Shown piece after piece: positions 1 to 64,000 of a stretch of 64,000 nucleotides of DNA. The stretch covers positions 2,230,501 to 2,294,500 of the forward strand of contig NZ_CP045571.1 of assembly GCF_009662475.1 (NCBI RefSeq), given 5' to 3'. The translations under genes and the position numbers were made by a program. This stretch comes from Acidithiobacillus thiooxidans ATCC 19377. GTDB taxonomy: Bacteria; Pseudomonadota; Gammaproteobacteria; Acidithiobacillales; Acidithiobacillaceae. The notes under the pieces were generated by a model. It saw nothing but the letters and a program-made list of their open reading frames with translations, ran no database searches and was not told the DNA's origin. The first letter of the stretch is position 1. Every line of letters begins with the position of its first letter.

Positions 1-1
1 T

Positions 2-292
2 GTCAACGCCTACGCCCTCAAAGTCAGAGGGAACTCAATGCACCCTGCTATCCGGGACGGGTGGATCGTTATGGTTGAGCCAAACAGAGAGCCCCAAATT
101 GGTGAGTTTGTCGTCGTACAATGTGCCGATGGCCGCAAGATGGTCAAAGAGTTTCTCGGCTGGCGTGGCGATGAACTCATCCTTCAAAGCGTCAATGAAA
201 ACTACGGCAGATTGACTCTGCACCCCTCAGAAGTGAGGGCAATTCAAGCGGTCGGCGGCATCCATCCGCCAAGCAAAAGAGAAATAAGATAA
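2..292 (+). CDS. S24/LexA-type repressor, C-terminal part (5' end outside window)
   Basis: The reading frame is open from the window edge, so the N-terminal DNA-binding domain is not visible. What remains is a peptidase S24 domain: GNSMHP carries the nucleophilic Ser (visible residue 12) and the Lys of MVKEF lies 37 residues later, the spacing known for LexA, UmuD and CI. Such proteins repress their own promoter region and self-cleave when stimulated by RecA, which would link induction of this element to DNA damage. The family is clear; the role as master repressor of the element is inferred from the divergence-type promoter with paired operators just downstream. Confidence 0.85.
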   Translation, partial: VNAYALKVRGNSMHPAIRDGWIVMVEPNREPQIGEFVVVQCADGRKMVKEFLGWRGDELILQSVNENYGRLTLHPSEVRAIQAVGGIHPPSKREIR

Positions 293-318
293 ACTGCAAG
301 TATCAGCGCTGATTAAAG

Positions 319-338
319 CCGCCTCTGGGCGGTTTTTT
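319..338 (+). terminator. rho-independent terminator after the S24 repressor
   Basis: A five-base-pair GC stem (CCGCC/GGCGG) with a TCTG loop is followed by six T residues, 27 nt after the repressor stop codon. Confidence 0.85.
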
Positions 339-390
339 ATTGCCCAAATTCTACGGAGGGACGCATAGAAAAATTTTATTATTTTTCTGG

Positions 391-432
391 TAGCGATTCG
401 CTATTGACTATCCGGTAGCGTATCGCTACTAT
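391..432 (+). promoter_or_regulatory. Promoter with two inverted-repeat operators
   Basis: TTGACT (404-409) and TACTAT (427-432) are spaced by 17 nt, a good sigma70-type promoter. Two related inverted repeats frame it: TAGCG-ATT-CGCTA at 391-403 lies just upstream of and into the -35 region, and GTAGCG-TAT-CGCTAC at 415-429 fills the spacer and the -10 region. The layout is that of a phage-type operator pair. The natural candidate ligand is the S24 repressor encoded immediately upstream; this is inference. Confidence 0.75.
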
Positions 433-468
433 GACTTCCATCGGCACCAACCAATGGGAGCACAAACC

Positions 469-660
469 ATGAATACTAAAACCATTGTCTTCATTCCCGC
501 CCATGAAATGGACCGCCTTTGCTGGCTTGCCGAAAACTGCGGCACAGACGCCAGCGGGCGGTACTCAGAAAGGATCACACAGAACCTTCAGCGCAGCGAA
601 AACGCCGAAGTCATCCCATTCCCTGAGCGTCATGGTTTGACGCCCAGCCCTGCAGCTTAA
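469..660 (+). CDS. Small hypothetical protein under the repressor-type promoter
   Basis: A 63-residue protein of unknown function. The ATG at 469 is preferred over the in-frame ATG at 454 because GGGAG lies 8 nt before it. It is the first gene after the promoter with paired operators at 391-432, so it should be controlled by whatever binds there. The middle part is Glu/Arg/Asn-rich and likely helical, the tail Pro-rich. No family is recognised. Confidence 0.6.
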   Translation: MNTKTIVFIPAHEMDRLCWLAENCGTDASGRYSERITQNLQRSENAEVIPFPERHGLTPSPAA

Positions 661-674
661 TTAAGGAGAACATC

Positions 675-893
675 ATGCAATTTATAAGCCCGAAATTTAA
701 TCCTTATCACAAGGAAAAACGTGTAACCATCACTAATCGCGTTGACAAAGTTACCGGCGAACACATTGTCCTGAAACGTGGGAGCATTTCTGGCCGCGCA
801 TGGTTAAAAACCGGAAAAGAAACGCGGGAATATACGAATGTGCAGGCGGCGCTTGATTCAATACAGATGTCCAACGCGCAGTTGCCGTTCTGA
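675..893 (+). CDS. Small basic hypothetical protein
   Basis: A 72-residue basic protein with a strong AAGGAG ribosome site ending 7 nt before the ATG. It begins 14 nt after the previous stop and is probably co-transcribed with it from the promoter at 404-432. The composition (many Lys, Arg, Thr, Val; IVLKRGSISGRAW) suggests a small beta-rich nucleic-acid-binding fold, but I recognise no family. Confidence 0.6.
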   Translation: MQFISPKFNPYHKEKRVTITNRVDKVTGEHIVLKRGSISGRAWLKTGKETREYTNVQAALDSIQMSNAQLPF

Positions 894-950
894 TTTTTAA
901 GGAGAAGATTCTAAGAACCAATAAATTATCGGCGCGGTGAGACCATCTGC

Positions 951-958
951 GCTATACC
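951..958 (+). promoter_or_regulatory. GCTATACC box, copy 1
   Basis: First of thirteen copies of GCTATACC in the window. TATACC can serve as a -10 hexamer. This copy has CTGC before the box but lacks the CCACC block found 8 nt upstream in the best copies. It lies 77 nt before the immunity-protein gene, farther than usual. Confidence 0.55.
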
Positions 959-1035
959 AGGTTACTAGAGAAATTTTCATTTAACCCATCATATCGGTTT
1001 GGATAATTCACATTTATCAAACAGGAGTCCGCGAA

Positions 1036-1266
1036 ATGACGACGCTATTTATAATTGTTCTTTTAATTTTTGTGGTAATCATCTACTTCCTTCCAACAAT
1101 CATTGCCATACGTCGAAAGAAAAACAACGTTGCTGCTATTACGGCTTTGAATTTTTTCTTGGGATGGTTGGTGGTTGGTTGGGTAGTGGCTCTGGTCTGG
1201 GCATTGTCAGTGGATGCGCAGCCGCAGACCATCATCGTCAATAATCATAACGGAAAAACGGACTGA
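1036..1266 (+). CDS. Superinfection immunity family membrane protein
   Basis: A 76-residue protein with two hydrophobic segments (about residues 3-22 and 38-58) around a basic loop IRRKKNNVAAI, then a short polar tail. The pattern YFLPTIIAIRRKK followed by NFFLGWLVVGWVVALVWA is typical of the superinfection-immunity family (T4 Imm-like), small inner-membrane proteins linked to blocking DNA entry or to surface exclusion. On a conjugative element a role in excluding a second copy would fit, but that is inference. A GCTATACC box lies upstream. Confidence 0.8.
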   Translation: MTTLFIIVLLIFVVIIYFLPTIIAIRRKKNNVAAITALNFFLGWLVVGWVVALVWALSVDAQPQTIIVNNHNGKTD

Positions 1267-1294
1267 TCGGCGTACGGGAACCGATACCCGCCGC

Positions 1295-1302
1295 GCTATA
1301 CC
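1295..1302 (+). promoter_or_regulatory. GCTATACC box, copy 2
   Basis: The box is followed by CGAC, the preferred downstream context, and ends 29 nt before the next start codon. Confidence 0.65.
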
Positions 1303-1331
1303 CGACAAAGGGTAAAAAAGGAGCAGTATTT

Positions 1332-2165
1332 ATGAGTAATATTGGGGCCAGTATTGCATCACTCCTCAAGAAACGGTCTGCCAGGACAGACGATACCCAG
1401 CGCCCATCTGTGGAAGCCGAAATTCCGCAGACGCAGAAAGGCGTTGGTAAGAGGAAGCCTGTGATTTGGGTATTGGTAGCGCTTGGGATCGTCGCTGTAC
1501 TGGGCACTGCCTATGTAGCCATGGAGCGCAAGGTTGATATTCCTTTCCGCGCTGATGTGCCGATGCTGCAGGCTGCAACGAATACGGTCAGACCTACGGT
1601 TCCCTCAGATCCTGAAAACGTGCCCGTTCATACAGACTCCCCCGCCATTCCTCATACAGTCACTACCCCAACTGTTCCGAAACCGGAATTGACGGGAAAT
1701 GCTGCACACAGAGTGGCGCCCGATGTTGTGGTTCCAAACAATCGAGTAACGCAGATATCTCCCGATGCGTCAGCGACTCCCGGCATCTCTGCGACAACCG
1801 GAAAATCGTCCGCCCCTGACTCCGAAATCAGGAAGCTGAAGGCGGAACTGACGGCGCTGAAAAGCGAGATGGCTACGGTGAAGGCTGCCGCCGTCAAAGC
1901 CGCCGCCGAAAAACCCCGCGTCGTGTACCGGACTATCGTTCAGACGGTTCCTGCGGCTCCTGCCAAACCCGCACAGGTGGCACCTGCACCGGTCAGAACA
2001 AAACCGTTAGTGCAGGTGCTGGGTGCGGCAAACGGGATTGCCTGGGTGTCTATCCACGGACAGACGGAACAGGTACGACCGGGAGACAGTCTGCCCGGGA
2101 TTGGGATCGTTCAGAGCGTATCGCCATCTGGTGAAATCCATGGTTCTAACGGGACTCTGCATTAA
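1332..2165 (+). CDS. Bitopic membrane protein with coiled coil and PilP/TraP-like C-terminus
   Basis: 277 residues. A cytoplasmic basic N-terminus (about 1-41) leads to one membrane helix (about 44-62), a long Pro/Thr/Val-rich region, a coiled coil (about 160-185, IRKLKAELTALKSEM) and a compact C-terminal domain with the PGDSLPGIGIV pattern. This order recalls PilP/GspC-type and IncI TraP-type secretion or transfer proteins, in which the C-terminal domain docks on an outer ring. The match is by architecture only. The ATG has an AGGAG site 10 nt upstream and a GCTATACC box 29 nt before it, which ties it to the transfer regulon. Confidence 0.55.
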   Translation: MSNIGASIASLLKKRSARTDDTQRPSVEAEIPQTQKGVGKRKPVIWVLVALGIVAVLGTAYVAMERKVDIPFRADVPMLQAATNTVRPTVPSDPENVPVHTDSPAIPHTVTTPTVPKPELTGNAAHRVAPDVVVPNNRVTQISPDASATPGISATTGKSSAPDSEIRKLKAELTALKSEMATVKAAAVKAAAEKPRVVYRTIVQTVPAAPAKPAQVAPAPVRTKPLVQVLGAANGIAWVSIHGQTEQVRPGDSLPGIGIVQSVSPSGEIHGSNGTLH

Positions 2166-2183
2166 ACGCTATAGGGGATAACC

Positions 2184-2702
2184 ATGTACGAACAACAAAC
2201 GGAAACAGTTATTCAGCCAACGGAAACCCTTGTGCAGGCTATCGTTGTCCGGTTTTTCAGCCAGGTGTTCCAGGTTGCGGTACTAGAGGCGCAGGGTGTG
2301 GCGTCGAATCGTCAGGACAACTGGCCTGACACGATCCTGGTGAATGGGCGTTTCCAAAAAGACCCGGCTGCGGCTGTATCCTGGCTGCGGGAGTTTATTG
2401 GCGGCATAGCACAGACACTGCACAGGCTCCCTTCTCTTGGCCACAAGGCAAATCAGCAGGAAGTCATTGACTTGTATTGCGACCTTGACCTGCAACGTGC
2501 AGAGCGGGTTGCTGTAGGTGCTGCCATCTATCAGGTGCTGGAAAGCATGAATGATCTGGATGTTCCCGTGCTGGATGTGCTGGAGAGCTGGTTTCAGCTT
2601 GATAAGCGTACAGACAGTGATATTGCCTGGCTGATGGATACCACGGCGCACATGTTTGTGGCTGATTCCCTGCCAACTATTTTCTCTCGGGCAGCAGGTT
2701 GA
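2184..2702 (+). CDS. Hypothetical protein co-transcribed with the TraP-like protein
   Basis: 172 residues, soluble, mostly helical and acidic, with no signal peptide or membrane segment. It starts 18 nt after the preceding gene with AGGGG before the ATG and is followed by a terminator, so the two genes form a two-gene transcript. No family is recognised. Being paired with a membrane protein on a mobile element suggests an accessory transfer role, which is a guess. Confidence 0.6.
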   Translation: MYEQQTETVIQPTETLVQAIVVRFFSQVFQVAVLEAQGVASNRQDNWPDTILVNGRFQKDPAAAVSWLREFIGGIAQTLHRLPSLGHKANQQEVIDLYCDLDLQRAERVAVGAAIYQVLESMNDLDVPVLDVLESWFQLDKRTDSDIAWLMDTTAHMFVADSLPTIFSRAAG

Positions 2703-2730
2703 TTTTTTAGGCGGTTGTTTTGCGGCTATT

Positions 2731-2756
2731 GCCCGTCTTTCGGGACGGGCTTTTTT
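2731..2756 (+). terminator. rho-independent terminator
   Basis: GCCCGTC-TTTCGG-GACGGGC followed by six T residues. A near-copy lies 339 nt downstream at 3070. Confidence 0.9.
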
Positions 2757-2770
2757 AGGGAGTATTGGAT

Positions 2771-3034
2771 ATGCAGATTTCACATCTAAAGCAGTTTGCG
2801 GGACTTGTGCGCCGTCATAATGGAACCATCCTGCCCGTTCTGAAAACAGAGTCGGTGGATGGTTTGGTGAAACTGCATATCCAAGGCTCTGTCGTGGACT
2901 TCTGGGCAACGCCCGAAGAACTGTATTTCCGGGGATACCGGCTGTTGTGTGCCAAGCCTGCCATCTGGGATCTCTGGAGCCGGGTCATTTGCGCTCCGGA
3001 CCAGGCGAAGCCGGAAGCCTTTGCGGTGCATTAG
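2771..3034 (+). CDS. Small hypothetical protein between twin terminators
   Basis: 87 residues. The ATG at 2771 is preferred over an upstream codon because it follows AGGGAG of the terminator tail by a normal distance. The sequence alternates beta-like and aromatic stretches (VVDFWATPEELYFRGYRLL) and resembles small wing-like or OB-like domains, but I recognise no family. Almost identical terminators on both sides isolate it transcriptionally, so it may be expressed by read-through. Confidence 0.55.
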   Translation: MQISHLKQFAGLVRRHNGTILPVLKTESVDGLVKLHIQGSVVDFWATPEELYFRGYRLLCAKPAIWDLWSRVICAPDQAKPEAFAVH

Positions 3035-3069
3035 TTTTGCGGTGCCACTCTCCCAGAGTGCGGTTGTTT

Positions 3070-3094
3070 GCCCGTCTTATGGGCGGGCTTTTTT
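3070..3094 (+). terminator. rho-independent terminator
   Basis: GCCCGTC-TTATG-GGCGGGC (one G-T pair) followed by six T residues; the sequence is a sibling of the hairpin at 2731. Confidence 0.9.
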
Positions 3095-3146
3095 GATGAA
3101 TTATGCCACATAAATCTAACCCACTAGATATTAAGGAGTTTCCATC

Positions 3147-3725
3147 ATGAACGCCAATTTACCTCATTCACCTGAAATTGCCAGAAATGCAGATTTCAAG
3201 GATGGTTATGCGGAGGGTATTAGGAATGCTTCTGCTATTGCTATGAAAATGCCGCTTACTGAAGCATGGACCGAAATCACAGAAAGGATAAGCGACACAA
3301 ATGTACAAGCGATGGCCTGGCGAACATCTATGGCCATTTTGAAGCTGTTGCCGACAGAAACAACCCCGGATATTGGAAGTGTCGATTCTGAAACGGCGGC
3401 TGCCATCCTATCGAATGCTCATCATACGGTACAAATTGGCACAACAAGACATGGCGAGGAAGTGTTTGATAGCGTCAAAGATCGCTTTGCAAAGGAATTA
3501 CTGGCGCTGTTATCCCTATATCCGGTCCTCTTGAGTTATGCCCGCGATCATGATTGGGGTATTGGATGCGGCGAAAAACTGCAATTAAAACTTAGGGAAC
3601 TTGCACAAACTGACGTAGAAACAATTGTAGCGCTGAATGTGGCGGGTGTCCTTTATGATAAAAAAGGGGTATCTAAATTCCATGATGGATCTGCCCATCA
3701 AGGGCCAGCGTGCCACTCATGTTAA
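3147..3725 (+). CDS. Hypothetical helical protein
   Basis: 192 residues, predicted mainly helical, with a clear AAGGAG site upstream of the ATG. It begins a new run of AT-richer genes after the twin terminators. The C-terminus (HDGSAHQGPACHSC) has several His and Cys residues that could bind a metal, though the spacing matches no known motif. No family recognised. Confidence 0.55.
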   Translation: MNANLPHSPEIARNADFKDGYAEGIRNASAIAMKMPLTEAWTEITERISDTNVQAMAWRTSMAILKLLPTETTPDIGSVDSETAAAILSNAHHTVQIGTTRHGEEVFDSVKDRFAKELLALLSLYPVLLSYARDHDWGIGCGEKLQLKLRELAQTDVETIVALNVAGVLYDKKGVSKFHDGSAHQGPACHSC

Positions 3726-3771
3726 AAATTAAGATTTCGTGCTTGGCGATTAGAAAAGGAAGTTTTAACCG

Positions 3772-4092
3772 ATGACTAAGGAGCAGCTAGATATGGGAAA
3801 AATGGAACCCTTTAACCGATTGACTCCAGCCGAAGCCGAGCGACTGGCTTTACTAGCTGAAGAGTGCGGAGAAGTGGTACAGGCTGTTGGAAAAATACTG
3901 CGGCACGGCTACGAAAGCGTACACCCGGACGGCGGCCCCACTAATCGTGAATCGCTGACACGCGAATGCGGTGATGTTTACCATGCTATATGGCGCTTAA
4001 TAGGCGCTGGAGATATAGATGGAAATGAGATGTCCCAATGGGCAGACGATAAGGCGAAAAAAATGATTAATTACTTGCATCACCAAACTTAG
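3772..4092 (+). CDS. MazG-like nucleotide pyrophosphohydrolase
   Basis: 106 residues matching the short phage-type MazG-like fold: RLALLAEECGEVVQA supplies the first EExxE metal-binding helix and RECGDVYHAI the second ExxD helix. Enzymes of this family hydrolyse NTPs or dNTPs to the monophosphate and pyrophosphate; in phages and mobile elements they can adjust nucleotide or alarmone pools. A second in-frame ATG at 3793 has the better AAGGAG site (9 nt spacing) and may be the true start, giving 99 residues. Confidence 0.75.
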   Translation: MTKEQLDMGKMEPFNRLTPAEAERLALLAEECGEVVQAVGKILRHGYESVHPDGGPTNRESLTRECGDVYHAIWRLIGAGDIDGNEMSQWADDKAKKMINYLHHQT

Positions 4093-4239
4093 ATTAGCTG
4101 AGAATGGTTTGTCATGAGGGAATATCAATCATGAAATTTATTTACCCGATATCTCAACAAGAAGGGAAACCCCCGGTACGTCTACCCTGGATGCGCCAAG
4201 AAAGGCGATCGACCGGGGCGAGGATGGAGGATCACAACA

Positions 4240-4454
4240 TGACCGATCTTTATCATGAACTTAAAAAATGGCGCTTGGTGTTACTTATGATGGTATTTAT
4301 TGTCATTTTTTCTTCTTCACTCATTTATCAGTCCAATCATAAATCCATCATAATCATAACCGGTCATCCGAACGTCGTTGAGAAGATAATGATAAAAGGC
4401 CATCCATACATGGTCGAAGAATATAAGGAAAGGGAAGGTATTTTGGGCCAATGA
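4240..4454 (+). CDS. Small single-pass membrane protein
   Basis: 71 residues with one membrane helix (about 12-29, LVLLMMVFIVIFSSSLIY) and a charged C-terminal part. The ATG at 4240 is chosen because GGAGG precedes it by 8 nt. The frame is open farther upstream, so starts at 4131 or 4104 would add 36-45 residues. Unknown function. Confidence 0.5.
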
Positions 4455-4551
4455 TAAAAATGGCCCGATGAGCTTGTTTGCTGATGTGGATCTAAACCTG
4501 CCAGCTTGTGCATTTTCTTACGGGCTTTGTGATCAGTAAGAGGAGAGAACC

Positions 4552-4947
4552 ATGACTATTTCTTGTGCCATAGAATGCGACGGTGCGGCGTGGTGGTGGA
4601 GCGCAAACATGCGTCTTTTGCCCTATGACAAGAATAGGGGCAAACGATGCTGTTCATGCGGTGATGTGGTCCGGCGCGGTGCGAAATATATCCAGGTGGA
4701 GCGTTGGCGAGATTACGCCAATGAGGTCGAAGAGCGCATCTATGGCGATGAGGTTCCTCTAGCGTCCTGGGTTGTTTGCGAATCATGCGCCCCTATCTTC
4801 GTGAAATTTTACAACATGAATGTAGATTTGGGATTGGGTGTCACCAATCTTCACAATCTTTTAGGTGAGTTTGAGGCGCTTTACGGTCCGGGTGTGGGGT
4901 TCAAATTAAAGCTGCCAACCTATCAGTCAGGAGGAATATGGGTATGA
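4552..4947 (+). CDS. Zinc-ribbon-like hypothetical protein
   Basis: 131 residues. Two Cys pairs, CCSCGDVV (about residues 33-36) and CESCAP (about 76-79), flank a 40-residue segment and look like the knuckles of one treble-clef or zinc-ribbon domain. An Arg/Glu-rich stretch (ERWRDYANEVEERIYG) lies between them. Small proteins of this form are common in phage and plasmid accessory operons and often have no assigned role. It overlaps the next gene by 10 nt, so the two are probably translationally coupled. Confidence 0.6.
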   Translation: MTISCAIECDGAAWWWSANMRLLPYDKNRGKRCCSCGDVVRRGAKYIQVERWRDYANEVEERIYGDEVPLASWVVCESCAPIFVKFYNMNVDLGLGVTNLHNLLGEFEALYGPGVGFKLKLPTYQSGGIWV

Positions 4948-5219
4948 GATCAGAACCCGTTGAAGCGCAGAAAATACCCTTGTCCACAACAGATTCCATT
5001 CAGGAATCGCCAAACACGCAAATCATTACCGTGATGAACCGGGCGTATTATGGCGAATGCTTTTCCCGCCAGCCGGACGATACGCTGGATATGCTGCAAG
5101 AGAAGGCCCGTACATTGGGTGCTAAGGCAGTTATCGGCGTGCGTCTGGTCCCGATGGTGGATGAACGGGGGATCCGGGTGATGATGGCTTATGGGACGGT
5201 AATATGTTTAGAAGATTAA
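4938..5219 (+). CDS. YbjQ-like (UPF0145/DUF74) protein
   Basis: 93 residues. The C-terminal half, with LDMLQEKARTLGAKAVIGVRLVPM followed by a conserved AYGTVICLE strand, matches the YbjQ family of small pentameric proteins (often called heavy-metal-binding, function unproven). The N-terminal 35 residues are unstructured and lack the usual first strand motif. It overlaps its upstream neighbour by 10 nt and its downstream neighbour by 16 nt. Confidence 0.65.
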   Translation: MGMRSEPVEAQKIPLSTTDSIQESPNTQIITVMNRAYYGECFSRQPDDTLDMLQEKARTLGAKAVIGVRLVPMVDERGIRVMMAYGTVICLED

Positions 5220-5818
5220 CAGAACTGTTTTTTATGCCCTGGATGATAACCCTCGGGCTTTTCATGACTTTTTGTGCGTTCTCCGGTTTCCGTTTTTCTG
5301 CCAATCTGGACGGCGTGACGCGGTTTTTCGCCCTGCACCCTTTTTCGCTGTATATCTTCTGGATAATCCTGCTCGCTGTCGGATTGTTTTTTGTAGTGGG
5401 CTATCTGGTGCTGTTCATGGTAGAAAATGTGATGCGGCCCCATTGGGAGCGTTACAGCGACAAGAAAAAGGGATTCATTTTACTGCTTGCCGTGATCATC
5501 GTCGTGTCTGTTTTAGAGTTCATGTCTACGTTGATGCCGTCCATGCCTGTTTCTGTTAATGCTTCCAAACCAATAGTGAAAAATATTCAATTCGTGCGGG
5601 GAACGCCGGTACTCTTTGAAATGCCTATTCCACTGACAGCGACGCAGATTGCCAAAGAAAAGCGTCAAGATGCGGCTTTTGCCAAAATGGTGCAAACAAA
5701 GAATTTACCAAAGCCTTATATAAGGGTCCGAAACAAAATTATTCACGGTCGCGCTCAGATAACACAAATCGGGCCAGATACTTACCAGATTAAAATGCTT
5801 CATAGAGCAAAACCATGA
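5204..5818 (+). CDS. Three-pass membrane protein with periplasmic tail
   Basis: 204 residues. Three hydrophobic segments can be seen (about 8-28, 45-72, 87-110) followed by a soluble C-terminal region (about 115-204) with a beta-type pattern. No family recognised. The start lies inside the previous gene, and the stop overlaps the ATG of the next (ATGA), so this is one translationally coupled chain from 4552 to 5979. Confidence 0.55.
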   Translation: MFRRLTELFFMPWMITLGLFMTFCAFSGFRFSANLDGVTRFFALHPFSLYIFWIILLAVGLFFVVGYLVLFMVENVMRPHWERYSDKKKGFILLLAVIIVVSVLEFMSTLMPSMPVSVNASKPIVKNIQFVRGTPVLFEMPIPLTATQIAKEKRQDAAFAKMVQTKNLPKPYIRVRNKIIHGRAQITQIGPDTYQIKMLHRAKP

Positions 5819-5979
5819 ATCCACCGTACCGCTGCCTGTTTTGTGGCGCACCCAGTTGGCGCGAACCAGGCGAACAGACCCCGCCGCCGGATTATTGCCA
5901 TGAGGAAGATCATGGCACGCCAGAGGAACATCTGGACGGAGCTGGTGAGGCGGTTTCCGAGACAAATCAAGAGGGCTAA
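5815..5979 (+). CDS. 54-residue CxxC miniprotein
   Basis: The frame starts at the ATG of an ATGA overlap with the preceding gene and stops at 5977-5979. It begins with YRCLFCGAPSW, a single zinc-knuckle half, followed by HEEDHGTPEEH, a His/Glu-rich stretch that could complete a metal site. Function unknown. The exact coupling and the Cys pair argue that it is real. Confidence 0.5.
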   Translation: MNPPYRCLFCGAPSWREPGEQTPPPDYCHEEDHGTPEEHLDGAGEAVSETNQEG

Positions 5980-5984
5980 TTCCG

Positions 5985-6716
5985 ATGGTCAAAAAACGGG
6001 AAGTGGTTTTACAGCGTAATTCATCTTTGCGGGCGGGCATCGCTGTTCGCGCCCATGCGGATCGCCTTACGCTCGCTTCCATAGAGGATATTGGGAATCT
6101 CCCGAAATCTGGATGGATGCCGGTCGGTTCGGTGGGGTTTTGTCTGGCAGCAATGATTCATCAGCAAATGGACCCGTCTTATGTATCGACCTATCCGGAG
6201 TGTTTGCGCGAGTTCTTGCATAGGGAAACCTGGCTGGATACGGCAGGAAATGTCTTGGCGAATGGCCGCAGGGTTTTTGTGAAACCTTCCGCTCGCCAAA
6301 AGCTGTTTACAGGCTTCGTATGGCCGGATGGTGATGGACAGGAAATCGCTCTGAAAGACTTACCAGCAAATGATGTGCTTTGGTGCGCGGATCCAGTGTC
6401 ATTTACCCAGGAATGGCGGTACTACGTTTGCAACGGCAAGGTCTTGGGTGCGGGTCGCTACGACGATAATGATGCGGAAGATCCTGTTTTGGAGATGATG
6501 CTGCACTATGCGGCAAGTGAAATGGCGAAGCAGTATCAGGATGCTCCGGCAGGATACAGCATAGACTTAGGAGTGCTGGATGACGGCAAGGTAGCCTTGG
6601 TAGAAGTGAACGATGGGTGGGCACTGGGCTTTTATTCAGGTTCTTGTTCTTCGTCGGATTATTTTGATCTTTTGTGTGCCCGATGGGATGAAATAACAGG
6701 GGTAGATCATGGCTGA
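5985..6716 (+). CDS. ATP-grasp protein, R2K-like clade
   Basis: 243 residues. The C-terminal two-thirds shows the ATP-grasp signature of the DUF4343/R2K group: FVKPSARQKLFTG (nucleotide-binding Lys), an EWRYYVCNGKVLGAGRY strand, then SIDLGVLDDGKVALVEVNDGWALGFY with the metal-binding Asp/Glu/Asn. Enzymes of this fold join a carboxylate to an amine with ATP. R2K members occur in phages and conflict-related loci, where they are thought to modify a peptide or protein; the substrate is unknown. It sits in a chain of tiny genes (54, 57, 46 and 127 residues) that are candidate targets or partners. Confidence 0.75.
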   Translation: MVKKREVVLQRNSSLRAGIAVRAHADRLTLASIEDIGNLPKSGWMPVGSVGFCLAAMIHQQMDPSYVSTYPECLREFLHRETWLDTAGNVLANGRRVFVKPSARQKLFTGFVWPDGDGQEIALKDLPANDVLWCADPVSFTQEWRYYVCNGKVLGAGRYDDNDAEDPVLEMMLHYAASEMAKQYQDAPAGYSIDLGVLDDGKVALVEVNDGWALGFYSGSCSSSDYFDLLCARWDEITGVDHG

Positions 6717-6882
6717 TGATCTTGCAAACAGGCTTCGCGCCCTGGCCAACTACCAGCACGACGATCTTTCGATTGCGGAAGAAGCGGCAGATGAGATCGA
6801 GCGGCTTAGGGAAAAGATTTGTTTGCTGGAAAGTTATATAGGTTGTCCGTGCAATTCAGAACAGGAAAACGATGCCCGCTGA
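6709..6882 (+). CDS. 57-residue helical miniprotein with a Cys pair
   Basis: Starts 8 nt before the end of the ATP-grasp gene, so it is coupled to it. The protein is a helix (ALANYQHDDLSIAEEAADEIERL) of the type common in phage nin-region proteins, ending with a CPC pair. Function unknown. Confidence 0.5.
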   Translation: MADDLANRLRALANYQHDDLSIAEEAADEIERLREKICLLESYIGCPCNSEQENDAR

Positions 6883-7012
6883 CCTTTCGTTTTTCGCCTG
6901 GATCTGGCTGGTGATTCCCGCCGCCGTAGGCTTATTACTGGTGTGGGTTCTAGTGTTGGAAGTACGTCAAGTGTATCGCAATTTCCGGGTCTGGATTCGT
7001 AGAGAGCATTAA
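6872..7012 (+). CDS. 46-residue single-pass membrane peptide
   Basis: Overlaps the previous gene by 11 nt and ends immediately before the next ATG (TAA directly followed by ATG). It consists of one membrane helix (about 6-28) and a basic tail (VRQVYRNFRVWIRREH). A holin-, toxin- or small regulator-like topology is possible; nothing identifies it. Confidence 0.45.
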   Translation: MPADLSFFAWIWLVIPAAVGLLLVWVLVLEVRQVYRNFRVWIRREH

Positions 7013-7396
7013 ATGGGCGATATTTTATGGTTTTTTAATGCGACAATCCTTTTTTCCATGCTGGGAGTTGGCGCTTTGTCTTATCTGCTTGGGTGGTTTT
7101 TCTTTAGAGAAAACGAAAAGATTGGTAATACCCTTGGGATTATTGGCGGGATGATTTTTGTTGTGCTTGTTGTCATTTGGGATCTGGAAGCGAGCTATAA
7201 CGTGCCTGAATCATGGCTTAGAAACTTGCCTGTTGCAGAGAAGGTGATGATGCGTCACTACATAGAAACGAAGCACCGGCCCATTAACATATTCACGTTT
7301 AGATACATAAAGACTGCGCCGGCGAAAATCCGTCAGGTAGCCGATGAGACGTCCAGAAAAATTCCTGTCACGATTCGCAAAAAACGATTTTGTTGA
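7013..7396 (+). CDS. Two-pass membrane protein
   Basis: 127 residues with two membrane helices (about 5-28 and 41-62) and a basic C-terminal tail rich in Lys and Arg. It begins at the base after the stop of the preceding peptide and closes the chain of coupled genes begun at 4552. Its end overlaps the promoter box region for the next transcription unit. No family recognised. Confidence 0.5.
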   Translation: MGDILWFFNATILFSMLGVGALSYLLGWFFFRENEKIGNTLGIIGGMIFVVLVVIWDLEASYNVPESWLRNLPVAEKVMMRHYIETKHRPINIFTFRYIKTAPAKIRQVADETSRKIPVTIRKKRFC

Positions 7397-7420
7397 TTCT
7401 GATCACCCCGCCAGTCCTGC

Positions 7421-7428
7421 GCTATACC
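7421..7428 (+). promoter_or_regulatory. GCTATACC box, copy 3
   Basis: CCGCC lies exactly 8 nt before the box, close to the CCACC block of the best copies. The box ends 29 nt before the ATG at 7458. It lies inside an upstream extension of that reading frame, which decides the start at 7458. Confidence 0.7.
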
Positions 7429-7457
7429 AAGGCAAGCCTGTATCGCGGAGGTGGCGG

Positions 7458-8567
7458 ATGCAAACAATTGACAGCATTGTACGGGAATCCGGGTTGCCAG
7501 CGGACCGACAGAACGAGTACCAGCAGGACAAGCAGGTGTTCCATCTGCTTGCTGCTTTGAGCGGGCTGGACGCGGATCAGCAAATGGCCGAGTTATGGGA
7601 TCGTCTGCCGGATTTGCGAAAGACCCGCGCGAATACGCTGCGGGCACGGGCACGGGATGCCGTTGAGGAAGATCGGCAATCATTGCTTGCCCGTGCGGAA
7701 ATGTTGTCCTGTTCCGTGTCGCGCCTGGACCAGGATGAAAAAATCCGCGCCAGGGCCTATGCAACGGAACTCGCCGCTACGGTTTCCCTGCAGCTTCGCG
7801 GGCTGGACTTTTCTGAATACTGCCCGTCGCCGGAGACGGTCCGGGAGTTCCGTGCTGCGCATGCCTCCGCCGTCCGAGATTTCATGCAGGATGCCGGACT
7901 AACAAGGGACCAGGCATACATAGTGGCAAATCGTGGGGTGGCCCAGGCGGTCATTAAACATGGGTTGCAAGATGGGGTCCGGGACTTCATCGACTGGCAG
8001 AAGCGGGCGCATATGGTGGAGTCCGGGCATCTGCGCGATGTTTCCCTGGATGATGAAAACGCCAGGGTCCGCCAAGCGGATAGTAGTTATGAAGTGGCAG
8101 ATGATTTTCTCGCAAAGCTTGGTACACAGATAACAGAAACGCACAACGTATCTGAAGATCAGGAGCAAAAACTCCAGAATGCCGCAGCAGAAATCCTGAA
8201 TGATCGGCAGTATATAATTTTCCGTGTGCTTCTGGACGAGGGACATGGAATCCATTTTGCCCGCAAGGGGCAGGCTATTACGGCTGAAAAAGCGATCCGG
8301 CAAGGGGTAGAAACCGGCGAGATTCCTGCACACTTTGTGATGCGGGCCATTCCCGGTGCATATCACGGGCGCGGTTCCGCACAAAGAGCCATCGAAACCA
8401 CCCTGACGAAGCTCGGGCAGGCGGTCCTGCAGGGTCAGGATCAAGCGCTTTCCGAAAAGGCTATTCAGCGGCTCTCCACAGACACAAGAACACTGGTGCG
8501 TCAGGAACAGACAAAGACACCGGACCGGAAAGAACAGGTTCGTCGGGAGGCCGAAGAAATCGAATAA
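7458..8567 (+). CDS. Hypothetical soluble protein of the transfer regulon
   Basis: 369 residues. The start at 7458 has GGAGG 8 nt upstream and lies 29 nt after a GCTATACC box, although the frame is open farther upstream. The protein is highly charged, rich in Arg, Asp, Glu and Gln, with long helices and no membrane segment. It is not similar to any family I recognise. Its own regulon promoter suggests a role in DNA processing or transfer. Confidence 0.6.
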   Translation: MQTIDSIVRESGLPADRQNEYQQDKQVFHLLAALSGLDADQQMAELWDRLPDLRKTRANTLRARARDAVEEDRQSLLARAEMLSCSVSRLDQDEKIRARAYATELAATVSLQLRGLDFSEYCPSPETVREFRAAHASAVRDFMQDAGLTRDQAYIVANRGVAQAVIKHGLQDGVRDFIDWQKRAHMVESGHLRDVSLDDENARVRQADSSYEVADDFLAKLGTQITETHNVSEDQEQKLQNAAAEILNDRQYIIFRVLLDEGHGIHFARKGQAITAEKAIRQGVETGEIPAHFVMRAIPGAYHGRGSAQRAIETTLTKLGQAVLQGQDQALSEKAIQRLSTDTRTLVRQEQTKTPDRKEQVRREAEEIE

Positions 8568-8585
8568 ATCCACCACCGAATCTTG

Positions 8586-8593
8586 GCTATACC
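8586..8593 (+). promoter_or_regulatory. GCTATACC box, copy 4
   Basis: CCACC is exactly 8 nt upstream. The box ends 31 nt before the TTG at 8625, which supports that codon as the methylase start. Confidence 0.75.
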
Positions 8594-8624
8594 GTCAGGA
8601 TGCGAAGATACGAGGTGTATTTCA

Positions 8625-9575
8625 TTGGATTGTCCTGACACATTGATTCCAGAGATAGCATGGTACCGGTCGGTAGCGCCCTTTCCGTGGATGGGCAGCA
8701 AGAGCCGACTTGCTGGTGACATTATTCATCTATTTCCCGCGCACACGGCCTATGTGGAGCCCTTTGGCGGTTCGGCTGCGGTTCTGCTGTCCAAACAGCC
8801 TTCTGATGTGGAAGTGTACAATGACGCGAGCCATTGGCTTACCAATTTCTTTCGGGTTCTGCAGAACCCCGAGGAGCGGAAGTTGTTACTGGACCGTCTG
8901 GAGTGGACACCCTATTCCCGCGAGGAATATGAGTTGGCCATTGATTCTCTGGACGACCCGGACCCGGTAGTGCAGGCCTGGGCTTTTTTTGTGGCACAAG
9001 GCCAGGGTTTTGGTGGCACAGGGGCACTGCGCAGGGAAAAGGTTTCCTGGGGGGTTTCCCGTGTCCGGGACCAGAATGTGGCTTTTCGTGGGCGGATCGA
9101 CAAGATGATGTCGGTGGCAAGGCGTTTGCGCGACGTGGCCATAGAATCTGACGATGCCCTTTCTGTGATCACCCGATGGGATGACCGGGGGACACTTTTC
9201 TATCTGGACCCTCCTTATGTGGATAGCACGCGGGCGAGCAAAACAGTGAACCGGCCTGCCGGTGATCGTGGTACATATCAGGTAGAAACTGACGACGGTT
9301 TCCATGACCGGTTAGTGGCCTTGCTGTTGCAGGTCAAGGGCATGGTGCTGCTTTCCGGATATCCGAGTGATGTGTATACCCCGCTTGAAGATGCCGGATG
9401 GGTGCGCAGGGAATTCGATCTGGAGCTTCGGGTTTCCGGGCACACCCGCAAATATCGTGGAGCACGGGTTGAAAGATCGAGGACGGAGTGTCTATGGATA
9501 TCTCCGACTGCGCAGGCCAGCCAGAACCATCAGGTGGCCTTTCAGTTGTTTGATGATCTTGGGGGTGCCTCGTGA
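8625..9575 (+). CDS. D12-class DNA adenine methylase (Dam-like)
   Basis: 316 residues from a TTG start preceded by GAGGTG. PFPWMGSKSRLA is the N-terminal SAM-binding region, YVEPFGGSAAVLL is motif I (FGGSG type), and FYLDPPYVDS is the catalytic DPPY motif IV. This order is the alpha class that methylates adenine N6. With no cognate nuclease nearby it is probably an orphan enzyme that masks the element from host restriction or marks its replication state. An earlier TTG at 8583 would overlap the promoter box and is rejected. The stop overlaps the next gene by 4 nt. Confidence 0.85.
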   Translation: MDCPDTLIPEIAWYRSVAPFPWMGSKSRLAGDIIHLFPAHTAYVEPFGGSAAVLLSKQPSDVEVYNDASHWLTNFFRVLQNPEERKLLLDRLEWTPYSREEYELAIDSLDDPDPVVQAWAFFVAQGQGFGGTGALRREKVSWGVSRVRDQNVAFRGRIDKMMSVARRLRDVAIESDDALSVITRWDDRGTLFYLDPPYVDSTRASKTVNRPAGDRGTYQVETDDGFHDRLVALLLQVKGMVLLSGYPSDVYTPLEDAGWVRREFDLELRVSGHTRKYRGARVERSRTECLWISPTAQASQNHQVAFQLFDDLGGAS

Positions 9576-10189
9576 ACGAGATGGACCTTGCCTGTCACGT
9601 CTTTCCATATCCGCCGATGAAGTTATGGGATACCGAGGCTGCCCTGTGGGACCATGGGGTAATTATCGAACCGCCAAGGGTCCTGGATTTTTCCATGGAC
9701 GAGTTTTCCAGTGCGCTTTTTTCCTTGGTGCTTCCGGCAGACAAGGAATCTGAATCTTTTGCGGGAGGCGGCTGGATTCTGGAGTATCTGCGTTTTACCG
9801 GCTTGTCCACGGATATGGCTGTGTACGCCAGGAATGTCCGGTGTTTGCCACATCGTGACGACCAGATTCCGGAAACACACCGTTCCTTTGTCCTGCCGAC
9901 GTTCCCAAGTCCGTTTTATTCTACGCTGTTTCATTTGAGGTATTTTGCCAAGCTTGCTTATGAGTCCCCTTCGGCTCGTCGCCGGTTCAAGGGGTGCATG
10001 GACCATTATTGTCCTGATGAGAATCTGACCATCCTGGTGCTGGATGCTTTTGATGACATGGTTTCCCTGAACGTATGGCTGCCTGCGCCGGTATTGCAGG
10101 CCATGGGATATGCCGTGCTGAAGAACTACATTCTGGGACCGAAATACAAGCCTCTGGCTCTTCGGAATGCGGAACTTGCCGCAGTCTAG
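9572..10189 (+). CDS. Hypothetical protein coupled to the adenine methylase
   Basis: 205 residues, starting with a GTG in a GTGA overlap with the methylase stop. Soluble, aromatic-rich and with no recognised domain. Conserved-looking segments are FPYPPMKLWDTEAALWDHG and the C-terminal VWLPAPVLQAMGYAVLKNYI. The tight coupling suggests a partner or modifier of the methylase, but nothing in the sequence proves it. Confidence 0.55.
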   Translation: MNEMDLACHVFPYPPMKLWDTEAALWDHGVIIEPPRVLDFSMDEFSSALFSLVLPADKESESFAGGGWILEYLRFTGLSTDMAVYARNVRCLPHRDDQIPETHRSFVLPTFPSPFYSTLFHLRYFAKLAYESPSARRRFKGCMDHYCPDENLTILVLDAFDDMVSLNVWLPAPVLQAMGYAVLKNYILGPKYKPLALRNAELAAV

Positions 10190-10208
10190 TGTCCTGGTTG
10201 TGTTTTAG

Positions 10209-10583
10209 CTAACGGATCAGGATCCGGTACGGTTTCACCTTTCTCCCCCCTTCCCTATCAATTTTTTCCAGTACGCCGTTTTCGACGAAGCGTTTCATGC
10301 AGCGCAAGGCCTGTTTGTGTTCCACGTTGGCGGCGTCTGCTGCCAGGTTGACGGGTCCCAGGTAGTACCAGTTTCCGTCTGTGCCTTTGGTGGCGTGTTC
10401 GAGAACGAACTGTAGCAGTCGTCCGCAGGATGTATGGAAGGTTCCCTGTCTGGCAAGGCCCTGCAACATGACAAGCGTTTTCTGCCCGGCATTGATAGTG
10501 ACTGGACGGGCGGATTTTTCATCCTGGAATTTCCATATCCGTTCTTCGATGGTACGGGTTTTACGTTTGCGTGGACGGCGCAT
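10209..10583 (-). CDS. Winged-helix-like DNA-binding protein
   Basis: 124 residues, very basic N-terminus (RRPRKRKTRTIEERIW). The C-terminal half (LAADAANVEHKQALRCMKRFVENGVLEKIDREGGRKVKPYRI) reads as helix-turn-helix plus wing, as in MarR-like or plasmid initiator domains. It faces left from a GCTATACC box, with a 50-bp nested palindrome 47 nt upstream. That layout fits an autoregulated regulator or a replication/partition factor binding the palindrome. The fold is an inference from the pattern; no specific family is recognised. Confidence 0.6.
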   Translation of the reverse strand: MRRPRKRKTRTIEERIWKFQDEKSARPVTINAGQKTLVMLQGLARQGTFHTSCGRLLQFVLEHATKGTDGNWYYLGPVNLAADAANVEHKQALRCMKRFVENGVLEKIDREGGRKVKPYRILIR

Positions 10584-10614
10584 GCTGTTTCCTTTCCTGG
10601 TTTCTGACTGCCTG

Positions 10615-10622
10615 GGTATAGC
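10615..10622 (-). promoter_or_regulatory. GCTATACC box, copy 5 (minus strand)
   Basis: On the minus strand the box has CCACC exactly 8 nt upstream, and that CCACC is part of the nested palindrome. The box ends 31 nt before the start of the winged-helix gene. Confidence 0.75.
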
Positions 10623-10630
10623 TTAAAAAT

Positions 10631-10680
10631 GGTGGCATTTATGCCATGAGTATCGCGATACTTCCGGCAGTTATGCCACC
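10631..10680. repeat. Nested 50-bp palindrome (operator, parS-like or origin candidate)
   Basis: Outer arms GGTGGCAT (10631-10638) and ATGCCACC (10673-10680) enclose a perfect 14-bp palindrome AGTATCGCGATACT (10649-10662). A second copy of ATGCC sits inside the left arm (10641-10645). It lies between the winged-helix gene and a divergent unit and overlaps the upstream block of box copy 5, so binding here would affect that promoter. Confidence 0.7.
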
Positions 10681-10912
10681 ATAATAAGAGCAGCTATCCG
10701 TGGAGTCGGCTGGAAAGCCTTCGGGAAACCCGGAAAAACAATCCGAAACCTTTTCTAACCTCTTTCTGGATGTTTTTTTATTAACGCAAGATAAAGGGGG
10801 AACCCTAAGTTATAGCGTTCTCTGCCCGGATTTCTGTTTCTGTTCATTGGTCGGTAGCGGCCCCCTGATCTTTCAGAAAGGATAGCAGCCAAACTGTCGC
10901 CACCGACTCCAT
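10681..10912. other. Intergenic region with no gene
   Basis: About 230 bp without a convincing frame. It contains a Lys-codon-like A/T stretch (TTTTTTTATTAACGC), a purine run (GATAAAGGGGG) and GGAAAGCC-TTCG-GGAAACC. With the adjacent palindrome it has the mixed composition of an origin or oriT region, but no known nick site is visible. Confidence 0.35.
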
Positions 10913-10920
10913 GCTATACC
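10913..10920 (+). promoter_or_regulatory. GCTATACC box, copy 6
   Basis: One of the best copies: CCACC-GACTCCAT-GCTATACC-GCGAC. It ends 37 nt before the ATG at 10958. Confidence 0.8.
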
Positions 10921-10957
10921 GCGACGCAAGGGAGTGCTGAACAGGCGATCATCAGGG

Positions 10958-11620
10958 ATGGGATTTATCGAAAAAGTAAACCGGCTGCTTTGGGTCATGC
11001 TGCTGGTCATCTCGTGCCCTGCCATTGCACACCCGGAACGTTACCTGGACCGTATGGCGATTATCGATGCGCACAAGGATTTTGCCCAGTCTCCCAGTCC
11101 GGATTATGTGCTGGACGCTCGTTCGGTGCTACGTTTTCCCAGACGCTATCCGGTCGGAGTGATTTTCATCGGCGACAGCATTTTGACCGGCTGGTCTGGC
11201 TATTTTGCGCATGTGTTTCCCAATGCGCTGATTAGCGGACGGGTAGGCAGACAATTCTCCAGTGCATTACCTATCTGGAAGAGCCTGCAACAGGCGGGTG
11301 TCACCCGTGGTGTTGGCGATGTGGTCATCGAGTTGGGGACGAATGGTGAAGTATCGCCTGCGGACATGGAGCAACTGCTGAAAATGACTGGCCCACGCCA
11401 GGTGTTTCTGGTCATGCCGGAAATGCCCCGGCCCTGGGAGCATGAAGTGCAGCAGCTTTACCTGCAGACGGCGGCCACCTATCCCAATGTGCATCTGGTG
11501 CGCTGGGATTTCTTGAGCAGGGATCATCCGCAGTATTTCTGGACGGATGAGGTACATCCCAATTGGGAAGGGATTCGGGTCATGGTACATGCCATTGCCC
11601 TTGCTATTGCAGACGTTTAA
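10958..11620 (+). CDS. Exported SGNH-type hydrolase
   Basis: 220 residues. The N-terminus has a signal-peptide pattern (basic start, LLWVMLLVISCPAIA, cleavage likely after AIA-H). VIFIGDSIL carries the nucleophilic Ser, ELGTNG the Asn block, and DEVHPN the Asp-His pair of the SGNH fold, so an esterase, acyltransferase or deacetylase acting in the periplasm is likely. The ATG at 10958 is chosen; a GTG at 10934 stands too close to the promoter box. Its position in the transfer regulon suggests envelope or pilus modification. Confidence 0.75.
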   Translation: MGFIEKVNRLLWVMLLVISCPAIAHPERYLDRMAIIDAHKDFAQSPSPDYVLDARSVLRFPRRYPVGVIFIGDSILTGWSGYFAHVFPNALISGRVGRQFSSALPIWKSLQQAGVTRGVGDVVIELGTNGEVSPADMEQLLKMTGPRQVFLVMPEMPRPWEHEVQQLYLQTAATYPNVHLVRWDFLSRDHPQYFWTDEVHPNWEGIRVMVHAIALAIADV

Positions 11621-11728
11621 CTTGCGGGCGTTTCTGCAAACAGCACATCGGCCGGGATGCCCTGGCGCTTGTGCAGTCGTGGAATCATGGCCTGTCAGTC
11701 TGTCTAAGCCATTTGCCACCGACTTCCT

Positions 11729-11736
11729 GCTATACC
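11729..11736 (+). promoter_or_regulatory. GCTATACC box, copy 7
   Basis: CCACC-GACTTCCT-GCTATACC-CAGAC, nearly the consensus. The leader to the ssb start is 62 nt, longer than for most copies. Confidence 0.8.
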
Positions 11737-11798
11737 CAGACAGCGCCGGGATGAGACCCGTTGTGCTGTTTGGGTATTGGCAATGAAAGGAGCAAATC

Positions 11799-12257
11799 AT
11801 GGCAGGTGTAAACAAAGCGATCATATTGGGACGGCTCGGACAAGATGTGGAGCTGCGGTATACCCCGAACGGAACGGCAGTGGCGCAGTTGTCGGTAGCC
11901 ACGAGCGAGAAATACAAGGACCGGGACGGGAATCCCCAGGAGCGCACGGAGTGGCACAGGGTCCAGTTGTGGAACAAGCAGGCGGAAGTTGCCGGGGAGT
12001 ACCTGCGCAAGGGTTCGGAAGTGTATATCGAGGGGCGTCTGCAGACCGAGAAATGGAAGGATAAGGACGGGATTGACCGTTATACCACGAAGATTGTTGG
12101 AGACCGGATGACGCTGGTTGGCGGTCGTCGCACCCCCGCAGAGGCATCCAGTGAATCAACAGGCAGTCATGCTTCAGCTCCGACCGACAACGGAACCAGC
12201 AAACGGGACACCCCACCCCCGCCGATGGAAGATTTTGATAACGATATTCCATTTTAG
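11799..12257 (+). CDS. ssb: Single-stranded DNA-binding protein
   Basis: 152 residues. The OB-fold begins [21 protein letters not shown] and includes [22 protein letters not shown], the classic SSB core (1-110). A disordered linker follows, and the protein ends in the acidic tip EDFDNDIPF that recruits partner enzymes. Conjugative elements encode their own SSB to protect incoming or outgoing single strands. A good AAAGGAG site precedes the ATG. Confidence 0.95.
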
Positions 12258-12292
12258 AGCGGTTCGATAAAGCTGCTCAGTAACTCGTGTAA

Positions 12293-12637
12293 ATGCCTCG
12301 TCGCGAATATTGTCAGGTAGCAGCATCTGCTGATCGTGACATCTGGGTTTCAGCCTATGCTGCATGGTATCGGCATTTTCTTGCCATGCAGCCCGTTACC
12401 GATCGGCTGTGTGAAAAATGGGCGCGGAATATGGTCGAAAACACACTGGTACACTTTCACCAGCGTAATGACCAGCAGGAAATCGTGCAGATCGCCATGC
12501 AGAATCTGGGAAGCGCCGGGGCGGGCGCAACGCTGGCCCAGTATACCGGGGAGCGTCAGGCGGTAGTGGCGCTGGCCCGTATCATTGATGACGAAAGTCA
12601 AAGAGAGCCGGAACCTGGACAGATGTCCTTGTTCTGA
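12293..12637 (+). CDS. Small hypothetical protein downstream of ssb
   Basis: 114 residues, helical, with an MSLF C-terminus that resembles sliding-clamp-binding (QxxLF-like, here GQMSLF) peptides. The latter would fit a replication-associated protein but the match is short. It begins 35 nt after ssb and is probably in the same transcript. Confidence 0.5.
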   Translation: MPRREYCQVAASADRDIWVSAYAAWYRHFLAMQPVTDRLCEKWARNMVENTLVHFHQRNDQQEIVQIAMQNLGSAGAGATLAQYTGERQAVVALARIIDDESQREPEPGQMSLF

Positions 12638-12680
12638 TTCGTGCGCGGGCAGGCTGTCCTGAAAATCCCCACGACTTTCT

Positions 12681-12688
12681 GCTATACC
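12681..12688 (+). promoter_or_regulatory. GCTATACC box, copy 8 (leaderless type)
   Basis: CCCAC-GACTTTCT-GCTATACC-CCGCC runs straight into the ATG at 12694. If TATACC is the -10 hexamer, transcription would begin at or within a base or two of the start codon. Confidence 0.75.
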
Positions 12689-12693
12689 CCGCC

Positions 12694-13005
12694 ATGAAAA
12701 TCCAAACTCATATTCTCTGGAAAAGGATAGCGGCGGTTCCATTGACCGGAAATCCGGTTGTGGACACCGGAATCATCGAATCCATGCGCGGTGCATTGCT
12801 TGAGGCTTGCGCGGAGATTGAATGTGCGCGTTATGAAAATGAATGGATACGGCTGAAAGATGTCAGGGCCTTCCGGGAAAAGATAGATCGTCTGGTAAAA
12901 GAAAAAGAAAGGCTCAAAAGGGAAAACCAGAGACTGAAAGACGGCTGTGTACTGAGTACGCGGGCTCCGGATGTTGTTTCCGTGCCGCATGAGCGGGGGA
13001 ATTGA
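12694..13005 (+). CDS. Coiled-coil protein, probably translated from a leaderless mRNA
   Basis: 103 residues. No ribosome site is possible because the ATG follows a promoter box by 5 nt. Residues about 55-85 form a basic coiled coil (FREKIDRLVKEKERLKRENQRL). It opens an operon in which every gene overlaps the next: TGATG at 13003-13007, 13122-13126, and ATGA-type overlaps after that. Function unknown; a regulator or scaffold is plausible. Confidence 0.6.
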   Translation: MKIQTHILWKRIAAVPLTGNPVVDTGIIESMRGALLEACAEIECARYENEWIRLKDVRAFREKIDRLVKEKERLKRENQRLKDGCVLSTRAPDVVSVPHERGN

Positions 13006-13124
13006 TGCGTTACCTTTCCCTCTTTTCCGGCATCGAGGCGGCCACCGTCGCCTGGAAGTCGCTGAACTGGAAGTGTGTCGGTATCAAACCCGCTATTCCG
13101 TTACACCGCGCGGAGGGCGATTGA
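13005..13124 (+). pseudogene. N-terminal remnant of a C5-cytosine DNA methylase
   Basis: A 39-codon frame starting MRYLSLFSGIEAATVAWKSL, which is the N-terminus of phage-type Dcm enzymes including the SAM-binding motif I (FSGIEA). After WKCVGIK the match ends and the frame stops 14 residues later, so the catalytic PCQ motif and the target-recognition region are missing. It is joined by TGATG overlaps on both sides, so the operon seems to have closed around the deletion; the peptide may still be made as a coupling cistron. Confidence 0.75.
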
Positions 13125-13381
13125 TGGCCAACATTCAACATATCGCCGAGCGTGTTTTTCGACATGTCGATGCCAGTCATTTGCCGGTGGGTTATGCCCT
13201 TGCCATGGGGTCGCTCATCGATGCGTACGATGATGATCCGGATTTCCATGAGTGGGCAGACAGTGTGGATGGCAACGTTGTTCAGAAATTGATTGACTGC
13301 ATGGTGCGTGAGGGCGCGTGGAACGATCCGGCGTGGCTGCAGGCGTTCATCCGGGAAGCGTCCAGGGAGAGCGCGGCATGA
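13124..13381 (+). CDS. Small acidic hypothetical protein
   Basis: 85 residues, acidic and helical, with ADSVDGNVVQKLIDCMVREGAWNDPAWLQAFIREA at the C-terminal half. Start overlaps the stop of the methylase remnant, stop overlaps the next start (ATGA). No family recognised. Confidence 0.5.
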   Translation: MANIQHIAERVFRHVDASHLPVGYALAMGSLIDAYDDDPDFHEWADSVDGNVVQKLIDCMVREGAWNDPAWLQAFIREASRESAA

Positions 13382-13578
13382 GCCGCGACTGCAAGCCCCT
13401 TGCGGGGTGCAAACCCGCCGACTGCAAGTCCGTACTGCCGGACTGCGAGGCGTTCGAGGCCGTTCTCCGGCGCGTCATCCGCGACCCGAAAAATGGCCCA
13501 ATCGCCCATACTGCCGCCGAGTGTCTTTTTGCAGTACGCAAGCTGGTGAATGCGATCACGGCAAAGGAGCGCCCGTGA
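13378..13578 (+). CDS. Cys-rich miniprotein
   Basis: 66 residues; four Cys in the first 26 residues (DCKPLAGCKPADCKSVLPDC), spaced as in small metal-binding knuckles, then one helix. It begins in an ATGA overlap and its TGA overlaps the GTG start of the following methylase, so it is coupled on both sides. Unknown function. Confidence 0.5.
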   Translation: MSRDCKPLAGCKPADCKSVLPDCEAFEAVLRRVIRDPKNGPIAHTAAECLFAVRKLVNAITAKERP

Positions 13579-14998
13579 TTCTCCAGGAGCACGTTCTGGA
13601 CCGCCTGCGTGATCTACCGGACGAAAGCGTTCACTGCATCATTACCAGCCCGCCCTATTACGGACTGCGAGATTATGGACTGGAACCCGTCATCTGGGCA
13701 CCCGTGCGGTATGCGCCGATGGCTGGGCTGCCATCTATGTCAGTTCCGGCGCATGCCAACCATGAGACGTTCACGGACTGTGACCACGACTGGGGCGAAT
13801 GGACGGAAGCCCACGATATTCGCCAGGAAACCGTACATGGGAAAACGCGCACGACGGATCGCAGCTACGCAGAAGCATCGCGCACGTCCAACGGAAATCA
13901 TAAAAAACACGCTCATGGACAATTCTGTCGCAAATGCGGCGCGTGGCGCGGCTGCCTGGGACTGGAACCCGATCCGGCGCTCTATATCGGGCATCTGGTG
14001 CAAGTCTTCCGGGAAGCACACCGGGTACTGCGTTACGACGGCACGCTCTGGCTGAATCTGGGCGACAGCTATGTGTCGGGCAATCACAGCACTCGTGACA
14101 TTGATAAAAAGTTGTCAGTGCACGGCATGGACCTGCGGCCCGCAGACCCTCCGGTATTAAGCCCAAAGACCTTATGGGTATTCCCTGGCGGGCGGCATTG
14201 GCCCTACAAGCAGACGGCTGGTTTCTGCGATCTGATATCGTCTGGGTCAAGCCTAATGCCATGCCGGAGTCCGTAAAAGACCGCCCGACGCGCTCCCACG
14301 AGATGGTTTTTTTGCTCTCGAAATCGCAGCGGTATTTTTACGACCATATTGCCGTACAGGAGCCGACGGTCAGCCTGCAATCCGCGCAAGCGGGGTCTTT
14401 TCGCAGAGTCGGCAGTAAACGGGAACAATGCATTCCCGGACAATCCGCAGGAACGCACCGGCCGAATCGTAAGGACACGGTTTTTGCCAATAGTATGCGC
14501 AATCAGCGCGATGTTTGGAATGTTTCGACAAAGCCTTTCCATGGCGCCCATTTTGCCGTGTTCCCTCCGGGTCTGGTAGACCCCATGATTCGCGCCGGAA
14601 CATCTGAAAAGGGGGTTTGCCCCACCTGCGGCACGCCCTGGGTGCGAAAGAACGGTTCCTCTTTTTACAGAGGAAAGGCCAACGCGGCGCGTGAGGTGTT
14701 GGCGAAAGTGGAGACGGGGCCGCGTGCGATAACTTTGCGCACGGACGGATGGCAACCGGGATGCCAGTGCGACGCCGCCGATCCCATCCCTGCCGTGGTG
14801 CTGGACCCCTTTGGCGGGTCCGGCACCGTCGCTATCGTTGCAGAAAGTCTCGGACGTGATTGGCGGATCATCGAAGCGAATCCGGAATATGCGGCCATGG
14901 CAACGGCGAGGATTCAGGAAAACCGGGAGTGGTTGATACGCAACCGTATCTACCACAAACCACTTTTGCAAAGACAGCAACTGAAAATGTTTTCGTGA
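13575..14998 (+). pseudogene. N4/N6 DNA methyltransferase split by a frameshift
   Basis: The GTG start at 13575 gives a frame with motif IV (CIITSPPYYGLRDYG) and a CRKCGAW zinc knuckle, continuing to about 14150. The rest of the enzyme (KPKDLMGIPWRAALALQADGW, then CPTCG and DPFGGSGTVAIVAESLGRDW, motif I) lies in another frame from about 14150 to 14998. Motif IV before motif I marks the beta class. The join needs a one-base deletion or two-base insertion between about 14085 and 14150. The intact protein would be about 475 residues. Either the gene is inactive, the site is a programmed shift, or it is a sequence error. Confidence 0.8.
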
Positions 14999-15067
14999 AT
15001 GGCAATTGCGGAACATATTCACCATGTTGGTGATTTCCTGATGCCGCCGTTCTGTCACCGAACTTCT

Positions 15068-15075
15068 GCTATACC
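15068..15075 (+). promoter_or_regulatory. GCTATACC box, copy 9 (leaderless type)
   Basis: TCACC-GAACTTCT-GCTATACC-CCGAC leads directly to the relaxase ATG 5 nt after the box, the same geometry as copy 8. Confidence 0.75.
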
Positions 15076-15080
15076 CCGAC

Positions 15081-16697
15081 ATGACAGAGAAACGTTCCGA
15101 CACTTCCGTATCTGGCAAGAGTTTCGTCCGTGGCAAGACCATTGACGATGACGAACGCTCCCGTGGCCGCCCCCAGGCGGCGCGAGTAGTCCGGCGAGTC
15201 ATCCAGGAGCGTGTGAATCTGCATGGACGAAGCATAGCGAAAATCGCCCGGGCCGCAGGACAGACGAGCAGGCTTGCAGCCGGCAACAAGCTCATCAATG
15301 GCCGGCATCCCATTCGCCCGATCCCGAAAGGCCCGCCGATGAAAGAGGCGGCCCGCAGGGTGACAATCAAGGTTTCCTATGTCAGCAACCGCAAACCCGG
15401 TCAATGGGCCGCCCATGGCAAGTACCTGGAGCGCGAGGGCACCCAGGAAGACAGGAGCGCCGGAACGGGATTCGACGTGCAATCCGATGACGTATCCCTG
15501 CACAAACGTTTGAATGACTGGCAGCTGGCTGACGACCCCCGCCTGTTCAAGGTGATCATCTCTCCGGAAGACGGCGACCGCATGGACCTCAAGTCATTCA
15601 CGCGGGAGTACATAGCCCGTCTTGCCCCGCACCTGCGGGAGACCGGTATCGAATGGATGGGAGTGGCCCACTACAACACGGCACACCCGCACGCGCATGT
15701 GCTGTTGCGCGGTAACGGCAACCTGCAGATCCCCCGGGAACTGCTTCAGCGCGGTATGCGCAATCTGGCATCCGAAGTGGCCACCGAACACCTGGGCTAC
15801 CGCAGTCCCGCCGAGATCGAGAAAACCCGCCAGCGGGAAATGGAGGCCCACCGGTTGACGCCCCTGGACCGGGACATCGAAGCCGTGGCCAGGCCCCTGC
15901 CTGATGGACGGTCGGCTGTCGTGGAAACACCACTGCTCCCGGAAAGCCGGGGTTATGAACGTCAGCGGCGGCGCATGGGCCGGCTGGAGGCCCTGGAACG
16001 CATGGGGCTGGCCGAGAAAGTGAGCCATAGTGCCTGGGTACTGGATCACGGATGGACCAAAGGGCTGCGTGATTTGCAGGGACTGCGTACCCGCACCGAG
16101 ATGGTGGCGAAGTCACGGGCGCTGATGACGGAACCCCGCTGCGTGCCGCAGGTGACGAAGATCCGGCCGGAAGAGCGTCTGGTTGGCCGTGTTCTCGGCA
16201 CCGGGCTTGATGAACAGTATGACCGGAGTTTTGTCCTGATAGAGGGCACGGACTACCGGGCGCATATTGTGTATCAGGATAACCGGATAGAGAAGGCTCG
16301 CGCTGCTGGAGCACTGCCGCTTCGGCACCTGGTCGCCATCGAGGGCAAGGCGTTCGAGAAAGATGGCAGGACGGTCCGCTACACCCGGGTACAGGATTAC
16401 GGGCTGGAGATAGCGGACAAGGTGAAGTCTGCGCTGCCGATTCCCCCGCAGGCCCTGGATGATGCCCTGGACGCCGGGCAGAAGCCGGACCCCAATGCCA
16501 ATACCGGATTCCAACGCCACTGGCATCATCAGTTGCTGGAACGCCAGCGGGAACGGGAGAAGGAAAAGGAAAAGAAGTCGCGGCTGGAACAGGAGCAGCA
16601 GGAAAAAGAAAGGAAACGGGTGGAACAGGAACGGCGATCTGCCGGACGTTCGTCTACCCGGAAAGATGGCAAGGACAAGGACACTGGCATCGAGTGA
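15081..16697 (+). CDS. Relaxase (DUF3363/VirD2-like) for conjugative DNA processing
   Basis: 538 residues. After a basic N-terminus, GQWAAHGKYLEREG (Tyr115) is the likely nicking region. VAHYNTAHPHAHVLLRG supplies the three-His metal site (H202, H204, H206; H197 nearby). The region after it matches the DUF3363 relaxase group, ending in a highly charged coiled coil (about 490-520). Such enzymes cut oriT, stay bound to the 5' end and pilot the strand to the coupling protein. The ATG follows a promoter box by 5 nt, so the mRNA is probably leaderless. No oriT nick site was found in the 82 nt upstream, though CACCA-TGTT-GGTG forms a hairpin there. Confidence 0.85.
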   Translation: MTEKRSDTSVSGKSFVRGKTIDDDERSRGRPQAARVVRRVIQERVNLHGRSIAKIARAAGQTSRLAAGNKLINGRHPIRPIPKGPPMKEAARRVTIKVSYVSNRKPGQWAAHGKYLEREGTQEDRSAGTGFDVQSDDVSLHKRLNDWQLADDPRLFKVIISPEDGDRMDLKSFTREYIARLAPHLRETGIEWMGVAHYNTAHPHAHVLLRGNGNLQIPRELLQRGMRNLASEVATEHLGYRSPAEIEKTRQREMEAHRLTPLDRDIEAVARPLPDGRSAVVETPLLPESRGYERQRRRMGRLEALERMGLAEKVSHSAWVLDHGWTKGLRDLQGLRTRTEMVAKSRALMTEPRCVPQVTKIRPEERLVGRVLGTGLDEQYDRSFVLIEGTDYRAHIVYQDNRIEKARAAGALPLRHLVAIEGKAFEKDGRTVRYTRVQDYGLEIADKVKSALPIPPQALDDALDAGQKPDPNANTGFQRHWHHQLLERQREREKEKEKKSRLEQEQQEKERKRVEQERRSAGRSSTRKDGKDKDTGIE

Positions 16698-16770
16698 CGA
16701 GACCGGCGGTGCTACGATGAGTCGAAAAAGTATCCTTTGATTCGTACAGGTTTATAGGAGCAGATGTGGA

Positions 16771-17328
16771 ATGGGACAAGCAAAGATTCGGAAATTGAAA
16801 GGCGATTATGGGAATCAGAAGAAGATAGACTGCCGATATGTTATAGGTGGTGTAATGCCTGATGAATCCATCCCGGAAGACGTAAAAAAGCCCGGTGAAA
16901 CCTATATGGCGCTTCTATATCAACTGATATATAACCATAAAAAAATATATTGCTGCGTTGCGGGTGGACAACGTAACGGCGATGAGTTTTATTTTACCAA
17001 CGTGGGTTCTGGCACTGTTACCGCATTGCTCTCTCTGCCTATAAAATACACATTGCGCATTATACAGGAAGTGACAGAAGGACCGACCCCGTTGTTTGAT
17101 AAAATCAAAGCCACTCTCGATGTTCTTCCTGACGGTTCAGCGGTTGTGTTCCTGGGAGACGCACAAAATTATTTGGATGGGGAATGGGTAAAGATTCTCA
17201 ATATAAAAGGCAAAGTAACCATTGACGAATTAAAAAAAGAATCCAGGTCAGATCACGTTAAAATTGACCCAAAATTATTTATGAAAGAAAATAATTTGGA
17301 TGGGTTTATTATTGAAGCAGATGTATAG
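16771..17328 (+). CDS. Hypothetical protein, AT-rich
   Basis: 185 residues beginning MGQAKIRKLKGDY, an opening seen in several unrelated small bacterial families. Base composition is distinctly more AT-rich than the relaxase gene, which suggests separate acquisition. Soluble, mixed alpha/beta, no membrane segment. Function not recognised. Confidence 0.55.
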   Translation: MGQAKIRKLKGDYGNQKKIDCRYVIGGVMPDESIPEDVKKPGETYMALLYQLIYNHKKIYCCVAGGQRNGDEFYFTNVGSGTVTALLSLPIKYTLRIIQEVTEGPTPLFDKIKATLDVLPDGSAVVFLGDAQNYLDGEWVKILNIKGKVTIDELKKESRSDHVKIDPKLFMKENNLDGFIIEADV

Positions 17329-17409
17329 CCTGTTGTTTGGCGACAATGGTTGATTTTATATTTTTAACGCGGCAAATCGACAAACTATTTTTTGCAAAGG
17401 AGACACAGC

Positions 17410-17607
17410 ATGGAAAAACAGCAAGAAAGTATTATTGGTTATGACTTGAATGGTGAGGAAGTGGAGCTGACGCCGGATGATCTGGTGTCCACGGATTCCG
17501 ATGAGGATATTGACTGGGAGTGGGAGGCTGTCCACGGAAGTCATCTGCCATTTACTGACGGGGAACAGGAAGATTTATCTGACGGAGCACAAGGGGAAGG
17601 TTCGTGA
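17410..17607 (+). CDS. Small strongly acidic protein
   Basis: 65 residues with a run of Asp/Glu (DDLVSTDSDEDIDWEWEA) and an AAGGAG site 8 nt before the ATG. The surface would mimic nucleic acid, as in DNA-mimic inhibitors, but this is only a composition argument. The last codons overlap the GTG of the HAD gene by 4 nt. Confidence 0.5.
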   Translation: MEKQQESIIGYDLNGEEVELTPDDLVSTDSDEDIDWEWEAVHGSHLPFTDGEQEDLSDGAQGEGS

Positions 17608-18188
17608 TACGCAGAAAAATTGCCCTGGATGCCGACGGCGTTTTACTGGATTTTGATCGGCATTTTCAGCGTCACATGGAGTACAAGCTGGGACGAAAGC
17701 TGCCGGTACTAGCTGATAGCTTTCAACTGTCAGCACGCTATGGCATTGATGGTTTCTGGAATGATCTGGCTCAGGATGCGGTGTTCTGGTCGGGTATACC
17801 CCTTTTGCCGGATGCTAAAAACCTGATTTATGCCCTGGAAGATATGGGCTTCGAAGTTTGGGTCGTGACAGCCATTGGCGAAGAGCAGCGCAAGTCCCGT
17901 GCGATCTCGCTATCCGGACTTATACCGGCGGGCCGCATTGTCTGTGCAGACTGGACGGCTACGCCGCAAGACAAAGCCAATATTCTGCACGACCTCGGCA
18001 CCGTAGGGTTTTTGGATGATCAGTGGGAGCATGTCCTGCACGCAGGCATGCTGCCGAAAATGCTGTGTGCCAGATATTACTGTTGCGGCAGATATGATGT
18101 GGGTGAAGTACCTGTTGAAGTGGGTGTTGTGGACGATGTGATGGACTTTCCCGTGGCTCTGGAAGCCAGTATGCGAAGGTGGGCTTAA
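17604..18188 (+). CDS. HAD-superfamily phosphatase (5'-nucleotidase-like)
   Basis: 194 residues from a GTG start. IALDADGVLLDFD is the DxDGxxxD motif I with the nucleophilic Asp, VWVVTA is motif II (Thr), and VGFLDDQWEHV provides the motif IV acidic pair. The length and cap position fit the 5'(3')-deoxyribonucleotidase/NT5C group, which dephosphorylates nucleotides. Together with the MazG-like gene it hints at nucleotide-pool control. The start overlaps the acidic miniprotein gene. Confidence 0.75.
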   Translation: MIRRKIALDADGVLLDFDRHFQRHMEYKLGRKLPVLADSFQLSARYGIDGFWNDLAQDAVFWSGIPLLPDAKNLIYALEDMGFEVWVVTAIGEEQRKSRAISLSGLIPAGRIVCADWTATPQDKANILHDLGTVGFLDDQWEHVLHAGMLPKMLCARYYCCGRYDVGEVPVEVGVVDDVMDFPVALEASMRRWA

Positions 18189-18190
18189 AA

Positions 18191-18475
18191 ATGCGTAGAG
18201 TGTCCAATCTGGCTTTTAATCAGGAGTTCCCTGGACGTTCCGGGCTGAAGGCTATTCCTTCAAAGCATGTAGCCAGGATTGCACGAGATCCAGAAAACCG
18301 GTTTGACGATCAGGCAGTAGGCATCTGGATCGAAGGGCAGGAATGCGTTGTAGGATGGTTGTACCGAAAGGATAAAAATCGTGAAGCGGTTCTTCAGAAG
18401 CTCGCTTCCGTGGAGAGCATTCCTTGCCAGATAGCCGTAGAAAAGGGAAAGAAGGTGGTTGTTTTCTGGCTGTGA
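18191..18475 (+). CDS. HIRAN-domain-like small protein
   Basis: 94 residues. ARDPENRFDDQAVGIWIEGQECVVGWLYRKDKN matches the HIRAN core (E-N-xx-D-x-x-A-V then a V-G-W/Y-L strand), a domain that binds 3' ends of single-stranded DNA in HLTF and occurs in bacterial stand-alone form. It starts 2 nt after the HAD gene. A role in recognising stalled or incoming DNA would suit a conjugative element; this is inference. Confidence 0.65.
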   Translation: MRRVSNLAFNQEFPGRSGLKAIPSKHVARIARDPENRFDDQAVGIWIEGQECVVGWLYRKDKNREAVLQKLASVESIPCQIAVEKGKKVVVFWL

Positions 18476-18585
18476 TGTGACCGGGGAAAGGGCAACTATT
18501 AGTTGTTTCCTAATTGTTCGATTTTCACACCTGAAAACGCATGTGATCCAATCCCTGGAACATCAAACTGATCAAACTAATTGTG

Positions 18586-18593
18586 GCTATACC
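18586..18593 (+). promoter_or_regulatory. GCTATACC box, copy 10
   Basis: Box ends 32 nt before the next ATG. The upstream block is not CCACC here, so this copy is weaker, but it has TTGTG directly before the box. Confidence 0.65.
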
Positions 18594-18625
18594 ACGTTCA
18601 AAGACAAACAATCTGGAGATTGATC

Positions 18626-21085
18626 ATGCTACGACCCTTTGAGCTTGACCCGCAGATTATCCACCACATCATCTACAGCCAGGCAGGGTCTATTGGCAAG
18701 GCGCTTATTGAGCTATTGATGAACTCCATAGATGCACAAGCCACCACAGTTGCTCTGACTATGGACGGTAAGGGGTTCACCTGCAGTGATGATGGTGCCG
18801 GCTTTGCCACCAGAGAAGATGTGCTCCGTTACTTCGGACGTTTCGGCACACCTCACGAAGAAGGCGACGCCACGTATGGACGCTTCCGCTTGGGACGCGG
18901 GCAGATCATGGCCCATGCAAGCACCATCTGGCGATCGCATGGCTGGCAAATGACGGTGGATACGCGAGAAATGGGGTATGCCTACGATTTGGAGGACATC
19001 TCGGAGCCAGTGGCTGGCTGCCAGATCACCGGCAGCTGGTATGAACCGCTCACTGAGCAGGAGCGCCTAGCGGCCATTCAGGAGGTACGTGACCTGGTGC
19101 GCTACACGCCCATCGAGATCATTTTGAACGGCAAGCTCATCACCCGTAACCCCGCTCTGGAAAAATGGGACCATGTGGATGACTTTGGATATTACCGCGC
19201 CAAGGAAGAAGGCGCGGTAGCCATCTACAATCAGGGCGTACTGGTTCGACATGATCCCGGGCATGTGTGGGGTGCCGGAGGGCTAATCGTCTCCAAAAGG
19301 GCTATCGGCTTGAACGTATCCCGCACCGAGATCCTGCGCAAAACTGATCCCGTTTGGAAACATATTGCTAAGGTGTTCGCGCCACTGGCGGCCCGCGCCT
19401 CGGGCAATAGCAATGCCCAACGCAAAACAGAAGCCTATCGTGAACGGTGCGCACGCGCATTATTGTCTGGTGATCCGGAGTTGCACCGGATTTATGATAA
19501 AGAACCAGTGGTGACTATTCTCCCCGGGAAAAAGCATTATTCTATGAACGAGTTCCTGCGTCAGCATTGCAATTACCACAAAGGCGTTGTTCAGAATAAC
19601 CGTTTTGCTGTCGTTGAGAACGAACGGGACATCCCCCAGGCCGAAGCCATGGCGGCATCCGGTATGGCCGTTTTCGTGCATCCCATCACGCTCTCCCGTT
19701 TTGGTTTGTACAATGCATTGGATTTCGTGGAAGTCATTGGGCGCATACAGGACAATTTACGGGATCATGTGTCCACCAATGATATCCAGTATTGGGGCCT
19801 CAGCACTCTTTCCGTACCTGCGCTGCTTTCATTTGACGTGCTCAAAAAAGCTTTCAAAAGTCGCATTGCCCTTGCTCCGGATAATACGTTGGACAAGGAA
19901 ACCCGGCGGGCATGGGTCGCCTTGAAATGGTGTCTGGAACAATACGCGGCCATTTGTACGGGTGGAGAATTCTGGTATGGGCGACGGACTCGGGGCGGCA
20001 TTCGCTTTCGTGTGTTTTTGGGGGACTCCAATACTGCTGAAGCATGGACTGACGGTTCGGCCTATATCGCCATCGACCGGAAACAGGTGTTGCCATTGAA
20101 AACCAAGCCTCTGGAAACGGCGATGAAGATTTTTAGCCTCGTGGAGCATGAGATTTCCCACCAGGGCGACAGTCTTTCCTGTGGTCACGATGAAGCATTT
20201 TATCAGCGGTTCCACGATCTGGTGCTGGAACAGGCTGCCGTGCGTCAGAAGTTCCTGTATATCTGGCTCAAGAAATACACGTCCAGCATGGAAAATGCGG
20301 GTAAACGACCTTCTGGCGTAGCCTGGCGCGAACGTTTGCTGCAGGAGCGCATGGGCAATGGCCGGGTTAAAAACGGTCTGGATAGCGGCCTTGTCGCTGT
20401 GGATGACGCCATGATGCGCCTGGCGCTGGAATCCAGAAATGAAGATATCCGCCAGCAAGACAGTCGTTTGCAAGACTGGATCGAAGCCGAAAACAACCGT
20501 TTGATTGAAGCTGGTTTGTGCCCACTCCCACCGGAGTGGGAGACATTGGTACGAGATTCGGAAAAGCAGCTGGCGGAAGATCGTGATCGGACACGCGCAA
20601 GAGATATGGAAGATCGGCTAGCTGATGAACATTGGGGCGAAATGATTGCACAGGATGATGCAAGAGATCGCCAGTGGTATGCCGAAGTGTTGGGCATACT
20701 GCCGGAAGAGCTTCCAGATGCCGCTTTCGATTGGTATCAAAGCGTTGTTGCCCCGCATTATGGTGATCCAGAGTTGATGGCTGAAAGAGAGGACTTTATA
20801 CGATCTGCGTGGCATGGGAATAGTTACCGTTTTCAAACGCCAAAACCATGGGAACATACCCAGGATGAAGAATGGGACCCATGGGTGCGTGAGCAGGAAG
20901 ATGCCGCCATGGCAAAAGCAGAAGAAGCCAAACGGATTCCGGAAGATTGGGTGCCTTATGTTCAGAATGGCGAAACCAGATGGACCATCGAGCACAACGC
21001 TGCGGCAGCAGGCTTTCTGGATGTGCTGGAGTACCTCGAATGGCGAGATGACACATTGCAGGACGCGACGAAAGAGCGTGTGTAA
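18626..21085 (+). CDS. GHKL ATPase fused to an HExxH metallopeptidase-like domain
   Basis: 819 residues; the ATG has GGAG 9 nt upstream. The N-terminal third is a MutL/Hsp90-type GHKL fold: E29xxxN33xxD36 (N-box), DDGAGF at 55-60 (G1) and RLGRGQ near 93 (G2). In the middle, VEHEISHQGDSLSCGHDEAF places H508-E509-x-x-H512 and H521 or E523 as a zinc-site candidate, with an upstream aromatic-rich beta domain. The C-terminal 250 residues are acidic and helical. ATP-driven conformational change coupled to a protease is an unusual combination. It is a single-gene unit with its own regulon promoter. Both domains are inferred from motifs only. Confidence 0.75.
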   Translation: MLRPFELDPQIIHHIIYSQAGSIGKALIELLMNSIDAQATTVALTMDGKGFTCSDDGAGFATREDVLRYFGRFGTPHEEGDATYGRFRLGRGQIMAHASTIWRSHGWQMTVDTREMGYAYDLEDISEPVAGCQITGSWYEPLTEQERLAAIQEVRDLVRYTPIEIILNGKLITRNPALEKWDHVDDFGYYRAKEEGAVAIYNQGVLVRHDPGHVWGAGGLIVSKRAIGLNVSRTEILRKTDPVWKHIAKVFAPLAARASGNSNAQRKTEAYRERCARALLSGDPELHRIYDKEPVVTILPGKKHYSMNEFLRQHCNYHKGVVQNNRFAVVENERDIPQAEAMAASGMAVFVHPITLSRFGLYNALDFVEVIGRIQDNLRDHVSTNDIQYWGLSTLSVPALLSFDVLKKAFKSRIALAPDNTLDKETRRAWVALKWCLEQYAAICTGGEFWYGRRTRGGIRFRVFLGDSNTAEAWTDGSAYIAIDRKQVLPLKTKPLETAMKIFSLVEHEISHQGDSLSCGHDEAFYQRFHDLVLEQAAVRQKFLYIWLKKYTSSMENAGKRPSGVAWRERLLQERMGNGRVKNGLDSGLVAVDDAMMRLALESRNEDIRQQDSRLQDWIEAENNRLIEAGLCPLPPEWETLVRDSEKQLAEDRDRTRARDMEDRLADEHWGEMIAQDDARDRQWYAEVLGILPEELPDAAFDWYQSVVAPHYGDPELMAEREDFIRSAWHGNSYRFQTPKPWEHTQDEEWDPWVREQEDAAMAKAEEAKRIPEDWVPYVQNGETRWTIEHNAAAAGFLDVLEYLEWRDDTLQDATKERV

Positions 21086-21220
21086 TTCATTTGGGCTTGC
21101 ACTATCTGCGGTGGGACGGAAAAGAAACGGGCAAAACATTTGATCTGGCCCTGGCGCTGATTGGTGAACGTATCAGAAAAGAGTTGTGGTTCCTGAAAGA
21201 AGATGCAAGGGTCTTAAATC

Positions 21221-21541
21221 ATGTATGGAATAGTACACGCTCCAGTTTTTACAGCATTGATAATAATAATTTTAAGTTCTTTTTTCATCTTTTTTTGCCT
21301 GGTTGCTATTTTTGCTTTTCTGAACTATCCAATCAGTGCATCTGCATTAAAAAAACTGGATGACGCAAACAAAGCCATGGCTTATGGATACATCAATGAG
21401 CACGACAAACCGATCAGCAGAATGGATTTGATGATGCTGCATCGCAGATACAAAGAACAGTTAAGAATAGATAAGGCATCAGAAAAACAAAGAAAGATCA
21501 TAGAGGCGCAAAAATCACAATTGGAAAGGAGGAATATTTAG
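21221..21541 (+). CDS. Single-pass membrane protein with charged tail
   Basis: 106 residues: one long hydrophobic segment (about 10-36) and a C-terminal cytoplasmic helix rich in Lys, Arg and Gln (about 65-105). The stop is 2 nt before the next ATG. No family recognised. Between 21086 and 21220 a short frame without a good start is present but not convincing. Confidence 0.5.
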   Translation: MYGIVHAPVFTALIIIILSSFFIFFCLVAIFAFLNYPISASALKKLDDANKAMAYGYINEHDKPISRMDLMMLHRRYKEQLRIDKASEKQRKIIEAQKSQLERRNI

Positions 21542-21543
21542 CC

Positions 21544-21852
21544 ATGAAAACCGACCAGGAAATCATGAAGTCCCACACGACCGGACCCTGGCAGGCCAAA
21601 AGGCTCGGCGCGCACGATGCCTGGGTCGTTCTCTGGCCGGACAAGGGCGGCGAATACATGCGGCGATTAGATGACAAGGGGCAATTTACAGAGGCCGATG
21701 CCAAACTCATTGCCGCCCTGCCGGAGCTTCTGGAAGCGGCCATCCAGATCAATGCACTGTCCATCCAGGGTGAAGCGCACAAACGATTGCGGGAAATCCT
21801 GCACAAGATGCGAGACCAGAGTGAGTCACCCCATCCTGAACATCCAGTCTGA
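21544..21852 (+). CDS. Phage-type hypothetical protein (HTTGPW family)
   Basis: 102 residues with the pattern HTTGPWQA at the N-terminus and EADAKLIAALPELLEAAIQI in the centre. This layout is common in short phage and plasmid proteins of unknown role. GGAGG lies 11 nt upstream, overlapping the end of the previous gene, so the two are co-translated. Confidence 0.65.
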   Translation: MKTDQEIMKSHTTGPWQAKRLGAHDAWVVLWPDKGGEYMRRLDDKGQFTEADAKLIAALPELLEAAIQINALSIQGEAHKRLREILHKMRDQSESPHPEHPV

Positions 21853-21968
21853 CGATAGCCAAAACTCAAGTGCGTCATCGCTCTGGCTTGCCGCTGACTC
21901 ATGGACTTGCATTATAGCGAACGGGCAGGGCTTTCTCTTGCCCGTCCGCTATAACACAACGAATCTGC

Positions 21969-21976
21969 GCTATACC
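21969..21976 (+). promoter_or_regulatory. GCTATACC box, copy 11
   Basis: CAACGAATCTGC precedes the box, and the ATG of the topoisomerase lies 32 nt after it. A related GCTATAAC occurs 20 nt farther upstream. Confidence 0.7.
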
Positions 21977-22008
21977 CCTCTGTCATTGTTTCGATAGAGG
22001 GTTTTTTC

Positions 22009-24192
22009 ATGTCCACGGTCATCATCGCCGAAAAGCCATCCATGGCCCGCGCTATCCGCGAAGGTCTGGGTGCCAAAGCCAGTCAGTATGAGATTACCAA
22101 CGCCTTTGGACATATCCTGGAACAGGCTGAACCCGATGATTACCTGCCCGACGACCTGCCCCGATCCCCAAAGACAAAGAAGAAAATCTGGCGCATGGAA
22201 GACCTGCCCATTCTTCCCGGCGAGTGGATCAAGCATCCCAAACCCGATGCCAAAGACCAGCTCAAGAAAATCGGGCAACTGTTAAAAAACGCGGATGTCG
22301 TCATCAACGCCGGTGACCCGGACCGCGAAGGACAGCTTCTTATCGACGAGATTTTGGAGCACTTCCGCTACCGGGGCCGGGTACAGCGGGTATGGCTCAA
22401 GGCCCTGGATCAGGAAAACGTCCGCAAGGCCTTTGCCAGCCTGGAAGACAACGGCAAATACCAGCCACTCAAGGACGCCGCCGAAGCCCGCAGCCGCGCT
22501 GACTGGCTCGTCGGAATGAACCTTACCCGCGCCGTTACCCTACGCTCCGGCGCCTTCTTTTCCGTGGGCCGGGTGCAGACACCGACCCTGGCGCTCATCG
22601 TGGACCGGGACAATGCCATCGAGCATTTCCGGCCCCAGGACTATTTCGAGGTGCTGGCAAAATGCCGACACGTCAACGGCGCATTTCTCGCCAAATGGCA
22701 GCCAAAGCATACAGACGGTCCAGGCTTCGACGCCGAAGGCCGGATCATCAACCGGAACCTGGCCGAGCGCATTGCCGCCAAGGCCCGTGGCCAGGGGAAA
22801 GTCACCAGATACGAGTCCAAAGAGCAGAAACAGTCCGCTCCCCTGCCCTTCAACCTGTCCGCCCTGCAGAAAACGGCATCAGCCCGCTTTGGCATGAGTG
22901 CCCAGCAGGTGCTGGATACGGCCCAGTCGCTCTATGAAAAGAAGCTCACCAGTTACCCGCGTAGTGATTGCCGCTATCTGCCAGAAGAACAACTGGCTGA
23001 TGCATCCCGCATCCTGAAACAGCTGCCCATGCCCGATGCGGCCCGCAAGCTGCTGGACCCGCGCCGCAAGCATGCGGCCTGGAACAACGCCAAGGTTACA
23101 GCCCACAATGCCATCATTCCTACGGGAGAAACGCCAAACGGACTATCCCCTGCAGAAGAGCGTCTCTACCAGCTTGTCATGCAGCCCTATGTGGCCCTTT
23201 TCCTGCCGGATTACCGCTATCTCGCCATTTCCGCCACCGTGGAACTTGGCGGCGAAACCTGGAAGGCGACAGGGCGCAAGGACATCGATCCCGGCTGGAA
23301 GGTTTTGTATGGAAACGGTGCTGACGACGAAGAAGAAAGTGAAGACCGGGTGCCCCTGCCGCAAATGCAGACTGGAGACCCCTTACAGGGCCAGGAGGGA
23401 GAAGTCCAGGCAAAACAAACCAAGCCGCCAGCGCGCTTTACGGACGGCACGCTCATCGAGGCCATGAGCAATATCCATAAATTCGTGGACGACCCGGAAG
23501 CCAAAAAGAAACTCAAGGAAACGTCGGGCCTGGGCACCGAGGCGACACGGGCAAACATCATCGAAACCCTGCTGAAACGCGACGTTCTGGAGAAAAAGGG
23601 CAAACAGCTGGTCTCCACCAGCAAGGGCCGATCGCTCATCGCCTGGCTGCGCAAGGACGCGGTGACACGGAACATGGCCGACCCGGTGACCACCGCCCAG
23701 TGGGAAGACTATCTGACACGGATCGCTGAAGGCGCCCTCGAACCAGCCCGCTTTGGGAAAGCCATCACGACCCAGGTGGAGACGATCATTGGTCGTCTCA
23801 AGGAAGGGAGTGGCGTGAGTGGCTTCGACCAGGGAAAAAAGGAGAAAAGCACTCCCTGTCCGGTCCCTGGTTGCGGCGGCACCGTCCGGCGCATGGAGAG
23901 TAAAAAGAAAAAGGGCGTCTTTTTCTGGGCCTGTTCCAACAGGGATGCACACCCCCTGCTGGCCGACGAGAAGGGGAAACCCGGCGCTCCCTTTGGCTCT
24001 GAAAAGGGAACCGGCTCATCCGGAGGAGCCGGTACGCCCTGCCCCGTTCCCGGTTGCGGCGGCACCGTCCGGCGCATAGAGAGTAAAAAGAAGAAAGGAA
24101 CGTTTTTCTGGGCTTGCTCCAACCGTGACGGGCATCCCTTGCTGGCTGACGAGAACGGCAAACCGGGCCAGCCTTTCGGGGCCAGAAAATAA
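22009..24192 (+). CDS. topB: DNA topoisomerase III with duplicated zinc ribbons
   Basis: 727 residues, the RP4 TraE-type enzyme. The Toprim domain carries D103-P-D-R-E-G108, and SYPRSDCRYLP contains the strand-cutting Tyr316. After the catalytic core two near-identical modules of about 50 residues follow (23853-24000 and 24037-24190), each with CPVPGCGGT and FFWACSNRD, i.e. two C4 zinc ribbons. Topo III relaxes or decatenates DNA and in IncP-like elements travels with the transfer genes. It heads an operon with traF, a membrane protein and virB1 (TAATG overlap with traF). Confidence 0.95.
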   Translation: MSTVIIAEKPSMARAIREGLGAKASQYEITNAFGHILEQAEPDDYLPDDLPRSPKTKKKIWRMEDLPILPGEWIKHPKPDAKDQLKKIGQLLKNADVVINAGDPDREGQLLIDEILEHFRYRGRVQRVWLKALDQENVRKAFASLEDNGKYQPLKDAAEARSRADWLVGMNLTRAVTLRSGAFFSVGRVQTPTLALIVDRDNAIEHFRPQDYFEVLAKCRHVNGAFLAKWQPKHTDGPGFDAEGRIINRNLAERIAAKARGQGKVTRYESKEQKQSAPLPFNLSALQKTASARFGMSAQQVLDTAQSLYEKKLTSYPRSDCRYLPEEQLADASRILKQLPMPDAARKLLDPRRKHAAWNNAKVTAHNAIIPTGETPNGLSPAEERLYQLVMQPYVALFLPDYRYLAISATVELGGETWKATGRKDIDPGWKVLYGNGADDEEESEDRVPLPQMQTGDPLQGQEGEVQAKQTKPPARFTDGTLIEAMSNIHKFVDDPEAKKKLKETSGLGTEATRANIIETLLKRDVLEKKGKQLVSTSKGRSLIAWLRKDAVTRNMADPVTTAQWEDYLTRIAEGALEPARFGKAITTQVETIIGRLKEGSGVSGFDQGKKEKSTPCPVPGCGGTVRRMESKKKKGVFFWACSNRDAHPLLADEKGKPGAPFGSEKGTGSSGGAGTPCPVPGCGGTVRRIESKKKKGTFFWACSNRDGHPLLADENGKPGQPFGARK

Positions 24193-24845
24193 TGCCCAGA
24201 CTGTCCACAATCGGCATCAGCGCACTGGCCGCCATCATTCTGCCCATGGCGGGACTGCTGGCCATTGCCCGCATGGAAGACTGGTCATTCAACTGGACAA
24301 CCTGTCTGCCTCTGGGGTTTTACGAGAAGGAACCTGCTCCGCATCCTGCGCTGAAAGATGGGGACATGGTGGAAGTGTGCCCGTCCACCCGAAACCCGCT
24401 GCATCTGTCCTTTGTGGGGTTTCCTGCTTTCCAGAAAGCCGTTCCCGCAGAGGACAACCCGGCCATGTTACAGGCCGTGCGTGGCCTTTGGCTGCTCCAT
24501 GAACCCCATGGTCCCTGCACCAACAGTCTCATGCCCTTTGCCAAGATCGTCGCGGCGACTGCCGGACAGTTCGTCCGCATTACCCCGCAGGGCGTGTATG
24601 CCAACGGGGATCTGTTGCCAAACAGCCGGGTGGTGGATCAGGTGGATGGCATTTCGGTCATTCACCTGCCCTATGGCGAATACCGGATTCCCAAGGGATA
24701 TTTCTGGGACTATGCCCCCGGTAACTTCGCCTTCACGTCTGCCTACTACGGGCCAGTCCCCCTCTCGCATATCTTGGCCCGCCTGCATCCGGTGCTGGTC
24801 ATTCCCGGCAGCCAGCACTGGTATCATCCGGAAACAAAGGGGTGA
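24192..24845 (+). CDS. traF: TraF-like conjugative peptidase (S26C) with Cys at the Ser position
   Basis: 217 residues. The membrane anchor is about 7-26; WTTCLPLGFY aligns with the TraF motif T-x-S-x-P-x-G-L/F-Y, where Cys38 takes the place of the catalytic Ser. Lys118 in FAKIVAATAGQ is a good candidate for the general base, and VYANGDLL and WDYAPGNFAFTSAYYGPV match the conserved C-terminal boxes. TraF of RP4 trims and cyclises the pilin. The Ser-to-Cys change is striking and may alter the reaction. Confidence 0.85.
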   Translation: MPRLSTIGISALAAIILPMAGLLAIARMEDWSFNWTTCLPLGFYEKEPAPHPALKDGDMVEVCPSTRNPLHLSFVGFPAFQKAVPAEDNPAMLQAVRGLWLLHEPHGPCTNSLMPFAKIVAATAGQFVRITPQGVYANGDLLPNSRVVDQVDGISVIHLPYGEYRIPKGYFWDYAPGNFAFTSAYYGPVPLSHILARLHPVLVIPGSQHWYHPETKG

Positions 24846-24847
24846 CC

Positions 24848-25207
24848 ATGTTGGCACATCCTTATCTGGTTGCGCTTATCCTGTCCTGCCTGATGATCCT
24901 CTGGAAAGCCCTGTCAGAATGGCCCACTGTCCGTCGCCTGGATTTTCGTGATCCGGCAGTCCGTATGTGGACCATAAAACAGGCTTTGAGTTTGAGCATC
25001 AGCGTTATGCTGATTTTCGAGGTATGGATTGGAAATGCCGAACATTTAACGCCGCTTATAGAACGGATGGACCTGGACTGGTGGGGCAGGCTATGCAGTT
25101 TCCTGGTGTTCCTTGCAGCACCCCTGTTTTTGTTTCCTCCAGCCTTGGATAGATGCCAAAAATGGTCTTTGCAGTTACTAAACGCCTTAGCAAGGGAAGA
25201 CCCATGA
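24848..25207 (+). CDS. Membrane protein between traF and virB1
   Basis: 119 residues with three hydrophobic segments (about 3-20, 45-62, 80-100). The ATG is 3 nt after the traF stop and its own stop overlaps the virB1 ATG (ATGA), so it belongs to the operon. Size and place are like TraD/TraC-region small proteins of IncP, but I cannot assign it. Confidence 0.55.
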   Translation: MLAHPYLVALILSCLMILWKALSEWPTVRRLDFRDPAVRMWTIKQALSLSISVMLIFEVWIGNAEHLTPLIERMDLDWWGRLCSFLVFLAAPLFLFPPALDRCQKWSLQLLNALAREDP

Positions 25208-25827
25208 TCCCCGTCACCACACTGGTCCAGCAATGTGCCCCTTTTGTGGCCCCAAAGACCATGGCCGCCATCGTCAAGGTAGAATCGGGCGGCAATCCGC
25301 TGGCCATGGACAATGACAGCACCGGACAGCGTCTGCTGCCCTCCAGTCCTGCACAGGCCAGCGCGTTGCTGATGCGCGCCATGGCCCTTGGGCAGTCGGT
25401 AGACGTGGGAATTGCCCAGGTGAACACGGCCAACTTTGCTGCGTTCGGATTGACACCGGACAATGCTTTCGATGCCTGTACCAATATCCGCGTCGGTGCC
25501 AGAATCCTTGAAGCGGCCTACAGACAGGCCGTGGCGACCTACGGACTCGGGCAAGTGGCCCTGTTCCATGCATTTGAAGCGTACAATTCAGGACAATTGA
25601 TCGGCGACCCCGTTTATGCGGATAAAATCCTGGCGGCCGCCGGTGTGCCTGTCTGGGTGTCTGGCACCGGCGCCTTGCGTTATCACCACCTGGTCCATGA
25701 ACCGCTGGTTTTTACGCTCTCATGGCAGAAGACCTCTCCGGCAGCCAAGTCCTGGCGGACAGCAAAGTCCGTGGTCGTCCGCGACCAACAGATAACAACA
25801 ACCGGGCCGTTTTCACTGCGCTGGTAA
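25204..25827 (+). CDS. VirB1-like lytic transglycosylase
   Basis: 207 residues. AAIVKVESGGNPLAMDN has the catalytic Glu in the E-S-G-G-N motif, SVDVGIAQVNTANF the GxxQ/N block and AYNSGQLIG the A-Y-N-x-G block of the soluble lytic transglycosylase fold. Such enzymes open the peptidoglycan for the type IV secretion channel. No cleavable signal peptide is obvious at the N-terminus (MIPVTTLVQQCAPFVAP), as in many VirB1 homologues of this type. Last gene of the topB operon. Confidence 0.85.
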   Translation: MIPVTTLVQQCAPFVAPKTMAAIVKVESGGNPLAMDNDSTGQRLLPSSPAQASALLMRAMALGQSVDVGIAQVNTANFAAFGLTPDNAFDACTNIRVGARILEAAYRQAVATYGLGQVALFHAFEAYNSGQLIGDPVYADKILAAAGVPVWVSGTGALRYHHLVHEPLVFTLSWQKTSPAAKSWRTAKSVVVRDQQITTTGPFSLRW

Positions 25828-26158
25828 GATCGACTACGCGGCGATAAAGGACTGACGCCAAGTAGGGCAAATGGTCAATCTGATTCATCGGATTCTGTAC
25901 CTTTACCAAGTAACAAGGCGTTCAGCAGGTTCAGTTCGTTTGAGGCCATGAAGTACCGATCATCAATGCAGGCTTCCGGGTTACAGCCTTTCTCGATCGA
26001 GTAGAAGGCAGGCTTTCCAGGCAGCCTGAAACATGGTCTAATCGTACCCTATCGGCATGTAGGCGCAACAACATTTGTGTAACACTTGGTGAAATTAACA
26101 GAAAACTGACGATGTACTTTTTGCGCAACCATAACAGAGAGTTATTTTAAGATTAGCA
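25828..26158. other. Gene-free junction with a possible minus-strand remnant
   Basis: On the minus strand a 57-codon stretch (stop at 25875) reads FYSIEKGCNPEACIDDRYFMASNELNLLNALL-type sequence but lacks a start codon. It looks like the tail of a lost gene. It marks the edge between the topB operon and the cargo block. Confidence 0.4.
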
Positions 26159-26911
26159 ATGGCTATTAATGTAAAACAAATCACTACTGATATCACCCTT
26201 GAGCTGGATGAGGAAGTGATTTCTATGGCAGATTTTCAGAAAGCCACTGACAACTTTTTGGGGTTGGTTAAAGAGCTGTCCAGGCAGGTTACTGGGAATA
26301 AGGCAGATAGCGGTGAATGGTCTGTTAAAGTTTATTCTGGAAGCGCGGCAGTAGGAGTGATGCCGAGCGCACAAAATTTGAATTCTGACAGGGTGCGCGA
26401 AATAATGGTTTCCGGAATTCGCTCTTTGGCTAACGGAGTAAGGCCGGGAGAGTTTTCCGATAAAGCCGTTGAGTATGCAAAATCTCTTGCTTCCTTATTC
26501 AAGAAATCCAAAGTTGAGCCAAATGTAAGGATTTGGTCTAAACAAGAAGAATCTGTTCATGTCGTTCGCAAAGTAGCCACCGAAGCGGACAATCTTCTTG
26601 CCCCAGCCTATGAAGAGCAGGGGGCTGTAGATGGAATCCTTGAGCGCGTGGATGCTCATGGAAAAATGCAATTTGTCATATACGATGTAATTGATGAGCG
26701 CGCTGTGAAATGCGAGGTTACTGAATCTCAATTACAACAGGCACTAGGAAATTTTAAAAAGAGAGTTGAAGTTATCGGCACTGTCAGATTTAGAAAAGAT
26801 GGAATGCCAGTAAGCATAAAGGCGTCGCGTATTGTCAATTTTCCAGATAAAGCTGAAATACCAACTCTTGCGCAGATGAGAGCGTTGCTTGCAGGAGAGG
26901 CTTCCACATGA
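26159..26911 (+). CDS. Hypothetical partner of a PIN-domain protein
   Basis: 250 residues, AT-rich, soluble. The C-terminal third (VDGILERVDAHGKMQFVIYDVIDERAVKC, then a VEVIGTVRFRKDGMPVSIKA strand) looks like a beta-sandwich or OB-like domain. The stop overlaps the ATG of the PIN gene by 4 nt, the usual layout of a toxin-antitoxin pair, yet this upstream protein is far longer than normal antitoxins and has no AbrB, RHH or Phd motif. Role as antitoxin or effector is open. Confidence 0.6.
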   Translation: MAINVKQITTDITLELDEEVISMADFQKATDNFLGLVKELSRQVTGNKADSGEWSVKVYSGSAAVGVMPSAQNLNSDRVREIMVSGIRSLANGVRPGEFSDKAVEYAKSLASLFKKSKVEPNVRIWSKQEESVHVVRKVATEADNLLAPAYEEQGAVDGILERVDAHGKMQFVIYDVIDERAVKCEVTESQLQQALGNFKKRVEVIGTVRFRKDGMPVSIKASRIVNFPDKAEIPTLAQMRALLAGEAST

Positions 26912-27390
26912 CCCATGTTGTATATTGGGACTCAGATGCGTTTCTTGCTCTCATCAATGAAGATAAGTTGCCTGCTGAATTGGCTGATTGTAATGATGTT
27001 TGGGCCACATGTGAGAAGGGATTACTACATATTGTCACTTCAACGCTTACAACTGCTGAAGTGATTCATAAGAAAGGGACTCCCAAGCTAGACCCGTCAA
27101 AGCGTCAATTAGTTAGTAACTTTTTCAGGCAAGATTTTATTAGCCAAAAGCCATTGACTAGAGAAATTGCAGAGCTTGCGCGAGATGTTGTGTGGGACTC
27201 GAATATCCACCCAAAAGATGCAGTTCATGTTGCTACATGCGCATATTATCAAACAAGAGTACTTCACTCGTTTGACGTAAATTTGGTTGGCAAGGGGACA
27301 ATTACCGTTAACGGCTTTACTATAAGCGTTTCAAATCCTAAAGCGGCGACTCAAAGAGAGATTCAAATTGAAAGCCCTGAAAAGTGCTGA
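26908..27390 (+). CDS. PIN-domain nuclease-like protein
   Basis: 160 residues. VVYWDSDAFLALIN supplies the first acidic residues (WDSD rather than the usual DTN), TTAEVIH the central Glu, and HPKDAVHVATCAYY the third acidic residue (Asp in P-K-D-A). These are the features of VapC-type PIN ribonucleases. Coupled by ATGA to the preceding 250-residue gene. Confidence 0.75.
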   Translation: MTHVVYWDSDAFLALINEDKLPAELADCNDVWATCEKGLLHIVTSTLTTAEVIHKKGTPKLDPSKRQLVSNFFRQDFISQKPLTREIAELARDVVWDSNIHPKDAVHVATCAYYQTRVLHSFDVNLVGKGTITVNGFTISVSNPKAATQREIQIESPEKC

Positions 27391-27437
27391 AGACAATATA
27401 AGTATACAGTAACCGGTAACTAATAATTCCACGCTCA

Positions 27438-28346
27438 TCACTCCAATAAATGCAGATACCTACTGCTGGTAGCAATGTTGGCGTGTCCCATGTTTTCCTG
27501 CACCTGGCGTAGATCCATGCCCTTGGCCAGCCATGAACTGGCTGCCGTATGCCGGAGCAAATGCGGGCCGCATTGGGACTTTTCGATGCCTGACCGGATG
27601 AGCAATCGGGATACCATCGTATGCAAGGCCTTGGCGGGAATTGCTTTTCCCTGGTCAGTCACGAACAGTGCATCGCTTTGCGGATGGGAACGATGACGGA
27701 TCTGCAGCCAGTTCCGCATCGCTTCAACGCCTTCCGGCTGGAATCGCACCAGGCGTTCCTTGTTGCCTTTCCCGACCAAGCGGATCCTGCCCTCAAAATA
27801 ATCACCAGCATCCTTAACGGACATGGCCACCACTTCAGACGCTCTAAGCCCCGTATCGAGAATAAAGCGGATCAGCGCCTTGTCGCGCATAGCAGCATAG
27901 GAAGTACCCCGATCTATGTGCGTAAGCAGCCTTTCCATCTCTTGCCATGATAATACGGGAACCAGCCGCTTTTCCTTGAATCCACCCCTGCCGCCGCTTC
28001 TGCGCTCTCTCTGAGCGCGATGTTCTTCCTGATAGGATAAGGCCAGATTAGGTAAGGAATCGTCATTCAGGCTAAGAAACTCATAAAATAGCATCAGGGT
28101 AGCCATTTTAACGTACTGGCTACTCCTCTTGCTTTTCTCCCCATGTTGCCCGGTTCTGATGTATTTCCGCACCATGGCAATACTGACTTCGCTCAGGTCT
28201 TCTACGCCGTCATAATCCAGTGCGTCAAGGAATCTCCGCGCATGCGCACAATAACCGCGAATACTGACCTGCGAGTAAGGATTGGTGAAATTTGGCCCTG
28301 CAAGCCACTTTTCAAACTGCTGAATCCAGCCATCACAGTCGATCAT
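27438..28346 (-). CDS. XerC-like tyrosine recombinase
   Basis: 302 residues from the ATG at 28346. A SAM-like N-terminal domain (about 1-110) is followed by a catalytic domain with TGLRASEVVAM (Arg), HLLRHTAASSW (His-x-x-Arg), MGHANIATSSRYLHL (His and Tyr nucleophile). It resembles plasmid or phage resolvases rather than the element's integrase. A perfect inverted repeat with 6-bp centre lies 28 nt upstream of the start. Confidence 0.85.
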   Translation of the reverse strand: MIDCDGWIQQFEKWLAGPNFTNPYSQVSIRGYCAHARRFLDALDYDGVEDLSEVSIAMVRKYIRTGQHGEKSKRSSQYVKMATLMLFYEFLSLNDDSLPNLALSYQEEHRAQRERRSGGRGGFKEKRLVPVLSWQEMERLLTHIDRGTSYAAMRDKALIRFILDTGLRASEVVAMSVKDAGDYFEGRIRLVGKGNKERLVRFQPEGVEAMRNWLQIRHRSHPQSDALFVTDQGKAIPAKALHTMVSRLLIRSGIEKSQCGPHLLRHTAASSWLAKGMDLRQVQENMGHANIATSSRYLHLLE

Positions 28347-28373
28347 GCCGCTATTTTTCCTCTCTCTGTATCT

Positions 28374-28407
28374 GTAGTGGGAATAATACAGCAATTATTC
28401 CCACTAC
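28374..28407. repeat. Perfect 14-6-14 inverted repeat upstream of the recombinase
   Basis: GTAGTGGGAATAAT and ATTATTCCCACTAC are exact inverted copies around ACAGCA. A 6-bp spacer between inverted arms is the form of Xer/dif-type crossover sites; it could instead be an operator of the recombinase gene. Confidence 0.85.
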
Positions 28408-28474
28408 ACGAACCTCATAATGGCCCCTTTAGGGCGTATTTCTAACAAATCTTATTCCTACATATATCTTACTG

Positions 28475-28503
28475 TTGGCATCTATGTCAATTACAGTGAT
28501 AAA
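28475..28503 (+). promoter_or_regulatory. sigma70-type promoter
   Basis: TTGGCA (28475-28480), 17 nt, GATAAA (28498-28503), 38 nt before the ATG of the following gene. Confidence 0.6.
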
Positions 28504-28540
28504 ATACCATTGTGGTTACGCAAAAAGGAGATTGTTCAAC

Positions 28541-28879
28541 ATGGTTAAGAAAAACACATCGGGTCCGGTCCGTCGGGTTTGTGCGGATATTGTGGGTGAT
28601 GATGCGGTTGATCTGGAGATTCTGGAAGTTTCTCTCGGTATTCAGCGAATCGCCAAAAGCAAAAGCGACCGTGACGGTCTGCTGATAAAATCTGCATTGT
28701 TGGCACTTGGACGCGCTGTTGACGACTATCGTGCAGAAAGTGGAGTAAAGCATCCAGAGTATGAAGCATTCGTTGAATGGCTCAATACTAATGGAAATAC
28801 GCAAGATGCGGCCAAGACGGGTTCTTTTGCGGCGGTTGGTCATTTTCTGGAAAGCGATGGTGAACTCTCTCACGACTAA
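28541..28879 (+). CDS. Hypothetical protein next to the recombinase
   Basis: 112 residues with an AAAGGAG site. Lys-rich N-terminus, then a helical domain (VDLEILEVSLGIQRIAKSKSDRDGLLIKSALLALG) similar in flavour to DNA-binding or partition accessory proteins, but without a recognised motif. Transcribed away from the recombinase from its own promoter. Confidence 0.5.
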   Translation: MVKKNTSGPVRRVCADIVGDDAVDLEILEVSLGIQRIAKSKSDRDGLLIKSALLALGRAVDDYRAESGVKHPEYEAFVEWLNTNGNTQDAAKTGSFAAVGHFLESDGELSHD

Positions 28880-28934
28880 GCCAAGGCTGTGGTCGTGGTG
28901 TGAACAGTTCGCTTTGAACGGCGATCTGGAGCCG

Positions 28935-29885
28935 CTATAGCTCCGGCCCGTTTTTTAATTCACCCAGCTTAATATCCCTGCTCAGCCCAGACAGCAATCC
29001 GTTGACAGCATTCTCGAAATATTTTTCATACCCGTCCTTGCCAAACACCCGGTCAAGTCGTGTCTGGGGCAGAAACCTGGACATTTGGGTGCGAAAAGCA
29101 TCTCCGCCAGCGATCACAGGAACTGCGGCAATCGCCCTCTCCAAAAATTGTGGAAAGCCCTCCAACCCATAATCCGTGATCTTCTTTTTGACCAGACGGG
29201 CGTCCATCCGCGCCCCCTGATGGGACAACCAGGCAATATCCCAAATATCCCGATGTCTGACCCGCGATGGGGTAAACTCCATCTTTTGGTCAACCATTCT
29301 GGAAATGGATGCGGGAAGCGCAATCAGTTTATCCGCAAGAATCTCGTCCATGGACTCGACCGCCACCAAAGGTTGACTACGCCCCTCCAGAACGGAGTAG
29401 TTAATTCGCACTGGAAGAATGTCCCTGGAATATGCCGGCACATTGGCAATTTCCAGTTTGATCTTTTGCCGTGGCAGGTCCGGACGATCCGGGCTGGTCT
29501 GGATCGTGATCATCCATTTATCTACCCGCACTGCCCCATCAAATGGTGCATTCTTGGGTTCCCGGACCGCGATATCCAGACCAAAGCGCTTGCCAATCTT
29601 CCCGGCAATGCAACCTTTGAGGGCAGCCATACTCTTGGCCGAAAAATTCTTTCCACCTGCAAAGTCAAGGTCTTCGCTAAATCGCTCCGAGCCATAACAT
29701 AAGCGCAAAGCGGTTCCGCCCTGAAACACCAGGCCATTTAATAGTCCATCTTCATCCAACGCGCTAAAAATCTCATAATGCAGTAATTCCTTTTCCACCA
29801 CAGGACGGAGAAACCCAAGTCCATCACCCTGCATGGCCAAACTCACATATCGCGCAAAATCGTTTTCATTCATCATCCACCTCAT
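28935..29885 (-). CDS. abiEii: AbiEii-type nucleotidyltransferase toxin
   Basis: 316 residues. FQGGTALRLCYGSERFSEDLDFAGG holds the G-S/T-x-x-R-x-S-x-D-x-D nucleotidyltransferase core, and ESMDEILADKLIALP is the conserved C-terminal block of the AbiEii group. The toxin of this type IV-like system transfers nucleotides to an RNA target (tRNA in related enzymes). A start at 29876 or 29873 is possible. It overlaps the antitoxin gene by about 20 nt. Confidence 0.85.
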   Translation of the reverse strand: MRWMMNENDFARYVSLAMQGDGLGFLRPVVEKELLHYEIFSALDEDGLLNGLVFQGGTALRLCYGSERFSEDLDFAGGKNFSAKSMAALKGCIAGKIGKRFGLDIAVREPKNAPFDGAVRVDKWMITIQTSPDRPDLPRQKIKLEIANVPAYSRDILPVRINYSVLEGRSQPLVAVESMDEILADKLIALPASISRMVDQKMEFTPSRVRHRDIWDIAWLSHQGARMDARLVKKKITDYGLEGFPQFLERAIAAVPVIAGGDAFRTQMSRFLPQTRLDRVFGKDGYEKYFENAVNGLLSGLSRDIKLGELKNGPEL

Positions 29886-30408
29886 TTAGATCAATCATGT
29901 TCACGTTCCGTCCCACACGATAAAGGTCCTGAATGGCGGCCTGCTTCTTGGCAATCCGTAAAGGGCGTCCCTTGACGATCAACGTTCTTTCCAGAAGATC
30001 CGGAATGCTCCGCCGGGTATGCGTGAATTCAATCGTTCCAAATGGGGTCTTGTGGAGCCCTCTTGCGCCGGTGGTCATGACCGTCAGGCGATCGATGGGG
30101 ATCTGGGAAATCACCCCATATTCCGAGAGAATGCTTTCCAGGGAAACGTAACTGAAATCTCCCGGGCGCAGGGCCTGCGCGATATGCTCGATCAGCCAGC
30201 CCCTGTGTCGCGCCACAGCTGGGCCAAAAACATAGATACCGCGAGCGGCGCGTACCAGAAGTCTGTCCTGGCACATGCGCTGCAAACTCTTTTCCAGCGC
30301 TTTCTCGCTATCCTGCGGAAAAATCTTTTCCAGATCCCGCCGGGCATAGACGACAAGACTTTTCTGTTCCAGAGCGGACAGGCGATTCAGCAGATCCATG
30401 CGTTTCAT
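29866..30408 (-). CDS. abiEi: AbiEi-type antitoxin
   Basis: 180 residues from the ATG at 30408. The N-terminal winged helix (NRLSALEQKSLVVYARRDLEKIF ... LVRAARGIYVFG) represses the operon and the C-terminal domain (GPAVARHRGWLIEHIAQALRPGDFSYVSLESILSEYG) neutralises the toxin in known AbiE systems. First gene of the pair. A phage-defence and element-stability function is established for the family. Confidence 0.85.
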   Translation of the reverse strand: MKRMDLLNRLSALEQKSLVVYARRDLEKIFPQDSEKALEKSLQRMCQDRLLVRAARGIYVFGPAVARHRGWLIEHIAQALRPGDFSYVSLESILSEYGVISQIPIDRLTVMTTGARGLHKTPFGTIEFTHTRRSIPDLLERTLIVKGRPLRIAKKQAAIQDLYRVGRNVNMIDLNEVDDE

Positions 30409-30474
30409 GTATGTGATAACCAGACAGTTATGTAGGGTTTCTATGCACATAGTAGCACATGCTCTGCAGCCTGC

Positions 30475-32868
30475 CTAGCCAGTATCTTCTCCCTGCATAT
30501 TGTTCGATCCCATCAGTCTATGCAGGTCGGCCTTGTCCTGCTTACGCTCCACCCGGGTGCTGTCGGGCCGCCATTCGTCGCTACCATCCGGTAAAAGGAT
30601 ATCCCGGAACTCGGGCACGGTCTCCTGAATCAACTGGACCGTTTCGTCCAGGGCGAACATGGCATCCTGGATGTCCACACTGTCTGTCCCGCCCGTTTCC
30701 TCGCTATCTGCCACTCCCTGCGTATCTGCCGTCTCTGTCGCCGGCGTGTCCGTCGCCTGCAAACCCTCCACGGAAACGGGCGCGGTAACTGGTGTGACCT
30801 GATCATCCGGCCCATCCATTCCCTCGAAAGGATCGCCCTCTGGTGCACCGGGCTGTACCGTAGGTGCGATCACCCCGCTATGTCCCAGGATTTTCTCGTA
30901 ATCAATCCGCTCGACAATCTCTACCCCATGGGCTGGCGGCGGAATCTGCGCCCGTTCAAGAAATGTGGGATTCCTGAAATAGAGGATCTGCCGACCATAG
31001 ACGGGCGCGAAACCTGCCACCAACACCAGCATGTCACCCGCCTTGACGATGTCTGACCCGCGTTTTTCGGGACCACGCAGCCGCAGCACTTCGTCCGGCG
31101 TGAGCAGATCGCGGCCCTGAAACTGTATGGACCGGCTCTGGCCTTTGGGCGAGGGAATGAACCCGCCTTCCATGCTTTGTGTGACATTCTCCATGGACAC
31201 AGTTTTTTTGCCGAGCTGTTTGGAGACCCATTCGGCCGTGCTGATTTCGTTGGGCGCGTAGATCACCCGGACATGGCAGTTGTTGATGATAACGCCGCCA
31301 CCCGACTTGCCATAACCCCGGTTCTCGTCTTCCAGTTGACTCTTGTCCTGGGTAATCAGGTACAGCTTGACGTTGTAACCCGCAAGGAATGCGATGGAAT
31401 CCAGGAAGATATCCATCTTCCCCAGGGACGGGAATTCGTCTAGCAGCATGAGCAGCGGGTGCTTGCCGATGCAGGCCATGCGCCCGCCTTTTTCAGTGAG
31501 ACGATCCTCGCTGGTAAACTTCGAGACAATCTGGTTCAGGACAAGCCGGATCAACGGCTTCAGGCGGTTCTTGTCCTCCGGACTGGTCACCAGATACAGG
31601 GAAACCGGCTGGTCGGCATCCTGCAGGTCCTTGATCCGGAAATCCGAATACTCCGTCCATTTGGCAACAATGGGGTCCCGGTACAGGGACAGGAAACTCA
31701 TCATGGTCGAAATCACGCCCGACTTCTCGTTAGCTGCCTTGTTCAGCATTTCCTTGGCAGACTGGGCGATAACCGGATGGACCTTGGTGTCCCGTCCCGC
31801 CCCGTCTTTCCAGTGAAAACGCCCTGACGGGTCATGCTCGGTGCTGATCATGACCTTGAATGCGTCATCAACTTCCTGCAGCGCGGGATTGTTGAGATAG
31901 GCTGCTACACCCCGCAGGGTCTTGTCCTTTTCGGCATACAGCACATGCAGAATCACCGAAGTCAGCAGGGCGAAGCCCGTCTTCTGCCAGTGGTCATTCA
32001 AGCCTTTACCGTCCGGGTCCACGATCATGGTGGCGATGTTCATCACGTCTTTCACTTCAAAAGTGGAACCGACGCGGATTTCTTCCAGTGGGTTGAAGTG
32101 ACAGCACTGGTCTTCCTTGCCCTGATCTTCATCACCGGCCATTCCGAAACCCGGATTGAATTTCAGGATACCCTGCCCGATGGTCTGCCGGTATCCTGCC
32201 GTGAGCAGATAGTTTTCGCCCTTGATATCATGCACCACGACGGACTCCTGCCAGCCGCCGAGCAGGGTGGGCAGTACCAGGCCCACGCCCTTGCCGGAAC
32301 GGGTCGGCGCGAAGGCGATGATATGTTCGGCACCGGCGTGCTGCAGGTATTCCGTCTGATCCTTCTCGTTGACGAATCCACCCACATAGCACACCCGGTT
32401 GCTGGGCTTTTGTCCTTTGGCGGGCAACAGAGACATGGCGCAGGCTTCCTTTCGCGTTGCCCAGTGTGCCGAGCCGTGCAGGTCGGTTTCAAATTGCTGA
32501 TTCCAAAGACGGTTGGAACGAATGAACTGCCAGATCCCCACGCCAAGAGTTGGTACGGCAGTAACAATCCCGGCAAACATCACGGCCTGCTGCATCAGAG
32601 GATAGGCCCAGAACTGCCAGGCCATTTTGCCGAATTCGACAGGCGAATAGACGGGCAGCCCGAAGAGGGGCTTCGGGACGTAGCCGGGAAAGAAGTTCGG
32701 GGCGTACCGGCCGATCTCGAAGTGGACACTGAGGCTTGCGCCCAAATAGGCTGCGGCCACGGCGGCAAAGAGGGTGGCGAAAAGGCCCAGAAATGGGGCA
32801 TTGCGAATGGCCCGCTGTTTGCGGTAGTCCAGCAGGTTTTGTTCGGGGCCGTGGGTCTTGGCAGACAT
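30475..32868 (-). CDS. traG: VirD4/TraG-type coupling protein
   Basis: 797 residues. Two N-terminal membrane helices (about 27-47, 92-113) precede the ATPase. Walker A is APTRSGKGVG (187-196), Walker B is LLMLLDEFPSLGK, and FDIVHDIKGENY-type strands surround them. The last 130 residues are a Pro/Thr/Asp-rich acidic extension beyond the RP4 TraG length. The protein is the inner-membrane pump that links the relaxase complex to the secretion channel. It is transcribed leftward from a back-to-back promoter pair shared with traB. Confidence 0.95.
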   Translation of the reverse strand: MSAKTHGPEQNLLDYRKQRAIRNAPFLGLFATLFAAVAAAYLGASLSVHFEIGRYAPNFFPGYVPKPLFGLPVYSPVEFGKMAWQFWAYPLMQQAVMFAGIVTAVPTLGVGIWQFIRSNRLWNQQFETDLHGSAHWATRKEACAMSLLPAKGQKPSNRVCYVGGFVNEKDQTEYLQHAGAEHIIAFAPTRSGKGVGLVLPTLLGGWQESVVVHDIKGENYLLTAGYRQTIGQGILKFNPGFGMAGDEDQGKEDQCCHFNPLEEIRVGSTFEVKDVMNIATMIVDPDGKGLNDHWQKTGFALLTSVILHVLYAEKDKTLRGVAAYLNNPALQEVDDAFKVMISTEHDPSGRFHWKDGAGRDTKVHPVIAQSAKEMLNKAANEKSGVISTMMSFLSLYRDPIVAKWTEYSDFRIKDLQDADQPVSLYLVTSPEDKNRLKPLIRLVLNQIVSKFTSEDRLTEKGGRMACIGKHPLLMLLDEFPSLGKMDIFLDSIAFLAGYNVKLYLITQDKSQLEDENRGYGKSGGGVIINNCHVRVIYAPNEISTAEWVSKQLGKKTVSMENVTQSMEGGFIPSPKGQSRSIQFQGRDLLTPDEVLRLRGPEKRGSDIVKAGDMLVLVAGFAPVYGRQILYFRNPTFLERAQIPPPAHGVEIVERIDYEKILGHSGVIAPTVQPGAPEGDPFEGMDGPDDQVTPVTAPVSVEGLQATDTPATETADTQGVADSEETGGTDSVDIQDAMFALDETVQLIQETVPEFRDILLPDGSDEWRPDSTRVERKQDKADLHRLMGSNNMQGEDTG

Positions 32869-32906
32869 CGACTGTTTTTCTCCCGTCGAAAGCAGTACAG
32901 CGAAAG

Positions 32907-32914
32907 GGTATAGC
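32907..32914 (-). promoter_or_regulatory. GCTATACC box, copy 12 (minus strand, for traG)
   Basis: The box ends 38 nt before the traG start. It is back-to-back with copy 13, 13 nt between the two, so the two promoters probably compete for the same factor space. Confidence 0.75.
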
Positions 32915-32927
32915 CAAACGAGATTCA

Positions 32928-32935
32928 GCTATACC
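32928..32935 (+). promoter_or_regulatory. GCTATACC box, copy 13 (for traB)
   Basis: Ends 33 nt before the TTG start of traB. With copy 12 it forms an inverted pair. Confidence 0.75.
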
Positions 32936-32968
32936 GCAACAGAAGGAAAGCCTTGTGGAGGACTTCAG

Positions 32969-34159
32969 TTGCGTTTGCGATGGTTTCTGCCGGTTGGCGG
33001 GTTGGCATGTGGTGCATCATGGATGCTACCGGTTTCCTGGGTGGCCCCCCTGCTCTCCCTCGTCTTTGTCCTGCTGGTACTGGCAGGCGGGACAAGGGCG
33101 CTACGCTTTACCACGGCCATAGCCTACTATGGTGCAGGGTCCATCGGGCTGGTGCGGGGTGTGGATGCTTTTTTTGGTCCAGATAGCTCCCTGATCGAAG
33201 GGATGTTTCTCTGGCTGGGCGCTTCCGCCCTGCTTTCCATAGGCTGGATTCTTGTCAACCGCCCATGGAAGGCGGTAGTGGTCCTGCTTTTCGATGCCTT
33301 GGTGCCGCCTCTGGCCCTGTTCGACTGGATGTCTCCCCTGTCGGCGGCGGGAATGCTTTTTCCCGGTACGGGGATCGTCGGGATCATGTCATACCTTGCC
33401 GTATTTCCGCTTCTGGACAGGGGTTTGTGGAAAGTCCTCATGCAGAAAGTCCGATGGGTTCTTCTAATGATACTGATCATTCTGGCGATTGTCCTGAACG
33501 GGCAATATCAGCCGGAACCGGTACCGGAAGGCTGGCAAGGCACGGTTCTCCATGTCGGACCGGAGAAAAGGAACATACTGGCCGGACAGGAGCGACAGGA
33601 CCGGATTATCCAGCAGATTCAGAAACAGGCTCCCGATGCTCGTATCGTCCTGCTCCCGGAAACACTCATCACCGCCTGGATAGGGAATCTTCATGCGTTT
33701 GAACAGGCTGTCCGCCCTGGCAGCGTCTGGCTCGTCGGTGCTGCTGTTCCCCGGCAACCGGGCGTGCTCACGGACTCCATCATGGCCGTTACGCAGGACA
33801 AGGCGCGGATACTTTTCAATTCTGCCTTTCCGGTGCCCGTCAGCATGTGGCGACCCTGGGTAGCCTGGTGGGGGCATGCGCCGCGCAGTTACCTGTATCG
33901 GCATGGCGCCCGCTTCCGGGCTGCCTGGTGGGAACCTGTCCGCATCATGGCTGGCAAACGGGTATTTGCGTCCATCTGTTACGACCAGTTATTGCCCGCC
34001 GTCTGGCTGGAAGCTGCCTGGCAGCGCCCGCAGGTGGTGCTGCTGACCAATGATGAATGGTGGGCCAGGAAGACCGGGATTCCGGTTATCCAGCACAACA
34101 GCAGCTGGGCATGGACACGTCTTCTGGGGGCGGCGGGGATCGAGGCAGAGAATTTCTAG
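32969..34159 (+). CDS. traB: TraB-type membrane nitrilase-like protein
   Basis: 396 residues from a TTG with GGAGGA 6 nt upstream; the promoter box rules out earlier starts. Six or so membrane helices occupy residues 8-190. The C-terminal domain is a carbon-nitrogen hydrolase fold: LLPETLI with Glu231 and SICYDQL with Cys337 are the catalytic Glu and Cys. The usual Lys is not obvious. The layout is like apolipoprotein N-acyltransferase and RP4 TraB. The gene ends in a CTAG shared with the convergent integrase stop. Confidence 0.8.
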   Translation: MRLRWFLPVGGLACGASWMLPVSWVAPLLSLVFVLLVLAGGTRALRFTTAIAYYGAGSIGLVRGVDAFFGPDSSLIEGMFLWLGASALLSIGWILVNRPWKAVVVLLFDALVPPLALFDWMSPLSAAGMLFPGTGIVGIMSYLAVFPLLDRGLWKVLMQKVRWVLLMILIILAIVLNGQYQPEPVPEGWQGTVLHVGPEKRNILAGQERQDRIIQQIQKQAPDARIVLLPETLITAWIGNLHAFEQAVRPGSVWLVGAAVPRQPGVLTDSIMAVTQDKARILFNSAFPVPVSMWRPWVAWWGHAPRSYLYRHGARFRAAWWEPVRIMAGKRVFASICYDQLLPAVWLEAAWQRPQVVLLTNDEWWARKTGIPVIQHNSSWAWTRLLGAAGIEAENF

Positions 34160-35169
34160 TTCTGGCCCCGGACTGCTTGTACCAGTGACTGCGCGGAGAT
34201 ATGGGTGTAGCGCTTCAGCATTTGTGTTGATTTATGCCCCGTAATCGCCTGCGCCGTCATGATAGGGATACCTTTTTCCACAAGGCGGCTGGTAGCCTCA
34301 TGGCGTAAGTCATGGAAAGTCAGCCCTTCAATACCCGCTCGTTTTACAGCCCGATTATAAACAGCCCGCATACCATTATTCGTGTATTTCCAAACCCTGT
34401 CATTCTGATCCTTCGTCCTGGCCTGTTGCCGTTGTAAGACTGCTTCTGCCCGTTCGGACAAAGGCACCAGTCTTGCAGACCCATTCTTGGTTTCGGGTAG
34501 ATAAGCAATATGGTCCAGCCAGTTGATGTGTCGCCATTCCAAGTCCATGATTTCCCCTTGGCGCATGGCGGTTTCAATGGCGAAAATCACAATGTCTGCC
34601 AGTTCCGGGTTCGTAAGGGAACAAGCGGCCAATAAACGAGATTCTTCATCACCGACCAGCCGTCTATCCCGCCCTCTGGGCAGCTTCGGCTTGCGGACCA
34701 GAGGAACCGGGTTCACGAGATCGGGCATACCCCATTCCTTGCGGGCCACGCCGAAGAGGAAAGACAACAGTGCGAGATGCAGACGCACGGTATTGGGGCT
34801 CCAGGACTTTTCCTGATCCCATTGCCGCAATGTCCGAGACAGGTGAGCCCCGTCCAGATCGGCCAGCGGGAAAGGCCCCAGGACTGCCCGCAGGTTGCGG
34901 CAATAGGTGGGCTCGATTTTTCGGGCGTTGGCGCTTTTGGCAGGCAGCACTTCCCGCTCATAGCGGTCCAGGGCGTCGTTCAGGGTGAACTGCCGCATTT
35001 CGATTCTCTGCCGCAGGCGCTCCGGGGAGTTTTTCTGGATTTCTGATTCCTTTTCGACAGCCCAGCGCTGAGCGGCCAGCTTGCTGTCGAATGTGGCTGT
35101 CAAGGCAGGATAACCGCTCCGGCGGATCTGTGCGCGCCAAAATTTGCCCCGCTGGAAAATGGTCGCCAT
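34156..35169 (-). CDS. int: Tyrosine integrase of the element
   Basis: 337 residues from the ATG at 35169. Arm-binding N-terminus (ATIFQRGKFWRAQIRRSGY), core-binding middle, and catalytic residues in ETAMRQGEIMDLEW (Arg), FHDLRHEATSRL (His-x-x-Arg), TGHKSTQMLKRYTH (His, Tyr). It lies 167 nt from a tRNA-Thr 3' fragment, so it is the enzyme for site-specific integration and excision. Its 3' end overlaps the traB stop by 4 nt. Confidence 0.9.
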   Translation of the reverse strand: MATIFQRGKFWRAQIRRSGYPALTATFDSKLAAQRWAVEKESEIQKNSPERLRQRIEMRQFTLNDALDRYEREVLPAKSANARKIEPTYCRNLRAVLGPFPLADLDGAHLSRTLRQWDQEKSWSPNTVRLHLALLSFLFGVARKEWGMPDLVNPVPLVRKPKLPRGRDRRLVGDEESRLLAACSLTNPELADIVIFAIETAMRQGEIMDLEWRHINWLDHIAYLPETKNGSARLVPLSERAEAVLQRQQARTKDQNDRVWKYTNNGMRAVYNRAVKRAGIEGLTFHDLRHEATSRLVEKGIPIMTAQAITGHKSTQMLKRYTHISAQSLVQAVRGQN

Positions 35170-35336
35170 GCTCCCCCCCTGTGTTTTCTTACGCAGGGAC
35201 ACAGCATACGGGATGTGGTGCAAGTGGTGCAAATAGTGGTGCAATTTTGTGAAAAAAACGGGTATATTAGGAAATCATGTGAGTTGTAAATTATTGTTTT
35301 AGCTGCAAGGTATTGTTTTTGCTTAAAGCCGTTTTC

Positions 35337-35383
35337 GATTCGTAATCAGTAGGTCAGAGGTTCGATTCCCCTCAACGGCACCA
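35337..35383 (+). other. attachment-site remnant: 3' half of tRNA-Thr(CGT)
   Basis: GATTCGTAATC is an anticodon arm with CGT in the loop; AGAGG-TTCGATT-CCCCT is the T arm (one A-C mismatch), followed by CAACGGC, A and CCA. D arm and 5' acceptor strand are missing, although GCCGTT occurs at 35327. The break in the anticodon arm is typical of a tRNA 3' end used as att core, so this is the element's right boundary. Confidence 0.8.
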
Positions 35384-35391
35384 AATAAAAC

Positions 35392-35424
35392 AAAGGCTTG
35401 GAGAAAAACTCCAAGCCTTTTTTA
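35392..35424 (+). terminator. rho-independent terminator after the tRNA remnant
   Basis: AAAGGCTTGGAG-AAAAA-CTCCAAGCCTTT, a perfect 12-bp stem with a T-rich tail; probably the original terminator of the tRNA gene. Confidence 0.9.
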
Positions 35425-35562
35425 TTACCAGGGTCAACATTTGGGTCAACTTTTTGGTGATGCATCTGGATTGCTTTTGGAACAATGAAAATCTTCACTT
35501 AGTAGCGGGTGAATGTGCGAGGCGCTAAAACCACTAATCTGTGTGCGCGATTTCAACGGCTA

Positions 35563-35686
35563 GCAGCCTGTCGGACTTTCGGTTTTGAAGTAGCGTAACA
35601 CATTGATTAATATGCGTTTAAAAAATTTCCAGAAAATGGCAGGTGCAATAGAATCAGTGGGTTACGTGAATAATCCGACAGGCTGC
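35563..35686. repeat. 124-bp TA-flanked MITE-like element
   Basis: Terminal inverted repeats GCAGCCTGTCGGA (35563-35575) and TCCGACAGGCTGC (35674-35686) are perfect, with TA on each outer side (35561-35562 and 35687-35688). The interior (98 bp) has no frame. TA flanks point to a Tc1/IS630-like transposase as mover. Confidence 0.75.
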
Positions 35687-36771
35687 TAGTGTAGTGTTGC
35701 ATTCTGTTTGCTGCTTAAATGGCTGTTGGCGCGAATGACTTTTTGCAGGATGTCGCGGGCGGTTTTGGTCCAGATGAAAGGTTTGGGATGGGTGTTGTGG
35801 TGGTCGATGTACCCCTCAATGGCCTGGATGAGTTCAGGCACACTGGTGAACACCCCACGACGTAACCGCTGGGTCGTGATATCCCGAAAGAAACGCTCGA
35901 CCATGTTGAGCCAGGATGCCGAAGTGGGCGTAAAGTGCATGTGAATACGCGGGTGCTTGTCGAGCCACGCCTGTACTACCGGGTGTTTATGGGTCGCATA
36001 GTTGTCGGCGATCAAATGCAGAGCCTTGTCCTTGGGCGTCTGCCGATCAATTTTCTTCAGGAACTTCAGCCATTCCACATGGGTATGGCGCTGTTGACAC
36101 TGTCCGATGACCTGACCATCCAGCACGTTGAGGGCGGCAAACAAGGTCGTGGTACCATTACGTTTGTAGTCGTGGGTCATCGTTTCTGCGCGGCCCTTTT
36201 TGAGGGGAAGTCCCGGTTGGGTCCGGTCCAGGGCCTGCACCTGACTTTTTTCATCCGCGCAGAGCACCAAGGCATGCTCCGGGGGAGACATATACAACCC
36301 CACAATATCTTCCAGCTTTTCCACAAAATGCGGGTCACGTGACACCTTGAAACCACGCAGCAGATGAGGCTTGAGGCCATGCTTGCGCCAATGCCGTGAC
36401 ACACTGGCGGCACTGACACCCAGTTCTGCCGCCATCCTACGCGTACTCCAATGCGTCATCGCTTCCGGCTTACTCTGCGTGGTCAATTCTACCAGACGGG
36501 CCACATCCACTTTCACCGGAGGGGCGCCGCGCGGTAAATCGCGTTCAATGCCCGACAAGCGGTGTTCCAGATAACGCTTGCGCCAACGTGCGACTTGCAG
36601 GCGATCCACCCCCAGGCGCTCCGCAATTTCTTTGTTCTGCAAGCCCTCTGCCGCCAGCAATATCATCCGTGCCCGTAATGACAAGCGGACACTGCTTAAT
36701 CGGGAGGCGACTATACGGGACAACTCGGACCGCTCTTCGCTGGTTAAAGTGACTGTGGGCGCAACTCGCAA
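35686..36771 (-). CDS. IS630-family transposase
   Basis: 361 residues, probably from a TTG start. An N-terminal homeodomain-like pair of HTH units (NKEIAERLGVDRLQVARWRKRY and AELGVSAASVSRHWRKHG) is followed by the DDE core: VLCADEKS, LIADNYATH and WLNMVERFF. The frame reads through the left inverted repeat and uses TAG made from the duplicated TA plus the neighbouring base as its stop, so the exact C-terminus depends on the insertion site. Confidence 0.9.
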   Translation of the reverse strand: MRVAPTVTLTSEERSELSRIVASRLSSVRLSLRARMILLAAEGLQNKEIAERLGVDRLQVARWRKRYLEHRLSGIERDLPRGAPPVKVDVARLVELTTQSKPEAMTHWSTRRMAAELGVSAASVSRHWRKHGLKPHLLRGFKVSRDPHFVEKLEDIVGLYMSPPEHALVLCADEKSQVQALDRTQPGLPLKKGRAETMTHDYKRNGTTTLFAALNVLDGQVIGQCQQRHTHVEWLKFLKKIDRQTPKDKALHLIADNYATHKHPVVQAWLDKHPRIHMHFTPTSASWLNMVERFFRDITTQRLRRGVFTSVPELIQAIEGYIDHHNTHPKPFIWTKTARDILQKVIRANSHLSSKQNATLH

Positions 36772-36853
36772 GGCTCGACTCCATTCATACCCTCAACATG
36801 GAGCTATTTTATCATCATTAACCTTAAGGTTCACCAAGAATGCAACACTACAC
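35689..36853. mobile_element. IS630-family insertion sequence
   Basis: 1165 bp with ends GTGTAGTGTTGCATTCT (left) and AGAATGCAACACTACAC (right), perfect inverted repeats of 17 bp, and TA duplicated at 35687-35688 and 36854-36855. It has inserted into the right-hand TA of the MITE; removing one copy restores GGCTGCTAGCAAACC. Confidence 0.9.
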
Positions 36854-37492
36854 TAGCAAACCATAAACATCGTCACAGCCGCATTCGCTTCGTCAGCAAC
36901 GCCCGGCCCATGCATAGCCTAACCTACAGGTCTAACAACTGAACAATCTGAAATAATGCCCGTCTGATTAAGACGGCATCAATATGCATAGAGCATTGTT
37001 TATCCAGGTTGAAGAGAATGCGGAGCAGTCATACGGATTACTGTTAGTTGAGGATTTTCGCTGCATACAGCGTCCACCATCGCATTGAATCCTCGGGCAT
37101 CATAGATCTGCGACTGTAATGCGCGTATAGGCCTATATGACCCCGGCAATCGACTGAAAAAAGACTAACGACAGTATGCTAGTCATGCGACACTCCTAGT
37201 TCGACTCGCATCAACAGCTGATCTTCCGGCGGATTCCATCAGGCCCCGCATGCAGATTATCCTGCATTAAACGGCGGATATAAGGTAGCAACCACCCCTC
37301 AACATTTCAGACATCGCATTCGCTTATACACATGGAGGTATATCCATATTTTCTCAGGAAATAGTCACTGGGCGGCATTACTTGACATGACGAGCATAAG
37401 GCGATCATCATAACAAGTGGTGAATACATGTTGCTTCATCATTCTTCAAAGAATCGGAGGTTTTATGCTTGTTTTCAGGGTGGTAACTCGGG
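36854..37492. other. 640-bp gene-free stretch
   Basis: No convincing frame on either strand. It contains a 12-bp palindrome (TATAGGCCTATA near 37127) and a mid-AT composition like decayed DNA. Probably old boundary sequence between the IS and the AlpA/DUF3987 unit. Confidence 0.5.
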
Positions 37493-37825
37493 ATGGATCA
37501 CCGCAATCATAGCGGCGATCTCATTGATGATGATGCAGCGCAATCAGCGCAAATTTCAGAGAAAAAACCAGCGGTTAATGGTGCTGAAATCGATAAAAAT
37601 GGGAAGAAAAGGCAAAGCCTGCCTCAGATTCCCGAAATATTAAATCTTAAGCAGACGGCAAAGATGTTTGGGGTGTCACCCTCCACAATTCGGAGATGGA
37701 CAGAACCAGACGGCAAATACTACTGGAAGGAGTTCCCGAAGCCCGAACGATTTGGCGTGAAACTTCGTAAATTTAATCGCAGATTACTCTTGAATTTTCT
37801 CGAAAAGATGTACGATGATCCGTAA
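37493..37825 (+). CDS. AlpA/excisionase-like DNA-binding protein
   Basis: 110 residues. The C-terminal half LNLKQTAKMFGVSPSTIRRWTEPDGKYYWKEFPKPERFGVKLRKF is a MerR-type winged helix as in AlpA and excisionases: helix-turn-helix, then a P-x-P wing and a basic strand. In P4-like satellites such proteins control integrase and replication genes. A strong terminator follows, and the DUF3987 gene lies convergent. Confidence 0.75.
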   Translation: MDHRNHSGDLIDDDAAQSAQISEKKPAVNGAEIDKNGKKRQSLPQIPEILNLKQTAKMFGVSPSTIRRWTEPDGKYYWKEFPKPERFGVKLRKFNRRLLLNFLEKMYDDP

Positions 37826-37845
37826 GCTGTCACAGATCATAAAAG

Positions 37846-37871
37846 GCCTCGCACTTGTGCGGGGCTTTTTT
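37846..37871 (+). terminator. rho-independent terminator
   Basis: GCCTCGCAC-TT-GTGCGGGGC followed by six T residues, 20 nt after the AlpA-like gene. Confidence 0.85.
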
Positions 37872-37923
37872 GTCTGTGACACTTTATTACCTGAAGAAGG
37901 CAAAAGAAGCATGACAGATGGCG

Positions 37924-39504
37924 TCAAAAATTCGAAGGGTTAAATTCTAGATTTTTATATATATAAGGCGAATCCTGCAATATATATATCACGGTGGTAT
38001 TCACAAAGCGCATTCCATTAGGAAGATTTGCGTCTTCAACACTGATAATTTTATGTTGCTCTAACAATCTTAGTGCTTCGTTATACTCTGATTTTTTTCT
38101 GACCGGACTATTTCTTTGGAACTGGTCCATTCTTATTACATTATACGAAACACCATTTTGAGCAACCACTTCTCTGTAATATTTCTTTTTGGTAAGCAAG
38201 AATGATAATATTTTCTGTGCTTTTATAATGGTTGATAATTTAGGCCTATCTGGATTTGAAATGTGACTCAAAGAGCGCGCATAAGATAGTGTTAAATCGA
38301 ATGCCATTATCAGGTGACGAAAACTAATAATTCGAGAATCAGGATTATTAAAAAGCTCAAAGTGCGCAGCAATCCTGCAAGAATGTTCAACAATCCTTAC
38401 GGCAAACCATTTTATATCATCAAATTCATTGTGTTCACTAGCCATGTAGCTGTCTAAACGCACATTGTGATCTTTAAGAAACTTTATGCAATCATTATCT
38501 AATTTAATGACATCTTTCTGAAAAGTATCACCAACTGCAATATGGTAAAATCTGTTTTTTTCCAGAGCGTGGGTTATGTAATTTTCCCACTCTTCAATTG
38601 TTTTAACTTGTTCATCGTTGAGTGGTTCATAAAATTTTTGTTTCTGTCCTATCAGTGAAGCTGGATTGTAAATGAAAAACCGAGCTGCCAAACCTGAAGT
38701 TATAAATTTATGATCGTTATCTAATATATCTTCTACGAGCTCTGGCTGAACCATAAGCAGCATTGATAACCTGGGATGCGGCGCATATATTTTTACATGC
38801 GCTTGTACAATATTTATAGGGTCTCCAGACCATGCACCGCAAAAATTTGATGCGTATTTTAATAGCATATCATTGATCATCCCTGCTGCATCGGGGTTTA
38901 CCAGTAGTGTAGCATTTGACCCCCCCGAATCGACCAGTGCATCTCGAAGACCTCTCAGTGATGCGTCCGTCAGCAAAATTTTAGGTGAAATCGGTTCTTT
39001 GGGACATTCTTGAAGATGCTCATGAATTTTTTCATTCAATAGTATTCGACCTTTTGACTCGTTTTCAATTGCTTTTTCGAGGCGCTTCTCGAGCACTTTT
39101 TGTTGTTTATTAAAAATAATTTTTTCTGCCTTGAAATCAATCATATTTCTAACGTATGATTCGTTTATTTTTTTTTCAAATTCCAAAACTGGAGCTAGAA
39201 CTGCAGAGACTGCTGATGACTTTCCGTCGCCTGTTCCGCTCATAATTAACCCGTAGAAATTTAAAGGAATTCTTCTTCCTGACAGGCCTTCCACATCAAT
39301 ATTCGAACTATAAACTGCCGACAATACTGTCATTAGAGCTAAAAAAATCGTTGGTGTTGGTGACGCTGTTTTATGCTGATAGGCATATATGAGCTTTTGT
39401 AAATTCAACGGAATCAGTTTGTCTGGAAGAGATTTATCTGGTATCCCATCAAAAATGTGTCCCGTTCCAAAATTGGTCATAGAGTTATGAATAATATCTT
39501 CCAC
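37924..39504 (-). CDS. DUF3987 (YfjI-like) ATPase
   Basis: 526 residues, markedly AT-rich. GTGDGKSS (90-97) is the Walker A motif and a coiled-coil insertion (about 130-160, KQQKVLEKRLEKAIENESKG) follows. LLTDASLRGLRDALVDSGG ... LLVNPDAAGMI matches the central DUF3987 block. Such proteins occur in satellite prophages and plasmids, probably in replication. An in-frame ATG at 39480 is an alternative start. Composition unlike its neighbours indicates recent transfer. Confidence 0.75.
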   Translation of the reverse strand: MEDIIHNSMTNFGTGHIFDGIPDKSLPDKLIPLNLQKLIYAYQHKTASPTPTIFLALMTVLSAVYSSNIDVEGLSGRRIPLNFYGLIMSGTGDGKSSAVSAVLAPVLEFEKKINESYVRNMIDFKAEKIIFNKQQKVLEKRLEKAIENESKGRILLNEKIHEHLQECPKEPISPKILLTDASLRGLRDALVDSGGSNATLLVNPDAAGMINDMLLKYASNFCGAWSGDPINIVQAHVKIYAPHPRLSMLLMVQPELVEDILDNDHKFITSGLAARFFIYNPASLIGQKQKFYEPLNDEQVKTIEEWENYITHALEKNRFYHIAVGDTFQKDVIKLDNDCIKFLKDHNVRLDSYMASEHNEFDDIKWFAVRIVEHSCRIAAHFELFNNPDSRIISFRHLIMAFDLTLSYARSLSHISNPDRPKLSTIIKAQKILSFLLTKKKYYREVVAQNGVSYNVIRMDQFQRNSPVRKKSEYNEALRLLEQHKIISVEDANLPNGMRFVNTTVIYILQDSPYIYKNLEFNPSNF

Positions 39505-39824
39505 ATCGCACCTCGAATTGATCGTTTTAAGAAATATGGCTGTTTATACCTGCCAACACATTGCAACTCAGCACCCAAACGAATCCTAGGTCTTTTTTTC
39601 GCCAAAATCAATGCAACATAATGAATTGTATATGTATTCCATACGGGTTCATAACGTTGCACCAAATACCAATAAGGTTCATTCCCAAATAAAATATTTA
39701 CTCCATAGAAAGATTTAATGCGTGATGTTTGTGTACATGTTGCCTGTTCTCACTCGGCTGCAACCTAATACTTTACGCAAAAACGGTCTTTCTACATGTG
39801 TATACTAACGAGTACAATTTAGGT
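39505..39824. other. Gene-free spacer
   Basis: AT-rich stretch between divergent units. Short frames exist on both strands but none has a ribosome site or family match. Confidence 0.4.
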
Positions 39825-40301
39825 GTGGATCCTCAGCAACTCATTCGCCAGCTTGATCTCCAACCCCACCCAGAAGGGGGTTGGTATCGACGTACCTTTA
39901 CGTCCCCAGCAATGTTGTCCACGCCACATGGCAACCGCCCTACACTGACCTGTATTTTTTATCTGTTGGATGAAAATCATCTGTCCCGCTGGCATATGAT
40001 CCAATCCCCTGAACTCTGGCATTTTTACAAAGGAGCACCGTTGGAGTTGATAACCTACCAGCCAGACACTCCTCTTCTGCAGAAATGCATTTTGGGAAAT
40101 GAGCTCGACGCAGGGCAGATTCTCCAGGCAATCGTTCCCGGCAAAACCTGGCAGTGTGCTCGGAGCCTCGGTGCTTTTTCTCTGATGGGCTGCACCGTCA
40201 CTCCAGGTTTCGATTTTAGGGATTTTCAGTTTGTGCGGGACCTTCCAGATCATGCTCTTCATTTTCAAGGGGCGATGGCAGGGTTGCGCCATTTTCTGTA
40301 G
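39825..40301 (+). CDS. Cupin_5 (DUF985) family protein
   Basis: 158 residues from a GTG start; the frame is open upstream so the start is uncertain. VDPQQLIRQLDLQPHPEGGWYRRTF is the DUF985 opening, then IFYLLDENHLSRWHMIQSPELWHFYKGAPLEL and GKTWQCARSLGAFSLMGCTVTPGFDF form the double-stranded beta-helix with candidate metal ligands. Family members are small cupins of unknown reaction, common on bacterial chromosomes, so this may be core-type DNA. Confidence 0.8.
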   Translation: MDPQQLIRQLDLQPHPEGGWYRRTFTSPAMLSTPHGNRPTLTCIFYLLDENHLSRWHMIQSPELWHFYKGAPLELITYQPDTPLLQKCILGNELDAGQILQAIVPGKTWQCARSLGAFSLMGCTVTPGFDFRDFQFVRDLPDHALHFQGAMAGLRHFL

Positions 40302-40690
40302 ACGGGATCGTTCGTACCCATAGGCTTGTACCGTGTTTGAATGAGTCACGTTCGTGTGCCCATCGATGTGTCCTGTGCAAAAAAACCGGCGATTTCGTGC
40401 GAATTCGCATAAATTCGCATACTTTTTTGACAACACGGTGCAAAAATCGTGGTTGACCATATTTAATAGAAGAGTTATTCCAATATCTGACAGTCACTAA
40501 TCTTCGTTCATTCTGTTCGTCCTCACCGTCGGTCATCGGTAACTGCTGACGGATAACATCATATTCTTGCTCTCCCCTTGTTACGCGCTAACGAACTGGT
40601 ATCCGTTCATTTTCAAAAATTTTCAGTCACATATTACTTCCATGGTCCATCAATGCTGATGGCAGTTTTTACTTCTGATTGGAGGCGGAT
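40302..40690. other. Gene-free stretch with a terminator-like hairpin
   Basis: Contains the tandem repeat ATTCGCATA/AATTCGCATA (about 40404-40422) and the hairpin CCATCA-ATGC-TGATGG followed by CAGTTTTT (40647-40670). No gene seen. Confidence 0.5.
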
Positions 40691-41008
40691 ATGGTTTGTC
40701 CTTTTTGTGGTTCGGGTCGGGTAACCACCCGGCAATTTGGTAAACGGTTGGGTTGTACCGTGGGCGGGGTAGCCGGTGCATTATCTGGAGCTTCTGCAGC
40801 TTTGTCGTGTGGTGAAATCGGGGCCTGTGCCGGTGTACTGGCTGGGCCTGCTGGTATAGCGATTGGCGGTGTAGCCGGAGCGCTTTTGGGCGGCTTGGCC
40901 GGTGCAGCAGTGGGTTGTATGGCCGGTGAAGAATCCGGCGAGGTGTTTGATGGTCGCGTTTTTCATACGCATAGCTGTGAGGAATGCGGCCACAGCTTCA
41001 CTCTGTAG
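40691..41008 (+). CDS. Glycine-zipper protein with terminal zinc knuckles
   Basis: 105 residues. CPFCGS at the N-terminus and CEECGHSF at the C-terminus can form one zinc ribbon that brackets a Gly/Ala-rich hydrophobic segment (GGVAGALSGASAAL ... AGIAIGGVAGALLGGLAGAAVG). This is a hairpin-membrane, glycine-zipper architecture. No assigned function; such proteins are found on conjugative plasmids. It is followed by a strong terminator. Confidence 0.6.
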   Translation: MVCPFCGSGRVTTRQFGKRLGCTVGGVAGALSGASAALSCGEIGACAGVLAGPAGIAIGGVAGALLGGLAGAAVGCMAGEESGEVFDGRVFHTHSCEECGHSFTL

Positions 41009-41033
41009 TTTCTATTGTTTTGTCATTTTCACC

Positions 41034-41065
41034 ATCCCCGAGGGTTCTGCCCTTGGGGATTTTTC
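41034..41065 (+). terminator. rho-independent terminator
   Basis: ATCCCCGAGGG-TTCTG-CCCTTGGGGAT followed by a T-rich tail. Confidence 0.85.
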
Positions 41066-41092
41066 ATTCTTTATGATCAAGGAGAAATTTTT

Positions 41093-42049
41093 ATGGCTCA
41101 TTTAATCGAAAACATGGCTTTTGTTCGAGAAACCCCCTGGCACGGTTTGGGGAATCGCTTACCTGATAAGCAGCCCTTGGAAGTCTGGCTGGAAGCAGCT
41201 GGCATGGATTGGGAGATCAAAACCACGGACGTGCTGTTTCGGGTGGGGAACGGCAGCAATTTCAATGTCCATCCCAACCCTGACGCCAAGGTACTGTATC
41301 GGTCGGATACCCTGGCTCCCTTATCGGTAGTCTCTCCCCGTTACAAGGTAGTCCAACCCAAGGAGATTCTGGAATTCTACCGCGATCTGGTGTCACTGGG
41401 CGGCTTTGAACTGGAAACGGCAGGTGTCCTCAAAGACGGCAAAAAGCTCTGGGCATTAGCCAGAACGGGTGAAGAAACCCTGCTCAAAGGCGGGGATCGG
41501 GTGAAGGGTTATTTGCTGTTAGCCACCAGCTGCGACGGCACGTTAGCTACAACAGCCCAATTCACCTCTGTCCGGGTGGTTTGCAATAACACGCTGCAGC
41601 TGGCTACCAATGATCGGGTCGGTGCTATCAAGGTCCCGCATTCCACGCAGTTTGATCCCGATGTGGTTAAAAACGCTTTGGGTATGGGTGCGTCTGCCTG
41701 GGATACCTTTGCAGAACAGGCCAAAACGTTATCCAGCCGGAAGGTCAACCGCATTGATGTAACGGCCTATCTCATCAATGTCCTTGGAGATCGCCATGCC
41801 CCCATAGCGGAACAGCCCAATGAAAAAGCCTTGAAAGCCGTCATTGATTTGTATGCGGGTCAGGGTAAGGGCAGCACCCTCAGTGCTGCAGAAGGCACGG
41901 CCTGGGGATTGGTCAATGCCGTCACGGAATATGTGGACCATCACCGCCGCGCCCGCAGTCGGGATAACCGGCTGGATTCGGCCTGGTTTGGTCAGGGTGC
42001 CAGCATCAAGGAAAAAGCCTGGATTGAGGCATTGAAGCTTGTGGCCTGA
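41093..42049 (+). CDS. DUF932 phage/plasmid-type protein
   Basis: 318 residues from the ATG with AAGGAG 10 nt upstream. MAHLIENMAFVRETPWHGLGNRL is the diagnostic opening of the DUF932 (TIGR03299) group, and TSVRVVCNNTLQLA and RARSRDNRLDSAWFGQGASIKEKAW are its central and terminal blocks. The gene typically travels with YqaJ exonuclease and single-strand annealing genes on plasmids and SXT-like elements, as here. Biochemical role unknown. Confidence 0.85.
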   Translation: MAHLIENMAFVRETPWHGLGNRLPDKQPLEVWLEAAGMDWEIKTTDVLFRVGNGSNFNVHPNPDAKVLYRSDTLAPLSVVSPRYKVVQPKEILEFYRDLVSLGGFELETAGVLKDGKKLWALARTGEETLLKGGDRVKGYLLLATSCDGTLATTAQFTSVRVVCNNTLQLATNDRVGAIKVPHSTQFDPDVVKNALGMGASAWDTFAEQAKTLSSRKVNRIDVTAYLINVLGDRHAPIAEQPNEKALKAVIDLYAGQGKGSTLSAAEGTAWGLVNAVTEYVDHHRRARSRDNRLDSAWFGQGASIKEKAWIEALKLVA

Positions 42050-42107
42050 GTATTCAGGATTCACCCGCCAGCCATTTATCTGTCAGCAGTTCTTACAAAC
42101 CCCATAG

Positions 42108-42138
42108 CCCCTCCCGGAGATTCCGGCAGGGGTTTTTT
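42108..42138 (+). terminator. rho-independent terminator
   Basis: CCCCTCCCGG-AGATT-CCGGCAGGGG (one mismatch) followed by six T residues. Confidence 0.85.
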
Positions 42139-42178
42139 GTGGGTCTTTTTCATTTTCAATTTTGATTAGGAGGTTGTT

Positions 42179-43132
42179 ATGAGCGCAGTCCGTTTAGTAT
42201 CCACCAAGGCCATGAACCGTGAGGAATGGCTGCAATGGCGTAATCGGGGGATTGGCAGCAGTGATGCTCCAGTCGCGGTTGGGGTATCCCGTTACAAAGC
42301 ACCCCTGGAATTGTGGCTGGAAAAAACTGGGAAAAAGGAACCGGAAGACTTATCCAGTAAAGATGCGACGTTTTGGGGTACGACACTAGAGCCCATTGTG
42401 GCCCAGGTTTATGCCGAAAGAACCGGCAAGAAAGTACGCAGAGTCAATGCCGTCCTGCAGCATCCCGACTATCCCTTCATGCTCGCCAATTTGGATCGGA
42501 TTGTGGAGGGTGGCGGAATATTGGAAATCAAAACGGCAGGCCTACGCAGTCAGGGACAATGGGAAGAAGGCGTGCCATTGGCCTATCAGATCCAGGTGCT
42601 GCATCAACTCGCCGTTACCGGAAAAAGCTGGGCTGATGTCGCGGTCCTGATCGGTGGGCAGGAATTCCGCATTTACCGCATAGAGCGGGATAAAACCCGC
42701 ATTACGCAATTGCTGAAATTGGAAAAAATCTTCTGGCAGCACGTTGAAAGGCAAACGCCTCCAGAGGCAGATGGTTCTGATTCCAGTCACCGTGCCTTAT
42801 CTCTCTTGTATCCCCAGAACAGCACCACGCTGGTGGATTACAGTGAAAAGTCGGAGATGAATGCCTTGTTCAAATCCCTCATTGAAGCCAGACAACGCAG
42901 CAAACAGGCAGAGCAGCAGGAAGCGTTACTGGAACAGCGGGTCAAGGAAGCCATAGGTAACGCCGAAGGTGCCCTCTTCAGCCAAGGCAAAGCTTTGTGG
43001 AAATGCAGTAAACCCAGCCGAACCCTGGACACCAAAAGACTGGCTCAGGAACAGGCTGATCTCATTGCGCCCTACTGGACTGAAAAACCCGGTACCAGGC
43101 GCTTTACCGTACAAACAGGAGAACCATCATGA
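42179..43132 (+). CDS. YqaJ-type (lambda exonuclease fold) nuclease
   Basis: 317 residues. WLQWRNRGIGSSDAPVAVGVSRYKAPLELW is the YqaJ opening; FWGTTLEPIVAQVYAERTGKK has the conserved Glu, ANLDRIV the Asp, and ILEIKTAG the E-x-K pair of the PD-(D/E)xK active site. A C-terminal coiled coil (about 230-270) follows. The 5'-3' exonuclease prepares ends for annealing recombination. It overlaps the next gene by 4 nt. Confidence 0.9.
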   Translation: MSAVRLVSTKAMNREEWLQWRNRGIGSSDAPVAVGVSRYKAPLELWLEKTGKKEPEDLSSKDATFWGTTLEPIVAQVYAERTGKKVRRVNAVLQHPDYPFMLANLDRIVEGGGILEIKTAGLRSQGQWEEGVPLAYQIQVLHQLAVTGKSWADVAVLIGGQEFRIYRIERDKTRITQLLKLEKIFWQHVERQTPPEADGSDSSHRALSLLYPQNSTTLVDYSEKSEMNALFKSLIEARQRSKQAEQQEALLEQRVKEAIGNAEGALFSQGKALWKCSKPSRTLDTKRLAQEQADLIAPYWTEKPGTRRFTVQTGEPS

Positions 43133-43992
43133 TAAAAGGACTAGCCATTACACCCCCCGTCATTGGTCGGATAGCCATTGGCAAAGTCGTAGAAAAGAAC
43201 GGCAAGCGCCTTCCCGAGAAGGATGATGCTTTTACTATCACTACGCAGGTACAGCACAAAGGTGAATGGATACTGCATCCTCTTCACAATACGTTGCTTG
43301 CCCAGCAGGACGGCGGAAAACTCAGGAGCATTCCCGTCAACCTGCTCTTCAATGATCCAGACTTGAATCTCAGGGCTGAATACAGCCTGTTTGATCGTAA
43401 AACTGGCAGACCGCTTTGTGTAGGGAATGGCGAAGTGGCCCGGCGTAGTACGCAGGAAGGATATAAAACCATCATCTGTCCCGGCCCCCAGAATTGTGCG
43501 CTGGGGGCAGAGTTGGGTTGCAAACCCTATGGGCGATTGAATGTGCAGATCGAGGGACAGGAAGATGATCTGGGCAGCTTTATGTTCCGGACCACGGGGT
43601 ACAATTCCATCCGGACACTGGCGGCACGTTTGCAGTATCTCAACGCTGTCAGTGGAGGCAGGGCACGTTATCTGCCACTGTCCTTAAAGCTCAGAGCCAA
43701 AAGTACCACTCAGTCCCATCGTGCTCCTGTCTACTATGTGGACATTACGACAAGGGACGGCATAAACTCCCAACAGGCGCTGAGGCAGGCCAGGGAACAA
43801 GCGGATCAATCCGTGGAATCCATGGAGGCTCTTGAAACAGCAGCTAAACTGGGACTCAGTAATGGCGCGTTCGAAGATGCCGAAGAGGAAGGCATTGATG
43901 TAGTGGAAGAATTCTTTCCAGTGCAACAGGAAGATCAGCAGTCTGAAGATATGCCTGTATTGACCGCGATGGAGACGCGGCGCGTGGGGTGA
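43129..43992 (+). CDS. gp3-like recombination protein (hydrolase/metal-binding annotated family)
   Basis: 287 residues starting in an ATGA overlap. MIKGLAITPPVIGRIAIGKVV, RSIPVNLLFNDPDLNLRAEYSLFDRKTGRPLCVGNGEVARR and FRTTGYNSIRTLAARLQYL are the diagnostic blocks. CPGPQNCALGAELGC provides four Cys or so for a metal. Its constant partnership with YqaJ exonuclease suggests the single-strand annealing or directionality function of the pair. An acidic tail of 60 residues follows. Confidence 0.8.
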   Translation: MIKGLAITPPVIGRIAIGKVVEKNGKRLPEKDDAFTITTQVQHKGEWILHPLHNTLLAQQDGGKLRSIPVNLLFNDPDLNLRAEYSLFDRKTGRPLCVGNGEVARRSTQEGYKTIICPGPQNCALGAELGCKPYGRLNVQIEGQEDDLGSFMFRTTGYNSIRTLAARLQYLNAVSGGRARYLPLSLKLRAKSTTQSHRAPVYYVDITTRDGINSQQALRQAREQADQSVESMEALETAAKLGLSNGAFEDAEEEGIDVVEEFFPVQQEDQQSEDMPVLTAMETRRVG

Positions 43993-44000
43993 TGAGACTA

Positions 44001-44033
44001 TCCCTGGGCTATATGCTCAGGGAGTGTTTTTTT
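44001..44033 (+). terminator. rho-independent terminator
   Basis: CCCTGGGC-TATAT-GCTCAGGG (one G-T pair) then a run of seven T residues; ends the recombination operon. Confidence 0.8.
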
Positions 44034-44256
44034 GCTGATTGCAACTTTAACAGGAGCGTCATTTTTTAACGGTGAAAGAATGGTGGATGAAGGGCTGGTA
44101 AAGAGTGACAGTGGTCATTGAGCAGAGGAAAAAGCAAATGACATCATCATCCGACCCGATGCGGTTGGTCAGTTTTCTCCACAGCAGACGCCAATTCGGC
44201 CAACTTGCCATCGGCAATATGGCGCTATCGCCAGCGCTGCCGAGTTTGCCTAGACG

Positions 44257-47200
44257 TCAAACGCCAGAAGCTTCGTGTTGGCCAACGACATCGCTGATCT
44301 CTCCTTCAAGTGGTTGCCTAGCATGGACGCTGTCACGAATATCCTCAACGAGATTAATGCAGTCTACCAGGTCAAGAGCATTTGGCCTTATGTCTGCTAA
44401 CGCCAATTTTGACTCGCGCAAGTATCCCCCGCGCTGGATGTGTTGGAGGGCAGCGGAGATTGAGCGGATTTGGTCATCGACGACACGGCGTAGTGTGGCT
44501 TCGTGATGAACGGATTCATTTAAGTACGATAGCCCTGCTTGGAATTGTTTCCAAGTCTGGGAAGAAAGCAGCGCTATAAGAGGATTATCTGGGAACTTGC
44601 CGAACTGCATGTCAAACCATCGCCGCATTTCGCGCTTTCGTCGAAAGGAAAGTAAGGCGAAGATCAGCAATAAGCCCCAAATCGACAAGGCCATAGCGAC
44701 GATGCCAACCACCATGGTCGGCGCTGAAATTAAAAGGCCAAGCGCATGGTTTGCCGCAAAGGAAACAATAATGCCGAAAACGTAAGCTGTTGCTCCCAAA
44801 ATGCCCATTATCAATAACATCCAAGCGAACATCTTGGCCGTCTCGAAAATAGATATTCGGCGACGCATCCGGCGAATAAAGAATCCGACGTTCAGCGGCT
44901 CCCCAAGGGTCCTAAAGCGGAAGAGCACTATCGGAAATATCGTAATGAGAAGGGGCACGACGAGGAGCAATAAATCAAAGAAAGTATTTATTATCCCGTT
45001 ACTGCTATGAATCGGCGTATAGAGCTTAGTCGGACTTACAACGGACATTTCTTGAAGAGCCCGTAGCATTTCATTCGAGCTATGGTTACTGGGTACCACC
45101 ATGAATAGCAATGCAAACACATATAACGTAATACTGTTTAACAACAACAATGCGAATTTGGTGTCTTGCGTAGCAGTGTGGCTCTTATTCTCTTGGGCAG
45201 TGAACAACGTCGTCACAACACCAATCGCCGCCTCCAATCGGGTCGGCAATCCAGTAAAGCTGACAAGATTAGTTAGCTTCCTAAGTAGAACGCAACGCCG
45301 GTAAACGTACCCTGCTCCTAAGTCGCGTGGGAGCCGTGCGACGAGAGCCTCCATGCGCAATAGCGCCGATGCGTCCTTCGCACCGAGTATTTCGTCCGCC
45401 AAGCGGTCAAGAACCGCTTGCTTAACCGCACTAGGAATCTCTCCAACAAGAGCGGTCGTGTGGTTGAAACCTTCGCTCTGAGCCTTGTCGCTACCCACCA
45501 AGAAGGTTTCCTCTAGGTACTTGCTGAGCGTTGCCTGTGGCAGGAGTGTGGCGACTCGGACTACCATCATTCGATCAAACGAGTCCCCGGTCTCCCAACG
45601 GACCTTTAAGAATTTTTCGACATGGGTAGAGAGCATCTCAGGAATTATAGAGACACGACGCGCCAAGCCTTCTTGTAGAAGGTTCAGCATCTGCGTTGAT
45701 TCGCTTGTCCACTCAAAATAGCCACAGCAATCGCTAAGCGGAATAAGTGCATCTCGCCGATACTGCCTGTCTGTAGCTTCGACCAATATCTGAACGGCTG
45801 CCTCGAACATCTCAATTAATGCTTCGTCGGGTTGAGTCTGCAGCAACGTCACCGCGTACTCTCGCCACCGTGGCTCTGTGAGGAGATCATAGCCAGAAAG
45901 GTATCCTGGATGAGCGACAAGATGACGAACGAAGAGCGCTTCCTGATATCGACGGTGCGCGAAAGCAAAGCGGCGGTCTCCAAGAGCGGCGTTTGCTACA
46001 TCGGCTCTGGCAATTTTCGCATCTACCATTGCTGCAACGAACCGCTGAATGTCTCCCCCGGGCACCTCAGCTTTGTTCAGAACGGTCTCGACTTGATCAA
46101 TGGTAGGTGCCAAACCTAATGATGATTCTTCCGCAAATAAGCGTGCTATTCGTTGGGCACCTTTCAGAAGCTCTGCCGGGTCAAGGCCATAGATTCGCCG
46201 GAGGTAAGCGGGATCCCGATGAGCAAGTCCATCAATCTGCAGCGATAGCAACTCGTAGTCGTTCTTGGGGGCCGTCTTCGCTCCTTTTACATAACGGCAC
46301 AGCAATGTTAGGAATAACGGTGTATTCGCCAAAGTACTTTTGCTAGTAGCGAGGTGATGCAGCACCTCACGTTCTTGTGCTTGAGATAAGAAGGCGTTTG
46401 CCACCAATTCTCGCTGCTTACCTGAAGTCAAGCGTAGTATGCGAAATTTCTTCCATGGCAGAGACTCGGGCCCTTTGAATTCACGCGAGGCTAAAATACC
46501 TCGACACTCCCCATACCCTCAAGGAATTTACGGATAGCTTCAGCATACTCCTTAGTAACAGGACTCCCTTTCTCCGCGTGCAGTACCGCCGGGATTTCGT
46601 CGAAGGAGTCAAACAGAAAGAACCATATGCCGCGTTCCCGATAGTCGGCCCAGTTTTCGCGCACATAGGCCGTAGTGTCGCTGTCTCCCCGCCGAATATT
46701 ATCGAGGATGAAATCGCGTATTGTATCGGTAGTGATTGATAAATTCGCAGAGACCTCTATTTCGCGGAGGTTAATATAGAGAGGCACAAGAGCATCTTTT
46801 GCCTTACTGGTTTTCGCTCGGACTGCCAGCTGGCTTGCAAGATGTCGGAGCGCCACACTCTTGCCAGCGCCGGGCTCCCCGGTTAGTTGAATTGCTCGTT
46901 CACTGCTCGAGGAAATAGCCTTAATGAGAGACTTCTCCTTGCGCAGACCGGTCGATATCCGTCCAAAGAGACGATGCAACGAAGAGATGTAGTAGCCACC
47001 TTCAGTCTCGACCTCCGCTTCAAGGTCGGTGAAATATTGATCGTTCCAACTCTCAGCCTTTGCGATGTTGGTGAGGTCGGCTTCTAGCACTGCACAGAAT
47101 TGAGTGCGGCGCCGGACTTTGATTCTGTCTTCCCGCTTCATAAAGCGGGGAAGTCCGCTTGACTTGAATGCCTCGATGAGTTTGAACGCGCTATCAAAGG

Positions 47201-47372
47201 CTTTTCGAAGTGCGCCAAAGAAAACTGTTAGCGCCCAAAGCAGAACAACCACCAGAACGACACTGACAACCAGTTTACGCCAGGTTTCGCTAGTTCCAGT
47301 CCATCCCCACAGCTTGTTAAAGATGCTTAGCGCCACGCTTCCCAACGAGGCACTTCCATCTTGATCAGCCAT
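44257..47372 (-). pseudogene. Membrane NACHT-type STAND NTPase split by a frameshift
   Basis: The N-terminal frame (46491-47372) has a membrane helix (34-53), the NACHT P-loop GEPGAGKS (165-172) and Walker B FLFDSFDEIP (252-261), then stops after KFLEGMGSVEVF. One base later the frame continues GILASREFKGPESLPWKKF and runs to 44257 as helical repeats plus four membrane helices (about residues 440-640 of that part). Adding one G near 46499-46503 joins them into about 1038 residues. NACHT proteins of bacteria are phage-defence sensors. The break may be true inactivation or a sequence error. Confidence 0.8.
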
Positions 47373-47703
47373 CGCTATTCTCCGTTTTTCTCTTGCTGCG
47401 CCCTATCATGCCGCGTGCTATCCGGCGCCGTTGGCTATGGCTGCTACGCACTGTAACCGAATTATTTATTGAAAAACCAGCTCGTCTATACGACAATTCA
47501 TAGAAAGACTTGAGAAGAAATTGGTTAGAGGAAGCCTGATTATTGGCAATGCGCATGCCCGCCCCGAACGTCTCAATTCGTCCGATATTACCCGCTCCCA
47601 GTCTGGATGTGAACGACTGCTTCCGCTGCATACCGTCCATACAACCAACGATACGGGCACGATTTTTTGTAGCTGTGACCGTCGCGTCAGAAAAAATCAT
47701 CAT
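47365..47703 (-). CDS. Uncertain ORF before the NACHT gene
   Basis: 112 residues, basic at the C-terminus (VRSSHSQRRRIARGMIGRSKRK). It overlaps the start of the NACHT gene by 8 nt and the end of the J-domain-like gene by 17 nt. Codon use is unremarkable and the two overlaps look like coupling, but no family match is seen. It could be a chance frame. Confidence 0.3.
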   Translation of the reverse strand: MMIFSDATVTATKNRARIVGCMDGMQRKQSFTSRLGAGNIGRIETFGAGMRIANNQASSNQFLLKSFYELSYRRAGFSINNSVTVRSSHSQRRRIARGMIGRSKRKTENSDG

Positions 47704-48799
47704 CTATGCAATGTTGCAAGGCCATTTCGCGTCGAGCCGCCTTTATCCAGCGTTTGAGGTAGACGGGTTGCGCAAGTCGCTTCATCTCCTGTTGTAACCC
47801 GCTCATGGCTTGTCGGGTTGCCTGGATGGTTTCCTGAAGGTCCCGCGACAGAGCCTGCGGTGAGTGTACCGCAAAAGGGGATACCCCGAGATTGCTGGCC
47901 AGATGCTGCTGAAGTGCCTGCATTTTACCTTTTAAGGTCGCGAGTTGTTCCTTGAGGGCCTGGTTGTACTTTTTTAAATGCGCATCGCCCAGTTGATGAA
48001 TGGCTTGCGCGTTCATCAGGCCCAACTCGTGCTGGAGAGCCAGCAGTTGCAGGAGATCATTTTCCCCATAGGCCTGATTGATTCGCTGCATCAGCACCGT
48101 TTTCTGAGCACGTAGGATCGGATCCGCTTCCCGGTCGGGATGAACGGCACTGACCAAGCGCCGATAGATGCTCTGCAAGGACTCGCGGATCTGCCCTGCC
48201 TGTTCTGCCTGACGCGCTTCCTGCGCCTTTTGTCGGGCCGTTTTAGGTTGGGCACGTTGACGTTCCCGCTGTGACTGCGTTCGGCGCCCTTCCCTTTCCG
48301 TCCATGCTTCTGGGTTTTCTGAATCCCCATTTCCCGGACCCGCCCCAGCAGCTTCGGGGTTGAGGTTGAAAAAATCCTCCATGGACGCTTTCATCTCGGC
48401 GAACAGGGCCTGTTCTTCGGTATCAGTGCCGCCATGCCGATCATATATTTCCTGCAACTGTGGATCGGAAGATTCCGTCATGAGGTGCTCGGCCAATTGG
48501 GCGATCATCTGGGATAGCGTCTCGCTATCCGCTTTACCGAGTTTCTGGGTCAGGCTGATGCTGTCCAGCTGAACCAGCAGCTGAATACGCAATTGCAGAT
48601 GCTGATCCCGCAACGGCAGTAGGTCCTTGAGCACACGCAGTCGCGTCGCCTCCATAGCGAACTCCCAATCGCTCATCTGTTTCCGGACTTTGGCAATCTG
48701 CTGGCTGAGCCGGTGAAAAGTCTTTTGTTCCGACGACAGAGGGGCGTCAGTCCGTTCCGGTTGCATTATCAGCTGTGCAGGAAGTCGTAAGGGGGTCAT
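47687..48799 (-). CDS. J-domain-like protein
   Basis: 370 residues from the ATG at 48799; the frame is open to 48925, so a longer form is possible. The key feature is IYRRLVSAVHPDREADPILRAQKTVLMQRINQAY, a J-domain with HPD at 220-222, preceded by a Gln/Arg-rich charged linker (about 170-205). J-domains stimulate DnaK. Helical regions flank it (about 25-105 and 250-360). It lies downstream of umuC on the same strand. Plasmid-borne J-like proteins of this kind have no assigned client. Confidence 0.7.
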   Translation of the reverse strand: MTPLRLPAQLIMQPERTDAPLSSEQKTFHRLSQQIAKVRKQMSDWEFAMEATRLRVLKDLLPLRDQHLQLRIQLLVQLDSISLTQKLGKADSETLSQMIAQLAEHLMTESSDPQLQEIYDRHGGTDTEEQALFAEMKASMEDFFNLNPEAAGAGPGNGDSENPEAWTEREGRRTQSQRERQRAQPKTARQKAQEARQAEQAGQIRESLQSIYRRLVSAVHPDREADPILRAQKTVLMQRINQAYGENDLLQLLALQHELGLMNAQAIHQLGDAHLKKYNQALKEQLATLKGKMQALQQHLASNLGVSPFAVHSPQALSRDLQETIQATRQAMSGLQQEMKRLAQPVYLKRWIKAARREMALQHCIDDDFF

Positions 48800-48940
48800 G
48801 CCTATATCCTGTTGTGGAAGGGAACAGGGAAAGAGAGAAGGCGCCAGTCTACGCCGAGGCTCTTTCATGGTGCAAACGCCGTTTCCCGGACCCGCCACCT
48901 TCCCGCACGTTGACTTTGATCCCATAGGGGCTGATTCCGG

Positions 48941-50224
48941 TTATTTCAGCGTTACCCTGGCCAGTTCTGCCCATCGTGTCGTGTAGGCTGGCGATTTATT
49001 CCCCCGTTTCATGGCCCATCCACGTGGTTCCTGCCATCCCGCTATGCCGGGCTGCACAATGCTCTTACCAAATCGCGCATTGATCTGATCCAGCGTTGCC
49101 ATTAGGTGATTGGCGCGACTTTCGGCTTCTGCATCTCCGAACAAATCCGCCTGGACGGATTGAGCCGAACTGATCTCCAGAAGATGAACCCCTGCCTTGG
49201 CGTAGGCGAATCCTTCGCGATACATCTGAGTCAGAGCCAATTTGCCAGCATGCAGGAAAATTCGCGTATCCTGGCTGGGCTGGCTGAGTACGACGGTTCG
49301 GGCTGCTTGATATTGCGGCAGGCTGGTTTGAAAGGGATTGGTGCGGATATAGACACGTAGCGCTGCAGCCACTGAATTCTGACGCCGTAGCTTGCTAGTC
49401 GCTCTGGCAATGTAGATGCTGATGGCCTCACCCAATTCTTCCATCGTTTTGACGGGTCGCCCAAATGAACGGGAGGATTGAATCTCCTGCTTGGGTAGAG
49501 CCACTTCTTCCATAGCGATGCAGGACTCCCCGCGCAGTTCTCGAATCATTCTTTCCATCAGAATACTAAAACGCTGACGCATTGGTCTGGGGTCTGCATT
49601 CTGCAGATCCCAGACGGTCAGTATGCCTATTTCCTGAAGTCGCTTACCCCACTGGCGACCAATGCCCCAAACCTCTGTTACGGGTAACTGCTGTAATATT
49701 TCAGCTTGTTTTTGTTCGGGTATTTCCTCCCAGACACAGACTCCTGCGTATTCGGGCTGCTTTTTCGCCAGATGATTGGCCAGCTTGGCGAGTGTCTTGG
49801 TTGGGGCTATTCCAACCCCTACGGGTAAACCCAACCATTGCCGGATGCGCTGGCGGGCAGTTTGGCCTATTTGGCGGCATTGTTCAGGCGCAACTCCGTG
49901 CAAATCCAAAAAACACTCATCAATGCTATATACTTCCTGGATAGGGCTGAAGTCGGAAAGAATTGTCATCATGCGCTGGCTCATATCGGCATAGAGGGTG
50001 TAATTGCTGGACAGAGCGATGATGCCTTCTTTCTGAGCCAGCTTCTTTATCTGGAACCAGGGTACTCCCATGGCTACACCCAAGGCTTTCACTTCAGCAG
50101 AACGTGCTACCACACAGCCATCGTTATTGGACAGCACTACTACCGGTTTACCTTCCAGATCTGGCCGGAAAACCCTTTCGCAGGAAACGTAGAAGTTATT
50201 GGCATCGATCAGTGCGATAGGCAT
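48941..50224 (-). CDS. umuC: Y-family DNA polymerase V subunit
   Basis: 427 residues, full length. [17 protein letters not shown] and [22 protein letters not shown] are the palm/finger motifs, [12 protein letters not shown] contains the catalytic S-I-D-E, and SRSFGRPV and the little-finger region follow. It carries out error-prone translesion synthesis after UmuD cleavage. Mobile elements often carry umuDC (RumAB, MucAB). Lies 6 nt after umuD. Confidence 0.95.
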
Positions 50225-50230
50225 GGTTTG

Positions 50231-50704
50231 TTAGACGCTGTGCAGCACACGGGTGACCACGCCCCAGATGCACAGTTCTTCGCCTTCTTTGAGAATAATC
50301 ACCGGGAAATCGGGGTTTTCTGCCAACAAATGGACGCTTTCTCCAACATGACGTAAGCGTTTGACCGTGAGTTCACCATTGATGGCCGCCACCACGATTT
50401 TGCCATCGCTGGGGGTAATGGCTCGATCCACGATAATTTCATCGCCATCAAATATACCCACATCCCGCATGGACCATCCCGATACGCGGAGAATGAACGT
50501 CGCTTCCTTGTGCTGGATGAGATGCGTATTCAGATCAATCTGTTTTTCCACATAGTCATCCGCAGGAGAGGGAAAGCCTGCAGCAATTCTGGAGATCATC
50601 AGCGGAAAAAGAGTACGGCGAAACGATCCACGCAAGGCTCGCAGTGCTGTTGCCTTCAACTCCCGATTCGTTTCCCTTGGAAAGACGTTTGTCGGATCAG
50701 GCAT
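50231..50704 (-). CDS. umuD: UmuD-like self-cleaving subunit
   Basis: 157 residues from the ATG at 50704. Ala42-Gly43 in RIAAGFPSP is the cleavage site, Ser78 in SGWSM the nucleophile, Lys115 in VKRL the base. Spacing is exactly that of E. coli UmuD (25/60/97) shifted by 18 for a longer N-terminus. The product is activated by RecA filaments and joins UmuC. The first 8 nt overlap the preceding small gene. Confidence 0.95.
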   Translation of the reverse strand: MPDPTNVFPRETNRELKATALRALRGSFRRTLFPLMISRIAAGFPSPADDYVEKQIDLNTHLIQHKEATFILRVSGWSMRDVGIFDGDEIIVDRAITPSDGKIVVAAINGELTVKRLRHVGESVHLLAENPDFPVIILKEGEELCIWGVVTRVLHSV

Positions 50705-50951
50705 TGACGCAATCCAGTAGTCTGCTCGGCTTTTGATCTTTCGCAGGCAGCTCTGCCAGATCATGGACCAGTCGAGAAACTCCGATAGGATATACATCAC
50801 CGATACCCAGTAATCGGGTCCAATGATCGGGATCGTACCCAGCAGATGGATGCCCCAGCCAATCGGTCAGCAGCCAGGCAGGAATGATTGCCGGTATGGA
50901 ACTCAGCATCTTCAAGCATTTCTGGGAAGAACTTTCGTGGATGGCGCGCAT
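50697..50951 (-). CDS. Small first gene of the umuDC operon
   Basis: 84 residues, directly behind the LexA-like box and overlapping the umuD start by 8 nt. PAWLLTDWLGHPSAGYDPDHWTRLLGIGDVYPIGVSRLVHDLAELPA is mixed and unrecognised. Its position at the head of an error-prone polymerase operon resembles regulators in other mobile umu operons, but there is no motif. Confidence 0.5.
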   Translation of the reverse strand: MRAIHESSSQKCLKMLSSIPAIIPAWLLTDWLGHPSAGYDPDHWTRLLGIGDVYPIGVSRLVHDLAELPAKDQKPSRLLDCVNA

Positions 50952-50972
50952 TAGATACTCCTCGTCAGCACT

Positions 50973-50992
50973 TACTATATATTTATATAGTA
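50973..50992 (-). promoter_or_regulatory. Degenerate LexA-box palindrome
   Basis: TACTATATATTTATATAGTA is a perfect 20-bp palindrome. It equals the E. coli SOS consensus except that CTGT/ACAG is CTAT/ATAG. It sits 21 nt before the first gene of the umu operon, exactly where an SOS operator is expected. Confidence 0.7.
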
Positions 50993-51129
50993 TCTATCCA
51001 GCGCGGCACAAGTCCACCGGCCTGCAAGACTTTCATCATGTGTCGTACGTTACTTAGGAGCACGGCATTCCAAAGTCCGTCGTGAATCTCAGATTTTTCT
51101 GGAAAGCTTCATCGTGATAAATTTCCGCA

Positions 51130-51822
51130 ATGACTAATGTTCTTCCCTTCCCCACTGGCGGTAAACCCGCTAAACCTTCGCGCAAGAAAAGCCACCGTTC
51201 AAAAAGTAGTGATAATGCCTATGGTCCTGCGCTGCTGCTGCAAGACTTCGACGATATGCCGGTAGATGTGCTCAATACGATTATTCAGGCGGGTAGCCTG
51301 TACCTTGCACAAACCGGTCTGGAACCCACTGCGGATGAATTGGCTTCCCCCTGTGCCCAGTTCCTGCAGACCATTCAGGGTATGAATGCTCTGACGGAAG
51401 CGGCCAATGTGCTGATCTATCAGGCCCAGAGATACCCGGAACTGACGGATCAGGAACCTGTTGATTGGCTGGTTCAACGGACCAAAACCACGCACAAGGT
51501 GATGCGCAAGCTGGATAAAATGCTTCCAACGGACGAATTTATTCTTTCTTCAAACAGTTATGGACCGGACTTCATGGCAGAATATGCCACCAATGCCGCT
51601 ATGCTGGTGGTCAGTTATTTTGCTGAAGACCTTCTGGTTTACTATGACGAAAATTTCATCCAGACCAAGAAGGACCGGCGCAAGGTGATGATGCTCGACT
51701 ATCGGGATGCCTATCGGGAAGTGATTCAGGATTGCCAAATACACGTAGGCGCGCATGGCTTTCTGATGAAAGAACTGGCTTCGGCACAACGTGCATTGAA
51801 TAAGGCGATGGAAGAACTATGA
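51130..51822 (+). CDS. Hypothetical protein
   Basis: 230 residues. A basic, disordered N-terminus (about 1-28) is followed by an all-helical domain (LLLQDFDDMPVDVLNTIIQAGSLYL ... VMRKLDKMLPTDEFI). Two soluble helical lobes, no membrane segment. It is transcribed divergently from the umu operon and may share control by the palindrome at 50973. No family recognised. Confidence 0.55.
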   Translation: MTNVLPFPTGGKPAKPSRKKSHRSKSSDNAYGPALLLQDFDDMPVDVLNTIIQAGSLYLAQTGLEPTADELASPCAQFLQTIQGMNALTEAANVLIYQAQRYPELTDQEPVDWLVQRTKTTHKVMRKLDKMLPTDEFILSSNSYGPDFMAEYATNAAMLVVSYFAEDLLVYYDENFIQTKKDRRKVMMLDYRDAYREVIQDCQIHVGAHGFLMKELASAQRALNKAMEEL

Positions 51823-51936
51823 CGGTGACCAAAGCAAAATGACGCATGCACGGTTCTTCACCGGAAACAAATTATGGCGGCCATTCCGCCTGGAAAGCAA
51901 GAAACAATGAACAGTTGGCCAAATGTAAAAGGATTT

Positions 51937-51976
51937 TTGACTCAAATTGTCATAAGGCCTATGATTTAGCATAGGC
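51937..51976 (+). promoter_or_regulatory. vapBC promoter with overlapping operator
   Basis: TTGACT (51937-51942), 17 nt, TATGAT (51960-51965). The inverted repeat GCCTATG-ATTTAG-CATAGGC (51957-51976) covers the -10, the layout for autorepression by the antitoxin complex. Confidence 0.75.
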
Positions 51977-52001
51977 AAAATGAGATAAAAACGGGGGAAT
52001 T

Positions 52002-52241
52002 ATGCTTTCTGAACGACATGTTCGTTTGTTCCGTAATGGCCGCAATCAGGCCGTGCGCATCCCTCGGGAGTTCGAACTTGATGCTAATGAAGTGGTCATG
52101 CGCAGAGAGGATGATCGGATCGTGATTGAACCGATTCGCCGACGCGGCTTGCTTGCCACCTTAGCCACGTTATCCGCCCTGGACGAAACAATGCCGGACC
52201 TTGATCAGGACCTTCGAGCTATAGACGAGATTGATTTGTGA
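52002..52241 (+). CDS. vapB: VapB-type antitoxin (AbrB/SpoVT fold)
   Basis: 79 residues. VRLFRNGRNQAVRIPREFELDANEVVMRREDDRIVIEPI is the swapped-hairpin AbrB DNA-binding domain; the remaining Leu/Asp-rich tail binds the toxin. GGGGGA lies 7 nt before the ATG. Overlaps the toxin start by 4 nt. Confidence 0.9.
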   Translation: MLSERHVRLFRNGRNQAVRIPREFELDANEVVMRREDDRIVIEPIRRRGLLATLATLSALDETMPDLDQDLRAIDEIDL

Positions 52242-52651
52242 TCTCAGCAGTGCGCTATCTACTCGATACCAATATCATCTCAGATTTGGTCAAGCAGCCC
52301 CAGGGTGCTATTGCAACAGCGATTACCGAGATTGGCGAAGATGCCGTATTTACCTCCATCATCGTAGCCTGTGAATTGCGCTATGGTGTAGTGAAGAAAG
52401 GATCAAGCCGGTTGGCAGCGCAGGTCGAGGCCATTTTATCGGCGCTGGAAATTGCACCTTTCGATGAACCCGCCGATGAATTTTACGCACAAATTCGGAA
52501 TCAGCTGACAAAATCAGGCACAATAATTGGGCCTAATGACCTCTTAATTGCTGCCCATGCACTAGCATTGGGTGCCGTTTTGGTCACCGCCAATGAGTCC
52601 GAGTTTTCTCGGGTGCCAGGGTTGCAGGTTCATAACTGGCTGAGTATCTAA
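52238..52651 (+). CDS. vapC: VapC-type PIN ribonuclease toxin
   Basis: 137 residues from a GTG start. YLLDTNIISDL gives the first Asp, ACELRYGV the central Glu, GPNDLLIAAHA the third Asp and VTANESEFSRV the last conserved block. VapC toxins cut tRNA or rRNA. Coupled to vapB by a 4-nt overlap. Confidence 0.9.
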   Translation: MISAVRYLLDTNIISDLVKQPQGAIATAITEIGEDAVFTSIIVACELRYGVVKKGSSRLAAQVEAILSALEIAPFDEPADEFYAQIRNQLTKSGTIIGPNDLLIAAHALALGAVLVTANESEFSRVPGLQVHNWLSI

Positions 52652-52667
52652 GGTTTTTGGTGTAAGT

Positions 52668-52851
52668 TGGGCCACCCTGTGGACTCACCGGTCGAGGAGC
52701 CGCGCCATCCACCTGTGCTGCCAGTGCCGTAAAGTCGATACAGGAGCCAATCCGCAGGAGCGGATCGTCCAACTGATCCAGTTTCTGATGATGCAGGTTT
52801 GCGGCAAACGGGTCGGTTTTGATCGCGGTTTTTCTGGATTTTATTGGTCAT
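52668..52851 (-). pseudogene. IS5-family transposase remnant
   Basis: Joining two frames gives MTNKIQKNRDQ ... KLDQLDDPLLRIGSCIDFTALAAQVDGAAPRPVSPQGG, the N-terminus of an IS5-group transposase. The catalytic domain is gone and there is at least one frameshift (about 52760-52810). No intact ends remain. Confidence 0.65.
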
Positions 52852-53075
52852 ATCCCATTTCTTTCAATTAGTTATATTTTATCATATATAACTAAAATTG
52901 GAAGGTTTTTCGAGGTGCCCTTACATTAGTTCTGCCTTTCAGCGCTAATTTTCAAGACCAACGAGATCAAATTTTGCGTCACAAAAACCACCCCAGCTTG
53001 ACGAAACGGTTTGCCTTGACTACGGTTAATACCAACTGGACGGTATATAAATTCCCCATGTTGAGAGGTTATTTC

Positions 53076-53808
53076 ATGAAAATGCAAGATTTAAAAGGTA
53101 AGGTTGCTGTTGTCACTGGAGCATCCAGTGGAATTGGTGAGGCTAGCGCCAGACTGCTTGCGGCCGAGGGTATGCATGTAGTCTTGGTAGCTCGTCGTCG
53201 CGAGCGCTTAGAAAAACTGGCCCAGGAAATTGGCGATACCGCCTTGGTGATGCCTGCTGACTTGCGAAAACCGGAGGAAGTGCTTCATTTGTTTGAAGCT
53301 GTTGGAAATCATTTTAAGGGAATTGATTTGCTATTCAATAATGCTGGTCTTGGTTATCACGCTGAGTTTGCTGATAGTAAACCGCATGAATGGGAAGAAA
53401 TGATTGGCCAATTTGTACGGAGTGCTCCGCTGTACACATGCAGCTATACCCTTACTTAGAGGGAGACCTGGGGCAATGATTTCGACGGTTTCCAGCGTGG
53501 GTGGTCGCTACGGTCTTCCTGGTTGGTCTGTTTATAATGCAACCAAATTTGCGGTGGTCGGCTTTCATGACGCCTTACGTAAGGAGCTCGGGCCGGAAGG
53601 TATTCGGGTGGCACTCATTGAGCCGGGTGCAGTCTGGACAGAATGGGGTTTTAATGTTTCCGAAGAGAGTATGCACAAAAGACGAGAGTCCCTGGAGGCT
53701 CTCCATGCAGATGATGTTGCCCAGGCTCTCGTATACAGTTTTGCTCAACCGGCTCATGTGCTTGTCGAAGAAATTCTGGTTCGTCCTGTCAAGCAAATCG
53801 TGCCATAG
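53076..53808 (+). pseudogene. Short-chain dehydrogenase with a frameshift
   Basis: From the ATG at 53076, VAVVTGASSGIGEASARLL is the NAD(P) Rossmann motif and LLFNNAGLGYHAE the NNAG block. The frame breaks near 53404 after EEMIG and continues in another frame as ANLYGVLRCTHAAIPLL, with the catalytic Ser (STVSSVGGRYG) and Y-x-x-x-K (YNATK). A two-base loss would explain the break. The intact enzyme would be about 244 residues, a classical SDR. Confidence 0.8.
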
Positions 53809-53923
53809 GGAAGTTCGGCTGTAATTAAAGATCAATCCCATCAACTCGATGTGAATACTCCACCGACTGATATGTATTGACCTGTCAAATTTTCCGATAA
53901 CGTGCTCCTGATATCATCATGTA

Positions 53924-55338
53924 GAGCTATGCTCGAAAGTGGTGTACGGGCGCGTTACAACTGGCTTGAATGAGGTGGCGTACTGTTGCTACAAAGGGTT
54001 TCCGACTCAAAGAGCAACATAAGGAGTACGCCGTGGAAAAGAATACCGTAATAGCAGGTGGGATGGGAGAGTTGGGTCTGGGCATTGAAGGGATACTTCG
54101 ACGCGCGGCACGCTCTCTGATTGAGCAGGCCATAGAGGCAGAGGTGGCGGTATTGCTGGAAGAATTTGCGACGGTGCGGATGGTTGATGGGCGTCAGGCG
54201 GTCGTGCGTAATGGGCATCTGCCGGAGCGCGAGATCCTGACCGCTCTGGGTCCGGTACCCGTCAAAGTACCCAAGGTGCGGGACCGCTCAGGATCGGGGA
54301 TCAAATTCAATTCGGTACTGGCGCCTCCGTATGTACGCAAATCACGAACGGTAGCCGCTACAGTACCTTGGCTCTATCTGCATGGGGTGTCTTCCGGCCA
54401 CATGCAGGAAGCCCTTTCCATTTTGCTGGGTGATGAGGCCAAGGGACTTTCACCTGCGGTGTTGGGACGTCTCAAGGCGGAGTGGGCGCAAGAGTATGCC
54501 CATTGGCAACACCGCTCCCTACAGGGAAAGCGCTATGCTTACTGGTGGGTAGACGGTATTTATACGAACCTCCGTGCGGAGGAGGATCCGCGTATCTGCC
54601 TGCTGGTGATTATCGGCGTGACGGCAGAGGGCAAGAAAGAGCTGGTCAGTGTCAGTGACGGCCTGCGCGAATCCAAAGCTTCCTGGCTGGAGATCCTGCG
54701 TGACCTGCAGGCGCGCGGTCTGGAGACGGCCCCTTTGCTCGCCATTGGGGATGGTGCCATGGGGTTTTGGGCCGCACTGGATGAAGCCTATCCCGAAACT
54801 GGTCAGCAACGCTGCTGGGTGCATAAGACCGCCAACATTCTCAACGAACTTCCCAAAGCCCAACAGAGCAAAGCCAAGGCAGCGTTGCAGGAAATCTGGA
54901 TGGCCGCCAATCGCCAGGCTGCGGAAAAAGCACTGGACGTGTTTGTGCGCAATTACCAGGCAAAGTATCCCAAGGCCGTGGCTAAACTGGAAAAAGATCG
55001 GGCTGAATTGCTCGCTTTCTATGATTTTCCGGCCGAACACTGGCGGCATATCCGGACCACCAATGCCATTGAGTCCACCTTCGCTACGGTACGCCACCGG
55101 ACTACCCGGACGAAGAACTGTGTATCACGCAGCAGCTTTCTGGGATTGGGTTTCAAGATGCTGCAGCAGGCTGAAAAACGCTGGATTGGGATTTATGCTC
55201 CAGAGAAAGTCCTGCAGCTTTTTGCAGGGGTGAAATTTATCGATGGCTTACCGGCTAACCTCACCCTGCCGGATGATCAACAGACCGCCGCCTGATCTAT
55301 GTCAGAAAATGCTCATACACCAGATTTGACTATAGCTC
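53924..55338. mobile_element. IS256-family insertion sequence
   Basis: 1415 bp, bounded by imperfect inverted repeats (GAGCTATG..., matched by reverse complement GAGCTATA...), with about 20 of 28 end positions shared. Both sides carry the 9-bp direct duplication CATCATGTA (53915-53923 and 55339-55347), the expected target length for this family. Confidence 0.95.
54033..55295 (+). CDS. IS256-family transposase (mutator type)
   Basis: 420 residues from a GTG with AAGGAG 8 nt upstream. YWWVDGIYTN holds the first Asp, LLAIGDGAMGFWAALDEAYPETGQQRCWVHKTANIL the second with the C-x-x-H pair, and TTNAIESTFATVRHRTTRTK the Glu of the DDE core. Intact, so the copy is probably active. Confidence 0.95.
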   Translation: MEKNTVIAGGMGELGLGIEGILRRAARSLIEQAIEAEVAVLLEEFATVRMVDGRQAVVRNGHLPEREILTALGPVPVKVPKVRDRSGSGIKFNSVLAPPYVRKSRTVAATVPWLYLHGVSSGHMQEALSILLGDEAKGLSPAVLGRLKAEWAQEYAHWQHRSLQGKRYAYWWVDGIYTNLRAEEDPRICLLVIIGVTAEGKKELVSVSDGLRESKASWLEILRDLQARGLETAPLLAIGDGAMGFWAALDEAYPETGQQRCWVHKTANILNELPKAQQSKAKAALQEIWMAANRQAAEKALDVFVRNYQAKYPKAVAKLEKDRAELLAFYDFPAEHWRHIRTTNAIESTFATVRHRTTRTKNCVSRSSFLGLGFKMLQQAEKRWIGIYAPEKVLQLFAGVKFIDGLPANLTLPDDQQTAA

Positions 55339-55636
55339 CATCATGTAATGCAGTGTGTTGGTAGCATAACGGACGGCATGCCGACGGTTGATCAGTCTGA
55401 TTTGCGCGGATTGGTTACCGCATGACAACCGATTCGTCGGGGAGCTGCCTCGCTCTATTCGCTGTTGCCTATACTCAAGAAATGGGTGACGCGACAACCT
55501 TGACAGACGCCGGGTCCCTCATACTGACATCTGATGCAGTCCCTTCAGGCTTTTTGTGCCTGACACGAACTTGAATATGCCGCCAAAAGCGGCATATTCA
55601 TATTCTCCAGTTTTATCCGCAGACTGAACATTTCCA
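55339..55636. other. Gene-free stretch after the IS
   Basis: No gene seen. A complementary pair GAATATGCCGC/GCGGCATATTC (about 55570-55600) forms a hairpin with four base loop AAAA, close to the end of the minus-strand operon, and could terminate it. Confidence 0.45.
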
Positions 55637-56650
55637 CTAGTGCTGCACTCGGGATATTTCACCCGCCTCGTAGTCCTGAAACATGAGGCCCATGACCCCC
55701 GATTCTCGGAGCAAATCGAATATCCGCTCAATGACATCCGCACGAGCCTGATCCAACTGTTTCCAGGGGATATAGAGTGCCCCATATTCCTGGGTGGCAT
55801 CATAAAGTTCCAGCGTGAGCCCTTCCATAATCGGGTGATCCTGCAGACGGGCGAGAATCTTGCCCGACTTTCCCCCGACCACTCGGGTCACGAATTCCTC
55901 CAGAACGATATCCTGATATTCCTGTGCCCCTTCGCGAACCGCGAACACCATTCGACCCGGATATCCCAGCGCGTTTTGCTGCCTATTCAGACCCAACACG
56001 GCCAGATCTGATTGTTCGGTCCAGTTTTGAATGCGGCGCACAAAGTCATCCGAAGGTAACTCCCAAGCCACGCAATGCCCTGGCATTTGTGCGGAGTAGC
56101 TGACAATCCCGATGAAGCAAATATAGGGATGCGTGCCTTCGGCATAGGTTTGTGTACTGAGCAAGGTAGCTGCTTCCCGATAGTCTTGACCCAGTGCCGT
56201 ATGGAGGCGAAACACTTCTACCGGAGACATATTCAGCAGTTGCCCGCCATCTACCGGGGCGGGATAAAAGGTGACCTTGGCATTTGCGCAGACAAGTCCG
56301 TGCGTAAAAAAGGAAGCCGCAGCCCGTTCTGCCGAAAAACCCTGAATGGATTCTGGATGGCGTACCGGTACGGCAAACAGGGTGCTGACCTGTCCTTCTT
56401 CGGTCAGGAACATTTCTGCCCGTTCCCGCGCATAATCCCAGAAATCCTCAGAGGCTTCCGGATCTTTTTCATACAGCAGCAGGGAGATGGTTTGCAGGGT
56501 TTCTTCATCCTCTTCGACGAGTAATGCGTCCACAGCTTCCCCCAATTGGGGTTCCACAGAAAATTCATTGTCCAACAGATAGCGCGTTGCCAGTGCGGTG
56601 ATGGCGAGCGCCTGCGGAGAGGCCACGTTACTGCCGGTAGAGGCTTTCAT
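55637..56650 (-). CDS. Hypothetical DUF-like protein after hns
   Basis: 337 residues from the ATG at 56650 (a start at 56695 would overlap the H-NS gene). Soluble alpha/beta with an acidic helical N-terminus (ALLVEEDEETLQTISLLLYEKDPEASEDFWDYARERAEMFL). No family recognised. It begins 4 nt after hns and shares its transcript. Confidence 0.55.
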   Translation of the reverse strand: MKASTGSNVASPQALAITALATRYLLDNEFSVEPQLGEAVDALLVEEDEETLQTISLLLYEKDPEASEDFWDYARERAEMFLTEEGQVSTLFAVPVRHPESIQGFSAERAAASFFTHGLVCANAKVTFYPAPVDGGQLLNMSPVEVFRLHTALGQDYREAATLLSTQTYAEGTHPYICFIGIVSYSAQMPGHCVAWELPSDDFVRRIQNWTEQSDLAVLGLNRQQNALGYPGRMVFAVREGAQEYQDIVLEEFVTRVVGGKSGKILARLQDHPIMEGLTLELYDATQEYGALYIPWKQLDQARADVIERIFDLLRESGVMGLMFQDYEAGEISRVQH

Positions 56651-56654
56651 CGAT

Positions 56655-56981
56655 TCAACCCGCCGCTTTTTTGCAGGCTTGTTGGGCTTCTTCACTCAAC
56701 GCCTTGAACCAGGCAGGTTTGGGTCCTGCTCCTTTCCAGACCAGATTGGGATCCGTTGGATGCTGATACCAAAAGGCTGGGGACTTGCGCACGCGACGCG
56801 TTTTCTGCGGTTCAGAAGGAACCAGTTTCAGGAGGTCCTTGGCGGTCAATCCCAAGTCCTCAACGATCCGGCGTATTTCTGCCAATCCTTCGTCCTTGGC
56901 TTGTTTGAGAAGCTCCTCCACCCGTTTATCAGCGGCTTCTTTGGCTTTTTTAGCCGCTTCCAATTCTTGCAAGATGCTCAT
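56655..56981 (-). CDS. H-NS family nucleoid protein
   Basis: 108 residues. An N-terminal coiled coil (AAKKAKEAADKRVEELLKQAKDEGLAEI) for oligomerisation and a C-terminal binding domain YQHPTDPNLVWKGAGPKPAWF, matching the Y-R-x-P-x-x-P-x-x-x-W-x-G-x-G-x-x-P-x-W-F consensus. Mobile-element H-NS paralogues silence incoming AT-rich DNA and reduce the fitness cost of the element. Confidence 0.85.
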   Translation of the reverse strand: MSILQELEAAKKAKEAADKRVEELLKQAKDEGLAEIRRIVEDLGLTAKDLLKLVPSEPQKTRRVRKSPAFWYQHPTDPNLVWKGAGPKPAWFKALSEEAQQACKKAAG

Positions 56982-57005
56982 GGTTTCATTCTCTCTGGGT
57001 GGGCG

Positions 57006-57131
57006 TTAATGGGCCTGCTTCCGTTCCCATCGGGGATGCAGCAGTTCGGTGACTATTTCAACCTCATTGAGGGCCGTGGTCACGACAAGAGTGGCGACGC
57101 AGTTTTTCTTCATGTCGTTTTCTCTATTCAT
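57006..57131 (-). CDS. Mini-ORF coupled to ecsC
   Basis: 41 codons, starting inside the end of the ecsC gene (ATGAATAG overlap) with an internal ATG at 57113. MKKNCVATLVVTTALNEVEIVTEL looks like a short hydrophobic helix with a Cys. Possibly a lipoprotein- or toxin-like peptide; low confidence. Confidence 0.35.
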   Translation of the reverse strand: MNRENDMKKNCVATLVVTTALNEVEIVTELLHPRWERKQAH

Positions 57132-57828
57132 CGAAGTAGGTTACCCCCTCGGTAATAAACATCTTCTTGGCTGTTTTGCCGATCATCCGCGTCGTCACAG
57201 AGTCGAAAGCCCCACTAATTGCTCCACCAAGGAAGGGCACAAGTTTCCCCATATTGATGAGGCCTGTACTTCCCGCTTTTGTGACCAGCCGAAACCCTAC
57301 CGCTTGGTTGATTTTTATCAAAATCGTTCCAGGGATTTTTTTAATGGCGGATTCGGCGACTTTCACGCCGAACTTTATGCCAAAATCTTTGGCGATGTCG
57401 GCGATCGAATTACCGGTCAAAGCCATATATACAAATGTTTTCACCTGATCCTGTTGCAGGTTATAGCCGCCCATATGCGCAATGGCCGCTGACATTCGTA
57501 TTTGTATGAACACTACAGCGGCAATATTTGCCGGTATGGCCACGGGCAGCGTAATCAATCCACCCATCCCCGATAAAAAACCGGCAGTGCCCGCTTTGGC
57601 TATCTGCCAACTGATGAGGCTCTCAGCCGCTTTCTCGGGATCTCCGTCATTTTTCTGAAGATAATCTTCTGCAAGTTCTATGGCTGTTTCCAAACCCAAT
57701 CCGCCAGTTGTGGCTTTTTCATAGGCGTAATCCAGCACTTTCATCATGTTGGATTTTTCGTCTTGATTATCGGTACGTGTCACCATGTTGAACATTGCAT
57801 GCTCTCTATTCATAAAAAAAGAACCCAT
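57124..57828 (-). CDS. EcsC family membrane-associated protein
   Basis: 234 residues. LISWQIAKAGTAGFLSGMGGLITLPVAIPANIAAVVFIQIRMSAAIAHMGGYNL is the diagnostic EcsC block with two hydrophobic stretches; GKLVPFLGGAISGAFDSVTTRMIGKTAKKMF is the second. Function of the family is not established. The start at 57828 is 46 nt after the hsdM stop; 57813 is an alternative. Confidence 0.8.
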   Translation of the reverse strand: MGSFFMNREHAMFNMVTRTDNQDEKSNMMKVLDYAYEKATTGGLGLETAIELAEDYLQKNDGDPEKAAESLISWQIAKAGTAGFLSGMGGLITLPVAIPANIAAVVFIQIRMSAAIAHMGGYNLQQDQVKTFVYMALTGNSIADIAKDFGIKFGVKVAESAIKKIPGTILIKINQAVGFRLVTKAGSTGLINMGKLVPFLGGAISGAFDSVTTRMIGKTAKKMFITEGVTYFDE

Positions 57829-57874
57829 CTGAATGACTACCTGGTGAGCCGTGGAAACGGTTTGCCCTATAGAT

Positions 57875-59491
57875 TCAGTGATGTCTGCCCAGAAGCGGCA
57901 ACCCCAATTCCTGCAAAAAGGCATTATGCCGCTGGGTAGCCTCGGCGATCTGGTCTTCCAGTGTCGCCAGTTGCTGATGGACGGCTTGCAGATCAATTTC
58001 CTCTTCCGGTGTTGCTGTGCTGATATACCGGCTGATATTGAGGTTGTAATCATTGTCCGCAATCTCGGTCATAGGGACCCTGCGAGCGTAACGCTCTTCT
58101 TCCCGGCGAAATTGGTAGGTGTCGATGATCTTGTCGATATCTTCAGGGCGTAAGCGATTCTGGCGTTTGCCTTTCTCAAAGTGTTCGGCAGCGTTGATGA
58201 AGAGCACGTCATCGGGTTTCTTGCACTTTTTCAGGACGAGAATGCAAACCGGAATGCCGGTGGAGAAAAAGAGATTGGCGGGCAGGCCGATAACGGTGTC
58301 GATGTTCCCATCCTTGAGGAGTTTGGTGCGGATGCGTTCTTCCGCACCCCCGCGAAACAGCACACCATGGGGCAGAATGATGGCCATGACGCCTTCAGGT
58401 TTGAGGTAATGAAAGCCATGTAACAAAAAGGCGAAGTCAGCAGCAGATTTGGGCGCCAGACCGTAGTTCTTGAAACGCATGTCTTCACTCAGCGCACTAT
58501 TGGGTTCCCAGCGATAGCTGAACGGCGGATTAGCCACTACCGCATCAAACTGCGGAGCCTTGGCGGGATTGGCTTCGCGGAGATAGTCCCAATCATTCGC
58601 CAGGGTGTCGCCATGGTAGATTTCAAATTCGGAGTCTTTGACGCCATGAAGCAGCATGTTCATGCGCGCCAGGTTATAGGTAGTGATGTTCTTTTCCTGT
58701 CCGTAGATTTTGCCGATGCCATGCGATCCCATGCGATGCCGGACATTCAGCAGTAGCGATCCTGAACCACAGGCAAAATCCAGAACGCTGTCCAGTTGTT
58801 TTTTCTTGCCGGTAGCCGGATCCTGACTGTCGAGGGTGACGATACCGGAGAGGATGCTGGAAATCTGTTGCGGGGTGTAAAACTCGCCCGCCTTTTTACC
58901 CGATCCTGCGGCAAACTGGCCGATTAGATATTCATAAGCATCGCCCAGGACATCCTGATTGGTGGAGAATTGGGACAATCCCGCAGCGATGGCCTGAATG
59001 ACCGTGCATAGCTGTTGGTTGCGGGCACTGTAGTCCTTACCCAATTTTTCGGAGTTCAGATTGATCTCCGAAAAGAGGCCGTTAAAGGTACTGGCGAAGG
59101 ATTCGTTCTCAATGTAATCGAAACCCTTTTGCAGCTTATGGAGCAATTCTGCGTTTTGGGTGCGGGCCAGTTCCGAGATGCTGCCCCAGAGGTATTCAGG
59201 ACGAATCACATAGTGGATTTTGCGGCGCATCTGCGTTTCAAAAGCGTCGATATCCTCGGGATTGTGGGCATACCAGAGGGCCAGTGGGGTACGGCGGTCA
59301 CCGGCTTCCAGACGCGGATAATCGGGACCCAGTTCCTTGGCTGCGGCCATTTCGTAGTTATCGGACAGATAACGCAGAAACAGAAAGGAGAGCATGTAAT
59401 CGCGGAAGTCATCGGCATTCATGGCACCGCGTAGCTGATCGGCAATGCCCCAGAGGGTGTTGCCCAGTTGTTTTTGGTCGATTTCAGTCAT
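57875..59491 (-). CDS. hsdM: Type I restriction-modification methylase subunit
   Basis: 538 residues from the ATG at 59491. QLGNTLWGIADQLRGAMNADDFRDYMLSFLFLRYLSDNYE is the conserved helical N-terminus; DFACGSGSLLLNV is motif I, VVANPPFSYRW is motif IV (N-P-P-F, N6-adenine). A C-terminal coiled coil (LQAVHQQLATLEDQIAEATQRHNAFL) contacts HsdS. Two HsdM bind one HsdS to methylate or, with HsdR, cut DNA. Confidence 0.95.
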   Translation of the reverse strand: MTEIDQKQLGNTLWGIADQLRGAMNADDFRDYMLSFLFLRYLSDNYEMAAAKELGPDYPRLEAGDRRTPLALWYAHNPEDIDAFETQMRRKIHYVIRPEYLWGSISELARTQNAELLHKLQKGFDYIENESFASTFNGLFSEINLNSEKLGKDYSARNQQLCTVIQAIAAGLSQFSTNQDVLGDAYEYLIGQFAAGSGKKAGEFYTPQQISSILSGIVTLDSQDPATGKKKQLDSVLDFACGSGSLLLNVRHRMGSHGIGKIYGQEKNITTYNLARMNMLLHGVKDSEFEIYHGDTLANDWDYLREANPAKAPQFDAVVANPPFSYRWEPNSALSEDMRFKNYGLAPKSAADFAFLLHGFHYLKPEGVMAIILPHGVLFRGGAEERIRTKLLKDGNIDTVIGLPANLFFSTGIPVCILVLKKCKKPDDVLFINAAEHFEKGKRQNRLRPEDIDKIIDTYQFRREEERYARRVPMTEIADNDYNLNISRYISTATPEEEIDLQAVHQQLATLEDQIAEATQRHNAFLQELGLPLLGRHH

Positions 59492-59526
59492 GATGGCAGG
59501 GGATCCCTTGGGAAAAAGTGTTTCGC

Positions 59527-59745
59527 TCAGACATCGGCGGTTCCGGATGATTTCTGGGCCTCGGCATCGGCTTCGCGCAGTTCCTGGGCGGAAATGCGGA
59601 CGCATTGCCCATCCCGGACCATCACAATGCCGGTATTAGTTTGTATGGCGATCTGTCTGGCCAGTTGAGCGGCTCGACGCATGGCCGCCATGGAAGCGCG
59701 CAAATCCGGATTACGGGCCTGGGCGATGTCTTTGCCGGTATTCAT
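59527..59745 (-). CDS. Small partner of the zeta-like toxin (putative antitoxin)
   Basis: 72 residues from the ATG at 59745, overlapping the toxin stop by 4 nt. Helical N-terminus (LRASMAAMRRAAQLARQIAIQTNTGIVMVRDGQCVRISAQELREADA) with a short beta hairpin, as in small Phd/Epsilon-unlike antitoxins. The downstream order (toxin first) is unusual. Assignment rests on position. Confidence 0.55.
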   Translation of the reverse strand: MNTGKDIAQARNPDLRASMAAMRRAAQLARQIAIQTNTGIVMVRDGQCVRISAQELREADAEAQKSSGTADV

Positions 59746-60263
59746 GGATTTTCTCCCCATTCCAACAGTAAAGGTTCTGGACCGCTATTATCATACTTCG
59801 CCCAGCTATTGACGCGATATCGATAGTATTGCTCGAAGTGCTGTAATCCCGCATCAAAGCGGCGGCGAATGACCTGCTCAGGGATATCGTGACCGCCCTG
59901 ACGCACCCGTTCGGCCACTCGGGCAATGGCAGTTTCGGCATTGGGTAAGGCCAGAAAAAACAGTTCCACGTCATATCCCTGTGATCGCCATTGTTGAATA
60001 TGGCGTAAATAGGTGAGACCAGAAAGAGTGGTTTCAAAGGCCAGGCTTTCTCGACGACGGACACAGGCGGCAATTTCTTCGAGCATCAATCGTCCTGCCC
60101 GCATGTTGGCTACTTCAGGGGCAAAGGGGGATAGACCGGCTGCGATCAGATCCGCATTGATGAAACGTGGGCACTGGGCTTCATCGGGCAGAAAGGATCG
60201 GGCAAAGGTGGTTTTACCGGCGCCATTGGGTCCTGCGATGATGATAATTTTGGGGCTGGGCAT
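59742..60263 (-). CDS. Zeta-toxin-like kinase
   Basis: 173 residues. IIIIAGPNGAGKTTFARSFLP is the P-loop, RFINADLIAAGLSPF the Asp-bearing substrate loop, LAFETTLSGLTYLRHI the zeta-type block, and RVRQGGHDIPEQVIRRRF the C-terminal Arg block. Zeta/PezT toxins phosphorylate UDP-GlcNAc and stop cell-wall synthesis. Its place between hsdS and hsdM would tie restriction and addiction. Confidence 0.8.
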   Translation of the reverse strand: MPSPKIIIIAGPNGAGKTTFARSFLPDEAQCPRFINADLIAAGLSPFAPEVANMRAGRLMLEEIAACVRRRESLAFETTLSGLTYLRHIQQWRSQGYDVELFFLALPNAETAIARVAERVRQGGHDIPEQVIRRRFDAGLQHFEQYYRYRVNSWAKYDNSGPEPLLLEWGENP

Positions 60264-60265
60264 GC

Positions 60266-61534
60266 CTATTCCTCAGAGACCTGCGGGAATAACTGCTGCA
60301 TTAAGCCTTTTTTGTGGGTCTTGAGCGCTTCGAGCTTTTGGGTTTGGGCGGTGATGAGGTCATCGAGGCTGGTTAGGCATGAGGCGATGCGTTTCTGCTC
60401 ATCAAGTTCTGGGAGATACACGGGTAGTGCCTCTAAGACACCAGCATTTACATTCTTTTGTGCCCCTCCCGCTTCTGCGCCCAAAACAAATCGTTTTCCT
60501 ATTTCAGAATTTATAAATGCACAAAGGTATTTTGCGTCCAAAAGACTCTTCTTTGGCCGAGTTATTAGAGACGTAAAACACTGCGCGTTGTGGTAACGCT
60601 CGGTAACAACCGCAGACAAACCGGGGTAGCCAGTTCTAACCGTGATGACATCTCCCGATCTCAATCGTTTGTTCTTGTGAGCCGCTTCGTAAGCGGGATC
60701 GATGAATAGAAGGCTGGAATCATCGATTTTTCCCTCTTTGATGTTTTGATTCCTCAGCATAGGCACGCCAGTTTCACGATATGCATGAGTGGCAGCGCTT
60801 GCTATTCCGACCATAATCTTGTCGGCCAAGGCAGCGAGTGGCAAAGTTTGCCACTCCCCAGCATTTTGAAATTCAGGAAAACGAAGACGGGGTTGTGTTT
60901 CTCCTTCGCGGGGGAAAAGCTGCTGCATCAGCCCTTTTTTATGGGCCTTGAGACTATCAAGCTTTTGCGCCTCCAGCGTGATCAGGTCGTCGAGGGAGGA
61001 AAGGCATTCGGCGATTTTTTGTTGTTCTGCAGGACTTGGGAGCGCAACTTGCAGCTTCATAAAGTCATTCTTGCTCATCACCCGATTTCTTCCCGCTCCG
61101 CCGGGAGAAATCACGCCCAAGTTGTAAACAAATTGTTTATCGAGGATAAAGTATCTGAAGAATCCAGGGGTCGTTCTGCCTTTCTCAAATGTGTAGGTGG
61201 GAAATCGGTGTGACACCAGTGCTCCCTCGTCACGCTCTTTAGCAATCGCCACCGCTCCTTCCCAAGCAAACGTGATGTTCACGATCAGGTCGTTGGCCTT
61301 CACCTCGTATAGTTGATCCATTGAGTTCTTCGCAGGGTCTTCGAGCAGCTTCAAGAAAGTGCCCTTCCCATGACTTCTCAGGCCAAGGCCCAGATATGTC
61401 TCAGCTGGTTTTGGCCTTTCTCGCACTACTGGCGAAAGGACTTCATCAAAGCGGTTTACTTTCCAAGGCTCCGCCCCCCGAAACTCCGGAAACCGCAGCC
61501 TGGGCACCCGTCCATTATTTGTTATTCCACTCAT
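60266..61534 (-). CDS. hsdS: Type I specificity subunit
   Basis: 422 residues with two target-recognition domains (about 1-150, 215-375), each followed by a near-identical helical repeat: LSSLDDLITLEAQKLDSLKA and LTSLDDLITAQTQKLEALKT, both ending HKKGLMQQLFP. The repeats set the spacer length between the two half-sites. ATG overlaps the preceding 40-codon gene (ATGA). Confidence 0.95.
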   Translation of the reverse strand: MSGITNNGRVPRLRFPEFRGAEPWKVNRFDEVLSPVVRERPKPAETYLGLGLRSHGKGTFLKLLEDPAKNSMDQLYEVKANDLIVNITFAWEGAVAIAKERDEGALVSHRFPTYTFEKGRTTPGFFRYFILDKQFVYNLGVISPGGAGRNRVMSKNDFMKLQVALPSPAEQQKIAECLSSLDDLITLEAQKLDSLKAHKKGLMQQLFPREGETQPRLRFPEFQNAGEWQTLPLAALADKIMVGIASAATHAYRETGVPMLRNQNIKEGKIDDSSLLFIDPAYEAAHKNKRLRSGDVITVRTGYPGLSAVVTERYHNAQCFTSLITRPKKSLLDAKYLCAFINSEIGKRFVLGAEAGGAQKNVNAGVLEALPVYLPELDEQKRIASCLTSLDDLITAQTQKLEALKTHKKGLMQQLFPQVSEE

Positions 61535-61653
61535 CCGTTGTACTTTCCTAGTTCATCCTGCCGTAGCGGGTATTCCACGCTTAATTCATCAATCTGCAAA
61601 CGCTTTGTTTCCAATCGCGTGATAGCCGCGTTCTTGGACTGTTTACTGTTCAT
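61531..61653 (-). CDS. 40-residue gene between hsdR and hsdS
   Basis: The ATG lies within the end of hsdR (11 nt overlap), and the TGA overlaps the hsdS ATG (4 nt). The peptide (SKQSKNAAITRLETKRLQIDEL) is a charged helix. Exact coupling at both ends suggests that it is translated; at least it keeps ribosomes passing from hsdR to hsdS. Confidence 0.5.
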   Translation of the reverse strand: MNSKQSKNAAITRLETKRLQIDELSVEYPLRQDELGKYNG

Positions 61654-64000
61654 AAGCCTCCAGCCCCGAAATCTCCCGCCCCTGAGCCTGTTTATGCAGC
61701 AATGGAATCAAATCCTGCATGAGCGCGGTTTCCTTCTGGGTGCGGGCTTTCCAACCTAACTGTAGAGGCGCCAGTAATTCACTGAGCTGTTCTCCATCAA
61801 AAATCATCCGGTTCAGGGTCTGGGCCATGAAGTCCTGAAGGGTTTGGGTATCCAGTCCATGCGCCTGGGCGACTTCTTGTATCCGCTGCTGTTGATTCTG
61901 ACTCTTGAACTGTTCAAATCCTTCGCGAATAGCCGATTCATCCAATCCCTTACCCGCTTTCAGGGTATCGATATAAGCGGTAATCTCTTCCCGATCATCC
62001 AGGAACTGAGCATCGGACTGAATCAATCCCACCAGTGCTTCCCGATTCATGGTTTGTTTGCCCGGTGTAGGGTTCGTGTAACGACTGATCAGAGTCATGA
62101 TGTAGTCGTAATCAATCACGGCGGAAGCAAAAAGGACAAACTCAAAATCCAGCTGCTCGACTTCCGGACTGGTCTGTTCGCGGTTTTGTGCTCTTTGCTC
62201 GCGTAACCGCTGTGCCGTATCCAGATACACCCCCCGAAAGCCTTGTAAGGTTTCTGGCGGAACCATCTGTTCAATGCATTCCCGTTCTTCAGGAGTTAAA
62301 TCCGTGTATTGATCCAATTGGGTTTTGCAACGCTGCACTTCTTTGAAGCACTGTATGAACTGACAGCGCGCTGCATCGCCCTGCAGCTGCGGTACGGCTT
62401 CCGGGGCAGCCGGTAATCCCTGCGACTGCAGAAAGGTCTCTAATTGCCCCAGAGCACCTTGCAGGCGGTCGATGACCACCGGCGCTTTATCCACCAACCA
62501 GATTTTCTTGGCCTGTTCCCCGGATTGTCCGGAGAACAGGCTGATGGCGGTGTCTACGGCCGCTTGTTGCTGGCGAAAGTCGAGAATGTTGCCATAAGGC
62601 TTGGTGTCATTGAGTACCCGATTGGTGCGGGAGAACGCCTGAATCAGTCCGTGGTACTTGAGATTCTTGTCTACATAGAGGGTATTGAGATAGGCGGAAT
62701 CAAAACCGGTGAGGAGCATATCCACGACGATGGTGATATCGATTTTCTGGGCATGGGGTAGATCGGTGTTGGGGTATTGCTGATCCTTGATGCGCTTTTG
62801 GACATCCTGATAGTAGAGATCGAATTCCCCGATACGGTGACTCGTACCATAGCGGTGATTGTACGTGGCCATAATGGCCTGTAGGGCGGCTTTCTTGCGA
62901 TCCGGATCCTGAGCATTGTCGGCTTTCTCCTGGGGCAGGTCTTCCTGGATCTGCAGGACATCCTGATTCCCTTCCGGAGGAGGAGAAAAAACGCAGGCAA
63001 TGTTCAGGGGATGATAGTCGGGGTTTTCGGCCTGTTTCTCGGCCTGCATGGTCTCGAACAAACTGTGGTATTCAATGGCATCGACAATGGATGCCGTGGC
63101 CAGCAGGGCATTGAACTTGCGTCCAGCGGTCGCGGCATCATGTTTGGAGAGAATCGCTTCGACGATGGCGCGTTTGGCCAAGGCTTCTCCCGGTTTCGGT
63201 GCCTGTTTCCCATCGGGCTTGTAGTAGTCGATATGAAAGCGCAGGACATTGAGGTCATCAATGGCGTGGGTGATGGTGTAGGCGTGGAGCTGCTGCTGGA
63301 AGATGTCGGCGGTGGTGCGATAGGAGGCTTGTTCTCCCTCGATCTGCTGGTAATTGGCATTCTGCTCAAAGATCGGGGTGCCCGTAAAACCAAAGAGCTG
63401 AGCATTGGGGAAGAATGCCTTGATGGCCTGGTGGTTCTCGCCAAACTGGGAGCGGTGACATTCATCGAAAATGAAGACCATGTGCTTATGCCGTAAGGGT
63501 TCCAGTTTTTCCTTGTAATGGTTGCGATGATTCCCATCCAGAGCCAAACCGAGTTTCTGGATGGTGGTGACGATGACCTTATCGGCATAGTCGTCGGAAA
63601 GCAGACGGCTCACCAAGGTACCGGTGTGGGTATTGGCTTCTACACAGTTTTCCTGAAAGCGATTGAATTCATCGCGGGTCTGGCGGTCGAGGTCTTTGCG
63701 GTCCACCACAAACAGGCATTTGTCGATATCGGGGTTGTCTTTGAGGAGGGTCGAGGCTTTGAAGGAGGTCAGGGTCTTGCCACTGCCGGTGGTATGCCAG
63801 ATATAGCCATTGCCGCGATGCTGATGAATGCAGTCCACGATCGCTTTGACCGCGTAGATTTGATACGGCCGCATCATCAGGAGCTTTTGTTCGCTCGCGA
63901 CCAGTACCATGTAGCGGCTGATCATCTCCCCCAGCGTGCATTTCGCCAGAAAGGCGTCGGCAAAATCATCCAGATGGGTGATCTTGCTGTTGTCTTCCCG
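61643..64000 (-). CDS. hsdR: Type I restriction endonuclease subunit (N-terminus outside window)
   Basis: 785 residues are visible; the frame is open through the window edge. RPYQIYAVKAIVDCIHQHRGNGYIWHTTGSGKTLTSFKA carries Walker A (TGSGKT), VFIFDECHRSQFG the DECH box and FGFTGTPIF motif III, ending in the helicase and C-terminal assembly regions. The PD-(D/E)xK nuclease domain should lie beyond 64000. The stop at 61643 overlaps the 40-codon gene. Confidence 0.95.
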   Translation of the reverse strand, partial: REDNSKITHLDDFADAFLAKCTLGEMISRYMVLVASEQKLLMMRPYQIYAVKAIVDCIHQHRGNGYIWHTTGSGKTLTSFKASTLLKDNPDIDKCLFVVDRKDLDRQTRDEFNRFQENCVEANTHTGTLVSRLLSDDYADKVIVTTIQKLGLALDGNHRNHYKEKLEPLRHKHMVFIFDECHRSQFGENHQAIKAFFPNAQLFGFTGTPIFEQNANYQQIEGEQASYRTTADIFQQQLHAYTITHAIDDLNVLRFHIDYYKPDGKQAPKPGEALAKRAIVEAILSKHDAATAGRKFNALLATASIVDAIEYHSLFETMQAEKQAENPDYHPLNIACVFSPPPEGNQDVLQIQEDLPQEKADNAQDPDRKKAALQAIMATYNHRYGTSHRIGEFDLYYQDVQKRIKDQQYPNTDLPHAQKIDITIVVDMLLTGFDSAYLNTLYVDKNLKYHGLIQAFSRTNRVLNDTKPYGNILDFRQQQAAVDTAISLFSGQSGEQAKKIWLVDKAPVVIDRLQGALGQLETFLQSQGLPAAPEAVPQLQGDAARCQFIQCFKEVQRCKTQLDQYTDLTPEERECIEQMVPPETLQGFRGVYLDTAQRLREQRAQNREQTSPEVEQLDFEFVLFASAVIDYDYIMTLISRYTNPTPGKQTMNREALVGLIQSDAQFLDDREEITAYIDTLKAGKGLDESAIREGFEQFKSQNQQQRIQEVAQAHGLDTQTLQDFMAQTLNRMIFDGEQLSELLAPLQLGWKARTQKETALMQDLIPLLHKQAQGREISGLEAYEQ

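What the first reader, a model, noticed from the sequence alone, without database searches (positions are those of the whole stretch)
44257..47372. Membrane NACHT defence gene broken by one base
An N-terminal membrane anchor, an intact P-loop and Walker B, and a C-terminal region with four more membrane helices; a single G restored at 46499-46503 joins both parts. A STAND sensor with membrane parts at both ends is unusual and may act by membrane damage.
Basis: partly seen in the sequence, partly recalled or inferred. Interest (0 to 1): 0.6.

Follow-up and report, generated by a model that had tools for sequence, protein, structure and literature searches.

The report
Broken membrane NACHT immune-receptor gene
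This bacterial gene resembles animal NLR immune sensors and is built to sit in the cell membrane at both ends; the copy here is cut in two by a one-base frame change, but intact relatives are widespread and probably protect bacteria against phages.

Summary
Two same-strand frames (46491-47372 and 44257-46518, minus strand) make one about 1038-residue protein: one N-terminal membrane helix, an intact NACHT ATPase, winged-helix and helical parts, four C-terminal membrane helices. The architecture is not unusual: I found about 80 relatives in many phyla, in two supported clades. Clade I has 3-4 N-terminal helices and Pfam's NCH3 tail. Clade II, which holds this gene, has usually one N-terminal helix and no named C-terminal domain. 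A relative's model matches NOD2, NLRC4 and NLRP3. Close relatives lie behind integrases or beside Wadjet, RT-Toprim, CBASS-effector and type IIG genes. The NACHT core is conserved (52-80% identity); the membrane parts are not (11-38%). Most likely this is a dead or mis-sequenced copy of a single-gene, membrane-embedded bacterial NLR-like phage-defence receptor. Defence, and still more membrane damage, are inferred. Whether the break is biological or a sequencing error cannot be decided here.

The parts
46491..47372 (-). 5' part of the gene: 293-codon ORF with membrane anchor, linker and NACHT P-loop half
44257..46518 (-). 3' part of the gene: 753 open codons, one frame over; rest of NACHT, winged helix, helical repeats, four membrane helices, tail
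46505..46515 (-). place where the reading frame changes (upstream frame matches homologues to ...FLEGMG, downstream frame from ECRGILASREF)
47380..47383 (-). GGAG ribosome-binding-site-like sequence 7 bases before the ATG
   Evidence: read directly
47217..47273 (-). N-terminal membrane helix, residues 34-52
46857..46880 (-). Walker A GEPGAGKS, residues 165-172
46590..46619 (-). Walker B FLFDSFDEIP, residues 252-261
45949..45963 (-). family motif FAHRR in the winged-helix region, residues 471-475
45094..45150 (-). C-terminal membrane helix 1
44923..44979 (-). C-terminal membrane helix 2
44764..44820 (-). C-terminal membrane helix 3
44659..44715 (-). C-terminal membrane helix 4

Best explanation
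The locus is a copy, frame-broken in this assembly, of a widespread single-gene family of membrane-embedded bacterial NLR-like (NACHT STAND) receptors. In intact members the NACHT module lies in the cytoplasm, between an N-terminal membrane helix and a C-terminal four-helix membrane part with a cytoplasmic tail. Proposed mechanism: the fast-changing C-terminal half senses phage infection, probably at or near the inner membrane; the NACHT exchanges nucleotide and oligomerises; gathered N-terminal helices permeabilise the membrane and stop the infected cell. Shown: gene structure, family, NLR fold, conserved ATPase, variable membrane parts, island context. Inferred: topology in detail, phage defence (about 0.7), C-terminal sensing (about 0.5), membrane damage (about 0.4). 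The break falls before the second half of the NACHT, so as read this copy would give a truncated protein with no NACHT second half, winged helix or C-terminal part.
For: Intact relatives run through the junction: L004/L013 1042 aa, L010/L039 1118 aa, L048 1011 aa at 49%, L066 1047 aa at 43%, L064 1011 aa at 40%, L161-L163 at 53%. Tree: window with L048, L064, L066 (SH-aLRT 95-98; clade II 99). Window keeps 52 of 58 highly conserved columns, all P-loop and Walker B. A model of L048 (pLDDT 71; core mostly 80-93) finds animal NLR proteins as its first 35 PDB hits, best NOD2 6e-10. Integrase next door in L162, L163 (behind tmRNA), L164, L064, L024. Defence genes within 4.5 kb: RT-Toprim (L066), Wadjet JetC (L083), CBASS phospholipase effector (L070), type IIG (L060); a random control from another genome gave 11 matched PADLOC families against 143. 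NACHT 52-80% identical, N-membrane 13-38%, C-membrane 11-32% between close relatives other than the near-identical pair L161/L163. bNACHT rule of C-terminal sensor and N-terminal effector: PMC12169576.
Against: No member was found that has been tested, and no PADLOC or NCBIfam model covers the family. Many relatives sit among housekeeping genes. Fast divergence of membrane helices may only mean relaxed sequence demand. The membrane region of both models is low confidence. Matched-family counts are inflated by redundant models, and the control came from one genome.
Confidence: 0.6

Rival explanations
1. The gene is intact in the living organism and the frame change is a sequencing or assembly error.
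For: Only one lesion in about 1038 codons, in a short homopolymer stretch; all catalytic motifs are kept.
Against: In a sample of 34 conserved ORFs (43 kb) of the same assembly against another complete genome of the genus, no real frame change was found; the single flagged case was an artefact of an antisense ORF. A species of the same genus carries a decayed relic of the gene, so loss does happen. The sample bounds the error rate only loosely (about 1 per 14 kb at 95%).
Confidence: 0.35
2. A real short protein: the first frame ends where it should, or the two frames are separate working genes.
For: The 293-aa ORF has a good start and ribosome-binding site.
Against: The stop falls inside the NACHT core, before the SR motif; the homologues I examined at the junction are continuous there. 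The second frame has no start near the break that would keep the rest of the NACHT.
Confidence: 0.03
3. Programmed ribosomal frameshifting or phase variation joins the frames.
For: A one-base change between two conserved frames is the form such switches take.
Against: Homologues do not share a frame change here; other broken copies (L059, L087, L060) break elsewhere. The homopolymer is only four bases long. No Rfam element was found near.
Confidence: 0.04
4. The family is a membrane receptor, but the membrane parts are only anchors or a sensor; the effect comes from another activity or partner, or the role is not phage defence.
For: N-terminal helix number differs between clades (1 against 3-4); many neighbours are housekeeping genes.
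Against: No recurrent partner gene in 80 loci; integrase-adjacent and defence-island places; closest known relatives by domain are antiphage proteins.
Confidence: 0.3

Closest known systems
Bacterial NLR-related (bNACHT) antiphage proteins, e.g. bNACHT25/32 (PMC12169576)
   Same: NACHT module in a single large protein with N-terminal and C-terminal extra parts; active without a partner gene
   Different: bNACHT25/32 carry an N-terminal nuclease and NCH1; here membrane helices take both ends and no enzyme domain is seen
NACHT proteins with NCH3 (Pfam PF22729)
   Same: Clade I relatives (L013, L018, L021) match NCH3 at 1e-19 to 1e-23 and share the membrane-NACHT-membrane plan
   Different: The window gene and the clade II kin scanned have no NCH3 match; tails differ
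EruA antiphage NACHT protein (NCBIfam NF058535)
   Same: Weak similarity in the NACHT to winged-helix stretch, best 7e-11 in L064
   Different: Scores are about 41 bits against a cut-off of 1000; length and ends differ
Animal NLRs NOD2, NLRC4, NLRP3
   Same: Fold of the NACHT, helical and winged-helix parts
   Different: No LRR, no CARD or PYD seen; membrane helices instead; 12-15% identity
Avs (AVAST) STAND proteins
   Same: STAND logic; AVAST5 appears in the fold search
   Different: Only weak PADLOC matches to Avs2 in one relative
CBASS and type III CRISPR membrane effectors (Cap1, Csx23; PMC12642688, PMC11014256)
   Same: Proposed end effect: membrane permeabilisation on infection
   Different: They are switched on by nucleotide messengers and have no NACHT

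Membership tests
NACHT STAND NTPases (PF05729) | NACHT profile above cut-off, P-loop, Walker B with the acidic DxFDE signature | tested here: met
   40.1 bits against a 26.7 cut-off on the 5' part alone; motifs
NACHT STAND NTPases (PF05729) | Winged-helix and helical domains after the NBD, as in NLRs | tested here: met
   Fold search of the model of the 49% relative L048: NOD2, NLRC4, NLRP3 lead
bNACHT antiphage defence proteins | NACHT protein that protects bacteria from phage | not testable with these tools
   Context only
bNACHT antiphage defence proteins | Tripartite plan: N-terminal effector, NACHT, C-terminal sensor | tested here: inconclusive
   Three parts present; roles of the membrane ends unknown
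NCH3-bearing NACHT proteins (PF22729) | NCH3 domain at the C-terminus | tested here: not met
   No NCH3 match in the window gene or in the six clade II relatives scanned; present in the three clade I members scanned
EruA (NF058535) | Score above the equivalog cut-off of 1000 bits | tested here: not met
   12.7 bits for the 5' part, about 41 bits for the best relative
KAP P-loop NTPases | Membrane helices inserted inside the P-loop domain | tested here: not met
   No membrane helix within the 350 residues after Walker A in the window, nor in all but two of the relatives' ORFs where Walker A was found; the definition is from memory
PADLOC-DB 2.0.0 defence proteins | Strong match to a listed model | tested here: not met
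   Only P-loop-level matches, E no better than 6e-7

The most novel reading that the evidence does not exclude
A broad, untested class of bacterial NLR-like receptors whose sensing and killing parts are both membrane-embedded: one polypeptide that detects phage action at the inner membrane through a rapidly diverging C-terminal bundle and kills through oligomerised N-terminal helices, without any enzyme.
Probability: 0.3. Interest if true: 0.75.

Novelty: new variant of a known kind. Interest (0 to 1): 0.42.

Why it matters
If intact members defend, they would be an enzyme-free, membrane-resident form of the bacterial ancestors of NLRs, spread over many phyla and absent from the defence catalogues searched here. 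The conserved NACHT with diverging membrane ends gives a direct way to ask how an NLR-type receptor senses an event at a membrane. The copy in this window matters mainly as the pointer to that family.

Tried and rejected
Single-sequence scans of plasmids, IMG/VR and genome contigs with the 3' part found nothing; only the three-member alignment reached the family. Plasmid and phage records hold no relative even of L048. Recurrent partner gene: none. Repeats flanking the gene as insertion marks: only chance-like pairs. RNA element near the break: none. Homology between the clade II tail and NCH3: inconclusive. PDB relatives by sequence: none convincing. Fold of the window's own 3' part: all-helical, weak ARM/HEAT-like matches, no significant hit. 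Viral fold library: mostly general AAA ATPases. The main bNACHT survey (Kibby et al. 2023) is not in the held library, so I could not check whether these clades are among its clades.

Full report
Observation. On the minus strand, 46491-47372 codes 293 residues from an ATG with a GGAG seven bases before it, and 44257-46518 is open for 753 codons one frame over. The two other frames of the second stretch hold 36 and 39 stops. The first part has one membrane helix, a P-loop, Walker B and a Pfam NACHT match of 4.5e-10. The second has the rest of the NACHT, a long helical part and four membrane helices. Charges around the helices fit a periplasmic N-terminus, a cytoplasmic NACHT and a cytoplasmic tail (inference).

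Where it breaks. Close homologues read ...FLEGMGECKGILASREFKGPEALPWKK... without interruption. The window gives ...FLEGMG in one frame and ECRGILASREFKGPESLPWKK in the next. Apart from this the gene is not decayed: it keeps 52 of 58 columns that are at least 80% conserved among 62 full-length members, with all ATPase motifs.

Intact relatives. A search of the class gave a 1042-residue single ORF; the phylum gave one of 1118 residues. An alignment of three then found 80 loci among named genomes, most of them single ORFs of about 935-1120 residues with membrane helices at both ends and the motif DSFDEIP. The nearest are L048 Pseudomonas fluorescens (49% over 770 aa), L066 Glaciimonas immobilis (43% over 920) and L064 Duganella (40% over 922), and three viral-contig copies at 53%.

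Family structure. A tree on the NACHT and winged-helix columns gives two clades. Clade I has mostly 3-4 N-terminal helices; the three members scanned carry Pfam NCH3 at the end. Clade II has usually one N-terminal helix and no named C-terminal domain; the window is there with Pseudomonas, Duganella and Glaciimonas. Among close relatives the NACHT is 52-80% identical while the N-terminal and C-terminal membrane parts are only 13-38% and 11-32% (the near-identical pair L161/L163 is set aside). This fits a sensor or effector under changing pressure, but membrane helices drift fast in any case.

Fold. A model of L048 (pLDDT 71; NACHT to helical region mostly 80-93) finds NOD2, NLRC4, NLRP3, NAIP5 and NLRP1 as its first 35 PDB matches. 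The membrane bundle is modelled poorly in both models.

Context. No partner gene recurs in the 80 loci, so this looks like a single-gene system. In L163 the gene follows a tyrosine integrase at a tmRNA gene; L162, L164, L064 and L024 also have an integrase directly upstream; L048 has a tRNA-Ser 1.2 kb away. Four clade II loci hold known defence genes within 4.5 kb. A control of 96 ORFs from random places of another genome matched 11 PADLOC families against 143; the counts are inflated by redundant models, so I read this as support, not proof. Hotspots of defence genes next to integrases are described in PMC9122126. The window itself carries AbiE and type I restriction genes, but more than 10 kb away.

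Real or error. In the same assembly, 34 conserved ORFs (43 kb) compared with another complete genome of the genus showed no true frame change. That bounds the error rate loosely. A species of the same genus keeps only a decayed relic: the start and membrane helix at 81% DNA identity and about 80 bases of the 3' part, with other genes between. Loss of this gene therefore does occur. I leave real mutation somewhat ahead of sequencing error and do not decide.

Mechanism. From the bNACHT rule (C-terminal sensor, NACHT switch, N-terminal effector; PMC12169576), the likeliest reading is that the C-terminal half senses, the NACHT oligomerises and the N-terminal helices permeabilise the membrane. The order of parts and the ATPase are shown; sensing, oligomerisation and membrane damage are inferred. 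No tested member was found, and the main survey of bNACHT clades could not be read.

Noticed in passing
window 28935-30450 (-): AbiEi/AbiEii abortive-infection pair (PADLOC 1.7e-68 and 1.5e-102).
   Followed up: no
window 57124-63925 (-): Type I restriction genes hsdM and hsdS, with an hsdR-like ORF at 61643-63925; an ORF overlapping hsdM matches candidate defence family PDC-S29 (2.3e-82).
   Followed up: no
window 47687-48925 (-): A protein with a weak DnaJ-domain match lies just upstream of the NACHT gene, next to umuDC-like genes; DnaJ mediates sensing for bNACHT25 (PMC12169576), but this block is conserved in the genus without the NACHT gene, so probably coincidence.
   Followed up: partly
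window 43000-44116: A second copy (85%) of the recombination-directionality-factor region lies at G000:C1:2311962-2313080, suggesting a second related element nearby.
   Followed up: no
L012 (G010:C168) 210-305 and 3586-3853: Decayed relic of the same gene in another species of the genus, with toxin-antitoxin-like genes between the two ends.
   Followed up: partly
L162, L163: Viral contigs in which an intact relative directly follows a tyrosine integrase, in L163 at a tmRNA gene.
   Followed up: partly
L086, L092: Actinobacterial relatives with a caspase-like ORF as a downstream neighbour, judged by eye from its sequence.
   Followed up: no
window 52974-55295: A short-chain dehydrogenase gene appears truncated just before a transposase.
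   Followed up: no
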